In this document: positions 1 through 44,207 of the stretch, in pieces
How positions within the stretch are numbered: position 1 is the first letter of the stretch
How the letters are laid out: every line of letters begins with the position of its first letter
From: Syntrophorhabdales bacterium
Lineage (GTDB): Bacteria > Desulfobacterota > Syntrophorhabdia > Syntrophorhabdales > WCHB1-27
DNA length: 44,207 bases
Direction of reading: 5' to 3'
Assembly (NCBI GenBank): GCA_035541455.1
Contig: DATKNH010000124.1
Span: 1-44,207, forward strand
Notes under the pieces: model-generated
Told to the model about the DNA's origin: nothing
What the model saw: the letters and a program-made list of their open reading frames with translations, nothing else
The model's database searches: none
Translations under genes and position numbers: made by a program

Positions 1-1
1 T

Positions 2-169
2 CAGCAGCTGCCACTGTACATAAGAAGAAGGGTGCTCAAGGAGGGCAGAGTTCTCTACGCAGCGAATACTGAGCTGCTGTATGAGGTGGCGTTTGCCTTC
101 ATCCGCGAATTTGCGCATTACGAGCATATCTATCGGGAATACCTTGAAGAGGTGAATCGTGGTGGATAA
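2..169 (+). CDS. MntA-type nucleotidyltransferase antitoxin, C-terminal 55 residues (cut by window start)
   Basis: An open frame runs from the window edge to a TAA at 167-169. Its end (arginine-rich patch, then Gly-Arg-Val-Leu-Tyr, then a helical Phe/Tyr-rich tail) resembles the C-terminus of the small MNT-fold nucleotidyltransferases that precede HepT genes. The catalytic GSxxxG and DxD motifs would lie upstream and cannot be checked. The frame overlaps the start of the next gene by 8-11 bases, the usual translational coupling of mntA-hepT pairs. In known pairs MntA transfers AMP from ATP to a tyrosine of HepT and so neutralises it. The identification rests on the tail sequence and on the neighbour. 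Confidence 0.6.
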   Translation, partial: QQLPLYIRRRVLKEGRVLYAANTELLYEVAFAFIREFAHYEHIYREYLEEVNRGG

Positions 170-584
170 GGAGCGCGTCTTGAGCAAGGTAGCGGAGCTC
201 GATTCCTACATTGCCGAATTGCGAGAAGTTTCACCAGCCAGCTTCGACGAATATCAGCTCGTCGAGAAGAAACGGAGCTGCGAGAGGTTGCTTCAGCTTT
301 GCATCGAATGCATCATCGATATCTGCAAAATGTTCGTTACGGGGCTGAAGCTCGGATTACCCTCGGACGAGAATGACCTTTTCAGCAAGCTCAATGCGAA
401 GCGAATCGTCTCAAGAGAAATGGCCAAAACTCTCAGAGAAATGAGAGGGCTCAGAAATATCCTCATCCACGAATACGCCGCCGTGGATGACGAGCTGGTT
501 TATTCTTACGTGAAGATCAATCTGAAGGATTTCGAAGAATTCAAGAAACAGGTCCTCGTAGCCATCTCGTCGCCCCGGTCCTGA
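159..584 (+). CDS. hepT: HepT-like (HEPN, DUF86) ribonuclease toxin
   Basis: A 141-residue, all-helical protein of the usual HepT size. It carries the HEPN catalytic signature R-x4-H-x-Y as Arg99, His104 and Tyr106 (RNILIHEY). In characterised systems Arg and His form the RNase centre of a dimer, and the Tyr is the residue AMPylated by MntA. There are two adjacent GTG codons (159 and 162), either of which could start it. Both overlap the 3' end of the upstream mntA-like frame. It is expected to be a toxin that cleaves RNA, possibly tRNA. All key residues are present, so it is not obviously decayed. The promoter should lie before mntA, outside the window. Confidence 0.85.
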   Translation: MVDKERVLSKVAELDSYIAELREVSPASFDEYQLVEKKRSCERLLQLCIECIIDICKMFVTGLKLGLPSDENDLFSKLNAKRIVSREMAKTLREMRGLRNILIHEYAAVDDELVYSYVKINLKDFEEFKKQVLVAISSPRS

Positions 585-620
585 TTAACCCGCTTCCGAC
601 ATCGCCGGTATACACGATCA

Positions 621-812
621 ATTAACACGGGCGCAGCCTTTCCTCGACCGCAGGGCGTCGGCGAGGAAGACGGAATGCCTAAAGACTGCGTAATTAATTT
701 AGACCACATCCAGACTGTCTCCAAGGACAGCATTGGAGCACTGATAACAAAACTTTCCAAAGAGAAACTGCTTCAGGTGCGCAACGCGCTTCGCTTCGCT
801 CTGGATGTGTGA
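621..812 (+). pseudogene. MazF/PemK-type toxin, C-terminal remnant
   Basis: From 675 the frame reads MPKDCVINLDHIQTV and continues to RFALDV at a TGA (810-812). This matches the C-terminal part of MazF-family endoribonucleases, where a (L/M)PKDSVINLDQIQTV-like strand is followed by the last helix. The N-terminal half, with the beta-barrel and the conserved RP(V/A)LV region, is missing: the same frame upstream gives unrelated sequence. No antitoxin gene is visible. The remnant lies between an intact HepT gene and an IS1634-like element whose left end starts 71 bases downstream. It is probably a decayed toxin-antitoxin locus. The left boundary of the homology is uncertain. Confidence 0.6.
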
Positions 813-882
813 TCAAATAGGATGACGCGCGGATCCTCCACTGCGGGGCGCAGCAGGCCGTGCGTATCGGACAACACTCCGA

Positions 883-2857
883 CTAGCCCAACTTCCGCAG
901 TGAGTGTAGAAGTTTTAAAAGAATGAGCAGCCTTTCTCCAAAAAGCCGAATAGTCACGACATCCATTTTCTAAAAACGAATGTAGTGGAGACCAGACTCT
1001 TGCCAGAGCCCTTTCTGTAGCGGATACTATGGGCATGTATCTACGCCGCAACAAAAGAACAAAGGGAGGAGAAACCTACGAGTACTGGTCGTTGGTCGAG
1101 TCGGTGAGATCAGCGAGAGGACCACGACAGAGGACCGTAGCGACTATCGGCAAGCTACCCGGTCTCGATCAAGAAGAAAGAATCGGTTGGGAAGAAATTC
1201 GCCGCATCGCGAGCGGCATGCCGCGAGAACCAAAGCTCTTTGAAGACGAGCAGGAGCCTCCGTCGTGGGCCACCATCGATGTGAACCGTGTCAGGGTAGA
1301 ACGCCTGCGCCATTTCGGTGATGTCTATCTGGGCCTTCTGCTGTGGAACAAGCTCGGTTTTGCTGACTTCTGCACTAAGCATCTCCCGGAGGGTCGGGAA
1401 GAGATCCCTTGGTCGGTGATGGCGTGCATCCTCGTTGTTGCCCGGTTCTGTGCTCCCTCCTCCGAATTACAGATTGCAGAGTCGTGGTATGACAAGACGG
1501 CCCTGGATGATCTTCTCGGTGTGACGGGCGACAAGATCAATGACGACAGGCTGTATCGCGCCCTCGATGTTGTTCTTCCCTACAAGGACGAGCTCTGCGC
1601 CTATCTCCAGCAACGCTACGGCGAACTCTTCGGCGCCACCTTCGACTTCCTCTTCTATGACATTACGTCTACCTATTTTGAGGGGACTGCTACGGGCAAC
1701 CTGCAGGCCAGAAGGGGCTATAGCCGGGACAGCCGCCCTGACTGCCCTCAGATCTGCATTGGCATCGTCGCAACGAAAGAAGGATTACCGCTCGCCTTTG
1801 AGATCTTCGATGGCAACCGCCCCGATGTGACCACCACCCAGGAGATGCTTGAGATCATGGAGGCAAAGTACGGCAAAGCGCACCGCATCTGGGTGCTCGA
1901 CCGAGGCATGGTGAGTGAAGACAATCTGGAATGCATGCGTATGAACGGAGCACGCTACGTGGTCGGCACGCCCAGATCACTCCTCAAGAAGTTCGAACAA
2001 CAACTCCTTGGTGAGCAATGGGAGGAAGTACGGCCCGGCGTCGAGGTGCGTCTTGTACGTTCGCTGGAAGGAACTGATGAAACGTTTGTCCTCTGCCGCT
2101 CACAGGGTCGTAAGGAAAAAGAGAACGCTATCCTGAACCGCTTTGCATCTGCTCTTGAATGTAAGCTCAACAAACTGAGAGACCGCGCTGATGCGGGGAA
2201 GCTCAGAGATAGGCAGAAGGTAGAGCGGCAGATCGGACGACTCCTCGAGCGACACAGCAGAGCAGCGTCGCTCTTTACCGTGACCGTCAGAGCAAAGAAG
2301 GACCGGCTCTCAATTGACATCACCACGCATGAGGAACGCTACGCCTGGGCATTGGAAACGGGAGGAAGCTATATCCTCCGAACCAACTGGACGGAACCTG
2401 ATCCCAAGACGCTCTGGGACACCTACATCCAGTTAACCGAAGTCGAAGATGCGTTCCGCACCGCAAAACACGATCTCGGGATGCGGCCGATCTTTCATCA
2501 AAAACAAGACCGAACCCAGGCCCATATCCTCGTCTGCTTTCTTTCGCTTGCCCTCTGGCGGACATTGCAACAGTGGATGAAAACGTGCGGGCTCGGCACT
2601 GCACCCAGAAAACTCTTGGAAGAGATGCGAGAGATCAGATCGCTGGATGTGCTCCTTCCAGCAAAAGAGAGAACCATCAGATTGCGCGTCGCCGCCTCCG
2701 CCTCACCAGAGCTCAAACTCCTGTTGCAGAGGATGAGACTCCTGCTCCCAAACAAACCAAGAATTGTTGAAAATGTAGTGGCGAAAATGGGCCGATATTT
2801 GTCGTAACACGCCGAAATTACTCGCTTCGAAATTTATAACTGCGGAAGTTGGGCTAG
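883..2857 (+). mobile_element. IS1634-like insertion sequence A (about 1.98 kb)
   Basis: The element is bounded by perfect 19-base inverted repeats: ctagcccaacttccgcagt at 883-901 and its reverse complement at 2839-2857. It holds a single 592-residue transposase. The outermost four bases are CTAG on both sides, a self-complementary word that could be either the tip of the repeat or a 4-base target duplication. Beyond it the flanks (ccga and gagc) do not match, so no longer duplication is visible. The right end lies only 9 bases beyond the stop codon of the sigma factor gene. The left end lies just past a broken mazF. The transposase is intact, so the copy may be active. Confidence 0.85.
1029..2807 (+). 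CDS. IS1634 family DDE transposase
   Basis: A 592-residue transposase of the IS4/IS1634 superfamily. The catalytic triad is readable: Asp211 in FYDITSTYFEG, Asp291 in WVLDRGM and Glu473 in VEDAFRTAK, with the Y-(2)-R-(3)-E-(6)-K-like signature of IS4-type enzymes around the last. The C-terminal block LGMRPIFHQ...AHILVCFL is typical of IS1634 transposases. The start may be ATG 1035, giving MYLRRNKR, the usual N-terminus in this family. ATG 1029 adds two residues. Lying 128-134 bases inside the left inverted repeat, it fills nearly the whole element. No frameshift or internal stop is seen. Confidence 0.9.
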   Translation: MGMYLRRNKRTKGGETYEYWSLVESVRSARGPRQRTVATIGKLPGLDQEERIGWEEIRRIASGMPREPKLFEDEQEPPSWATIDVNRVRVERLRHFGDVYLGLLLWNKLGFADFCTKHLPEGREEIPWSVMACILVVARFCAPSSELQIAESWYDKTALDDLLGVTGDKINDDRLYRALDVVLPYKDELCAYLQQRYGELFGATFDFLFYDITSTYFEGTATGNLQARRGYSRDSRPDCPQICIGIVATKEGLPLAFEIFDGNRPDVTTTQEMLEIMEAKYGKAHRIWVLDRGMVSEDNLECMRMNGARYVVGTPRSLLKKFEQQLLGEQWEEVRPGVEVRLVRSLEGTDETFVLCRSQGRKEKENAILNRFASALECKLNKLRDRADAGKLRDRQKVERQIGRLLERHSRAASLFTVTVRAKKDRLSIDITTHEERYAWALETGGSYILRTNWTEPDPKTLWDTYIQLTEVEDAFRTAKHDLGMRPIFHQKQDRTQAHILVCFLSLALWRTLQQWMKTCGLGTAPRKLLEEMREIRSLDVLLPAKERTIRLRVAASASPELKLLLQRMRLLLPNKPRIVENVVAKMGRYLS

Positions 2858-2866
2858 GAGCTGTAA

Positions 2867-3604
2867 TTAATTACCGGGGCTGTGCTTGAAGCGCGATCTG
2901 AGGTTTAAGAGCGCCTGTGAGTGTATCTGGGAGACTCTCGACTCGGTTATCTTGAGAAGCTCAGCTATTTCTTTCATATTCATGTCTTCGTAATAGTAGA
3001 ACGTCAGGACCTGTTGCTGACGGGGAGAAAGCTTTTCAATTTCCCGTCCCAGCAGGCGTTCGATATCTTTCAATTCCGCGCGCTGCTCCGGGTCAGTCTC
3101 TTCTTCGGTTGCGTAGCGGGTAATTTCGTCCGGTGGCAACCCGGTTTTCTCGGCCAATTCATCGACGCTTAGAACGCTTAAGTTCCCGAAGTCCTTAAGC
3201 ATGGCAAGGTAGTCTTCCAGTTTTATGTCCAACTCTTGCGCTATCTCGGCCTCTTCCGGGTAGCGGCCCAGCTTCGATTCCAGGTCACGGATCGTTTCCG
3301 TGATCTTCTTCGCCTTCGATCTTGTGTTCTTGGGTATCCAGTCGCGACGCCGGAGCTCGTCTATCATGGCCCCGCGAATTCTCCAGTAGGCGAACGTGTT
3401 CAGTTTTATATTTTTTCTCGGATCATAACGGTCAAGCGATTCGAGCAGCCCCATTACTCCAGCGGACACGAGATCATCCGTGAGCATGTCATCATCGAAG
3501 CCATAAGAAATCTTATAGGCCAGATGCTTGATGACGGGCATCATCTCTTCGATAGTCTTTTCCCTATCGATAACGAATGTTGTAGGGAAAGCTCTGCTTC
3601 TCAT
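2867..3604 (-). CDS. fliA: RNA polymerase sigma factor, FliA/WhiG (sigma-28) type
   Basis: A 245-residue sigma-70 family factor. Region 2 is near residues 20-90 (DLVSAGVMGLLESLDRYDP, then RIRGAMIDELRRRDWIP), region 3 near 95-135, and region 4 near 190-240, with a helix-turn-helix in NMKEIAELLKITESRVSQIHSQAL. The phrase RGAMIDELR(R/S)RDW and the RVSQIHSQA recognition helix are hallmarks of the FliA/WhiG group, which reads flagellar, chemotaxis or differentiation promoters. No flagellar gene is in the window, so the flagellar assignment is by family only. Insertion sequence A ends 9 bases beyond the stop codon and may have separated it from former downstream partners. The ATG at 3602-3604 has no strong ribosome site. 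Confidence 0.85.
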   Translation of the reverse strand: MRSRAFPTTFVIDREKTIEEMMPVIKHLAYKISYGFDDDMLTDDLVSAGVMGLLESLDRYDPRKNIKLNTFAYWRIRGAMIDELRRRDWIPKNTRSKAKKITETIRDLESKLGRYPEEAEIAQELDIKLEDYLAMLKDFGNLSVLSVDELAEKTGLPPDEITRYATEEETDPEQRAELKDIERLLGREIEKLSPRQQQVLTFYYYEDMNMKEIAELLKITESRVSQIHSQALLNLRSRFKHSPGN

Positions 3605-3688
3605 GAAAGCTTCATCTTCGCGTGGACCGACTGTACTATGGTATTATCGGCAGACAGATGATCGAGATAAGCTTTTGGGGACGGCGGT

Positions 3689-4423
3689 CTAGTAGGCGAT
3701 CTTTTTAAGAAAGAGGCCGTGCGCAGGCAGGGTTTCCCCCGCTCTCTCACGTTCTCCCGACTCCAGAATCTCTTTGATGTCGGGGGGTCTGATTTTTTCT
3801 CTGCCAGCGAGGATGAGCGTGCCCGCGATGGTCCTTACCATATAGCGCAGAAACCCTGTGCCTTCCAGGATAATATAGATCATGCCCGCCCGTTTTAGTA
3901 CCAGTGCTTGTGTTATTTCTCTTACCGTGCTCTTGTACAACTCGTCTTTCTTCTTGAAGGCGCTGAAGTCATGTTCACCAACGACCCATCCCACGCCTTC
4001 TTTCATGGCATCGATATCCAGCGCGTGAGGCCAGTGAAGCACATACCGGGAGAGGAAGGGCGAATTTGAGGGCTCATTAAGTATACAGTACACATAGGTC
4101 TTGCGTCGGGCCGAGTAACGGGCGTGAAAATCTTCTCTTTCGTCTCGAGAGCGCATTACCCGTATGTCACGCGGGAGAATGCTGTTCAATCCTCTCGAAA
4201 GATTTTGCAGGGCTATCTCTTTTTCCGTGAAGAAGTTTATAACCTGGCCCATCGCGTGCACACCGCTGTCGGTGCGGGCGCCAGCGTGCATCTTGATGTC
4301 ATGATTGAGAATTCTTCGTAGGGCCTCCCCCATCTTCTGCTCCACGGTGACAACCGCGGGCTGCCGTTGCCAGCCGTGATAGTTGGTGCCATCGTAAGCA
4401 AGCACGAGAGCTATATTTCTCAC
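3689..4423 (-). CDS. truA: tRNA pseudouridine(38-40) synthase
   Basis: A 244-residue TruA. It converts uridines 38-40 of tRNA anticodon arms to pseudouridine. The N-terminus (LAYDGTNYHGWQRQP) and the catalytic motif GARTDSGVHA, with Asp52 as nucleophile, are typical. The C-terminal half contains FLRYMVRTIAGTL, another conserved TruA segment. The length agrees with bacterial homologues. The start codon is GTG and overlaps the TGA of the upstream lipoprotein gene as GTGA (4420-4423), so the two are translationally coupled and share the promoter at 4737-4765. Confidence 0.95.
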   Translation of the reverse strand: MRNIALVLAYDGTNYHGWQRQPAVVTVEQKMGEALRRILNHDIKMHAGARTDSGVHAMGQVINFFTEKEIALQNLSRGLNSILPRDIRVMRSRDEREDFHARYSARRKTYVYCILNEPSNSPFLSRYVLHWPHALDIDAMKEGVGWVVGEHDFSAFKKKDELYKSTVREITQALVLKRAGMIYIILEGTGFLRYMVRTIAGTLILAGREKIRPPDIKEILESGERERAGETLPAHGLFLKKIAY

Positions 4424-4734
4424 TGACTTTTCTTTTTGGCGGGTTGTTTAGTGTCGGCAGGCTTTTTCTTACCGTTCTGCTCTTCCTGTGCCTTCTTTGC
4501 AGCCTGAACTTCTTCCTGGATTTTTTTGGATGCCGTCTCCCGTTCTTCCTTGAGCATCACTCTTAGGGCATCGGCTTCTTTCTTCAGGCCAACGATTTCC
4601 GCCTTGAGGTAATTATTCTCTTCCCGAAGCAGCCTCAGCTCTTCTTGCAGGCTCTTGTTCTCTTTCTCGTAAGCGTTGCAGCCGGCCAACAGAAAAAAGA
4701 GTGTCAGACAGACAATCAGATACTTCATGATCAT
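4420..4734 (-). CDS. small coiled-coil lipoprotein
   Basis: A protein of about 102-104 residues. A short hydrophobic segment ends in the lipobox LLAGC, so it should be a lipid-anchored envelope protein. Residues about 22-85 form one long charged coiled coil (leucine/isoleucine heptads, many Glu and Lys). The tail is Lys/Pro-rich (KKKPADTKQPAKKK). The likely start is the second ATG at 4726-4728, because a consensus promoter ends only about 10 bases upstream. The ATG at 4732-4734 would add two residues. The gene overlaps truA by four bases. The function is unknown, and the fold resembles short periplasmic coiled-coil lipoproteins generally. Confidence 0.7.
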   Translation of the reverse strand: MIMKYLIVCLTLFFLLAGCNAYEKENKSLQEELRLLREENNYLKAEIVGLKKEADALRVMLKEERETASKKIQEEVQAAKKAQEEQNGKKKPADTKQPAKKKSQ

Positions 4735-4736
4735 CT

Positions 4737-4765
4737 ATTCTCACCGATGTACGCAGAATTGTCAA
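4737..4765 (-). promoter_or_regulatory. sigma-70 type promoter for lipoprotein-truA
   Basis: On the minus strand TTGACA (4760-4765) is followed after 17 bases by GAGAAT (4737-4742). The first hexamer is consensus and the second matches in four of six positions. The predicted transcript would begin near 4730, almost on the ATG codons of the lipoprotein gene, so the leader would be very short or absent. The -35 box overlaps that of a plus-strand promoter toward gyrA. Confidence 0.45.
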
Positions 4766-4788
4766 CGCCTTGGTAGTTGTGGTAAAAT
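4759..4788 (+). promoter_or_regulatory. sigma-70 type promoter toward gyrA
   Basis: TTGTCA (4759-4764), an 18-base spacer and TAAAAT (4783-4788) give a plausible plus-strand promoter. The transcript would start near 4795 and carry a leader of about 128 bases before the gyrA ATG. The -35 shares five bases with the -35 of the minus-strand promoter for the lipoprotein gene, so the two directions may compete for polymerase. Confidence 0.45.
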
Positions 4789-4842
4789 AAGGGCGAAAAT
4801 TAGGTATCCCACCGTAGACTGTCAGCAGGGAGAAGGACACAA

Positions 4843-4922
4843 ATGAACCGGCTGCCGGGCGGACCTTCCGCTTTGCACCGACTGCTGATTGCTGCTTTTG
4901 ACATTGCGAAGGAGGCTTGTGC

Positions 4923-4926
<4 letters not shown>
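4843..4926 (+). CDS. 27-codon upstream ORF coupled to gyrA
   Basis: An ATG at 4843 is preceded by a good ribosome site (agggagaagga, 4827-4837). It opens a 27-residue frame, [20 protein letters not shown] and then IAKEACA, that ends in a TGA at 4924-4926 overlapping the gyrA ATG (4923-4925) as ATGA. It fills most of the leader between the proposed promoter and gyrA. I do not recognise the peptide. It could be a true small gene, a leader peptide that couples gyrA translation to its own, or chance. The exact ATGA overlap together with its own ribosome site makes chance less likely. Confidence 0.4.
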
Positions 4927-7329
<2,403 letters not shown>

Positions 7330-7340
<11 letters not shown>

Positions 7341-8331
7341 TGTGGTCGCAGTCATTGGTAGCGGCGCCTGGGGAACCGCGTGTGCTATCCACCTCGCCCG
7401 CAAGGGCGCGCATCCTGTTCTGTGGGCGTACGAGTCCGAACTCTGCGAAATAATCAACCGCACAAGAGAGAACACGTATTTTCTCCAGGGGATCTCTGTT
7501 CCTGAGGACGTTACGTGCACGCACCTGCTGCGAGAGGCTGCAGAATCTTCCGACAGCATCCTCCTCGCGACACCATCCTTTGCGCTGCGATCCGTGGTTC
7601 AGCAGTCTGCACCGTATCTTACCGGCAAGAAGATACTGATCCTCACAAAGGGGTTGGAAACGGACACCTTCTCCAGGGTGAGCGAAGTGGTTACGAAGGT
7701 ACTCGGACCGGAAACCGCTGTCGCGGTTCTTTCCGGGCCTTCGTTTGCACGGGAAGTGGCCAAGGGAGCTCACACGGCAGTCGTCATTGCTTCACGGAAC
7801 AAACAGGTTGCAGTCTATTTTCAAGAGATGCTCCATGATGCGAGGCTTCGCGTCTATACGAGTGAGGACGTTGTCGGCGTGGAACTGGGAGGGGCTCTCA
7901 AGAACGTTATGGCGATTGGCGCAGGCATGATTGAAGGGTTGAAGCTCGGGAGCAATACCCAGGCAGCTTACATCACGCGGGCGCTCGCCGAGATACGTCG
8001 GCTGGGCAAAGCTCTCGGTGCCAGGGACGCTACGTTCATGGGTCTCTCTGGTATCGGCGACCTGGTTCTCACCTGCACCGGCCCTTTGAGCCGGAACCGC
8101 CAGTTCGGCATTGACCTGGCAGCCGGGAGAAAGGCGTCGGAAATAGTGGCAGGCCAGAAGAGTGTTGTCGAAGGCTACTACACGATCGACGCAACCTACA
8201 GGCTCTCAAAGGCTCGCAGCGTAGAGATGCCCATCACTGAAGAACTATATCGCATCGTTTACCTGAATAAAGACATACGCGCATCTCTGGAAGACATAAC
8301 CGGGCGAGTCTACAAGGAAGAAGAAGCTTGA
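7330..8331 (+). CDS. gpsA: NAD(P)-dependent glycerol-3-phosphate dehydrogenase
   Basis: A 333-residue GpsA. It reduces dihydroxyacetone phosphate to sn-glycerol 3-phosphate for phospholipid synthesis in the cytoplasm. The N-terminus has the dinucleotide-binding motif [10 protein letters not shown]. The catalytic Lys is in [14 protein letters not shown], and the segment [12 protein letters not shown] is diagnostic. Two starts are possible: GTG 7330, overlapping the gyrA stop, or GTG 7342 (MVAVIGSG), which has a GAGGAG four bases upstream. The second looks slightly better by ribosome site. It appears co-transcribed with gyrA. Confidence 0.95.
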
Positions 8332-8350
8332 TGAGTGGTGGCGTGTTTTC

Positions 8351-9037
8351 ATGAGCAGCATCATTATCGCCTGCAACACTATTGCCGACGAGTTGAACCT
8401 CGCCATAAAAGCTACGGGTGCGACCCATCCGGTTCTCTGGATCGATTCGAAACTCCACACCAAGCCGGAGAAGTTGAGGGAACAGATCCAGTCGGCTATT
8501 TCGAGAATAAGCAACGTGTCGACGATCATCCTCGCCTTTGGTTACTGCGGCAATGCCCTCGTCGGCATCAAGTCGGAGCACGCACGACTTGTCTTTCCCA
8601 AAGTCGAGGACTGTATATCAGTGCTCCTCGGCTCGGCGGAGAGGAGAAGAACGCTCTCCAAGGAGACGTGTAGTTATTACCTCACGAGGGGCTGGCTGGA
8701 ATCTGAGAACAATCTCGCCGAAGAATACACCTATTGCGTTAAAAAATTTGGCCTGCAGCGCGCGCTTAAAGTGATGCACGCCATGCTCAAGAGCTACCGC
8801 CACCTGACATTGATCGACACGGGCGCTTACGACCTTGAGCGGCTTCGACCCAGAACAGAAGAGCTGGCAACAACGCTCGGCCTTTGCCACAAAGTGGTCG
8901 AGGGCTCTCAAAGACTTTTCCAGAAGCTGCTCACTGGACCTTATGACAATGAGTTCGTCCAGATGGAACCTGGCCAGGAAATTACCCTTGACAGCCTCCT
9001 GGAGTCATACCGTCAAGCTCAGGCCAGCCAGATATGA
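8351..9037 (+). CDS. DUF1638 family protein
   Basis: A 228-residue cytoplasmic protein resembling the DUF1638 family. It starts SSIIIACNTIADEL and has the family features FGYCGN near residue 64, the segment RLVFPKVEDCISVLLGS near 79-95, and a conserved TYYLTRGW-like stretch (here SYYLTRGWLE). In other genomes this family often sits near corrinoid proteins and methyltransferases in anaerobes. Its biochemical role is unknown to me. The gene starts 19 bases after gpsA on the same strand. The next gene, a Bug receptor, starts about 90 bases on, so it may be the end of the gyrA-gpsA run. The cysteines in CN, YCGN and EDC could bind metal, but that is speculation. Confidence 0.75.
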   Translation: MSSIIIACNTIADELNLAIKATGATHPVLWIDSKLHTKPEKLREQIQSAISRISNVSTIILAFGYCGNALVGIKSEHARLVFPKVEDCISVLLGSAERRRTLSKETCSYYLTRGWLESENNLAEEYTYCVKKFGLQRALKVMHAMLKSYRHLTLIDTGAYDLERLRPRTEELATTLGLCHKVVEGSQRLFQKLLTGPYDNEFVQMEPGQEITLDSLLESYRQAQASQI

Positions 9038-9126
9038 AAGCAATTCTTTTTTCAGTGCGGTTCGCTGCGCTTAAGCATACGCTGCCCAAACACGCAGGGA
9101 TTAGAATCCATACCGTGAGGTGTTTC

Positions 9127-10110
9127 ATGCGAACGAATCTATATTTGACAGCGCTACTCGGATGCATGCTCTTGGCTGTGCTCGTAACGCCGGCAGGGAG
9201 TCAAAGCGCTTACCCGGCAAAACAAATCGACGTTCTTATCGGATATGGGCCGGGCGGGATTGTCGATGTGTCCGAACGTTTCCTTGCGGGCAAAGCCGAG
9301 AAGATCCTAGGCCAGCCCATGGTGATCACCAATAACGGTGGTGGCGGCAGTTCCGTGGCTGTGGCCATCGTAGCCACGAAGCAGCCGGATGGCTATTTTA
9401 TCGCGGGGTGCGCCAGCACGGGTCTCGTGAGAATTCCGCAATTCAGAACGGTGCCGTACAAATGGGACGACCTCACGCCGATCATGCACTTCGCAACACC
9501 CATCCTCACATCGCTCGTGGTCCGGGCTGATTCGCCCTTTAAGGCGGTGAAGGACCTGGTCGAGTACGCCAGAAAGAATCCCGGGAAAGTGACGTACAGC
9601 ACCACCGGAGTGGGATCACCCATGCACATGGCAATGGAGTACATCGCCAAACAGGAAGGGATAAAATGGACGCACGTGCCCTATCCAGGCACTATGCCCG
9701 CCTTCATGGCACTGCTCGGAAATCATGTCACCGCGCAGGCAGGAGCTGCTGAATGCGTCCCCTACATAAAGGAAGGCAAGGTCAGGCTGCTCGCCACGAT
9801 CAGTGAGAAACGCGTCAAGACCTTTCCGGATGTGCCGACCCTGCGAGAGCTCGGGTACGATACGTTTAATGAAACAGTCTTCATGTTTGCCGCTCCCAAG
9901 GGAACGCCCCAGGCAATCATAGACAAGCTGGACAACGCCTTTCACAAAAGCATGGCCGATCCCGAGTTTAACGGATTGCTCGCAAAACTGGAAATGGAGC
10001 CTTCCTACAGGAACTCGGCCGACACGAAAAAGTACCTTGAAGATGCCCACAGCCGTATCGGAAAGTTGATTCGCGAGCTGAAGATACCAAGAGAGGAAGA
10101 GAAGAAATGA
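9127..10110 (+). CDS. Bug/TctC family periplasmic solute receptor 1
   Basis: A 327-residue extracytoplasmic solute-binding protein of the tripartite tricarboxylate transporter (Bug/TctC) family. A signal peptide covers about the first 26 residues and is followed by AYPAKQIDVLIGYGPGG, the family's typical mature start. Typical internal phrases are KPDGY-like KQPDGYF, VTYSTTGVGSPMHMAMEY, KWTHVPYPGTMPA and FPDVPTLRELGYD. In this family the domain cleft binds carboxylates, including aromatic ones such as terephthalate. An in-frame ATG at 9034 is rejected because it overlaps DUF1638 and would bury the signal peptide. The stop overlaps the next paralogue as ATGA. No tctA or tctB membrane gene is nearby. 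Confidence 0.9.
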   Translation: MRTNLYLTALLGCMLLAVLVTPAGSQSAYPAKQIDVLIGYGPGGIVDVSERFLAGKAEKILGQPMVITNNGGGGSSVAVAIVATKQPDGYFIAGCASTGLVRIPQFRTVPYKWDDLTPIMHFATPILTSLVVRADSPFKAVKDLVEYARKNPGKVTYSTTGVGSPMHMAMEYIAKQEGIKWTHVPYPGTMPAFMALLGNHVTAQAGAAECVPYIKEGKVRLLATISEKRVKTFPDVPTLRELGYDTFNETVFMFAAPKGTPQAIIDKLDNAFHKSMADPEFNGLLAKLEMEPSYRNSADTKKYLEDAHSRIGKLIRELKIPREEEKK

Positions 10111-11084
10111 AACGTTTTCTCACCGTAGTAATCGTATGCCTTATTCCTGTTACCCTCGCAGGTTCGCTCTGGGGCCAGGCGCCCTATCCTGCTAAACCCA
10201 TCGAGCTCCTGATCGGCTGGGCGCCGGGCGCCACAGGGGACTTAACACACAGAATGCTCGCGAGCAAAGCCGAGAAGATACTGGGCCAACCTGTTGTTCC
10301 CTTGAATAACGGCGGCGGCAGCGGCGCGGTGGCTGTGACGCTGGGGGCCAGGAAGCCGGCCGACGGCTATTACCTCATGGGCACTTCAAGCACGGCATTG
10401 GTCAGGGTTCCGCTGTTCAAGACCGTGCCCTACAAGTGGGATGATGTTACACCCATCATGCACTTTGCTGCGCCGGTACTCACCTCGCTAGTCGTAAAAT
10501 CGGATTCCCCCTGGAAGTCTCTCAAAGAGCTTATTGAGTACGCCAAGAAGAACCCGGGGAAGGTCACCTACGCCACGTTAGGCGTCGGGTCGCCGATGCA
10601 CATGGCCATGGAGTATGTCGCCAGGCAGGAGGGTGGAATTAAATGGACCCATGTTCCTTATCAGGGGACCATGCCTGCTTTTATGGCATTGCTCGGAGGC
10701 CACGTATCGGCACAGCTTGGCTCAGGCGAATGCATCCCCTACGTGAAGGACGGTACGCTGAGACTGCTGGCAAACGTGGGTGAGCGGCGGGCCAAGAGTT
10801 TTCCGGATGTACCGACTCTCAAAGAACTGGGATACGATTACTTCAATGAAACGGTCTTTGTGATCGCCGCTCCGAAAGGAACGCCTCAGCCCATTATCGA
10901 CAAGCTTGATAAGACGTTCCATCAGACAATGGCTGACCCGGAATTCGTCAGTCTCGTAACAAAACTCGAATTTGAGCCCGTGTACAGGAACTCAGCCGAC
11001 ACCACTAAATACCTGAGAGAAGCGAACGTACGTATCGGCCGTTTGGTTCAGGAGCTTAAAATACCCAGAGAAGCAGAAAAATAA
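10107..11084 (+). CDS. Bug/TctC family periplasmic solute receptor 2
   Basis: A 325-residue paralogue of the preceding receptor, sharing long stretches by eye (GSPMHMAMEY, the KWTHVPYQGTMPAFMALLG region, FPDVPTLKELGYDYFNETVF), so it arose by tandem duplication. A signal peptide is at residues 1-23, with the mature start QAPYPAKPIELLIGWAPG. The ATGA overlap at 10107-10110 indicates co-translation with receptor 1. It should deliver a carboxylate ligand to a TctAB-type permease, but none is encoded in the window. The stop codon forms part of a long-range inverted repeat with the convergent gene's end. Confidence 0.9.
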   Translation: MKRFLTVVIVCLIPVTLAGSLWGQAPYPAKPIELLIGWAPGATGDLTHRMLASKAEKILGQPVVPLNNGGGSGAVAVTLGARKPADGYYLMGTSSTALVRVPLFKTVPYKWDDVTPIMHFAAPVLTSLVVKSDSPWKSLKELIEYAKKNPGKVTYATLGVGSPMHMAMEYVARQEGGIKWTHVPYQGTMPAFMALLGGHVSAQLGSGECIPYVKDGTLRLLANVGERRAKSFPDVPTLKELGYDYFNETVFVIAAPKGTPQPIIDKLDKTFHQTMADPEFVSLVTKLEFEPVYRNSADTTKYLREANVRIGRLVQELKIPREAEK

Positions 11085-11179
11085 TACCGATCAGCCATAA
11101 AGTGGAGACCGAGGCGCTCCCAAACTTTTCTTCCCGGGTCGCCCAACGAAGGTATGCGCTTTAGGGGTAATCGGTATTA
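11082..11179. repeat. long-range inverted repeat joining two convergent 3' ends, with a repeat-element fragment inside
   Basis: taataccgat (11082-11091) and atcggtatta (11170-11179) are perfect inverted copies. Each includes the stop codon of one of the two convergent receptor genes. Inside lie two words shared with the larger element at 14918-15046: agaccgaggcg (11106-11116) and caacgaaggtatgcgctt (11144-11161). The interval may be a diverged copy of that element acting as a bidirectional 3'-end structure. There is no clear T-run. Confidence 0.5.
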
Positions 11180-12184
11180 CTTGCCCACGTAGAGGCCGAT
11201 TTCTTTGAGTATAGGTACGCCGACTTCTTCTGCGTTGCGTATGGTCTGTCTCACGAACTCGGGTCCGCCGAACTGAGGATCTTCCCCGCCTATCTCAGGA
11301 AGCCGTTTGAACCTGGGATCGTCATAGATCTTTTTTGAGGCAGCGGTAAGATAGCTCTTTATGCTGCCAGGCGTATCCTTACGGACATAGATTGCGACGT
11401 ACGTCATCAGTTTCGCTGCGTCAGGAAAACCAAGCTCAACGATGCACGGCACGTTCGGCTGATCTGCGTACCTCTTCTCGCTGTAAAAGGCCAGCGGCCG
11501 TACCTTTCCCGCCTTGACCTGATCACTCACCGTACCATAAGGAAGACTTGCGGCCTGGATATGTCCTCCGAGCAAGGCCGATAAGGCTTCGGGACTGCCT
11601 TTGTAGGGTACATCCGTTGCTTGAACGCCCGCCTTCTTGAATATGTCAACCGCGATTATGTGGGGCGGGGTCCCCCTGCCGGAATGCGCCCAGTTCAGCT
11701 GTCCCTGATTCTTCTTTCCGTAGCTGAGAAGATCATTGAGGCTCTTCCATGGAGAGTCAGCCCGCACCATCATGGCAAGCCTCCATGCCATGAAATTGGC
11801 TATGGGCTCCAGTTCATTCGGATCGAAGGGTATCTTTTGTGTCTTGGTAGTGATGGCAAAAAACCCCTGGCCGAGAGTTACCAGTTTGTAGCCATCCGGC
11901 TTGGCGCTGATTACCTCGGCCGCAGCCAGACTTCCGCCCGCTCCAGGTTTATTTATCACGGCAATCGGCTGGCCGATGTACGTCGGCGCTATGTCTGCAA
12001 TCAGTCTGGCCATGATATCTATGGAAGCCCCTGCCGTGTAAGGACAGAGAAGCTCAATCGGCTTCACCGGGTAATCTGCCGCGCCCGTGATTGCTGCAGA
12101 AAAAATCAGGACCAGAGAGAGGAATGCTGTTTGTGCTAGGACTCGTTTCTTCGTGCTGAACCTTCGTCTCACGCTCCACCTCAA
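11177..12184 (-). CDS. Bug/TctC family periplasmic solute receptor 3
   Basis: A 335-residue receptor of the Bug/TctC family, clearly more distant from the other two. A basic N-terminus and hydrophobic core form a signal peptide ending near residue 35 (ITGAADYP), followed by VKPIELLCPYTAGASIDI. Family phrases include KPGAGGS, KPDGYKL, VPYKGSPEALSALLGGH and GKVRPLAFYSEKRY. The start codon is TTG at 12182-12184. A GTG at 12170-12172 is an alternative that shortens only the pre-sequence. It is transcribed divergently from the amidohydrolase at 12373. No transport partner is adjacent, so it is an orphan receptor here. Confidence 0.88.
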   Translation of the reverse strand: MRWSVRRRFSTKKRVLAQTAFLSLVLIFSAAITGAADYPVKPIELLCPYTAGASIDIMARLIADIAPTYIGQPIAVINKPGAGGSLAAAEVISAKPDGYKLVTLGQGFFAITTKTQKIPFDPNELEPIANFMAWRLAMMVRADSPWKSLNDLLSYGKKNQGQLNWAHSGRGTPPHIIAVDIFKKAGVQATDVPYKGSPEALSALLGGHIQAASLPYGTVSDQVKAGKVRPLAFYSEKRYADQPNVPCIVELGFPDAAKLMTYVAIYVRKDTPGSIKSYLTAASKKIYDDPRFKRLPEIGGEDPQFGGPEFVRQTIRNAEEVGVPILKEIGLYVGK

Positions 12185-12225
12185 TTGTAAAAGTTAGCCC
12201 AACAGTATCAGCGGCAACCAGCTCA

Positions 12226-12252
12226 TGTCAAGTCAATAAATTCTCCTTGACA
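12226..12252. promoter_or_regulatory. inverted repeat of two facing -35-like boxes between divergent genes
   Basis: tgtcaag (12226-12232) and cttgaca (12246-12252) are perfect inverted copies 13 bases apart. Each reads TTGACA toward the gene it faces: receptor 3 on the minus strand and the amidohydrolase on the plus strand. Minus-strand TACTGT lies 18 bases from its box. No good -10 is seen on the plus strand. The arrangement suits a divergent promoter or an operator overlapping both -35 elements. The rest of 12185-12372 shows nothing else recognisable apart from the amidohydrolase ribosome site (gaggagg). Confidence 0.35.
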
Positions 12253-12372
12253 CTGGCGGCATGGTGGTGCAAAGCTTATCGCACAGATCCGCCTTCCTGC
12301 TCTGCGTAGAGAGCCGAGCTGAAGATCGACCTATCCAGTGATGACATACTGGGAAATAGAGGAGGATACGCT

Positions 12373-13365
12373 ATGAAGATCGATATCTACACGCACGTGA
12401 TGCCCGAGCGGTACAAAACGCTCCTTTACAAGCATTCAGACAAGTTCGCCACTGAAAAAGCCGTTCAGGACAGGAGGCCTGCCTTAACCGACCATGAGAT
12501 GAGGCTGCGTATCCTGGAGGAGTTTCCTGACGTCGTTGAGGTGCTCTCCGCCACCATGCCTCCTGTCGAGGAGATCGTTGGCCCCAAGGAAGCCGTGGAA
12601 ATGGCAAAGATCTGCAACGACGAAATGGCAGAACTGGTCGCGCATAATCCCAAAAAATACATCACCGCCATAGCAAATCTTCCCCTGAATGACATGGACG
12701 CTACCCTGAAAGAGGCCGAAAGGGCAATCAAGACACTCGGCTTCAAAGGCGTACAGGTGCACACGCGCGTCCTGGGTAAGCCGTTGAGCACGGACGAAAT
12801 GATGCCCCTCTATGAGCTTATGTCAGGGTACGATCTGCCCATATGGATCCACCCGATGCGCAGCTCCAGTCAACCCGATTTCGCTGCCGAGACGGTTTCC
12901 TACAATCAGATTTTTTCAATATTCGGCTGGCCTTTTGACACAACCGCTGCGATGGTACGGCTCGTGTTCGCCGGCATCTTAGAAAAATTCCCCAATATCA
13001 AGTTCATCACCCATCATTGCGGTGCACTCGTTCCCTATTTCAGAGAAAGGATCATCGTGCATTACAATAACGGGCTGGAACGCCTGGGTGCAAAGCATTA
13101 TCCCGGCCTCACAAAACACCCGATCGAGTATCTGCGGATGTTTTATAACGACACGGCTTTGAACGGAAACCCTTCCGCGCTCAATCTGGCGCTGGAATTT
13201 TTCGGAGAAGACCATATACTCTTCGGTACGGATCTGCCATACGATATCCAGAACGGACGCCTTTCGGTCAAGCAGACTATCGATGCCATCGAGAAGATGA
13301 GCGCCTCCGATGCGTCCAAGCAGAAGATATTCGAAGGTAATGCACGGAGGCTTCTAAAACTGTGA
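12373..13365 (+). CDS. amidohydrolase-2 (ACMSD-like) family protein 1
   Basis: A 330-residue TIM-barrel metal-dependent hydrolase/decarboxylase of the amidohydrolase-2 family, which includes ACMS, gamma-resorcylate and 5-carboxyvanillate decarboxylases. The later ligand motifs are visible: IWIHP near residue 157, THHCGA near 217 and FGTDLPYD near 283. The N-terminal metal motif, usually H-x-H, reads Tyr6-Thr7-His8, so the first His is lost. A strong ribosome site (gaggaggatacgct) fixes the ATG. The paralogue at 32390 shows the same change (Phe-Thr-His), so this is a subfamily feature and not a sequencing error. A role in decarboxylating or ring-opening an aromatic acid is inferred from context. 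Confidence 0.85.
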   Translation: MKIDIYTHVMPERYKTLLYKHSDKFATEKAVQDRRPALTDHEMRLRILEEFPDVVEVLSATMPPVEEIVGPKEAVEMAKICNDEMAELVAHNPKKYITAIANLPLNDMDATLKEAERAIKTLGFKGVQVHTRVLGKPLSTDEMMPLYELMSGYDLPIWIHPMRSSSQPDFAAETVSYNQIFSIFGWPFDTTAAMVRLVFAGILEKFPNIKFITHHCGALVPYFRERIIVHYNNGLERLGAKHYPGLTKHPIEYLRMFYNDTALNGNPSALNLALEFFGEDHILFGTDLPYDIQNGRLSVKQTIDAIEKMSASDASKQKIFEGNARRLLKL

Positions 13366-14288
13366 CTCGACGGCATAATGCTACGCTGATGCGGAAACAA
13401 TTCTCCGGCTGGCTCTTTCTTCTCCTGGTCCTTTGCCTCGTTGGGAGCATTCTTGATGTAGATAGGGGCTTGGCCCAGGAAGGAAAAAGTTTTCTGTGGA
13501 AGGTGCAGTCCAAGACATCGACTCTCTATCTTCTTGGCTCAATCCATTTTCTCAAGCAGGAGAACTATCCCCTGAACCCCGTGATCGAAAAAGCATTTGC
13601 ACAGTCGAGCTATCTGGTGGTCGAGGCTGACGTCAGTGATCCGGGCAAACTCAAGATTGAAACACTGTTGCCGAAGGCACTATACCCTGACAACGACACG
13701 CTGCAGAATCACGTGTCAGCCCAGACCTACGAATTGGTCCAGAAAGAGACCGGCAAGCTCGGGCTACCTCTTGAGCTCGTGGCCAGACAGAAGCCCTGGT
13801 TTCTTGCTCTCACGTTGGAAGCGCTCGAACTCGCCCGACTGGGATTTGACCCGGCGCATGGGATCGACTCCTACTTTCTTTCTAAGGCTCAAGGTTCAAA
13901 AAAAATACTCGAACTGGAAAGTATAGACCAACAGATCAGCCTTCTGTCGGGCCTTCCTGATAAAGATCAGGAACTCTTCCTGGTTTATACGCTCAAAGAT
14001 CTCAACGTCCTGGACGAAGAAACCGCCTGCCTCGTGAAAGCCTGGTCAACCGGTAACGCAAACCAACTTGAAGCCATCATGACGAAGGCAATAAAGGAAG
14101 ACCGCAGACTGGAGCCGATCTTCAAGAGACTCCTGGAAGACCGGAACAAAGGCATGGTTTCGACCATCGAGGGCTACCTGAAGACAAAGGAATCCTACCT
14201 TGTCGTGGTGGGAGCAGGCCACCTGGTAGGTGATAGAGGTATTGTCAGGCTGCTCAAAGAGAAGGGTTATACTGTCGAGCAGTTCTGA
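13362..14288 (+). CDS. TraB/GumN family protein, exported
   Basis: A 308-residue protein of the TraB/GumN (COG3735) family, related to Tiki-type metalloproteases. Two conserved motifs are present: YLLGSIHFL near residue 58 (GxxH) and VGAGHLVGDRGIVRLL near the end. A hydrophobic signal segment lies at about residues 17-38, and LAQEGKSFLW follows a likely cleavage site. GTG 13362 overlaps the amidohydrolase stop as GTGA and has ggagg 12 bases upstream. ATG 13389 would give a more compact signal peptide and is a serious alternative. The substrate is unknown. Its coupling to the amidohydrolase is positional and may not mean a shared pathway. Confidence 0.82.
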   Translation: MTRRHNATLMRKQFSGWLFLLLVLCLVGSILDVDRGLAQEGKSFLWKVQSKTSTLYLLGSIHFLKQENYPLNPVIEKAFAQSSYLVVEADVSDPGKLKIETLLPKALYPDNDTLQNHVSAQTYELVQKETGKLGLPLELVARQKPWFLALTLEALELARLGFDPAHGIDSYFLSKAQGSKKILELESIDQQISLLSGLPDKDQELFLVYTLKDLNVLDEETACLVKAWSTGNANQLEAIMTKAIKEDRRLEPIFKRLLEDRNKGMVSTIEGYLKTKESYLVVVGAGHLVGDRGIVRLLKEKGYTVEQF

Positions 14289-14318
14289 AATTATTCTTAG
14301 GAGAGTCGAACAGAGTCC

Positions 14319-14645
14319 TTATGCGGTGATGTTGACGCGAAGCCCCTTATCGAGGGTCGAATAACGGACTTTTCCGGCTTGGTCATAGGTCGCGACGCCA
14401 GGCGACGCATGGAGAACCTTCGGCTCACCCGCTTCGCCATAGATAGTTGATCGTAGAGGCTTTGCACCGCCTCTTTCCGCCCAGCTTCCGTCCTGCGGAA
14501 CGAGTTCGATCACCTGTTCGGGAGTCGGCGTCTGAAGGTGTCCAGCTGTTTGACCGAAGAATTCATCGCGGCCTCTTGAGCGATCCCCAGCCTCTGCGAC
14601 CCCGTAACCATGAAATACGTTTAGCACTATGACATTCACGTTCAT
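14319..14645 (-). CDS. unrecognised 108-residue protein
   Basis: A 108-codon frame, starting MNVNVIVLNVFHGYG and ending DKGLRVNITA. I do not recognise it. It has no signal peptide or transmembrane helix beyond the short hydrophobic N-terminus, and no cysteines. Support for its being expressed comes from a consensus promoter (14657-14685) aimed at it. That promoter would start the transcript only about five bases before the ATG, so the message would be nearly leaderless. No ribosome site is seen. It stands alone in an otherwise gene-poor stretch. It could also be a spurious frame over a non-coding transcript. Confidence 0.35.
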   Translation of the reverse strand: MNVNVIVLNVFHGYGVAEAGDRSRGRDEFFGQTAGHLQTPTPEQVIELVPQDGSWAERGGAKPLRSTIYGEAGEPKVLHASPGVATYDQAGKVRYSTLDKGLRVNITA

Positions 14646-14656
14646 AACTACAAAGA

Positions 14657-14685
14657 ACTATACTCCCACTTTTTGAACTTGTCAA
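14657..14685 (-). promoter_or_regulatory. near-consensus sigma-70 promoter
   Basis: Minus strand: TTGACA (14680-14685), a 17-base spacer and TATAGT (14657-14662), matching eleven of twelve consensus bases. Transcription would begin near 14650, directly before the ATG of the 108-residue frame. This is the strongest promoter match I found in the window, yet it serves no recognised gene. Confidence 0.6.
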
Positions 14686-14865
14686 CCAAGGTATCTAATC
14701 GGGAAAAAAAGGCGCCTCGACCCAAGAGTAATCCGGCCCTTGCAGGACAAGGCTTTGCGCAATCTTATTCCCATGCTACACGTGTGCGCATAGACCCTAA
14801 AGAGCTAAGCCTTAGGAATTAGCATCACTCCACCGCTTTTCCTATTAGAGAGGGAACATCATGTT
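14686..14865. other. gene-free stretch
   Basis: I see no convincing frame, RNA gene or hairpin here beyond a weak cctaa/ttagg stem near 14800-14817. Together with the repeat element that follows, this separates the unrecognised ORF from the 3' end of livF. Confidence 0.5.
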
Positions 14866-14917
14866 GGCTTGGATTCAATCTCGAGACCTGGACGCAGTAT
14901 CGTAAGTCTACGTCGGC

Positions 14918-15046
14918 GTGCCGGCTTGGATTCAAGATGCAGACCGAGGCGAACCGAGGCCTTGGATACTGAAGCGTACTGCAGTACGCTGAGCAATAAC
15001 AGGGCCGAAGGGCAACGAAGGTATGCGCTTGAAGCCAAACCGGCAC
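14918..15046. repeat. 129-bp palindromic intergenic repeat element
   Basis: The ends gtgccggcttggattcaag (14918-14936) and, inverted, cttgaagccaaaccggcac (15028-15046) match in 17 of 19 positions. At the centre is a perfect 18-base palindrome, agcgtactgcagtacgct (14973-14990). Between arms and centre lie agaccgaggcg (14941-14951) and caacgaaggtatgcgctt (15013-15030), both of which recur in the receptor intergenic region at 11106-11161. The left-end word ggcttggattcaa also occurs upstream at 14866-14878, suggesting a second, truncated copy. The whole can fold into a cruciform or long RNA hairpin. It has no coding capacity, like a REP/BIME or MITE-type element. It ends a few bases before the livF stop. 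Confidence 0.65.
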
Positions 15047-15050
15047 CGCG

Positions 15051-15764
15051 TCAGCCGCCGAGGTAGGCGGATACTACATGTTCATTCTCCAGCAACTCCT
15101 CTGCCCTGCCCTCCATTGTTACCTTCCCTGTTTCCATCACGTAGCCACGGGTAGCTATTTTCAGCGCTGCCCGTGCGTTCTGCTCGATCAACAGAAGCGT
15201 AATGCCCAGTGAATTAAGCTCACGCAAAATCCTGAAAATCTCCTCAACGACAATGGGCGCGAGTCCAAGCGAAGGTTCGTCGAGCATCATCAGTTTCGGG
15301 CGGGCCATAAGGCCTCGCCCGATGGCAAGCATCTGCTGCTCGCCCCCGCTCAAGGTTCCTGCCATCTGGCTATGGCGTTGTTTGAGGATAGGGAAGAGCG
15401 AGTAGACGCGCTCCAGATCCTCGGCGATTAAGCTTTTCGAACTTTTTCTATAGTGGTGATAGGTTCCCATGCGCAGGTTATCAAACGTGGAGAGAGACTT
15501 GAAAACATCACGTCCTTCCGGTACCTGGCAGATACCGACGCGAACTATAGAGCTGGGGCTGTGCCGCGTGATGTTTTTCTGATCGAAGACTATTTTTCCC
15601 TGCCGTGAAGGCAGGATTCCGGAAATGCTCATGAGGAGAGTCGATTTACCCGCACCGTTTGCCCCCAATACGCTCACGATCTCCCCGTCTCTTACTTCTA
15701 AGGAAACCTCCTTGAGCGCCTGGATTCCGCCATAATAGACACTCAGTTTTTCTACAGACAGCAT
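15051..15764 (-). CDS. livF: branched-chain amino acid-type ABC transporter ATPase (LivF-like)
   Basis: A 237-residue ABC ATPase of the LivF group. Walker A is GANGAGKST near residue 35, the signature is LSGGEQQMLAIGRGLM near 140, Walker B is LMMLDEPSLGLAP near 160, and a switch His falls in the HVVSAY tail region. It is the last gene of the cluster, two bases after livG. With LivGHM it energises uptake of a ligand captured by the binding proteins encoded upstream. Although named for branched-chain amino acids, transporters of this family also import aromatic and dicarboxylic acids. The surrounding ligase and decarboxylase genes favour that reading here. Confidence 0.93.
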   Translation of the reverse strand: MLSVEKLSVYYGGIQALKEVSLEVRDGEIVSVLGANGAGKSTLLMSISGILPSRQGKIVFDQKNITRHSPSSIVRVGICQVPEGRDVFKSLSTFDNLRMGTYHHYRKSSKSLIAEDLERVYSLFPILKQRHSQMAGTLSGGEQQMLAIGRGLMARPKLMMLDEPSLGLAPIVVEEIFRILRELNSLGITLLLIEQNARAALKIATRGYVMETGKVTMEGRAEELLENEHVVSAYLGG

Positions 15765-15766
15765 AC

Positions 15767-16519
15767 TTACTTCCCCAGATACGCGGTAATAACTTCAGAA
15801 TTATTCCTTATCTCCGTAGGGGTGCCCTCTGCGATCAGGCTGCCATAGTTGATGACCACCACCTGATCGGAGACATGCATGACAAGACGCATATCATGCT
15901 CCACAAGGAGGACTGTGATTCCTCTCTTTTTGATGCGGAGAAGATTCTTTGCCAATTCATCCGTCTCCTTTTCATTCAGCCCCGCAGCCGGCTCATCAAA
16001 AAGGACGATCTCCGGATCAGAAGCTAAAGCTCTTGCGATTTCCATGACCCGCTGTTCGCCCATGGGAAGGCTCGTTGCAGGCGCCTCGGCACGGGCATCT
16101 AAGCCGACGAATTCCAGCTCCTCCATCGCCTTGTGCCGTGCCCTTTTCTCATCAGCGAAGCACCGGGGAAGTCTGAGCGCCGCCGAAAAGAGCCCGCTCC
16201 TGGTACGCATGTCGCAGCCGACCATCACGTTCTCAAGCACGCTCATCTCGGCAAAAGGCCGCACAATCTGGAAGGTGCGCGACAGGCCTTTCCACGCGCG
16301 CACGTGCGGGGGACATGAGGTAAGCTCTTCTCCCTTGAAAGTGATCGAACCCCTGCTAGGAGCAAGAAGGCCAGAAATCATGTTAAACGTAGTTGTTTTC
16401 CCTGCGCCATTCGGGCCTATCAGCGCCTTGATGCTGCCTTTCTCTACGGCAAAACTCAGGTCGTTCACCGCTGTGAGACGCTGGAAGAATCTGCTCAATT
16501 CCTTGATCTCGAGAATCAA
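15767..16519 (-). CDS. livG: branched-chain amino acid-type ABC transporter ATPase (LivG-like)
   Basis: A 250-residue ABC ATPase of the LivG group. Walker A is GPNGAGKTT near residue 35 and Walker B is EIVLFDEPAAGLNEKE. The C-terminus AYLGK is typical of LivG. The signature motif is degenerate (LPMGEQRVMEIARAL, where LSxGEQ is usual), which is common for this subunit. The start codon is TTG, overlapping the livM stop as TTGA (16516-16519), so translation is coupled. It forms the ATPase pair with LivF. Confidence 0.93.
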   Translation of the reverse strand: MILEIKELSRFFQRLTAVNDLSFAVEKGSIKALIGPNGAGKTTTFNMISGLLAPSRGSITFKGEELTSCPPHVRAWKGLSRTFQIVRPFAEMSVLENVMVGCDMRTRSGLFSAALRLPRCFADEKRARHKAMEELEFVGLDARAEAPATSLPMGEQRVMEIARALASDPEIVLFDEPAAGLNEKETDELAKNLLRIKKRGITVLLVEHDMRLVMHVSDQVVVINYGSLIAEGTPTEIRNNSEVITAYLGK

Positions 16520-17463
16520 TGCTCTCCCCTTGAGCGAAGACGCAGAATGACCCCACGCACCACACCTATGAGCCCCTGTGGCATATAGAGCAGCAGAGCA
16601 ATCAGAATCGCACCCGTCACTACCATCTGATAATCAAGGAAGGACTCAAGGACTTCCGGGATGCTTTTCATGATTGTGGTGCCGATGAGTACGCCAAAGA
16701 CAGTCCTGATGCCTCCGAGTACCGCCATGATGATCATTTCTACCGACCGCGAAAGATCAGCCATCTGTGGCGATATGAATCTATTCGAGTGGGCATAGAG
16801 ACCTCCCGCGAGAGAAGCGTACATCGCGGAAAGCACGAAAGCCTGGATCTTGCATCGTGCGATATCTACACCCATGGCTGATGCAGCCACATCATCGCCG
16901 CGCAGCGCCAGCATGGCCCGCCCTGCTTTGGATCGAACTATGTTACGCGTCAGCAAGAGGATCAGCATGGCTACTGTCCAGATCGGATAATAGTACTGCT
17001 CATCAGTCTTGAACGTGTAGCCCCCGACTTTCAGGGCAACGATGTCCCTGAACCCATCCGGACCTCCCGTGTACTGGGCCAGTGTGACGAGACACGACTG
17101 AATGATGAGTCCGAAACCGAGCGTCGCGATGGCCAGGTAGTACCCCTTCAGCCTCAGCACGGGCGCACCTACGCCGTAGGCAACCAACCCGGTAAAAATC
17201 ATGCCAACAATAAGGGCCAGCAACGGGTCAACGCGATAGGTCGTGGTAAGGATCGCAGATGCGTATGCGCCCAGCGCAAAAAAAGCGGCCTGGCACAACG
17301 AAAGCTGTCCCGCGAAACCAACCACCAGATCCACTCCCGCGGCCGCAATCACGTAGGTCCCAATGATCACCAGCACGTGAATCCAGTAAGAGCCCGCGAG
17401 CAATAGTGGAAGAAGGTAGATGAAGAGCGCAAACAGTAGGTACGGCACAATCCTGATCATCAT
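16516..17463 (-). CDS. livM: branched-chain amino acid-type ABC transporter permease (LivM-like)
   Basis: A 315-residue inner-membrane permease with about eight to ten hydrophobic segments. LivM family features are GVDLVVGFAGQLSLCQAAFFALGAYASAI near residues 43-70, the GPDGF phrase near 133, and the cytoplasmic coupling loop RAMLALRGDDVAASAMGVD, which contacts the ATPases. The start ATG overlaps the livH stop (ATGA, 17460-17463). It pairs with LivH to form the pore. Confidence 0.93.
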   Translation of the reverse strand: MMIRIVPYLLFALFIYLLPLLLAGSYWIHVLVIIGTYVIAAAGVDLVVGFAGQLSLCQAAFFALGAYASAILTTTYRVDPLLALIVGMIFTGLVAYGVGAPVLRLKGYYLAIATLGFGLIIQSCLVTLAQYTGGPDGFRDIVALKVGGYTFKTDEQYYYPIWTVAMLILLLTRNIVRSKAGRAMLALRGDDVAASAMGVDIARCKIQAFVLSAMYASLAGGLYAHSNRFISPQMADLSRSVEMIIMAVLGGIRTVFGVLIGTTIMKSIPEVLESFLDYQMVVTGAILIALLLYMPQGLIGVVRGVILRLRSRGEH

Positions 17464-18362
17464 TTGTCATCCGAATGTTTCATGAGGCCGGTTGGCTTTA
17501 GCACAAGAATGCAGAGAAGCACCAGAAAAGCAAGAATGTCCTTGAAGATGGAAGAAACATACCCCGTCGAAAGGCTTTCAAGCAGCCCCAGCACAAGACC
17601 GCCAACTACCGCTCCGGGATAGCTTCCCACCCCGCCCAGCACTGCACTCGCAAAACCCTTCAGGCCCATCATGGTGCCCTCATCGTACACCATGAAAGAG
17701 ACAGGCGCGATTAACATCCCCCCCAACGCGCCCAGCGCACCTCCAAGAAAATAAGAGATCATCACAAACGTTTTTACATTGACTCCCATCAGGCTCGCCG
17801 CACGAGGATTCTCCGCACAGGCACGCATCGCCTTTCCTATAAGGGTCCGCTCGAAAAAGAACCAGAGCACAACAGAGATAACAACCAACGCTCCGATCAC
17901 CCAGAGCATCTGCGGCGAGAAGCTGGCTCCGAGAAACGAGATACTTTTTATCTTTGTGAAGGTCGGCGCAGTATAAGGGTCCTTGCCCCAAATCAGGAGT
18001 GCCACTCCTTTCAGGAAGGTTGAGCCTCCGAGCGTGAGGAGAATCAGAAGCATGATCGATGGCTTCTTCAGCGGACGGATAGCGAACCGGTCGAAAAGAA
18101 TGCCGACACCCCCCACGATGAGCGTGGAGAAAATAAGCGCGAGCGGAAGAGGGAGCTTGAAAACAGTGTGGAGTGATATCATCGTCATTGCTCCAAGCAT
18201 CAGGAATTCTCCCTGCGCAAGATTGACGACGAGCGTCACATTGTAGATGATATCAAAACCGAGCGCCACCAGCGCATAAATAGAACCGCTGGTAAGGCCT
18301 GCAAAAATAAACTGTACGGCTTGAGACAGATAGGTGTTTTCCACTATAGAGACGCCGCCCAA
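17460..18362 (-). CDS. livH: branched-chain amino acid-type ABC transporter permease (LivH-like)
   Basis: A permease of about 294-300 residues with eight or so membrane segments. LivH features are GSIYALVALGFDIIYNVTLVVNLAQGEFLMLGA at the N-terminus, the coupling loop AMRACAENPRAASLMGVN, and GFASAVLGGVGSYPGAVVGGL near residue 230. The longest frame starts at TTG 18360-18362. GTG 18342-18344 would give MENTYLSQAVQF and is equally credible; neither has a clear ribosome site. It lies 11 bases after the second binding protein and overlaps livM by four. Confidence 0.92.
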   Translation of the reverse strand: MGGVSIVENTYLSQAVQFIFAGLTSGSIYALVALGFDIIYNVTLVVNLAQGEFLMLGAMTMISLHTVFKLPLPLALIFSTLIVGGVGILFDRFAIRPLKKPSIMLLILLTLGGSTFLKGVALLIWGKDPYTAPTFTKIKSISFLGASFSPQMLWVIGALVVISVVLWFFFERTLIGKAMRACAENPRAASLMGVNVKTFVMISYFLGGALGALGGMLIAPVSFMVYDEGTMMGLKGFASAVLGGVGSYPGAVVGGLVLGLLESLSTGYVSSIFKDILAFLVLLCILVLKPTGLMKHSDDK

Positions 18363-18373
18363 GAATTGGTTAT

Positions 18374-19552
18374 TTACTTCGCCATCACGAACTTGCCGCC
18401 TTTCACCTGAATCATCAATGCGGCATCCTTCTTGATCCCACGGTGATCCTCTTTGCTGAACGTGTAAGTGCCACCGTAAACCGCGGGAAAATTCTTCATG
18501 AGCTCCATCGCATCCCGGAGCTTCTGGCTATCCTTCGGACCTTCGGGCTTCACCTGGCGCACGCCCTCCGCGATCACCCGCGCAGCGTCATACGCGACTA
18601 CCGCATAAATATCTGCCTCTTTCTTGAACTTCTTCTGAAAAGCCTCGGTAAACTCTTTCATCAATTTCTTCTGCGGATAGGCATCAGGCAACTCCCTCCA
18701 GACTATGTAATAGGCACCCGGCAGTAGCAACGTTTCCGGTTCATTTCCCTCCATAAGCTTCAGAAAGGTATCAGAGATATTGCCGTGTCCTGTGACATAC
18801 GGAATCTTGAAACCCATCTGATTGAAGTTCTTGGCAACAACCGCATTCGGCGCACCGCTCACTCCTACTATGAGCGCCTGCGGATTGGTCGCTTTTAGTT
18901 TCGCGAGTTGCGCCGTTACATCGACATCCTTCACATTGAAGCGCTCGCTGGCAATCTCGAAGCCATATTTCTTTGCACTCCGATTAGCCTCGTCCAGCCA
19001 CGTCTGTCCTGTCGAATCAGTGGCGCAGAGGGCTGCAACGCGCTTTATTCCATTCTTTGCGAAATAATCATAAATTGTCTCAACCATGCCTGACGTGTGG
19101 ACCCACGTAGCAAAGGTGAAAGAGTCCGCATAACTGGGCTCATAAGATCCGGAAAGGGAATACGTAACTACCTTCTCTTCCTGCGCCACTGATTTCGCCG
19201 CGTTCGACGTTGCAGTGATGGCGGTGCCTAGTATGGCCGCCACCTTGTCCCGCTGAATCAGTTTCTTTGCATTGGTCGACGACTTTTCCGGATTGCTCTC
19301 ATTGTCGTAAACAACGAGTTCCAGCTGATAGTTGTCGATTCCGCCCCTGCCGTTAATCTGTTCAGCGAAGAGCTGGACGGCGCGCAGTTCAGGTTCGCCG
19401 AGCCAGGCGCCGTATCCCGTTACATCAAGGTTTACGCCCAACCTGATGACAGGCTTCTTCTGAGCTGCGACTTCAGAAACCCCGCACAAGAGCAGCAGGC
19501 AACTCAGTACTATTGCCGATACTCCAACGTTCCAGCACTCTTTTCCCCCCAT
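18374..19552 (-). CDS. LivJ-type periplasmic ligand-binding protein 2
   Basis: A 392-residue type I periplasmic binding protein (Peripla_BP_6). A signal peptide covers about residues 1-30, with the mature start QKKPVIRLGVNLDVTGYGAW. The ligand site is expected around YDNESNPEKS, TATSNAAKSVAQ and the hinge region CATDSTGQTW. It has a very strong ribosome site (gggggagg). By eye it is about four-fifths identical to the next gene upstream, so one is a duplicate. Differences cluster in the signal peptide and in scattered surface positions. It should capture substrate for LivHMGF. The ligand may be an aromatic or branched acid and is not predictable here. Confidence 0.92.
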   Translation of the reverse strand: MGGKECWNVGVSAIVLSCLLLLCGVSEVAAQKKPVIRLGVNLDVTGYGAWLGEPELRAVQLFAEQINGRGGIDNYQLELVVYDNESNPEKSSTNAKKLIQRDKVAAILGTAITATSNAAKSVAQEEKVVTYSLSGSYEPSYADSFTFATWVHTSGMVETIYDYFAKNGIKRVAALCATDSTGQTWLDEANRSAKKYGFEIASERFNVKDVDVTAQLAKLKATNPQALIVGVSGAPNAVVAKNFNQMGFKIPYVTGHGNISDTFLKLMEGNEPETLLLPGAYYIVWRELPDAYPQKKLMKEFTEAFQKKFKKEADIYAVVAYDAARVIAEGVRQVKPEGPKDSQKLRDAMELMKNFPAVYGGTYTFSKEDHRGIKKDAALMIQVKGGKFVMAK

Positions 19553-19591
19553 AAGCCTCCCCCAGGCATATCAGATCAAGGATGAAGCAGT

Positions 19592-20767
19592 CTATTTCGC
19601 CATCACGAACTTGCCGCCTTTCACCTGGACCATCACGCAGGCATCCTTTTTTGTCCCGCGGTGGTCTGTCTTACTGAACGTGTAGGTTCCTCCGTATGCT
19701 GCCGGGTAATTCTTTATTTTCTCGATGGCATCTCTCAGCTTCTGGCTGTCTTTCGGGCCTTCAGGCTTCACCTCTCGCATGGCCTCAACCGTTACACGCG
19801 TGGCATCATACGCGACAGCCGCATAAATGTCGGGCTCCTTCTTAAATTTAGCCAGGAAAGCTTCATTAAATTCTTTCATCAGTTTTTTCTGAGGATAGGA
19901 GTCGGGAAGTTCTTTCCATATGATACAGTAGGCACCCGGGAGAACCAGGTTTTCGGGTTCGTTTCCCTCGACCAGTTTCAGGAAGGATTCTGAAATATTT
20001 CCCGCAGTGCTCGCGTAGGGGATCTTAAAACCCATCTGGTTAAAATTCTTGGCAACGACCGCGTTGGGTGCCCCCGTAACCCCTACTATGAGGGCCTGGG
20101 GGTTGCCCGCCTTCAGCTTCGCAAGTTGGGGTGTAACATCTACATCCTTCACGTTGAACCGTTCGCTGATAATCTCCAGTCCATATTTCTTTGCGCTCTT
20201 GTTCGTTTCCTCAAGCCACGTCTGACCGGTGGAATCGGTCGCGCAGAGGGTGGCAACACGTTTGATCCCCTTTTTTACAAAATAATCGTAGATAGTCTCG
20301 ACCTGACCGGAACTCGCAACCCAGGTGGCAAACGTGTAGGAGTCGGTGTAGCTCGGATCGTAGGAGGCTGAAAGGGAGTACATGACAACTTTTTCCTCCT
20401 GCGCCACAGACTTGGCGGCATTTGAGGTGGCGGTGAGGACCGTGCCGATCACTGCGGTTACTTTGTCGCGCTGGATCAACTTCTTCGCAGTGCTTGAAGA
20501 TTTTTCGGGGTTGCTCTCGTTGTCGTAGATGACCAGCTCCAAGGGGCGGCCATCTATACCGCCTTTGCTGTTTACCTGTTCGGCGTAGAGCTGGATGGCT
20601 CTTAGTTCCGGCTCGCCCAGCCAAGCGCCGTATCCCGTCGTATCGAGATTCACGCCCAGCTTGATCGCTGGTTTTTTCTGGGCCAAGGCACCGGAGACGC
20701 AACAAAACACGAGCATGGTGCATACTATCCCGATTACTGCCGCTCGCACATTCCCTATCCCCCTCAT
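19592..20767 (-). CDS. LivJ-type periplasmic ligand-binding protein 1
   Basis: A 391-residue type I binding protein, paralogue of the following gene. The start ATG at 20765-20767 has an ideal ribosome site (gaggaggag). The frame is open 30 codons further upstream, but that extension hides the signal peptide and has no such site. The signal peptide ends near VSGALAQ, followed by KKPAIKLGVNLDTTGYGAW. Its stop is 39 bases before the second copy. Two binding proteins for one permease set suggest broadened substrate range or raised receptor dosage. It lies 155 bases downstream of the ligase gene, a gap with no clear terminator or promoter. Confidence 0.92.
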   Translation of the reverse strand: MRGIGNVRAAVIGIVCTMLVFCCVSGALAQKKPAIKLGVNLDTTGYGAWLGEPELRAIQLYAEQVNSKGGIDGRPLELVIYDNESNPEKSSSTAKKLIQRDKVTAVIGTVLTATSNAAKSVAQEEKVVMYSLSASYDPSYTDSYTFATWVASSGQVETIYDYFVKKGIKRVATLCATDSTGQTWLEETNKSAKKYGLEIISERFNVKDVDVTPQLAKLKAGNPQALIVGVTGAPNAVVAKNFNQMGFKIPYASTAGNISESFLKLVEGNEPENLVLPGAYCIIWKELPDSYPQKKLMKEFNEAFLAKFKKEPDIYAAVAYDATRVTVEAMREVKPEGPKDSQKLRDAIEKIKNYPAAYGGTYTFSKTDHRGTKKDACVMVQVKGGKFVMAK

Positions 20768-20922
20768 AACTCCTCCTCTATCAGTTACTTCAGGTAATAT
20801 GAGTTCGCGGGAGGTAAATCTCATGCACCGCTCTTGATCGCAAATGACGCCTCCCATGCCCCTTTATCTCTCAGCTCTATTTCCACCTGCTACAAAGACT
20901 GCCTTTATCGCTTTCTTTCTAT

Positions 20923-22449
20923 CTATCTTGAGGATTCCTTTTCGTACAGTCTCAGAAGCTCGCTTTTTAGAACCTTTCCCCGCTCACTCCTAGGCAGCGC
21001 CGCCGTGAACAGTATCTTTTTCGGTACCTTGAAATCGGGAAGCGTCCTGCTGCAATGAGCGGCAATCTCATCCGCGCAGAGCTCGCATCCCTCCTTTTTT
21101 ACCACGAAACTGACTACCTCTTCTCCGTAGATGCTGTCCGGCACGCCTATGGTTGCTGCCTCACTCACTCCCTCGTGTTCCATTATGCGGGAGGTGATTT
21201 CCATGGGCGATATATTGATACCGCCCCTGATGATGAGATCTTTTTTTCTTCCGGTGATGAAGATATATCCATCCACATCCACATAACCAAGGTCTCCCGT
21301 GGGGAAACCCTCCCGTGGAAATGCCTCAATCGTACCATCCTCCTTCGAATAGCACAAGCCCATAGCTCTGCCCTTGACGATCATTTCCCCCGCTTCACCG
21401 GGCTTGCATTCCTGCCCCTGCTCATTGAGGAAGCAGATTTCCTTATGCTTGAGAGGCAGACCCACTGAACCCAATTTGCGTCTTGCCGGCGGGTTCCCCA
21501 CCATCCAGCCCGCCTCAGACATACCCATCATTTGTTGTATAGGAATGTGATACGTCTGCTCGAACCTAACATGGCTCTCCACGCTCAAAGGCGCCGAGCT
21601 GGAGGTGATGAACTTCAAATCCGGGACCTCTTCCTTCCTCAAAGCTACCGGTTCATTGATCAGCATGTTGATCACTGCAGGCACACCGGACGAAATAGTT
21701 ATCTTATGAACTTTGAGCCATTCAGGGAAGCGGCTTCTCGAAAATTTTCTGGCAAGGAAGAGTGTAGCGCCCTTGAGCATGGTGGAGAGGATGGTTAACA
21801 GCTGTGCCGAAGCCCAGTTATACGCGCGGTATTCAAGAACCCTATCCGACTCGGTCATGCCCGTTCGGTCTGCTATCTCGTCGACCATATAAAAGAGACC
21901 TTCCCGTGAGATGTGAATACCCTTGGGAAGCGTCATGGTGCCCGACGTATAGACGATAAGGGCAACATCACTGCTCTTAGCGACGCACTTCACGGGCACC
22001 GGCCTGCGGGTTTCAAGAAGACGAAAGAAATCATTTTCGGACACCTTCTCGCCTTTATCGGAAAAGCGTATCCATTCACCCGCGTATCGTCCGGTGTCCA
22101 GTTTCAGACCGCTGTCGTAGAAAACAAATCTGGGTCTTACCATGCTGATGATGCGATAAAGGTTTTCTTGACTCTCTTCGAAAAAGATGGGGTTCACTAC
22201 GGCACCGTATTTCAAGACGCCGTAGTAGATGATCATTGTCTCTATGGAGTTCTTGCCGATGATGGTTACTCGATCACTTGCCTTCGTCTTTCGTTCGCGC
22301 AGAAACTGGCCGACCCGATCGCAGAACTCATTCATCCGGCCGTACGTAATGGACTTCCCCTGATCCAGGCTTTCTATGTACTTCTTCTCGGGGATCGTGC
22401 GGCCGCGTTCTTCGATGATGACAGCCCAGTCTTTATACTCTTCGTTCAC
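20923..22449 (-). CDS. AMP-forming acyl-CoA/aryl-CoA ligase
   Basis: A 508-residue ANL-superfamily ligase, expected to activate a carboxylic acid with ATP and CoA. The P-loop is YTSGTMTLPKG (usually YTSGTTGxPKG). MGMSEAGWM corresponds to the A5 motif. GDLGYVDVDGYIFITGRKKDLIIRGG is present, and the catalytic Lys of the C-terminal domain is in RSERGKVLKSEL. The likely start is GTG 22447-22449, one base after the UbiD-A stop. The frame extends upstream to 22623 but only across UbiD-A coding sequence. Adjacent to UbiD-A, it suggests the pair acts on one substrate, for instance CoA activation followed by decarboxylation as in anaerobic phthalate catabolism. That link is inference. Confidence 0.88.
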   Translation of the reverse strand: MNEEYKDWAVIIEERGRTIPEKKYIESLDQGKSITYGRMNEFCDRVGQFLRERKTKASDRVTIIGKNSIETMIIYYGVLKYGAVVNPIFFEESQENLYRIISMVRPRFVFYDSGLKLDTGRYAGEWIRFSDKGEKVSENDFFRLLETRRPVPVKCVAKSSDVALIVYTSGTMTLPKGIHISREGLFYMVDEIADRTGMTESDRVLEYRAYNWASAQLLTILSTMLKGATLFLARKFSRSRFPEWLKVHKITISSGVPAVINMLINEPVALRKEEVPDLKFITSSSAPLSVESHVRFEQTYHIPIQQMMGMSEAGWMVGNPPARRKLGSVGLPLKHKEICFLNEQGQECKPGEAGEMIVKGRAMGLCYSKEDGTIEAFPREGFPTGDLGYVDVDGYIFITGRKKDLIIRGGINISPMEITSRIMEHEGVSEAATIGVPDSIYGEEVVSFVVKKEGCELCADEIAAHCSRTLPDFKVPKKILFTAALPRSERGKVLKSELLRLYEKESSR

Positions 22450-22450
22450 T

Positions 22451-23983
22451 CTAAAAACCTGTCTTCGCAAAGAGCTTTCCGTACTCCGGCTGAGCTGCTT
22501 TTGCCTTTGCAATCTGATCATCCGTAAACCATTTCTTGAGGTCAACGACGTCGATCGGATAATGCGCCTTCTGAAAGGCGTCCACATATCTGAAAGGAAC
22601 CGTTGCGTCCAGTGCGATGGCACCGGAGAACCTGATGTTTGTCTGAGTCCAGTCCTTCTCTCCTGCTGAACTTCTCTCTGCAGGCTGGAATGTCTGGCCT
22701 GCCCCGCCCGGGGCGACGATCATAATACCCTGCGCTGCATCAACTCTAGTCGCAATCGCCCACATCATGTCATCCATGCTGTAGATGTCGATATCCGGGT
22801 CTACTGCCATGGCCAGCCGCGCTCCAATGGAACAGGAGAGCGCCGTGGAAAGGATATTCTTTACGTATCCCTCATCCCGCTGTCTGCGCTTCTTCACCTG
22901 GAAAATCACACCACCCCAGTCAGGAATGCACATCGGGATATTGGTGTCTACGGTCAGTCCTGGACAGACGCGCTCTGCCAGCTCAAAAAAAGAGGCTGCC
23001 CTGACCATGGTGTCGATATTATGATCGTCGTAGCTGTGAACCGCGAGCGGATAATAGATAGGCCTGTCCTTCCGGTAGGTGATCGCGGTCACTACAAATT
23101 TATACGTCCTGTAGGCCTTCCCCATATATCCCGACCATTCCGGATGGAACGGATGAACCCCCTGCTTCCCATCCTTCTCTGCAAGCTCGCTTTCCCAGAC
23201 TTTACTCGTGGTGTCCAGGTACCCCTCGATCACGTACTCGGCCTGGGCGATTGAATAGGCATCGATCGTCTTCGCCTTTACTATGTCCACGGGAAATCCC
23301 TGCACGGCGCCCGCAATACCCAGTTCATCGCATCCCGGGGGTAGTATCGTGTAGACAAAACCCGCACCGGCCATCAACGTGCACGCAGCGGGTACGCCCA
23401 TGTTGATGGTCAATGGAATCGGCTCTTTTCTGTAAAACTTGGACGCGATCATATCCGTGTGGGAGCCGGGTGAGATCTGAAAAGTCGAGTAGTTGGGCCA
23501 CCTGAAATGCATCCTGTTGTAGCTTATGTGCGTACCTCCCCAAAAATATTTTCCCGTGGCCAGCGTGTTGCCTCCGCCGAGCGTCCTTCCCGGATCACTG
23601 GGTGTGTGCTTGATCATGGGGATGATAGGCCAGACATCGATGTCCTTGTCTATGACCACTTCCTGGCACGGCGCGTCCGTAACCACTTTCGGCGCGAGAG
23701 GACGGCGGATCGCCTCAATAATGCGAAACTTGAAAGTTCTTTCGGTCCCCGCGTCAAAGAGCTCTGCAACGAGGTTGCCATCGGCGAAAAGGTTCGTGAA
23801 GAGCCTTCCATTGGGATAGCCTTTCACGTTGTTGAAGAGGATCGGCAACCCCCCGTCCAGAAGCTTTTGAATGCCGGTCATTTCCAGTTCCGGGTTTATC
23901 TCGACATCCGTCTCCAGGAGCTTGCCTTTTGCTTTCAGGTACTCGATGGTTGATCTGAGATTGCTGAGATGCACGTTTGACAT
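22451..23983 (-). CDS. UbiD family decarboxylase A
   Basis: A 510-residue UbiD-like protein, the longest of four in the window. UbiD enzymes use prenylated FMN to decarboxylate or carboxylate aromatic and unsaturated acids. The family N-terminus, TDAPCQEVV near residue 103 and ISPGSH near 170 are present, and the conserved Arg seems to be Arg157 (SYNRMHF). In the catalytic loop, usually EGPxGE, I read H-P-F-H-P-E: the final Glu282 is kept, but the first Glu is replaced by His277. An insertion of about 10 residues precedes this loop. A good ribosome site (ggagg) fits the ATG. It overlaps nothing and is followed after one base by the ligase. It may be a divergent specificity such as an aryl-CoA decarboxylase. 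Confidence 0.88.
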   Translation of the reverse strand: MSNVHLSNLRSTIEYLKAKGKLLETDVEINPELEMTGIQKLLDGGLPILFNNVKGYPNGRLFTNLFADGNLVAELFDAGTERTFKFRIIEAIRRPLAPKVVTDAPCQEVVIDKDIDVWPIIPMIKHTPSDPGRTLGGGNTLATGKYFWGGTHISYNRMHFRWPNYSTFQISPGSHTDMIASKFYRKEPIPLTINMGVPAACTLMAGAGFVYTILPPGCDELGIAGAVQGFPVDIVKAKTIDAYSIAQAEYVIEGYLDTTSKVWESELAEKDGKQGVHPFHPEWSGYMGKAYRTYKFVVTAITYRKDRPIYYPLAVHSYDDHNIDTMVRAASFFELAERVCPGLTVDTNIPMCIPDWGGVIFQVKKRRQRDEGYVKNILSTALSCSIGARLAMAVDPDIDIYSMDDMMWAIATRVDAAQGIMIVAPGGAGQTFQPAERSSAGEKDWTQTNIRFSGAIALDATVPFRYVDAFQKAHYPIDVVDLKKWFTDDQIAKAKAAQPEYGKLFAKTGF

Positions 23984-24001
23984 ACCGACCTCCCGATATT
24001 T

Positions 24002-24694
24002 TTATGCTTTGAGTCGCTTGTTTACATCAAGTGTATGCTCGTACATAACCTTGGCAGCTTTTTCCGGCTCACGATTCTTTATGTGGCGGGTGAGTCGCTT
24101 GTGCGCCTCCAGAATCGCCCGATGATCCTCAATGCTCAGACTCATCTTCCTGAACTCGTTGTTGAAGAGGAGTGCCACCGCATCGATCAAAAGAGAGATC
24201 ATCTTGTTCTTAGAAGCTTTTGCAAGCGCCTGGTGGAAGTCTATAGTGACGATGATGGGAATCTTGCCCGCCGTAATCGCTTTCTCTCTCACGCGGTTCA
24301 TCTCTTCGAGCAGGGCGACGTCTTCTTCCGTTCGATTCTCAGCTGCCAACCGCGCTATACCCGGTTCAGTAAGCGACCTGAACTGCAGGATCTCTTCAAA
24401 GGATACCCGCTCCATGAGTATGATGTCGTGAAGCCTGTTTGCGAGAGACCTGACACCCGCTCCCGCCACATAGGCTCCACCTGCTGCTCCGGGTCTTACC
24501 ACAACGAATCCTGATTCCTCCAGACTCCTCAGGGCTTCGCGCAACGACCCCCTGCTCACGTTGAACACCTCCATCAACTCTTTCTCCGGAGGCAGTTTAT
24601 CGCCCGACCTGTAGTCTCCTTTGATGATGCTTTGCTTTATCTGTTCGAGGACGGAATCGGAGACCCTCCCGCGTTTCACCTGCTTGAATTTCAT
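24002..24694 (-). CDS. GntR family (FCD/FadR-type) transcriptional regulator
   Basis: A 230-residue regulator. The N-terminal winged helix (residues 9-75) has the GntR signature GDYRSGDKLPPEKELMEVFN and the recognition helix VSRGSLREALRSLEESG. The C-terminal FCD domain has the metal/ligand triad in DFHQALAKASKN, DHRAILEAHKR and YEHTLDVN. FCD regulators usually sense a carboxylic acid, often the pathway substrate. Placed inside the cluster between UbiD-B and UbiD-A, it is the obvious candidate to control it. The TTGTTGACAACAA palindrome at 29225-29237 resembles an operator of this class. It starts with a good ribosome site (ggagg). Confidence 0.9.
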   Translation of the reverse strand: MKFKQVKRGRVSDSVLEQIKQSIIKGDYRSGDKLPPEKELMEVFNVSRGSLREALRSLEESGFVVVRPGAAGGAYVAGAGVRSLANRLHDIILMERVSFEEILQFRSLTEPGIARLAAENRTEEDVALLEEMNRVREKAITAGKIPIIVTIDFHQALAKASKNKMISLLIDAVALLFNNEFRKMSLSIEDHRAILEAHKRLTRHIKNREPEKAAKVMYEHTLDVNKRLKA

Positions 24695-24727
24695 GTCTGC
24701 CTCCGCTCCCCAGCTCCCATCACACAG

Positions 24728-26170
24728 CTACTTTAGAAGATGGCCCCACTTTTCCACCGTTTTCTTTCTCACTTCCGGACTGGGCATGTTGACAATCGGG
24801 AACCTGTCCCTCCACTCGAACGGGCGGCAGGCATCGATGATGGCACGCGAGTTCCAGAGCGCTCCCTTTGCCTTGTCGTCGGGACTGATGCGCGGATCGA
24901 GCGGCGTGCTCCACGCCCGGTGGATTATATCGATAGAGGTTGCAGGGTCGGAGCGCGTGCACATCGCCCAGACAACCTCTTCCAGGTTGGTGACGTCAAT
25001 GTCGTCATCCACGACGACCACGTAGCGGCCGCAGTAGGCCCCCACGTGACACTGGGACGCCACGTGACCCACTTGCGTGGCGTGGCCTGGATAGCGCTGT
25101 TTTATGGAGACCGCCAGAAACAGCCTTGCACCTCCTGCTTCGTGGCACCATGCGCCGACAACATCGGGCACTCCTGCTTTTTCCAGCTCCTCCTTCAAGA
25201 GAGGGGAACGCATGAATGAGCGGTAAAAGGCTAGCTCATCCGGCGGTCTATTGGGAGGGCTGCCAAGGATGATGGGATCATTCCGATGGTAGATCGCCTT
25301 GATCTCTATCCTGGGCTCTTTGCGCGATGCGCTGGCGTAGTAGCCCGTCCACTCGCCGAAGGGCCCTTCTTCCTGAACGTCATCAAAGTGGGCGAAGCCT
25401 TCGAGCACAATCTCTGCCCGTGCGGGAATGGGAAGTCCCGTGTACTTGCCTTTGATCACCTCAAACGGCGCGCCACGGACAGCCCCCGCCCAATCAAATT
25501 CGCACATCCCGTACGGTAGCTCACTCGCACCAGCGAGGTAGAGGAGAGGATCGCCTCCAACCACTACCACGACAGGACACGGCTGTTTCCGCGCAAAGTA
25601 CTTGTCCCTATGGATGCGGCCGTGCTTGCCTGGCGATATGTAGAAACCGACATGGTTCTTGTCCTGGACCTGCACACGATAGGTCCCCACGTTGATCCAG
25701 CCCTCGTCAGGGTCTCTCGTGATGTTATAGCTCCCTGTGCCAATGTACCTGCCGCCATCCTCCTCGTGCCACTTGGGTGTGGGAAACTTCAACACGTCTA
25801 CCGCGTCTCCTTCGAGCACATTCTCCATGACCGGTCCGCTCTCCACGTATACAGGCGGCAGTGGCTTCTGTCCTTCTGTCCTTTTGTAGAGCTCGGTGCT
25901 CAGCTCAAATTTCGAGAGGCCCTTCTTCAGGCCGAAGGTGATAGCCAGACGGTTATTACTGAGCAGTGCGTTCGTCAACACCCTGAAGCCCTTTGGATAC
26001 CCCGGGATGTTGTCAAAAACTGCGGCAGGGGCCTGCGGCGTGTGATTCAAGAGTTCGGTGGCCATACCGATATCCTCCTGCCAGGTCGCACCATCGACAG
26101 TTCTGAGTTCTCCGGTATCTTCAACAACTTTGAGCCAGTCACGAAGGTCTTTGTATTGCACGTTGGACAT
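24728..26170 (-). CDS. UbiD family decarboxylase B
   Basis: A 480-residue UbiD protein with a complete catalytic set by eye: Arg165 in VGTYRVQV, then Glu268 and Glu273 in EEGPFGEWTGYY. The metal/cofactor His is in SPGKHGRIH near residue 183, and an acidic DDDIDVTN motif follows near 390. It is therefore the most canonical prFMN-dependent decarboxylase of the minus-strand cluster. The start chosen is ATG 26168-26170 (MSNVQYKDL), five bases after ggaggag. A GTG two codons upstream would overlap the ribosome site. It follows the DASS transporter after 105 bases and precedes gntR by 33. Substrate unknown. Confidence 0.92.
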   Translation of the reverse strand: MSNVQYKDLRDWLKVVEDTGELRTVDGATWQEDIGMATELLNHTPQAPAAVFDNIPGYPKGFRVLTNALLSNNRLAITFGLKKGLSKFELSTELYKRTEGQKPLPPVYVESGPVMENVLEGDAVDVLKFPTPKWHEEDGGRYIGTGSYNITRDPDEGWINVGTYRVQVQDKNHVGFYISPGKHGRIHRDKYFARKQPCPVVVVVGGDPLLYLAGASELPYGMCEFDWAGAVRGAPFEVIKGKYTGLPIPARAEIVLEGFAHFDDVQEEGPFGEWTGYYASASRKEPRIEIKAIYHRNDPIILGSPPNRPPDELAFYRSFMRSPLLKEELEKAGVPDVVGAWCHEAGGARLFLAVSIKQRYPGHATQVGHVASQCHVGAYCGRYVVVVDDDIDVTNLEEVVWAMCTRSDPATSIDIIHRAWSTPLDPRISPDDKAKGALWNSRAIIDACRPFEWRDRFPIVNMPSPEVRKKTVEKWGHLLK

Positions 26171-26219
26171 AATCACTCCTCCCTCGGTATCAGTGTATAG
26201 TGCACGGTAAGCAGCATCT

Positions 26220-26249
26220 AGTTGTTTGCCTCAATTTTTAAACACAACT
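26220..26249. repeat. small inverted repeat between DASS and UbiD-B genes
   Basis: agttgttt (26220-26227) and aaacacaact (26240-26249) form an imperfect stem (one bulged base) around a 12-base loop. It lies in the 105-base gap, the largest between adjacent genes from UbiD-C to the ligase. It may be a processing or attenuation site, or an operator with TTGT/ACAA half-sites. No U-run follows on the minus strand. Confidence 0.25.
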
Positions 26250-26275
26250 CGCGTCTCTCCTTCAGCCCTGCCTCA

Positions 26276-27712
26276 TCACCGGAAGGTGAGGCCGAGAAGA
26301 GGCCAGTACCATGGGACAATCAAAAGCAGCAGGATTGACTCAACAAAGAAAATGGCCAGCCCGAACTTGAAGAGATCCTTGGTGGTGAAATAGCCGAACG
26401 CATAGCCGACGGCCAGCACAGCGGACTGGTAGACAAACACCTTACCACCGGCCGCATACCCCCAGAGCATGCCGAGTGTGAGCGGGTTGAACCCATCTTT
26501 GAGGCAGAACTGCATCAGTGCAGGCATCGTGGCGCTGATCATGGAAGGCTCGTTAGCAAGGAAGAGATGAAAGAGGTTGGCATACCAGTAGAGGAGCATC
26601 CCCGCCATAACCGACGCAGAATGTAATACCGGTGTCATCCATTTAAACAGGGCGGCTGTAAGCGTTTTCAGGATCTCTGTATCGGCCATCACGTTGCCGA
26701 GACACATAGCTGCGCCTATGAAGACGACTATGGGAAAGTTGGCTTTGCTGAAATCATCTTTCTTCATTGCGCCTACGAGCGGCAGGCAGGCGAAGAGACC
26801 ACCCACCACGCCGATGATCGAGGGGCTAATGTGGTGCCAGTGATCGGTTGCCCACAGTATCGTCGCCACCGACATTATAATTGTGGCTTTTATCTCTTTT
26901 GCGGACATCGATCCCATTTTCTGTAGTTCGGCCCGGCAGTACTCCTGTCCCCCCTCCAGCGTCTTTTTTTCCGGAGGAAAAAGTTTCAGTATGATCCACC
27001 AACTGGCGAGAATCGTGAGCAGGGTAATGGGCAGGTAAGCGACCAACCACAAGCCGTAGGAGACCTTCACCTTGCCCACCGATTCGATGAGCCCGCGCGA
27101 CAGGATCGTGGCTGCTCCGGCGAGTATAACCTTATCGAAGAGTCCTGACTGGTACGTCATCGCCAGGATGAGGCCCCGGCCGATATTGCTCTCCTTGGCC
27201 AGCCCGTAGCTCTGGATCAGCCCTATCGCAATGGTGCAGAGCACAAGGGTCTTCGCCAGCCCAGAGGGAATTATAAACGTCAGCAGAAGGTTGAGCACCA
27301 TCATTCCGGCTAAAATGGATGAGTAGTTGCTCCCGAGACGGCACACCATGTTGTAGGCTATTCTCTTGGCCAGCCCTGTTGATTCGGCCATGATCCCCAT
27401 TAGTAGAACGCCGAGAATGAACCACGGCGTATCGCTGTGGAACCCTGAAAATGCCTTGGCCACCGGTATACCGGCAAAGACCCAGTAGAGCCAGCAGCCC
27501 AGAAGTCCGGTGACGCCAAGGGGAACAGGTTCAGCGATGAACATGGCGATCACGAAGACCGTGACGCTGAGGGCCCTGCGCCCTCCTTCGGTCGGGGTAA
27601 AGGGTGCCAAATACGTGATCACCCCCACTGCGATGCAGATCAGGAAATAGAGAAAACGTTTCACTTCAGGATTCATCTTCGACGTGTCCGCGACTGCCTT
27701 TGCTTCACTCAT
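26276..27712 (-). CDS. DASS/SLC13 family anion transporter
   Basis: A 478-residue membrane protein with about eleven to twelve hydrophobic segments, belonging to the divalent-anion:sodium symporter family (CitT/SLC13-like). Typical regions are FVIAMFIAEPVPLGVTGLLGC near residue 55 and the pseudo-repeated re-entrant hairpins. In those hairpins the usual Ser-Asn-Thr signature is not evident: the first reads IPSGLAKT and the second FLANEPSMISATMP, so the substrate or coupling ion may differ. Its place between UbiD-C and UbiD-B suggests import of a carboxylated substrate or export of a product. The ribosome site aggaggag precedes the ATG. Confidence 0.87.
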   Translation of the reverse strand: MSEAKAVADTSKMNPEVKRFLYFLICIAVGVITYLAPFTPTEGGRRALSVTVFVIAMFIAEPVPLGVTGLLGCWLYWVFAGIPVAKAFSGFHSDTPWFILGVLLMGIMAESTGLAKRIAYNMVCRLGSNYSSILAGMMVLNLLLTFIIPSGLAKTLVLCTIAIGLIQSYGLAKESNIGRGLILAMTYQSGLFDKVILAGAATILSRGLIESVGKVKVSYGLWLVAYLPITLLTILASWWIILKLFPPEKKTLEGGQEYCRAELQKMGSMSAKEIKATIIMSVATILWATDHWHHISPSIIGVVGGLFACLPLVGAMKKDDFSKANFPIVVFIGAAMCLGNVMADTEILKTLTAALFKWMTPVLHSASVMAGMLLYWYANLFHLFLANEPSMISATMPALMQFCLKDGFNPLTLGMLWGYAAGGKVFVYQSAVLAVGYAFGYFTTKDLFKFGLAIFFVESILLLLIVPWYWPLLGLTFR

Positions 27713-27764
27713 GCTTCTCCTCCTTTACCACCGCGTATTCATCAAAGCGCCCCAGTCAGTAACG

Positions 27765-29144
27765 CTAGAACCCCAGTTCTCTGAGCCTCTTGATCGCATC
27801 TTCGGGAATGCGGTTCCTTTCCGGATAGTTTGCAACATCTTCATGATGCGTAGCATCGATGATGCAGACCGCGTCGCCGATCCAGCTGCGGAAGCTCTGA
27901 ACCTTCGGAATGATGATCACGTCCTTGTCCCATCTTGCCTGCGTTGCGACCGCCCACATCACCTCTTTCTGGTTGAACACATCGATGTCGTCGTCGACGA
28001 CTATGGCAAGTTTCAGATTCGGCTGCTCGGCGAAGGCAATCATGGCAGCCACGGTCACGTCACGGTACGTCCTCTTCTTCACAGCGATATGCGCCTGGAA
28101 TCGCCCCATCGCGGAATCAGGCAGATGTACCGCCGTCACTTCGGGCACGACCTTCTTCATCGCCCAATAGACAGTTCCTTCCTTTGGGAGACCGCCCAGG
28201 ATGATGTGCTCGGCGTGCCCCGGCATAACGCCCTGCATGATAGGGTTATTTCTGAAGCAGACCGCTGTCACGTCGATCACAGGAACAAGCATGCGCTCCT
28301 GATAGTGACCGGAAATCTCGCCGAACGGATTCTGATAATCCCTTACCCCTGGCTGTATCATTCCTTCAATGATGATCTCGGCATCCGCAGGGATCAGAAA
28401 ATCCTTACCCAGGGTAGCCGAAGGGGTAAGGCGCAACGCCTCTCCCAAGAAGGCTGCTATCGTCTTATAATCGTGATTTCCGTAGGGTAGCAATGCGCAG
28501 GATCCCAGGTAAAAGGCAGGGTGATGCCCCAGAACAACAGCCACAGGGGCCGGCTCATTCATCCGTTCGTATTCTGCTATTATGCGTGCGAGATGATGAT
28601 GGCCGTGGGTGGAGATACTCATTCTTCTCGGCCCATAAACAAGGTTCTTTGTAGGAGTAACATCGTAAAAGTCCCCTGATTTTGCCTTCATGAGACAGGC
28701 CATGACAAAGTAGGGTCCCACATCTTTCTCGTGGTAACGGGCCGCGGGAAGAGTCGTGACATCAGTCTTGTCGCCGGTAAGCACGTTCTGAAGAACCGGA
28801 GCATCCGACTGCTTGATTATATCGAGCGGGCCCTCTTTCTTTTCTATCTCGCCGAAGCGAATACCGAGCCCCATCTGGTTGTTGGAAGGATCCTCACCGA
28901 TAGCCATCGCACAGAGAGACCTGGTCACGAATAGGTTGTAGGCCAGCGGAAAAGGTGATCTCTCCCCCTTAAGATTCTTCACGTTTTCAAAGACGATAAC
29001 CGGTTCCCGGTTCTTCTCCTCAAGCAGTTTTACGAAGGCTGCAAGTTCATGCCTGTCAGGATCAAGCTGCTCTTTCACGTGAAGCATCTTCTCCGGGTAC
29101 TTTTCTTCCAGCATCTTAATGAAACCGCTCAGGCTCCTGGCCAC
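27765..29144 (-). CDS. UbiD family decarboxylase C (divergent active site)
   Basis: A 459-residue UbiD homologue and first gene of the minus-strand cluster. Family features are FENVKNLKG near residue 52, VLTGDKTDVTTLPA near 121, the DDDIDVFNQKEVMWAVATQ block near 388 and the C-terminal IIDATHHEDV. In the catalytic loop I read DYQNPFGE: Glu276 is kept, but the earlier Glu of EGPxGE is replaced by Gln271. The usual GxYRV segment is replaced by LVYGPRRMSIS. This is a recurring branch of UbiD-like proteins and not obviously a pseudogene, but its chemistry may differ. The start is GTG 29142-29144 with ggaggagg six bases upstream. It has its own promoter at 29168-29195. Confidence 0.87.
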   Translation of the reverse strand: MARSLSGFIKMLEEKYPEKMLHVKEQLDPDRHELAAFVKLLEEKNREPVIVFENVKNLKGERSPFPLAYNLFVTRSLCAMAIGEDPSNNQMGLGIRFGEIEKKEGPLDIIKQSDAPVLQNVLTGDKTDVTTLPAARYHEKDVGPYFVMACLMKAKSGDFYDVTPTKNLVYGPRRMSISTHGHHHLARIIAEYERMNEPAPVAVVLGHHPAFYLGSCALLPYGNHDYKTIAAFLGEALRLTPSATLGKDFLIPADAEIIIEGMIQPGVRDYQNPFGEISGHYQERMLVPVIDVTAVCFRNNPIMQGVMPGHAEHIILGGLPKEGTVYWAMKKVVPEVTAVHLPDSAMGRFQAHIAVKKRTYRDVTVAAMIAFAEQPNLKLAIVVDDDIDVFNQKEVMWAVATQARWDKDVIIIPKVQSFRSWIGDAVCIIDATHHEDVANYPERNRIPEDAIKRLRELGF

Positions 29145-29167
29145 GCGTCACCTCCTCCGGTTATTCT

Positions 29168-29195
29168 CTTATACCTAAGTATAGACCCGTCACAA
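29168..29195 (-). promoter_or_regulatory. promoter for the UbiD/transport cluster
   Basis: On the minus strand TTGTGA (29190-29195), a 16-base spacer and TATAAG (29168-29173) precede UbiD-C. Transcription would start near 29161, leaving a leader of about 17 bases that carries the ggaggagg ribosome site. The -35 overlaps the palindrome acaattgt (29192-29199). Confidence 0.45.
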
Positions 29196-29224
29196 TTGTC
29201 AAACATTTTTTCATTAGACGTTTT

Positions 29225-29237
29225 TTGTTGACAACAA
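29225..29237. promoter_or_regulatory. candidate GntR/FCD operator in the UbiD-C / aldolase divergent region
   Basis: TTGTTGACAACAA is a perfect 6-base inverted repeat about one central base, and contains TTGT-N2-ACAA like half-sites used by FCD regulators. It includes a TTGACA (29228-29233) that could be the -35 of the aldolase gene, though no good -10 follows. A second palindrome, acaattgt (29192-29199), lies 35 bases away over the opposite promoter. Two sites over divergent promoters are a plausible arrangement for the GntR protein encoded at 24002. This is inference. Confidence 0.4.
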
Positions 29238-29308
29238 AACGTGATGTGTACTACGCACTATGGAGTAAGAATCGAATATCTAAAGAACTAAACTGAGAGG
29301 GGGCTATC

Positions 29309-30031
29309 ATGGCAGCAGAACATCTCGACCAGAAAGTGGTGCAGGATCTGAAGGAAAAAGTGGCAACCGGTTGCCGCATTCTCGCGAAGCTCGGCTTAGC
29401 AGACTACCTAGGACATGTGGCCGCGCGGGTCCCTGGAACAAATTACGTCCTGATAAAGGCACGCGGCGTTGATCTCGGGAACCTTCTCAATATGACGCCC
29501 GACAGGGTCATCATGGTTGACCTGGAGGCCAACCACATCCAAGGTGAATATCGCGCTCCGGCTGAAGTGAAGCTCCATACGGAAGTCTTCAAAGCACGGC
29601 CCGACGTCATGGCTACGGTGCACACCCATCAGCATCTCGCGACTGCCTTCGGGGCCGCAGGCAAACCGATCCTTCCGATGCTGGGCATCATGTCGGTGGT
29701 GTGTGCAAGGCCCATACCGATCTTTCAGTCTTCGAGGAAGATAGTCAGTCAAGAGCAGGGAGCGGCGGTGGCAAAGACGCTGGGCGACGCCCTTGCATGT
29801 CACCTGAAGAACCACGGCATTCTCATGACGGGCAAGTCCGTGGAAGAGGCAGTGATCAATGCAATATGGCTGGAGATGCAGGCGAAGGTGACCCTGCTGA
29901 CCAGCATGATAGGCACTGCAAGCCCACAAACGCCCGAAGAGGTCCAGCTCAACCTGGAGGAAGCCGAGCCCATCGCCGGCCGCTGGAAATACTACGTGAG
30001 TCTGCTCGACCTGCCCTACGTTGCCCTGTAG
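29309..30031 (+). CDS. class II aldolase/adducin family protein
   Basis: A 240-residue class II aldolase-fold protein. The Zn site is visible as HTHQH near residue 105-109 and the later His in KNHGILMTG near 169. The acidic residue before it is probably Glu in RAPAEVKLHTE. Family members include fuculose- and ribulose-phosphate aldolases, but also decarboxylases of dihydroxyphthalate type. The aromatic-acid context makes a decarboxylase or C-C lyase role attractive, though it is not demonstrated. The ATG follows gagaggggg. It is transcribed divergently from UbiD-C across the promoter/operator region. Confidence 0.87.
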   Translation: MAAEHLDQKVVQDLKEKVATGCRILAKLGLADYLGHVAARVPGTNYVLIKARGVDLGNLLNMTPDRVIMVDLEANHIQGEYRAPAEVKLHTEVFKARPDVMATVHTHQHLATAFGAAGKPILPMLGIMSVVCARPIPIFQSSRKIVSQEQGAAVAKTLGDALACHLKNHGILMTGKSVEEAVINAIWLEMQAKVTLLTSMIGTASPQTPEEVQLNLEEAEPIAGRWKYYVSLLDLPYVAL

Positions 30032-30082
30032 CAGTGCATGGTGCGGGAGCGCCGTGAGCCGCGCGCCGTGAGCCGGTATTAT

Positions 30083-30775
30083 CTATCCTTTGCGAAGTCG
30101 CGCAATATACTCCCGCATTTGCGCGTCGCTTCTGTATTTTGCCGTATCGAAACGCTCGTAATGCACCATCTCGGCCCTTTCCCTTACAAAGCGCTCGTTG
30201 GGCTGAGATGCGGGCCAGCCAACGACAAGCATGTCATAAATCTCGATCCCGTGGGGGATGTCAAGAAGCTTCCTCAGAAGGGGCTTGACAAGCGGGCCCC
30301 CCGTGGCACTCACCCACTGCGAGCCAAGGCCAAGCGATGTCGCAGCAAGTGTCATGTAGAGAAAAGCACTGGCGAGACCCGATGCAAAATGGGAGTCGCC
30401 CCGCGTCATCGTGGTAAAAAGGGGATACGCTTCTTTCGTCCTCGGATCCCCGCAGAGAAGTATAAAGACCGGCGCACTCTTGTAACCCGGTTCCCGTGCA
30501 GGGCCCTGCGCTCCCGGGAACCGCAGGTCTTCATCCCTGGCGATCTCCACTTTGCGAGCCGGTTCTCCCTGCTCGGCGATGAGTGCAGCTATTCTGTTTT
30601 TGGTCTCCGGGTCTTTGATTACGACGAATTCCCATGGCTGAGAATTCGCGCCCGAAGGGGCAAAGCGTGCAGCCTCGATGATGCGCTCTACGTAGTCATC
30701 GGGTAAAGGGTCAGGTTTGAGACTGCGGATGCTGCGTCTTTTCTTTACCAGTTCCAAAAAAGCGTCGTACGTCAT
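30083..30775 (-). CDS. nitroreductase family FMN oxidoreductase
   Basis: A 230-residue nitroreductase-fold flavoprotein. The FMN-binding N-terminus KKRRSIRSLKPDPLPDDYV and ARFAPSGANSQPWEFVVI is typical. The central SLGLGSQWV and late DMLVVGWPA segments also fit. The start ATG (30773-30775) has a gaggggag ribosome site. The frame is open a further 184 codons upstream, but that part is antisense to UbiD-D and is rejected. Members reduce nitro groups, quinones or enoyl-type bonds, or dehalogenate. The substrate here is unknown. It is convergent with the aldolase and divergent from UbiD-D. Confidence 0.9.
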   Translation of the reverse strand: MTYDAFLELVKKRRSIRSLKPDPLPDDYVERIIEAARFAPSGANSQPWEFVVIKDPETKNRIAALIAEQGEPARKVEIARDEDLRFPGAQGPAREPGYKSAPVFILLCGDPRTKEAYPLFTTMTRGDSHFASGLASAFLYMTLAATSLGLGSQWVSATGGPLVKPLLRKLLDIPHGIEIYDMLVVGWPASQPNERFVRERAEMVHYERFDTAKYRSDAQMREYIARLRKG

Positions 30776-30809
30776 GGCGTTCTCCCCTCTTAGTGAGAAA
30801 TTAGGAAGA

Positions 30810-30838
30810 AACCTACCGCGAAGGTGGCGCCTTGTCAA
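30810..30838 (-). promoter_or_regulatory. possible promoter of the nitroreductase gene
   Basis: Minus strand: TTGACA (30833-30838), a 17-base spacer and TAGGTT (30810-30815). The -35 box lies in the left arm of the inverted repeat ttgtcaat...attgacaa that spans 30832-30881. Confidence 0.35.
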
Positions 30839-30881
30839 TCCAAATGTCACGACAAATGTCACGCATGATTTCCATTGACAA
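30832..30881. promoter_or_regulatory. inverted repeat enclosing a tandem repeat, between nitroreductase and UbiD-D
   Basis: ttgtcaat (30832-30839) and attgacaa (30874-30881) are perfect inverted copies. Between them a 12-base unit, caaatgtcacg plus one base, is repeated in tandem (30841-30852 and 30853-30864, 11 of 12 matching). One turn of helix between repeated words is typical of a binding site for a dimeric or tandem regulator. The arms also read as facing TTGACA boxes toward the two divergent genes. Confidence 0.4.
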
Positions 30882-30931
30882 AGCCGACTGTGGATGGCAA
30901 AAGAAAAGGGAACGCTGAGAGGAGGCGGGAG

Positions 30932-32371
30932 ATGTCCATCGAAAAACAGGATTTGAGGGCAGTATTGCATAAGATCGAGCAGGAACGAGAACTTGTCCGG
31001 GTGAAGCGGTCCGTTGATCCCCTGATCGAGATTCCTGCCGTTGTAAAGGCCCTTGCCAGGCTTCCTAAAATTCCAGCGCTCCTCTTTGAAAGCGTCAAGA
31101 AATATCCTGGTGTCCGGGCGTGCGGTGCGTTCTTCGGGGATAGAAGCCGGGTCCTGCGCTCTCTGGATTTGCCGATGGAACCCATCGCGCTCAACAGCTA
31201 TATTGTGGAAGCGCTGGAGAAACCTCTGGCACCACGGCTTGTCACAAACGCGCCATGCAAAGAGAACGTACGGAAGTCTCCTGTTGATCTCGGCAAGATC
31301 ATCTTTCCCACAAAAGGCGCGTCGCAATCAAAGCATCTTTACTATCACACGGTTGTCTTTACCAAACATCCAAGAACTGGCCGCATAAACATGGGCATGT
31401 ACCGGGTGACCCTGCAGCCGCGGGGCAAGGTCACGGTCAATCTGAGAGTAACCCAGCATGGCGGCATGCATCTTCAGGTGGCCAAAGAGATCAACGTTCC
31501 CCTGCAGGTGGCGCTCTGTCTCGGGGTCCACCCGTCTATCTATGAAGCCGCCACATCAGAATTGCCGTACGGCTACGATGAGGTCGGTCTGGCCGGAGCC
31601 CTGGTGCGCGAGCCTGTGGAGATGGTCAAAGCGGAAACGGTCGACATGCTCGTTCCCGCACACGCCGAGGTAGTCGTCGAGGGAGAAATCCGCCCGCCCT
31701 ACAAACTGGGCAACGAAGGCCCGTGGCCGGAATACCTCGGCTACCTGGGCATGAACATAAACCCGCCGCTGATGGATGTTACTGCTATAACGTTTCGCAA
31801 TAATCCGGTCGTCCCGATCTTCGTGCCCGGCGCCATCCCGAACGTGGTTTCCATAGGCAACGAGGCGCAGCTTCTGCGTACGCTGCGGAGTTTTGCCGGA
31901 GAATTCGTTGTCGATGCCGCATTCACTCACGGGGCTCGCCGTCACCACGCTGTCATTAAAGTGCGGAAGACCCATCCGCATCACGAGGGCTACCAGTTGA
32001 ACGTTGCCATGGCAGCTTTTGGTCATGGATCATCTACCGCCCTCGACCAGGTGACCATAGTGGACGAAGATATCGACATCCGCAACTATCGGGAGGTTGA
32101 CTGGGCAGTCTCCACGCGGTGCAACTTTTCCAAACAGGTTCACATTCTCCCGGAGGCGCGCTCCCACCAGAATAATCCTATTGCAGGCGTGCGGGAGCTC
32201 TCAGAGGAGCCGATCATAACGGGTAAGATGATTGTCGACGCCACTATCCCGTGGGCGTACAGGGTAGCGGAGAAATCACCGGGCATCACCTTCTTCACCA
32301 GGAGTAGTTGGCCTGAGGTGGACCTGGGCACCTACCTGCAGCCTGAGGATAAGAAGCGATGGTTAAAGTGA
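30932..32371 (+). CDS. UbiD family decarboxylase D
   Basis: A 479-residue UbiD homologue with a full catalytic set by eye: Arg158 in MGMYRVTL, Glu262 and Glu267 in NEGPWPEYLGY, and QHGGMH near residue 175 for the cofactor metal site. The loop carries Trp-Pro in place of Phe-Gly, like some hydroxyaryl decarboxylases. TNAPCKENV near 105 parallels TDAPCQEVV of UbiD-A, so those two may be closest. The start ATG 30932 is preceded by gaggaggcgggag. Nineteen in-frame codons upstream lack support. Eighteen bases separate it from the second amidohydrolase, so the two are almost certainly co-transcribed and may act in one pathway. Confidence 0.92.
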   Translation: MSIEKQDLRAVLHKIEQERELVRVKRSVDPLIEIPAVVKALARLPKIPALLFESVKKYPGVRACGAFFGDRSRVLRSLDLPMEPIALNSYIVEALEKPLAPRLVTNAPCKENVRKSPVDLGKIIFPTKGASQSKHLYYHTVVFTKHPRTGRINMGMYRVTLQPRGKVTVNLRVTQHGGMHLQVAKEINVPLQVALCLGVHPSIYEAATSELPYGYDEVGLAGALVREPVEMVKAETVDMLVPAHAEVVVEGEIRPPYKLGNEGPWPEYLGYLGMNINPPLMDVTAITFRNNPVVPIFVPGAIPNVVSIGNEAQLLRTLRSFAGEFVVDAAFTHGARRHHAVIKVRKTHPHHEGYQLNVAMAAFGHGSSTALDQVTIVDEDIDIRNYREVDWAVSTRCNFSKQVHILPEARSHQNNPIAGVRELSEEPIITGKMIVDATIPWAYRVAEKSPGITFFTRSSWPEVDLGTYLQPEDKKRWLK

Positions 32372-32389
32372 TAAGAAGGAGGACACGCA

Positions 32390-33355
32390 GTGAAGATCGA
32401 CATTTTTACGCACATAGTTCCACCGAAATACAAGACTGCTCTTGCCAGGGTGGCGCCCCACCTTTCAGACCATGTGGGTCGTCTTCCAACCCTGTACGAT
32501 ATGGATCAGAGATTCCGCGTAATGGACAACTGCCCCGAGGTGAAACAGGTCCTCACCATGGCGATGACTGCGACCCTCATTTTCGACGATCCGAAATCGG
32601 GTGCGGAGTTCGCTAAAATGGCTAATGACGAGATGGCAGAACTGGCGAACAAACATCCTGACCGTTTTGCCGCAGGCGTGGCTTCACTGGCCATGATGGA
32701 TATAGATGATGCCGCTAATGAACTTGACCGCGCGGTGAGGGATCTCGGGCTTAAGGGCATCCAGCTGTTCACACCGGTCAAGAACAGGCAGTGGAACCTT
32801 GACGATCTGCTGCCCCTCCTTAAGAGAATGTCTGACTACAACCTCCCCATCTGGATCCACCCTGTGAGGCCGATCGACCGGGACGACTACGAAATGTACT
32901 TTATGAATCACGTCTTCGGCTGGCCGTACGAGTCTACCGCTGCCATGCTGCATCTCGTACTCGGCGGTATCATGGAAAAGCTCCCTCAGCTTAAGGTCAT
33001 CGTCCATCATTGCGGAGCACTGGTGCCTTTCTTTGCAGGGAGAATGGTGGAGTCGTACGACGCCTCCCGCACCATTCACGGGATGGAGAGCACAACCAGA
33101 CTGAGCAGGCCTTTCATCGATTATTTCAAAATGTTCTATACCGATACGGTACTTGGCCGCGGAACTCCAGGCCTGATGTGCGGCCACGCTTTCTTCGGCG
33201 CACACCATCTGCTCTTTGGAACAGATATGCCGTACGACGCGGAGATGGGCAACCGCGTCATCCACACCATTGAGGCTGTGGATGCAATGGCCATAACCGA
33301 TCAGGAAAAACAGATGATCTACCTTGATAACGCCAGGGCATTGTTGAAGCTCTAG
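32390..33355 (+). CDS. amidohydrolase-2 (ACMSD-like) family protein 2
   Basis: A 321-residue paralogue of the protein at 12373. The core motifs IWIHP, VHHCGALVPFF and FGTDMPYD match. The N-terminal metal motif reads Phe6-Thr7-His8, lacking the first His of H-x-H, the same departure as in its paralogue (Tyr6). The start is GTG 32390 with aaggagg at the right distance. Coupled to UbiD-D, it is likely a decarboxylase or C-C hydrolase acting on an aromatic or ring-opened acid. This comes from context. The metal, if any, may be bound by fewer protein ligands than usual. Confidence 0.87.
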   Translation: MKIDIFTHIVPPKYKTALARVAPHLSDHVGRLPTLYDMDQRFRVMDNCPEVKQVLTMAMTATLIFDDPKSGAEFAKMANDEMAELANKHPDRFAAGVASLAMMDIDDAANELDRAVRDLGLKGIQLFTPVKNRQWNLDDLLPLLKRMSDYNLPIWIHPVRPIDRDDYEMYFMNHVFGWPYESTAAMLHLVLGGIMEKLPQLKVIVHHCGALVPFFAGRMVESYDASRTIHGMESTTRLSRPFIDYFKMFYTDTVLGRGTPGLMCGHAFFGAHHLLFGTDMPYDAEMGNRVIHTIEAVDAMAITDQEKQMIYLDNARALLKL

Positions 33356-33372
33356 TGATCCGCAGATAGATT

Positions 33373-34446
33373 CTATTTGAGCGTGATAGCCTTCTCGGGG
33401 CAGATCTCCTGGCAGCAGAAGCAGGTAATGCACGTGTCATTGTCTGCCTTTGGGACGCGATCCTCTTCGCCGAGCGACAGCGCAGAGACAGGGCACTGGT
33501 CGACACAGGCGCCACAGGCTGTGCAAAGGCCGAGGTCGGCGTGAGGCCGCAGTATCGTGCGGCTGTGGAGTATATCCTGGAGATTCTGATCCTGGAGATT
33601 CGATTCTCCGCCCAGAGGAGGAAGCTTGAAATCGATAAGACGCTCTAGCTTCCCGACGATCTCGATGGTATCCAGATCGTAGTCGCCGAGCCCCATTGCC
33701 TTCGCTTTCTGCAGGAACCGCAGGCGTGCCGGATCAAGTCCCATCATCGTGGCGATTACCGCATCCATGGCCACACCGTTGTCCGAAGCCAGGATCAGGC
33801 CTATCTCTCTGAGGTCAGGTCCTGCCGGGCCGTTTCCCTCCATACCCACCACAGCGTCCACAATGAAGAGGTCGGGCACACGGAGCCGGAACACATCAAC
33901 AAGCATCTCATGGAAGCGCTCAGCGCAGCCTGCCGCCTTGTGCAGCCTGGCCTTCTGGGCGCCCGGCAAAAAACCATAACAGTTCTTGATTGCACCGGTG
34001 ACCACCGTTAACCCGTGAGTCTTGAACTTGGGGAGGCTGATGACAATGTCAGCGTCCAACACGGCTGCGGAGACGCTCACCTCGTCCATAAATTCGGGGT
34101 TAAAGGTCATCTTACGTGATTCATTGCCGATGTTGCGATAATACCCCTTGGCTGCCTCCATCAGGCCCGTCATCTTGAAGCATTGCTCGTTTATGCCGTA
34201 GCCGTGCAGTCCCGGATTGTCGCCCACAACAATCGCAGCAGGTCTCATCGCTTCCACTTTTTCCACGACGGACCGGAGAACCGCAGGATGAGTCACGATG
34301 CCTTCTCTTGCTTCGGAGGCGCGCAGCACATTGGGGCTTATGAAGACATTCTTCCCTTGCAGTTCCAGAGGGAAGAGCGAAAATGCCTTGTCGATGGCCT
34401 CAGCGAGCCGCTCGTAAGAAGCAGCATGGATCATTACTCTTGGCAC
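33373..34446 (-). CDS. DUF362 protein with C-terminal 2[4Fe-4S] ferredoxin domain
   Basis: A 357-residue fusion. Residues about 1-290 are a DUF362 domain (FISPNVL, VVGDNPG, LPKFKTHGLTVVTGAIKN are typical). Residues about 305-357 form a bacterial ferredoxin with two clusters, C-TA-C-GA-C-VDQ-CP and C-IT-C-FC-C-QEI-CP. The role is probably electron transfer or Fe-S handling in the anaerobic cytoplasm. The partner is unknown. Just before the ferredoxin part a 5-residue tandem repeat (NLQDQ NLQDI) is encoded by two copies of atcctggagattc (33574-33586, 33589-33601). The gene is convergent with the amidohydrolase and 29 bases downstream of the metallophosphoesterase. Confidence 0.9.
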   Translation of the reverse strand: MPRVMIHAASYERLAEAIDKAFSLFPLELQGKNVFISPNVLRASEAREGIVTHPAVLRSVVEKVEAMRPAAIVVGDNPGLHGYGINEQCFKMTGLMEAAKGYYRNIGNESRKMTFNPEFMDEVSVSAAVLDADIVISLPKFKTHGLTVVTGAIKNCYGFLPGAQKARLHKAAGCAERFHEMLVDVFRLRVPDLFIVDAVVGMEGNGPAGPDLREIGLILASDNGVAMDAVIATMMGLDPARLRFLQKAKAMGLGDYDLDTIEIVGKLERLIDFKLPPLGGESNLQDQNLQDILHSRTILRPHADLGLCTACGACVDQCPVSALSLGEEDRVPKADNDTCITCFCCQEICPEKAITLK

Positions 34447-34475
34447 GCTCTACACCTTAGGTATTCGCCCACCTG

Positions 34476-35315
34476 TCACTGAGGCGTCTCAACGTACACA
34501 CCTTTTAACGGCTGCCGCGTGATTGAGAACTGGTCCCTGACGTTTCCCTTCATGTCTTTCAGGATAAAAGTGTAACCGTCATCCGCCCTTCTTCCGAGCA
34601 TGTAGTGATGAAAATCGCCGTTATGCATGAAAAAGGGCATCACTCCGCCTCCGCCTCCCTGAATAACATAGGTGACACCGTCCCTCATCTTGCGCTCGTA
34701 GAGATGGTCGTGGCCGGCAATTACGAGGGAAACGCCGGTCCTGACAAAAAGCTGGTGCAGCGCATCTCTTGCCGCTTTGTGGATGTCCAGGCCGTGCAGA
34801 CGGACAACAGGAAAAAGCGGCTCGTGAAGAAATATAAATTTATACCGGAATGCCCTCTGAAGATCTGTCTTCAGCCACTCCAGCTGTTCCCCCGCTATCC
34901 TCGACTTCTGGCCGGGCAGTTCCGTGTTCAGGATTACAAAGAGCGTATCGCCGTCCGAAAAGGAATAGTACGGTTCAGGGAAGTACTTCAGGAAAACGGC
35001 AAATGATTCCTTGTCACTTACGTCATGGTTTCCTGCAGCAAGGTGCACTGTCTTCCCCTGACCCGTGATCTGCACGAACCGCGCCCATTGCATCACGTCG
35101 CCAGGTACGTGTATCGCATCACCCGTATGGAAAATTACCTGTATCTTCTCCGCCTCCACTGCCTGGATGAAGGCAATGTACACCGATTCCTGCAACCCTA
35201 TATGTGTATCGCTTATTATCGCGAACGGCGCGTATTCAGCCCCGACGAAAAGCGGGAAGAGAAGAAGAATCAGTCCGACAAGGAATATGCTGCTTTTCTT
35301 TCTCATGCTAAGCAC
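34476..35315 (-). CDS. exported calcineurin-like metallophosphoesterase
   Basis: A 279-residue phosphoesterase with a signal peptide (residues about 4-26, LILLLFPLFVGAEY). The dimetal motifs follow in order: ISDTHIG near 34, HTGDAIH near 63, AGNHDVSD near 93 and GHDHLYER near 200. It should hydrolyse phosphoesters in the periplasm. The substrate is unknown. The start may be GTG 35313-35315 or, three codons later, ATG 35304-35306 (MRKKSSIF), which gives a cleaner signal peptide. DUF362-ferredoxin follows on the same strand, though no functional link is apparent. Confidence 0.88.
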   Translation of the reverse strand: MLSMRKKSSIFLVGLILLLFPLFVGAEYAPFAIISDTHIGLQESVYIAFIQAVEAEKIQVIFHTGDAIHVPGDVMQWARFVQITGQGKTVHLAAGNHDVSDKESFAVFLKYFPEPYYSFSDGDTLFVILNTELPGQKSRIAGEQLEWLKTDLQRAFRYKFIFLHEPLFPVVRLHGLDIHKAARDALHQLFVRTGVSLVIAGHDHLYERKMRDGVTYVIQGGGGGVMPFFMHNGDFHHYMLGRRADDGYTFILKDMKGNVRDQFSITRQPLKGVYVETPQ

Positions 35316-35417
35316 GAGCGTTACTATACACCATCACACGGCTGAAATAAATGACGCCTCCCTCCACCCCCGCTGTGCGCCTTTGACGAAGGCTTTCTGG
35401 CCATGCTATAACCATTC

Positions 35418-36197
35418 ATGTTCGTCGATTCGCACTGCCACCTGGAGATGGAAGATTACGACAAGGACCGTAAAAAAGTCATCGAGAGAGGCGTCAAGGC
35501 AGGACTTGCGTACATGCTCACGGTGGCGACCGAGGAGAAGTACTTTGCGACGGCTCTCGATATAGTTGATTCTCACGATGCTGTATACGGGGCTTTTGGT
35601 ATTCACCCTCACAACAGCCGTAATTTCGACGAAGCGCTTGCGAAGAGGATAAAAGGATTCTTCGTCAACAAGAAGCTCGTTGCGTACGGAGAAATAGGAT
35701 TGGATTTCTACCGGAACTACGCGCCGAAAGAAATCCAGATCAACGCCTTCCGCGCCCAGATAGCGCTGGCCCGCGAGTTATCCCTTCCAATCATCGTTCA
35801 CTCGAGAGAGGCCCGCGACGAGACACTCCACATTCTGGCCGAGACCGGTGCGGCCCCCCACGGAGCCGTCATGCACTGCTTCTCCTACGATCTCGCCACC
35901 GCAAAGAAACTGCTCGACATGGGTTTTCATCTCTCAATACCGGGAACAATCACCTACAAGAAGGCATCCCTCCTTCGCGAAATAGTGCGCTTCGTACCGC
36001 TCGACCGGATACTGCCCGAAACGGACGCACCATTCCTGACACCAGAGCCGCACAGGGGCACGCGAAACGAGCCTGCATTGGTCAGGCTCGTCTTCGCGCG
36101 GATCGCGGAGGCGCTGGACAGGCCCGCGCAAGAGGTGTCCAACGCTCTCTGCGACAATTTCGTCAGACTTTTCTTGAAAGGAAAAAACCAGTTGTGA
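35418..36197 (+). CDS. tatD: TatD family metal-dependent deoxyribonuclease
   Basis: A 259-residue TatD-fold hydrolase. Metal ligands are visible: His6 and His8 in FVDSHCHLE, Glu in YGEIGLDFY near 91, His in IVHSREARDE near 130, His in MHCFSY near 153 and Asp in ETDAPFLTPEPHRG near 203. The length is typical. It is first of a plus-strand run with an isochorismatase, a GerMN protein and serS. The stop overlaps the next start as GTGA. Confidence 0.94.
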   Translation: MFVDSHCHLEMEDYDKDRKKVIERGVKAGLAYMLTVATEEKYFATALDIVDSHDAVYGAFGIHPHNSRNFDEALAKRIKGFFVNKKLVAYGEIGLDFYRNYAPKEIQINAFRAQIALARELSLPIIVHSREARDETLHILAETGAAPHGAVMHCFSYDLATAKKLLDMGFHLSIPGTITYKKASLLREIVRFVPLDRILPETDAPFLTPEPHRGTRNEPALVRLVFARIAEALDRPAQEVSNALCDNFVRLFLKGKNQL

Positions 36198-36763
36198 AAC
36201 CTGCAGTGATTATCGTTGACATGCTTGAGGACAGTTTCCGTGAGCCCAGGAACAAGGAGCGGGATGAGGAGAAGATCGTCCAGCCGATGAAACTCTTTCT
36301 GGCGAAATGCAGAACCCTTTCAATTCCCGTGATATTCGCTAACGACAGCTTTCTGAGAGAGGATTTCATTTTTAAAGGCAAGCTGAAGCCTTACGCGATA
36401 CGGGGAACCGCCGGCGCTGAAGTCCTGCACGATCTCGCGCCGGAGCCGGCGGATATCATTCTTCCGAAGCGAAGATTCAGTGCTTTTTTCAAAACCGACC
36501 TTGACCAGACGCTCAGAACATACGGGGTTGACACTGTGGCGATAGGCGGTATCAACACCCATGTCTGCGTTATAGCCACCGCTATTGACGCCATTTGTCA
36601 CGATTTTCATACGATCCTCCTGGAAGATTTGTGTGCAGCGGCGAGGAGGGAACATCACGAAAGTACGCTGAACAATCATCGTCGCTCTTCTCTCTCACCG
36701 CTCTTTCGTGTGATAACTTCCGAAGCGTTTCTGAAAGACCACGAACATGCAGCGCAGGCATAA
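36194..36763 (+). CDS. isochorismatase-family cysteine hydrolase
   Basis: A 189-residue cysteine hydrolase of the isochorismatase/nicotinamidase fold. The triad is readable as Asp9 (IIVDML), Lys92 (LPKRRFSAF) and Cys125 (GGINTHVCVIATA, including the usual cis-peptide before Cys). Members hydrolyse nicotinamide, isochorismate, ureas or other amides. Metal-site residues expected of nicotinamidase are not clear, so I do not assign a substrate. GTG 36194 overlaps the tatD stop. Its 3' end overlaps the next gene by 17 bases. Confidence 0.9.
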   Translation: MKPAVIIVDMLEDSFREPRNKERDEEKIVQPMKLFLAKCRTLSIPVIFANDSFLREDFIFKGKLKPYAIRGTAGAEVLHDLAPEPADIILPKRRFSAFFKTDLDQTLRTYGVDTVAIGGINTHVCVIATAIDAICHDFHTILLEDLCAAARREHHESTLNNHRRSSLSPLFRVITSEAFLKDHEHAAQA

Positions 36764-37274
36764 AGTCATCATTGGCATAGCGTGTGCCATCCTGGTGGCT
36801 GTTGCAGTATACCAATGGCTCCACTGGTTTAGAGAAGCAACCAGCGTGCAGCAGAGAGGCTCCATCACTGTCCGCAAGGAAACCATCCGTCTCTTCTCTT
36901 CCGATGGTACAAGCAGGCTCTCAAACCGCGTCCTGGAAGTACGCTCGGACATTCCCGACAGAGAAAAAGCGGATATCATTCTCAGAGAATTAAAGAAAGA
37001 CAAGGTGATCGCTGCAGGTGTCCAATTGCGTGACACGGCTGTTGGTCTTGACGGGATACTCTACGTGAACGTCTCCAGGAATCTCGCCGAGACATATCCC
37101 GGTGCACCCCCCGAGATGCTGATGGTTTACAGTCTGGTAAACTCGTTTACCTCGAACTTCAAAGATGTGAACAAGGTCCAGCTCCTCCTGGACGGAGAGC
37201 CGGTCTACACTATCAGAGGAGTGGTCTACACGTACCTTCCTCTTGAGTTCAACAAGGATTTCATGGAGGACTGA
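36747..37274 (+). CDS. membrane-anchored GerMN-domain protein
   Basis: A 175-residue protein with one N-terminal transmembrane helix (about residues 7-24) and a GerMN domain after it, seen in the pattern LYVNVSRNL, MLMVYSLVNSFTSNF, VNKVQLLLDGEPV. GerMN domains occur in spore-germination proteins but also widely in non-sporulating bacteria, where they are cell-envelope proteins of unknown function. No other sporulation gene is present. The stop TGA directly abuts the serS ATG. Confidence 0.85.
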   Translation: MQRRHKVIIGIACAILVAVAVYQWLHWFREATSVQQRGSITVRKETIRLFSSDGTSRLSNRVLEVRSDIPDREKADIILRELKKDKVIAAGVQLRDTAVGLDGILYVNVSRNLAETYPGAPPEMLMVYSLVNSFTSNFKDVNKVQLLLDGEPVYTIRGVVYTYLPLEFNKDFMED

Positions 37275-38549
37275 ATGATCGACCCAAAGCTGATACGAGA
37301 AAAACCTGATGTGGTAAGAGCCAGCCTGGAAAAGAGGGGTACGCAATTTGATCTCCAGCAGGTGATTGCTGTCGATGAGAAAAGGAGAGCACTAATCAGA
37401 CAGGCGGAGGACCTGAAAAGCGAGCGAAACAAAACCTCCGATGAGATAGCAAAGCAAAAGAAGGCCGGCCAGGACGCAACTGAAAAAATAGTGCACCTGC
37501 GCGAGGTCGGAAAGACTATAGAGACGCTGGAGCAAGAACTCAAGGTTGCAGAAAAGGCGTGGGAGGACTTGATTCTCATCATCCCCAACATCCCTCATGA
37601 ATCTGTTCCTCAGGGCTCCGGCGAGGCAGACAACCAGGTAGTGCGCGTCTGGGGGGTGAAGCCGGTCTTCGACTTCGCAGCCCTGGCGCACTGGGACATC
37701 GGCGAGAAGCTCGACATACTCGATTTCAAGCGCGCAGCCAAAATAACAGGCACCAGATTCACCCTCTATAAATCCTACGGAGCGCTTCTGGAGAGGGCGC
37801 TCATCAACTTCATGCTCGACCTTCACGTGCGAGAACACGGCTATACCGAAGTGCTTCCTCCCTTCATGGTGAACAGGGACACAATGACCGGAACCGGCCA
37901 GTTGCCCAAATTTGAAGAGGAACTCTTCAAGCTCCAGGGCTTCGATTATTTTCTCATTCCAACCGCGGAAGTGCCTGTTACCAATATTTTCAAAGACGAG
38001 ATCCTGAAGGAGAGCGAGCTACCCGTCAAGTACGTATCCTATACTCCGTGCTTCAGGGCGGAAGCAGGCGCACATGGAAAAGACACAAGAGGGCTTACGC
38101 GGCAGCACCAGTTCAACAAAGTCGAGCTGGTCAAGTTCGCCCATCCAAAGAATTCCTACGATGAGCTTGAAGGCCTTCTCCTGAATGCGGAAGAGGTGCT
38201 GAGAAGATTGAATATCCACTACCGCGTTTCAGCGCTTTGCACAGGGGACCTGGGGTTTTCCTCTTCAAAAACCTACGATATTGAAGTCTGGCTGCCCGGG
38301 CAGAATATTTACCGGGAGATATCTTCGTGCAGCAATTTCTCAGACTTTCAGGCGCGGCGTGCAAGAATCAGATACCGGACCAGTGCAGGCAAGATCGAGT
38401 TCGTCCACACTCTGAACGGATCTGGTCTCGCCATCGGGAGAACCGTTATGGCTGTGATGGAGAATTATCAGCAGGCTGATGGCTCAATCGGTGTGCCGGA
38501 GGCGCTCCGGCCGTACATGTACGGCCTGACGCGAATCCCCCCGGCATAA
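37275..38549 (+). CDS. serS: seryl-tRNA synthetase
   Basis: A 424-residue class II synthetase that charges tRNA-Ser. The N-terminal helical arm (about residues 25-105, charged heptads) binds the tRNA variable arm. Motif 2 is [27 protein letters not shown] near 255-280, and motif 3 is [18 protein letters not shown] near 380. The length fits bacterial SerS. The ATG follows the GerMN stop with no gap, and cctcttgagtt...ggagg (37265-37269) serves as ribosome site. It is last in its run. Confidence 0.96.
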
Positions 38550-38564
38550 AGAGCGTTTATCCGG
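38541..38564 (+). terminator. weak hairpin at the serS stop
   Basis: ccgg-c-ataaa, a gagcg loop, then tttat-ccgg form a 9-pair stem with one bulge that includes the stop codon. No T-run follows, so a factor-independent terminator is doubtful. A direct repeat gcggtcgtcc occurs shortly downstream in the gene-free stretch before insertion sequence B. Confidence 0.25.
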
Positions 38565-38652
38565 CGCGACTTCAGCTGACATGTTCGTAATCGTCCGAGC
38601 ACGCAGTGCGGTCGTCCTGGTGAAGCGGTCGTCCACGGCTTTCAGTTTTCAT

Positions 38653-40588
38653 TAGTCCGAAGTTCCTTACCTCGTAATGCAGTATTTCCTTGTGAGAGAA
38701 GGAGTTTTAGAAAAGAGGAGTTTCCGTTTACTGGCTACAGCCTGAGGAGTTCAAATGCCCGCGCTTGAAGAGGTGTGAGGTCGGTTACCCGCAAGAAAGA
38801 CGGTTGAGCGGGATCGGTACCGATCCTCACGCGATGACGGCACCGGGTGGCCAGTTCGGCGAGCAGGGTCGAGAAGCTCTGGACGGGAAGACCATCCGGG
38901 GTAAGGCCCGTCCTCTTCTTCCTCAGGGCAGAAGGAGACGCTTTCGCCGGCCGCACCGCGTCTCTCATCGTTCTTTTCTCCGGCAGTTCTTCGTCATCAA
39001 AAAGGAGCGGCGCCAGAGACTTCCGCATATGCCACTCCACGTAATAGGCGAGTAGGCAGAGAAAAATGTGGGCTTTGACGTGCGCTTCGGTCCTGTGCCA
39101 GATGGGCCGTATGAGCAGATCGAGCCCTTTTAAGCTCCGGAAGGCGCGCTCGACGTGCGCAAGGTTCTTATACGTGCGGACCGCATCCTCGGGGGAGAGG
39201 GTTTCTTGCGGTTCACTCGTGCGGATGACGTAGATGCCGTCTAAGGCTTCCTCTCGCTGGATCGACAGCTCATTCCGGGCAAAGGAGAACGTTCCCTCGC
39301 CGATCGTCACCTTGAAGTGCTTGCCCACCTTGAACCGGCCGAGCACGCCCCCCACCTTCTTGCCGATCTCGGCCTTGTCGAGCGGCGTGCGGGTGCGCCG
39401 TGTCACCTGACGGGCGATGCGAGAGAGTTCACCCTCGGTCGCGGCAAGAAGCTCTTGTCGCTTTCTCTTCCGTTCTTCCGCCAAAAGCGGATTGAAGCAG
39501 GCGATGAGCCGCTCGTCGGGATAGTCGTCGGATACGATCTCGGCAAGATCCGTCTGGTCGAAGAGCGACAGCTGAAGGCTTTCCCCCTCGACCAAGTTCC
39601 GGATGGCGCGGGAGCGCAGTGCCGAGATCCAGCCGATGCCCGGGTGGGCCTTCAGGGTATCGATCTGCGTATTCGTGAGCATGCCCCGGTCGCCGACCAA
39701 AACAAGGCGGTTCAGCCCGAAACGGTTTTTCAGTGTTTGCACCTGATCGGGAACCGTGGTGGGATCACCGGTGTTGCCGGGATAGACGCTGACGGCGACT
39801 GGACACCCTTGCTGATCGGTGAGCACTCCGTAGACGATGATCGGCTTTCCTTTCTCTCCGTCCCGGTCATGGCCGAACAGCGCCAAGGGGCAGGTCCTGC
39901 CTTCATAGTAGCTGCTCGTGACATCGTAGAGCACGGATGCTCTTTCTGCGAGGTGCTTCGAAGCCAGCTTCTTTTCAATCATCTCCTGGCGGGCAAGCAG
40001 CCAGTCCATCGCACGGTAGAGATCGTCCTCATCGGTATCGGTGCAAGAAAGCTCTTCCGCAAGCGTCGTGGTGTTTATGAGCCGCGCCGTGGCGAGTTTC
40101 GAGGAAGGATGGAGGAGACGCTCTGCCAGCATGGCGATGACGAGATCACGCTCGCGGCTTCTCTTGGATGCGATGACGCTATCAAGGCCGATTCTTCGTA
40201 TGGTTCCCAAAACCGCCTCCACGTGGCCGTGGGCCAGGGAACGTTCGATATGGAAGGCTTCTTTCGGTGCCACAGCGGTTTCACCCTTCAAAACGCGCCT
40301 GAGTGCTTCAACCTTCTCTTCCGGCCAGTCCGTGAGATTCGCAACGGTCCGCCGCTTGACCTTTTTCCCTTCACGCCACGCTTCCCTAAGCAGAACAGCC
40401 GGCCGTGAGTTGCGGTTCGGCACCACATCGATGTACATGAGCACATCATACCACCACACTACACTACTGTCAACTACTAAATGACATATTACATGGGCAC
40501 AAATGGAAGAGCCCACTTTCAAGCTTTCCGGCTACCGGCAAGGGAAAGAGACCATTTTTATCGTGATTTCACATGGAACTTCGGACTA
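38653..40588 (-). mobile_element. IS1634-like insertion sequence B (about 1.94 kb)
   Basis: Perfect 14-base inverted repeats, tagtccgaagttcc at 38653-38666 and its reverse complement at 40575-40588, enclose one transposase gene. The flanks (ttttcat and gacgtca) show no obvious target duplication. The ends are related in sequence to those of insertion sequence A (both begin TAG-C/T-CC, then AA-C/G-TTCC), fitting two members of one family. The element sits between serS and a flavoprotein gene without visibly breaking a recognised gene. A short frame, MFVIVRARSA..., runs into its left edge. Confidence 0.85.
38735..40438 (-). CDS. IS1634 family DDE transposase
   Basis: A 567-residue transposase. 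The start chosen, ATG 40436-40438 (MYIDVVPNRNSRPAVLL), is the usual N-terminus in this family. The frame is open to 40522 but that extension has no family sequence. The DDE residues are in VLYDVTSSYYEGR (Asp), LVGDRGML (Asp) and HVERAFRSLKGLDL (Glu), followed by IRPIWHR and AHIFLCLLAYYVEW. The protein is complete with no frameshift. It is clearly distinct from the transposase at 1029, sharing only motif-level similarity by eye, so the two elements are different species and not copies. Confidence 0.9.
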   Translation of the reverse strand: MYIDVVPNRNSRPAVLLREAWREGKKVKRRTVANLTDWPEEKVEALRRVLKGETAVAPKEAFHIERSLAHGHVEAVLGTIRRIGLDSVIASKRSRERDLVIAMLAERLLHPSSKLATARLINTTTLAEELSCTDTDEDDLYRAMDWLLARQEMIEKKLASKHLAERASVLYDVTSSYYEGRTCPLALFGHDRDGEKGKPIIVYGVLTDQQGCPVAVSVYPGNTGDPTTVPDQVQTLKNRFGLNRLVLVGDRGMLTNTQIDTLKAHPGIGWISALRSRAIRNLVEGESLQLSLFDQTDLAEIVSDDYPDERLIACFNPLLAEERKRKRQELLAATEGELSRIARQVTRRTRTPLDKAEIGKKVGGVLGRFKVGKHFKVTIGEGTFSFARNELSIQREEALDGIYVIRTSEPQETLSPEDAVRTYKNLAHVERAFRSLKGLDLLIRPIWHRTEAHVKAHIFLCLLAYYVEWHMRKSLAPLLFDDEELPEKRTMRDAVRPAKASPSALRKKRTGLTPDGLPVQSFSTLLAELATRCRHRVRIGTDPAQPSFLRVTDLTPLQARAFELLRL

Positions 40589-40734
40589 GACGTCAACCGG
40601 TAATGGCGACCGGAAGTTCGTGCATAGGAGACAGTGAAGCAATTCCTATCCGCTCTTCAAATTGTCTTCCCGAAATGGTGTGGCAGCTTTTTTGCCTTTT
40701 CGTGGAACATTTAGAGCTGGTAATCAGCTGTCCC

Positions 40735-41373
40735 CTATGTGGAGTTTCCCTCACGCGGCAACTCCACATTATAGGGAGGGATAGGGAAAGCACCGGGGGC
40801 AGAGGCTATGGCATGACCGAGCCATGCAATAGCTTGCCCGAGATGGTTCATATTCCGCATGGCCTCATCGTCGCCAAGCACCTCGCCTTTATCGCGTCCA
40901 ATCCCGAAGTTCCAGTAGATGGATCCGGGTACAATCATGGAAGACAGAAAGAACATGTGATTGATGGTATCGAACACGTGGGTTGCGCCACCGCGCCGGA
41001 CTGCCACCACAGCGGCCCCGATCTTTCCCCTGAGCATCCCGCCGTTAGCCAACGCCACAAAGCCGGCTCGATCGATTAGGGCTTTCAACTCGGGGGTGAC
41101 GTCTGCGAAGAAGGTCGGGGAACCGAGAATCACAGCATCAGCCGCGTAGATCTTTTCCAGGTACTTGTTCATATCATCTCTCTCGATGCTGCACCGTCCG
41201 TTCTGCTTCTCGAAGCACTTGAGGCAGGCCGTGCAACCCCGCACCGGTTTTCCCCCAATCTGCAAGTACTCCGTGCTCCAGCCGGCAGCTTCAAGTGGTT
41301 CAAGCACCTTTTTGAGCAGGATCTCCGTATTGCCGCCCGACCTGGGGCTTCCATTTATAGCTATAGCTTTCAC
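40735..41373 (-). CDS. NADPH-dependent FMN reductase / Isf-like iron-sulfur flavoprotein
   Basis: A 212-residue flavodoxin-fold protein. INGSPRSGGNTEILL near residue 6 is the FMN-phosphate loop and LGSPTFFADVTPELKALIDR near 85 is the second flavin contact. It carries a compact cysteine motif, Cys47-x2-Cys50-x2-Cys53-x7-Cys61, as in archaeal and bacterial Isf proteins where it binds a [4Fe-4S] cluster, so it may carry both cofactors. The role is electron transfer or reduction of O2, peroxide or quinones in anaerobes. The start is GTG. Its last codons lie within a hairpin (40738-40766). Confidence 0.88.
   Translation of the reverse strand: MKAIAINGSPRSGGNTEILLKKVLEPLEAAGWSTEYLQIGGKPVRGCTACLKCFEKQNGRCSIERDDMNKYLEKIYAADAVILGSPTFFADVTPELKALIDRAGFVALANGGMLRGKIGAAVVAVRRGGATHVFDTINHMFFLSSMIVPGSIYWNFGIGRDKGEVLGDDEAMRNMNHLGQAIAWLGHAIASAPGAFPIPPYNVELPREGNST
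40738..40766 (-). terminator. hairpin across the 3' end of the flavoprotein gene
   Basis: gtggagtt and aactccac are perfect 8-base inverted copies around a 13-base loop, covering the last codons of the gene. With ccctat and ataggg outside (three extra bases on one side) the stem can lengthen. No T-run follows on the minus strand, so it may protect the 3' end rather than terminate. Confidence 0.35.
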
Positions 41374-41452
41374 GATGGGTTCCTTTTGCCTTAGTACAAT
41401 TTAACTGATGTGTATGGCTCTTAATTCCCTGTTCTAGTACAGCCTTATTTGG

Positions 41453-42061
41453 CTACTTAACCGCTTTCATTGTCTTGTCAATCCAGGCATTGACTTCTTT
41501 CTGTGCCTTCTTTACATCCGATCCGCGCACCGCCAACCCGTCGAGGAACTTCGACTTAGGGCATTTCTTCTTGAGGTCATTGACGCTACGGCCGAAGCCG
41601 CTTCCCTCATGCGTGCAGAATGGAACGATCGTCTTGCCGCCTAAGTTGTATTCCTCAAGGAATGTGAACATCATCTGCGGCATCGTTCCCCACCAGATCG
41701 GGTATCCAATATATATGACATCGTACTTATTGATATCTGCAATATGCGTCTTAACTCCCGGGCGGGCATCTTCGCGCTGCTCTTTCTTTGCAACCTCCGT
41801 GCATTCATCATACTTATCAGGGTACGGAACAACCGGCTCAATCTTAAAAATATCTGAGCCCGACAGCCGTTCGTGGATGTATCCTGCCATGACTGCAGTA
41901 TTGCCTACTTTCAGATATCCGACGTTGTAATTTTCTCCGGCCCGCGAAAAATACGCAATCAGAACTTTTTCAGAATCCTTTGCAGATACAGTGCTCATCA
42001 TCATCATTACTACTCCTCCCAGCAGCACATAGGCCGCTTTTTTCATACGGTTCTTCTTCAT
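41453..42061 (-). CDS. exported flavodoxin-like protein
   Basis: A 202-residue flavodoxin-fold protein (Flavodoxin_4-like): VLIAYFSRAGENYNVG near residue 33, VIYIGYPIWWGTMPQMMFTFLEEY near 115 and PFCTHEGSGFGRSVNDLKK near 145 are typical FMN-contact regions. Unusually, it has a clear N-terminal signal peptide (basic start, then VLLGGVVMMMMSTVSA), so it should work outside the cytoplasm. The cofactor would then have to be exported or the protein folded first. It follows the aldo/keto reductase genes on the same strand and precedes the Isf-like gene, which suggests a redox group. The ATG has a modest aagga site. Confidence 0.87.
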   Translation of the reverse strand: MKKNRMKKAAYVLLGGVVMMMMSTVSAKDSEKVLIAYFSRAGENYNVGYLKVGNTAVMAGYIHERLSGSDIFKIEPVVPYPDKYDECTEVAKKEQREDARPGVKTHIADINKYDVIYIGYPIWWGTMPQMMFTFLEEYNLGGKTIVPFCTHEGSGFGRSVNDLKKKCPKSKFLDGLAVRGSDVKKAQKEVNAWIDKTMKAVK

Positions 42062-42239
42062 GGGCTAGTTCCTTTGTTACGGTATATACATAGGAAATTA
42101 CGTCCTAATCCCGCGGAAAGTTCCCCGACATAACGCATTGAAACGAACGCGCATCGAAGCAGGTGCTATGGATCTGCCAGAGTTTATTCGGAGCGAACTT
42201 GACGGCCACTGCGCCGAAGTTCTCGACTTCAGCCATCTA
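42062..42239. other. intergenic region before the flavodoxin gene
   Basis: I see only a 43-codon minus-strand frame starting MAEVENFGAVAVKFAPN (about 42108-42239), without a recognised domain or ribosome site, and no strong promoter. It may be a decayed gene remnant or chance. Confidence 0.3.

Positions 42240-44207
<1,968 letters not shown>

What the first reader, a model, noticed from the sequence alone, without database searches (positions are those of the whole stretch)
14918..15046. Dispersed palindromic repeat element of about 129 bp
Imperfect 19-base terminal inverted repeats, a perfect central 18-base palindrome and internal words shared with 11106-11161 mark a repeat family, with a further truncated end at 14866-14878. 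It has no coding capacity and lies at gene 3' ends in both places. It could be a REP/BIME-like or MITE-like element, or encode a structured RNA.
Basis: seen in the sequence. Interest (0 to 1): 0.55.

Follow-up and report, generated by a model that had tools for sequence, protein, structure and literature searches.

The report
Palindromic mobile element hugging stop codons
The finding is one of dozens of copies of a small, hairpin-shaped piece of DNA that carries no gene, very probably moved around the genome, and mostly sits exactly at a gene's stop codon, nearly always pointing the same way; related pieces occur in very different bacteria.

Summary
The element at 14914-15048 is a ~135-bp imperfect palindrome (folding z -6.2), one of at least 88 covariance-model matches in its own 3.9-Mb genome; 11080-11179 is another. 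The outer stem differs between copies, yet all 11 of its pairs show double changes. Related elements match in 31 of 60 genomes of kin (own included), 36 of 198 across the phylum (own included) and named records of several phyla.

New here: one end lies at a gene's stop codon in 59 of 88 copies, the other end in 4 of 88; random intergenic edges 2.4%. Rfam has no match, the own genome no RAYT transposase.

Best reading: a non-autonomous miniature transposable element (MITE). In another MAG, 30 of 30 fetched near-identical copies are flanked by CTAG; in the sister genome 12 of 47 copies have the same 3 bases, all T-N-A, at both ends (3.6 expected). Such targets contain stop codons, so insertion spares the protein. 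No helper transposase was found. The one-way orientation is unexplained and could mean a strand-specific 3'-UTR function.

The parts
14914..15048 (+). full element, covariance-model strand; the strand read with the abutted gene is the complement
   Evidence: cmsearch 131.1 bits, E 3.5e-29 in the whole genome; z -6.2
14918..14936 (+). left arm of the outer stem
   Evidence: inverted repeat I1, 19 nt, 89% complementary
15028..15046 (+). right arm of the outer stem; this end faces the stop codon
   Evidence: inverted repeat I1
14942..14951 (+). conserved internal-loop motif GACCGAGGCG
   Evidence: alignment A1 of 18 copies
14973..14990 (+). central hairpin, perfect 18-nt palindrome; conserved core
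   Evidence: in 18 copies 97% of the cells of this helix are paired
15014..15028 (+). conserved internal-loop motif AACGAAGGTATGCGC
15051..15053 (-). stop codon (TGA) of the ABC-transporter ATPase gene 15051-15764 (livF-like by eye), 2 nt from the element's right end
11080..11179 (+). second, shorter copy filling the gap between two convergent genes; the stop codons at 11082-11084 (+) and 11177-11179 (-) lie in its ends
   Evidence: 41.9 bits, E 1.6e-6; arms 11082-11110 and 11151-11179; stops
14866..14888 (+). partial left end of another copy
   Evidence: direct repeat D1, 83% identical

Best explanation
It is a member of a family of non-autonomous miniature transposable elements (MITEs): about 135 bp of DNA that folds into one long irregular hairpin. 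The outer arms may vary as long as they pair; the inner loops and the central hairpin are conserved. SHOWN: dispersed copies, paired change of the arms, and, in related elements, near-identical copies flanked by CTAG (one MAG) and a partial signal for T-N-A at both ends (sister genome). INFERRED: a DDE transposase, perhaps of IS5 type, moves it in trans into short targets (T-N-A, CTAG) that include stop codons; an insertion there duplicates the target, so the gene keeps its stop codon and the insertion survives. It then stays as a hairpin directly after the stop codon, where it is probably transcribed as the 3' end of the mRNA. NOT EXPLAINED: why one end faces the gene 59 times and the other 4 times.
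For: At least 88 matches in the own genome. 91.8% of cells paired against 79.9% shuffled, 78 against 20 double-changed cells, all 11 outer pairs with double changes. Sister genome G001: 50 distinct matches on the 42 loci searched; median best identity of G001 copies 92.4% within G001, 87.7% to G000, so the family kept spreading or homogenising there; the same 3-mer at both ends in 12 of 47 copies, 3.6 expected: TTA 5, TGA 3, TCA 2, TAA 2. G060: 40 copies listed, 99-100% identical; 30 of 30 fetched copies have CTAG at both ends. Stop codons: right end 59 of 88, left 4 of 88, random intergenic edges 291 of 12230. In G060 the CTAG sites outside the element are 8 at stops, 8 in coding, 17 intergenic, so a CTAG target by itself favours stops; 17 of 30 fetched copies have a called gene's stop at one end or both (hand count). 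Similar targets are in print: IS1031 group 5'-TNA-3', TGA in the case shown (PMC12016507, passage); MITEPsy1 after CTAG or YTAA, thought to derive from the IS5-family ISPsy2 (PMC3189936, passages). The ABC-transporter ATPase next to the window element ends at the same codon in G001, where no element follows it.
Against: No end repeat stands out in the own genome (best 3-mer offset 7 of 86 copies). The G001 signal is the best of many offsets tried, and only 5 of its 12 copies abut a stop; the other 7 (TTA, TCA) abut none. 13 of 59 abutted stops are TAG, which is not T-N-A. No transposase gene flanked by matching ends in the loci fetched; IS5_3 model over its cut-off in 0 of 6 genomes, weaker matches in 4. 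A symmetric target does not predict the orientation bias; young G001 copies (nearest copy >= 94% identical) show it too, 9 right against 2 left in 21, 3 of them without right flank (hand count). In G060, stops lie at the sense-5' end in 12 of 30 and at the other end in 9 of 30. An open frame cut by the element would also seem to end at its edge, so some abutted stops may be truncated genes; this was checked against an unoccupied relative only for the gene next to the window element. No clean empty site was obtained: the G001 spacer there is too diverged to align.
Confidence: 0.55

Rival explanations
1. A functional 3'-UTR structured RNA. The hairpin right after the stop codon protects the mRNA end, stops read-through or affects termination, and selection keeps it there in one orientation. 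Mobility is only how it spread.
For: Right/left polarity 59 against 4 of 88 in the own genome, 24 against 4 of 41 in G001, 28 against 3 of 58 in loci found by the core pattern, but no clear polarity in the recent G060 burst, 12 against 9 of 30. Orthologous positions occupied in both genomes with arm changes that look paired by eye: L033/L323, L036/L325, L035/L333. Two conserved G-U positions on the model strand (56 of 85 and 59 of 73 cells).
Against: The outer stem shows little strand preference (G-U 45, A-C 31), and without the position that holds 59 G-U the inner stems have 66 G-U against 83 A-C. The strand with the conserved wobbles is antisense to the abutted gene. Young G001 copies are already polarised. 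No Rfam match. Next to the window element's gene, G001 has none.
Confidence: 0.25
2. A REP/BIME-like repeat moved by a RAYT tyrosine transposase.
For: Palindromic, intergenic, sometimes in inverted pairs (L035, L047, L044), mosaic variants.
Against: No Y1_Tnp in the own genome, while the same search rings in 5 of 14 control genomes. Far longer than a REP; no GTAG tag at the ends (sequence, by eye).
Confidence: 0.05
3. A folded single-strand recombination site like an integron attC: hairpin after a stop codon, conserved internal loops, variable arms, one strand recognised.
For: Same position and polarity relative to the gene (attC features recalled); conserved wobble on the strand opposite to the coding strand.
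Against: No attC end boxes (GTTRRRY, recalled) at the element's ends by eye; the abutted ATPase gene sits in a stretch that is syntenic with G001, not in a cassette array; G060 copies are flanked by CTAG on both sides.
Confidence: 0.05
4. The conserved core inserts into hairpins that were there before (terminators, other repeats), so the variable outer arms are target, not element.
For: Arms differ between families with one core.
Against: In the own genome the arms share a consensus; in G060 arms and core move as one near-identical unit.
Confidence: 0.06

Closest known systems
ERIC / RU-1 and other enterobacterial intergenic repeat units
   Same: RU-1 is 127 bp, intergenic, described as MITE-like (abstract of PMC2759123 in the listing; that RU-1 is ERIC and an imperfect palindrome is recalled)
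   Different: Other sequence and hosts; no one-way abutment to stop codons known to me (recalled)
MITEPsy1 of Pseudomonas syringae (IS5-type MITE)
   Same: Small non-coding element, CTAG or YTAA target duplicated, TIR with CTGAAAAAGCC, like the end of one related element found here (L177)
   Different: 100 nt; whether it holds the conserved core was not tested; two of six copies interrupt loci (PMC3189936, passages)
REP/BIME: GTAG- and CGTC-tagged repeats (PMC3733652)
   Same: Palindromic, mostly downstream of genes, dimers, many phyla (abstract and passages)
   Different: 20-40 bp with an unpaired tag at one end; CGTC stems of 8-9 bp; no exact stop-codon junction in the passages seen
Coxiella QMITE2 (PMC5896051)
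   Same: Stable stem structure; in one strain a copy lies right after a stop codon (passages)
   Different: A single case in the passages seen, not a rule; another family

Membership tests
MITE | short, non-coding, many dispersed copies | tested here: met
   at least 88 matches, most of ~135 bp
MITE | terminal inverted repeats | tested here: met
   19-nt arms, 89% complementary; outer helix 91% paired in 18 copies
MITE | target site duplication | tested here: inconclusive
   CTAG 30 of 30 in G060; same 3-mer 12 of 47 vs 3.6 expected in G001; no clear signal in G000
MITE | ends shared with an autonomous element | tested here: not met
   no transposase gene flanked by them in loci L285-L322; L292 holds a partial copy within about 0.7 kb of a weak PF13701 match, not flanking it. 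Only three Pfam families and one NCBIfam model were sought, in 10, 6, 6 and 6 genomes
IS5/IS1031-derived element | IS5-family transposase present in the genome | tested here: not met
   NF033580 over its cut-off in 0 of 6 genomes, none at all in G000. Other IS5 models were not searched in genomes. G060 does hold one IS5_4-type IS with TAG...CTA ends, other TIR sequence
IS5/IS1031-derived element | TNA target | tested here: inconclusive
   12 of 12 matching G001 3-mers are TNA; 13 of 59 abutted stops in G000 are TAG
REP/BIME | 20-40 bp unit with an unpaired tag | tested here: not met
   ~135 bp unit
REP/BIME | RAYT transposase | tested here: not met
   0 matches in the own genome, which is 97% complete
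Rfam RNA family | match to a curated model | tested here: not met
integron attC site | R boxes and an integron integrase | not tested
   ends inspected by eye only; integrase not searched

The most novel reading that the evidence does not exclude
A bacterial superfamily of structured elements, spread over several phyla, that is inserted or kept exactly at stop codons in one fixed orientation, so that many genes of a genome get the same kind of hairpin tail directly after translation ends: a mobile 3'-UTR module with a strand-specific role in mRNA fate or termination.
Probability: 0.25. Interest if true: 0.8.

Novelty: new variant of a known kind. Interest (0 to 1): 0.6.

Why it matters
If the one-way stop-codon junction is caused by selection, it shows how selfish DNA becomes a common 3'-UTR part; if it is caused by insertion, it is a mobile element that uses stop codons as safe sites. 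Named records such as Geobacter sp. AOG1 and Sporomusa sp. KB1, whose titles do not mark them as MAGs, hold related copies, so both ideas may be testable in culture.

Tried and rejected
REP/RAYT: no Y1_Tnp in the own genome. Known RNA: Rfam at relaxed E on 10000-16000 of the window gave two weak matches away from the elements; at gathering threshold on 16 loci it gave four tRNAs and a riboswitch, none on an element. Plasmid searches with five elements gave no match. Helper transposases: PF13701, PF01609, PF13358 and NF033580; the IS ends found do not match the own element's ends. A larger mobile unit: the gene-side flanks of G001 copies share no sequence; on the other side only some pairs of copies match; that part of this comes from neighbouring elements is my inference. 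A first gene call for G060 gave doubtful frames and was replaced. All gene calls are by my own codon-usage scripts, not by a published caller. Paper searches for palindromic elements or MITEs at stop codons showed no such rule in the listings; two listings were cut (20 of 37 and 20 of 109 papers).

Full report
What is there. The window element spans 14914-15048 by covariance model: 19-nt arms, an 18-nt perfect central palindrome, and two conserved internal-loop motifs between them. It folds far better than shuffles on both strands. A second copy, 11080-11179, fills the gap between two convergent genes; its fold is weaker (z -3.2 and -2.7).

Family. Blast gave 40 matches in the own genome, 40 of 70 candidates being scored. 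Eighteen full copies out of the 28 loci at hand were aligned; the other ten are shorter, mosaic or lack the motif. RNAalifold finds one long hairpin, with 20 of 34 pairs showing double changes. For a structure that I completed by hand (40 pairs), 91.8% of cells pair (shuffles 79.9%), 78 cells are double changes (shuffles 20.2), and partners slid by 1-3 columns pair in 30-36%. The structure was taken from these same sequences, which favours the paired percentage. The model R1 finds 88 matches at E <= 0.01 with 150 of 1130 candidates scored. On the fetched loci there were 97 matches; I dropped 6 opposite-strand shadows and 3 duplicates of overlapping loci and used the remaining 88.

Spread. 31 of 60 genomes of kin, the own included, match at E <= 0.001; 36 of 198 genomes of the phylum sample, the own included, at E <= 1e-4; both with stricter filters. 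I gave the model 80 of the 118 loci and all 7 viral ones: 70 matches at E <= 0.01 in 64 of the 87 loci, 2 of the 7 viral ones included. Titles name Deltaproteobacteria, Geobacter, Sporomusa, Nitrospira, Clostridium, Acidobacteria, Phycisphaerae and others. The pattern fixed the core, so only the rest is independent evidence: arms complementary (score >= 12) in 55 of 61 distinct instances against 16 of 183 swapped pairs; CGTTG upstream in 28 of 61 (4.4% of random windows); GCCT[TCA]G downstream in 37 of 61 (5.4%). The named records with the best scores are Syntrophobacterales MAG contigs, so the window probably comes from a relative (inference).

Position. Taking the strand opposite to the model as sense, the element starts at or within a few bases of a stop codon: right end 59 of 88 copies (-9 to +8 bases), left end 4 of 88, random intergenic edges 291 of 12230. 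Thirty copies have the stop as the first three bases of the model match, 8 are shifted by one base, 7 start just after it; the window copy starts 2 bases after it. Stops used: TGA 26, TAA 20, TAG 13 of 59. In G001: right 24, left 4 of 41 copies with flanks. In the pattern-found loci: right 28, left 3 of 58, random positions 171 of 3500, by open frames of 80 codons only and with several loci from one MAG. In G001 4 of 50 copies face a gene start within 12 bases with the same end. An open frame cut by the element could also seem to end at its edge; in the own genome only 3 of 88 copies lie inside a called gene, and the ATPase gene beside the window element is not truncated, but the others were not checked.

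Mobility. G060, the MAG of locus L133 (K_DeepCast_65m_m2_035), lists 40 copies, all 99-100% identical; only 40 of 257 candidates were scored, and the 40 further rows are the same places on the other strand. All 30 fetched copies have CTAG at both ends. CTAG as duplication and TA inside CTAG cannot be told apart. Stops of called genes lie at the sense-5' end in 12 and at the other end in 9 of 30, 17 of 30 at either (union counted by hand); among CTAG sites outside the element 8 are stops, 17 intergenic, 8 coding. So a target that contains a stop codon explains part of the abutment. In G001 the two ends share a 3-mer in 12 of 47 copies (3.6 expected; the best of many offsets tried): TTA 5, TGA 3, TCA 2, TAA 2. 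Only 5 of these 12 abut a stop. G000 shows no such signal.

History. Flanking genes show positions occupied in both G000 and G001; I aligned 12 pairings of 11 G000 copies. At L033/L323, L036/L325 and L035:1501/L333:2258 the arms differ by changes that look paired (by eye) at the same gene end. Other pairings align poorly (for example 74 of 155 and 74 of 162 bases). At two positions, window 11080 / L117 and L083 / L336, the elements point opposite ways, by inversion or by separate insertions. Beside the window element's gene, G001 has none. Paired changes can come from selection for pairing, from template-switch repair of palindromes, or from replacement by another copy; these data do not separate them.

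Strand test. In the outer stem, G-U and A-C mismatches are 45 and 31: little strand preference, which fits a DNA palindrome at least as well as a strand-specific RNA. Two positions keep G-U on the model strand, the strand opposite to the abutted gene; without the one in the inner stems these have 66 G-U against 83 A-C.

Known relatives. The IS1031 group of IS5 prefers 5'-TNA-3' (PMC12016507, passage); MITEPsy1 uses CTAG or YTAA (PMC3189936, passages). No IS5_3 transposase over its cut-off in 6 genomes of the order and no transposase gene flanked by matching ends in the loci fetched. Descent from an IS5-type element is therefore a guess.

Verdict. A real, wide-spread MITE-like palindromic family; the stop-codon junction with fixed polarity is the new and unexplained part.

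Noticed in passing
window 883-2857 and 38653-40588: Two IS1634-family insertion sequences with inverted ends CTAGCCCAACTTCCGCAGT and TAGTCCGAAGTTCC; the first has CTAG at both ends, like the G060 element.
   Followed up: partly
L035, L047, L044 (own genome), L333 (G001): Inverted pairs of the element about 40-125 bp apart, gene-facing ends outward; the L035 pair is shared with G001.
   Followed up: partly
L061 (G025), 1501-1887: Three copies of the element in direct tandem.
   Followed up: no
L053, L056, L058, L103, L117: Longer mosaic copies whose central hairpin is replaced or extended by a CCGCGGGTGGC / GGGTACCCGC hairpin block.
   Followed up: no
G060:C167 (L295): IS5_4-type insertion sequence with ends TAGCAGGTCGCTGAAGAA...CTA, similar to the ends of Nitrospira and other elements of the superfamily; a candidate helper for those.
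   Followed up: partly
L292 (G063), about 640-920: Partial copy with the core and one CCTGCATCTCTCAC end near a weak PF13701 transposase match.
   Followed up: partly

What the first reader, a model, noticed from the sequence alone, without database searches (positions are those of the whole stretch)
22451..29144. UbiD-A and UbiD-C have altered catalytic loops while B and D keep the canonical one
In prFMN enzymes an Arg-Glu-Glu set does the chemistry. My manual alignment gives Arg165-Glu268-Glu273 for B and Arg158-Glu262-Glu267 for D. In A the first Glu is His277, and in C it is Gln271 with the Arg segment also rearranged. Two canonical and two variant homologues in one locus suggest either heteromeric complexes with non-catalytic members or different reactions, for example on CoA thioesters.
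Basis: partly seen in the sequence, partly recalled or inferred. Interest (0 to 1): 0.6.

Follow-up and report, generated by a model that had tools for sequence, protein, structure and literature searches.

The report
UbiD enzyme subfamily with rewired catalysis
Of four related carbon-dioxide-removing enzymes in this uncultured anaerobe's gene cluster, one that looked altered is in fact a normal phthaloyl-CoA-type decarboxylase, but the other belongs to a strictly conserved branch of the family in which the key catalytic arginine and a glutamate are replaced by lysine and glutamine.

Summary
H277 lies in an insertion that phthaloyl-CoA decarboxylase (PCD) also has, and it varies among orthologues. 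A is PCD-like (48% identical in the structure alignment, Z 44) and sits beside a CoA ligase. Its real oddity is a His at the Fdc1 N168 metal-ligand position, shared with PCD. C (27765-29144, -) truly lacks the Arg and first Glu: K166 and Q271, with D161, D225 and a His-rich segment, while E276 is kept. This is not decay: 34 of 34 sequences of a single-origin clade, found in six families of the phylum, have the same Lys and Gln, against 50 of 50 other UbiDs with Arg and Glu; dN/dS is about 0.02. In Fdc1, R173K is dead and E277Q nearly so. In 16 of 18 C-type loci outside the window no second UbiD is nearby, so an obligate heteromer is unlikely. Best reading: a distinct UbiD subfamily with a rewired K-Q-E active site and unknown substrate.

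The parts
27765..29144 (-). UbiD-C: member of the K-Q-E UbiD subfamily (459 aa)
   Evidence: Pfam UbiD N/middle/C all above cut-off; UbiD fold, Z 50 to HmfF; clade of 34 K/Q sequences; below the NCBIfam TIGR00148 cut-off, 227.6 against 244.85
28647..28649 (-). C K166 codon (AAG), position of Fdc1 R173
28332..28334 (-). C Q271 codon (CAG), position of Fdc1 E277
28317..28319 (-). C E276 codon (GAG), position of Fdc1 E282 (kept)
28593..28664 (-). C segment D161 to H184: D161 (Fdc1 N168), K166, H180, H182, H183, H184 (Fdc1 H191)
   Evidence: SAHxHHHL-type motif in nearly all K/Q sequences; H182-H184 in 34/34
22451..23983 (-). UbiD-A: phthaloyl-CoA-decarboxylase-like enzyme with intact R157-E264-E282 (510 aa)
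   Evidence: 553 bits to PCD 8oz5/8pmk; Z 44, 48% identity; E264 and R157 invariant
23192..23194 (-). A E264 codon, the true first catalytic Glu
23153..23155 (-).
23528..23530 (-). A H152 codon, at the Fdc1 N168 metal-ligand position; His also in PCD
24728..26176 (-). UbiD-B: canonical R-E-E UbiD, nearest solved relative phenazine-1-carboxylate decarboxylase 7pda
30932..32371 (+). UbiD-D: canonical R-E-E UbiD, nearest solved relative HmfF 6h6v
20923..22449 (-). AMP-forming CoA ligase directly downstream of A (GTG start at 22449 inferred; the mechanical ORF reaches 22623)
   Evidence: AMP-binding Pfam hits; orthologue directly after A in 7 loci of the same order
24002..24694 (-). GntR/FCD regulator between B and A
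26276..27712 (-). DASS-family anion transporter between C and B
   Evidence: same order in the sister genome
29309..30031 (+). class II aldolase/adducin-family protein (3,4-dihydroxyphthalate-decarboxylase-like), divergent from C
   Evidence: a class II aldolase C-terminus also abuts the C-type gene in G339

Best explanation
The locus holds three canonical prFMN-type UbiDs (A, B, D) and one member (C) of a distinct UbiD subfamily. A most likely decarboxylates a phthaloyl-CoA-type thioester made by the adjacent ligase, with R157-E264-E282 as catalytic set (shown: homology, residues, synteny; inferred: substrate). C most likely is a working enzyme that still binds prFMN in the UbiD fold but uses Lys166-Gln271-Glu276 and an Asp/His/Asp metal site instead of Arg-Glu-Glu and Asn/His/Glu. 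Shown: predicted fold, residues, single origin, strict conservation, purifying selection. Inferred: that it binds prFMN, that E276 remains the acid-base, and that the loss of the Arg-Glu pair changes cofactor maturation or the reaction/substrate class rather than merely killing the enzyme.
For: A: PCD hit at 5e-165, Z 44 over 482 residues, E264 invariant with the 15-residue register, A-ligase synteny, UbiX and BamA in the genome. C: 34/34 K and Q against 50/50 R and E; of the four columns that differ cleanly between the groups, three are active-site positions 173, 233, 277; single origin with the trait columns removed, SH-aLRT 99-100; dN/dS about 0.02 though dS is saturated; full UbiD fold, pLDDT 92, Z 50 to HmfF; homologues at 46-53% identity widespread in families of one class; E276, F274, H184 invariant.
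Against: Fdc1 R173K showed no activity and E277Q at most 0.3 per min (PMC5818171), so a plain decarboxylase is hard to defend and an inactive role is possible. prFMN binding of C is not tested. The substrate is unknown and gene neighbours of C differ between lineages.
Confidence: 0.6

Rival explanations
1. C is a non-catalytic or regulatory subunit that forms a heteromer with the canonical UbiD-B, as several UbiD-like subunits do in naphthalene carboxylase or phenylphosphate carboxylase.
For: B and C are on one strand with only the DASS gene between, in both genomes of the genus; multi-UbiD carboxylase complexes are known (PMC12016498; PMC10570749); G079 also has a canonical UbiD near its C-type gene.
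Against: 16 of 18 C-type neighbourhoods outside the window have no second UbiD. A non-catalytic subunit is not expected to keep the same Lys and Gln in 34 of 34 sequences.
Confidence: 0.15
2. C is an ordinary prFMN decarboxylase whose network simply tolerates Lys and Gln; the chemistry is the usual one.
For: The acid-base Glu (E276) and the metal His (H184) are kept; Asp and Thr at positions 168/170 are also seen in active AroY, and E233D in R-E-E relatives.
Against: Fdc1 R173K is inactive and E277Q nearly so. No sequence typed combines K with E or R with Q, which suggests a coupled change.
Confidence: 0.2
3. One reading: both A and C have lost the first catalytic Glu.
For: An ungapped reading of E-x4-E puts H277 in A.
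Against: E264 fills the position by alignment, register and invariance; H277 is not conserved; PCD, reported active, has the same layout.
Confidence: 0.04

Closest known systems
Phthaloyl-CoA decarboxylase (PCD; PDB 8oz5, 8pmk)
   Same: A: 50% sequence identity, same insertion between the two Glu, same H-x4-R segment, CoA ligase beside it
   Different: A sits beside an AMP-forming ligase rather than the CoA-transferase system described for denitrifiers (PMC9516798); substrate isomer not known
Isophthalyl-CoA decarboxylase of Syntrophorhabdus aromaticivorans
   Same: Ligase plus UbiD decarboxylase in a syntrophic aromatic degrader of a related group (PMC9516798)
HmfF, furandicarboxylate decarboxylase (PDB 6h6v, 6h6x)
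   Same: C: closest solved fold (Z 50, 30-31% identity)
   Different: HmfF has N, R, E, E at the positions where C has D, K, D, Q
Ferulic acid decarboxylase Fdc1
   Same: Reference for prFMN catalysis; same fold and retained acid-base Glu
   Different: Laboratory variants R173K and E277Q are inactive or nearly so (PMC5818171), whereas the C clade has both together
Phenylphosphate and naphthalene carboxylases (multi-UbiD complexes)
   Same: Several UbiD homologues in one cluster
   Different: No match above the curated cut-offs for phenylphosphate carboxylase alpha or beta; C-type genes usually stand alone

Membership tests
UbiD fold family (Pfam PF20695/PF01977/PF20696), protein C | three UbiD domains over the gathering score and the UbiD fold | tested here: met
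   39.4, 151.5, 82.3 bits; predicted model Z 50.1 to 6h6x
Canonical prFMN (de)carboxylase, protein C | Arg at Fdc1 173 and acidic residue at 277 | tested here: not met
   K166 and Q271
Canonical prFMN (de)carboxylase, protein C | Glu/Asp at Fdc1 282 and His at 191 | tested here: met
   E276, H184, 34/34 in the clade
Canonical prFMN (de)carboxylase, protein C | binds prFMN and decarboxylates | not testable with these tools
   needs biochemistry
NCBIfam TIGR00148 UbiD family decarboxylase, protein C | score over the curated cut-off 244.85 | tested here: not met
   227.6 bits
Phthaloyl-CoA decarboxylase, protein A | full-length homology closest to PCD among solved UbiDs | tested here: met
   553 bits against 154 for the next family; top of fold list
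Phthaloyl-CoA decarboxylase, protein A | intact Arg-Glu-Glu set and His at the N168 position | tested here: met
   R157, E264, E282, H152
Phthaloyl-CoA decarboxylase, protein A | activity on phthaloyl-CoA | not testable with these tools
   substrate isomer unknown
Phenylphosphate carboxylase beta, protein B | score over TIGR02724 cut-off 468.95 | tested here: not met
   301.4 bits
Heteromeric UbiD complex (B with C) | C-type gene regularly beside a catalytic UbiD | tested here: not met
   2 of 18 loci outside the window, one of them in the same genus

The most novel reading that the evidence does not exclude
The K-Q-E subfamily catalyses a reaction other than prFMN-iminium (de)carboxylation, for example one using a reduced or otherwise matured prFMN, or a metal-based reaction at the Asp/His-rich site, on a non-aromatic acid.
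Probability: 0.25. Interest if true: 0.75.

Novelty: new variant of a known kind. Interest (0 to 1): 0.5.

Why it matters
The Arg-Glu-Glu network is taken as the hallmark of UbiD catalysis and cofactor maturation. A clade that has fixed the two substitutions known to disable Fdc1, with matching changes at the metal site, is a natural experiment on which parts of the network are needed for prFMN maturation and which for decarboxylation. It also warns that automated annotation as 'UbiD family decarboxylase' hides a group with unproven chemistry. For A, the finding removes a false anomaly and points to a real one: the Asn-to-His change at the metal position shared with PCD, an enzyme reported as Fe2+-dependent.

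Tried and rejected
Rejected: loss of the first Glu in A (register, invariance and PCD layout say E264). Rejected: C as a decaying pseudogene (open frame, dN/dS about 0.02, 34 conserved sequences). One alignment run put Q instead of E264 in the Fdc1 E277 column for A and for PCD too; the other runs and the spacing overrule it.

Full report
Setting. The window lies in a 3.9 Mb, 173-contig genome with 15 UbiD genes, four of them here. A same-genus genome (G001; the MAG titled Syntrophobacterales bacterium Chersky.21_67 carries the same genes, L028) shares the cluster, and other relatives of the same order include Syntrophorhabdus MAGs. The genome encodes one strong UbiX and a BamA-type ring-opening hydrolase over its curated cut-off, so anaerobic aromatic degradation through benzoyl-CoA is likely. 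Gene order on the minus strand is C, DASS transporter, B, GntR regulator, A, AMP-forming CoA ligase, then ABC transporter genes; on the plus strand a class II aldolase-family gene, D and an amidohydrolase.

A is canonical. That spacing fails in A because an insertion follows the first Glu. With Fdc1, AroY, HmfF, PCD and 15 homologues aligned, E264 takes the Fdc1 E277 column and E282 the E282 column. E264, R157, H175 and E282 are invariant among 18 sequences that include canonical UbiDs. The distance from the conserved strand Glu (Fdc1 E262) to the first catalytic residue is 15 in Fdc1, AroY, HmfF, PCD, A, B and C. The AlphaFold2 model of A (mean pLDDT 79, about 57-74 around the insertion) has a strand at 250-263 ending just before E264, then a short helix 266-271 in the insertion. 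H277 is His only in the genus of the window and Tyr, Phe, Val or Thr elsewhere. One alignment run put a Gln in the E277 column for A and also for PCD; it is overruled by the other four runs and the spacing. A is 50% identical to PCD and its model is closest to 8pmk with Z 44. In seven loci of the same order the A orthologue is followed by an orthologue of the window's ligase, then genes that read as TRAP-type transport and, where the locus reaches far enough, one that reads as UbiX (transport and UbiX judged from sequence starts, not scanned). The nearest plasmid relative is the UbiD next to UbiX on Aromatoleum aromaticum EbN1 plasmid 2, 95% identical to the PCD chain. The true deviation in A is H152 at the Fdc1 N168 position, shared with PCD and the closer relatives but not with the 46-49% group, which mostly has Asn. 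PCD is titled a K+- and Fe2+-dependent enzyme (reference in PMC9516798); that a His-His-Glu site explains the iron preference is my inference.

C is really altered, and conserved. C has D161, T163, K166, H183, H184, D225, Q271 and E276 where Fdc1 has N168, S170, R173, Q190, H191, E233, E277 and E282. A same-genus orthologue (86%) keeps all of these. Searches with C found matches in 5 of 395 genomes drawn across the phylum at E 1e-75 and in 33 of 145 genomes of one class at E 1e-80; not every match is C-type and not every one was typed. Of the sequences typed, 34 have K and Q and three more distant ones have K with Cys or Val; 50 other UbiDs all have R and E. Sampling is biased to relatives of A and C, so these counts are not frequencies for the whole family; nine further UbiDs from plasmids are also R and E. 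Only four alignment columns separate the groups cleanly, and three are active-site positions 173, 233 and 277. With the trait columns removed from the tree, the K group has one origin (SH-aLRT 100) and the K/Q group within it one (99) (quick search, long branches flagged). dN/dS of C within the genus is about 0.02, with dS saturated. The model of C is a complete UbiD fold (pLDDT 92; Z 50 to HmfF).

What the changes should do. In Fdc1, R173K had no detectable activity, E277Q at most 0.3 per min, and R173 variants disturb oxidative maturation (PMC5818171). C has both changes at once, so by analogy it should not work as an Fdc-like decarboxylase. Yet identical substitutions across sequences only about 50% alike argue for a retained, changed function rather than decay. 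N168D adds and E277Q removes one negative charge, so the changes may compensate; this is inference.

Heteromer or not. Eighteen C-type neighbourhoods outside the window were read: no other UbiD in the stretch in 16 (some cut by contig ends), one in G079, and B and A in the sister genome. In one family the C-type gene commonly follows an SDR gene and an aldehyde dehydrogenase gene, in five loci with split transketolase genes too; in another it lies near cutA and thiC (cutA, thiC and purC named by eye). A class II aldolase-family gene neighbours C in the window, its sister genome and, as a fragment at a contig edge, in G339. These neighbours suggest oxygenated acids or aldehydes rather than phthalates as the metabolic context of C; that is a lead only. 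Among 60 relatives of the window's genome, C-type genes were found only in the window's genus, which suggests acquisition from outside.

Verdict. A is ordinary for a PCD-like enzyme. C is a member of a distinct UbiD subfamily with a rewired active site, a new variant of a known kind. Its cofactor state and reaction remain to be measured.

Noticed in passing
window 1029-2807 (+) and 38735-40522 (-): Two different transposase-like ORFs flank the aromatic gene region about 36 kb apart (judged by eye from the sequence, not scanned).
   Followed up: no
window 9034-12184: Three neighbouring genes that read as tripartite-tricarboxylate-type solute receptors, two of them in tandem, next to the UbiD cluster (by eye).
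   Followed up: no
window 20923-22623 (-): The mechanical ligase ORF overlaps the end of A; a GTG at 22449 just past A's stop is a better start.
   Followed up: partly
   Followed up: no
L048, L093, L096, L097, L099: Conserved run SDR, split transketolase N and C halves, often aldehyde dehydrogenase, then the K/Q UbiD: an uncharacterised pathway.
   Followed up: partly
L045, L046, L047: A sister branch with Lys at the Arg position and Cys or Val at the first Glu position.
   Followed up: partly
L036 (Desulfotomaculaceae MAG) 4506-5915: A gene 85% identical to A in a contig labelled as a Firmicute, with Arg in place of the metal His; transfer or mis-binning.
   Followed up: no
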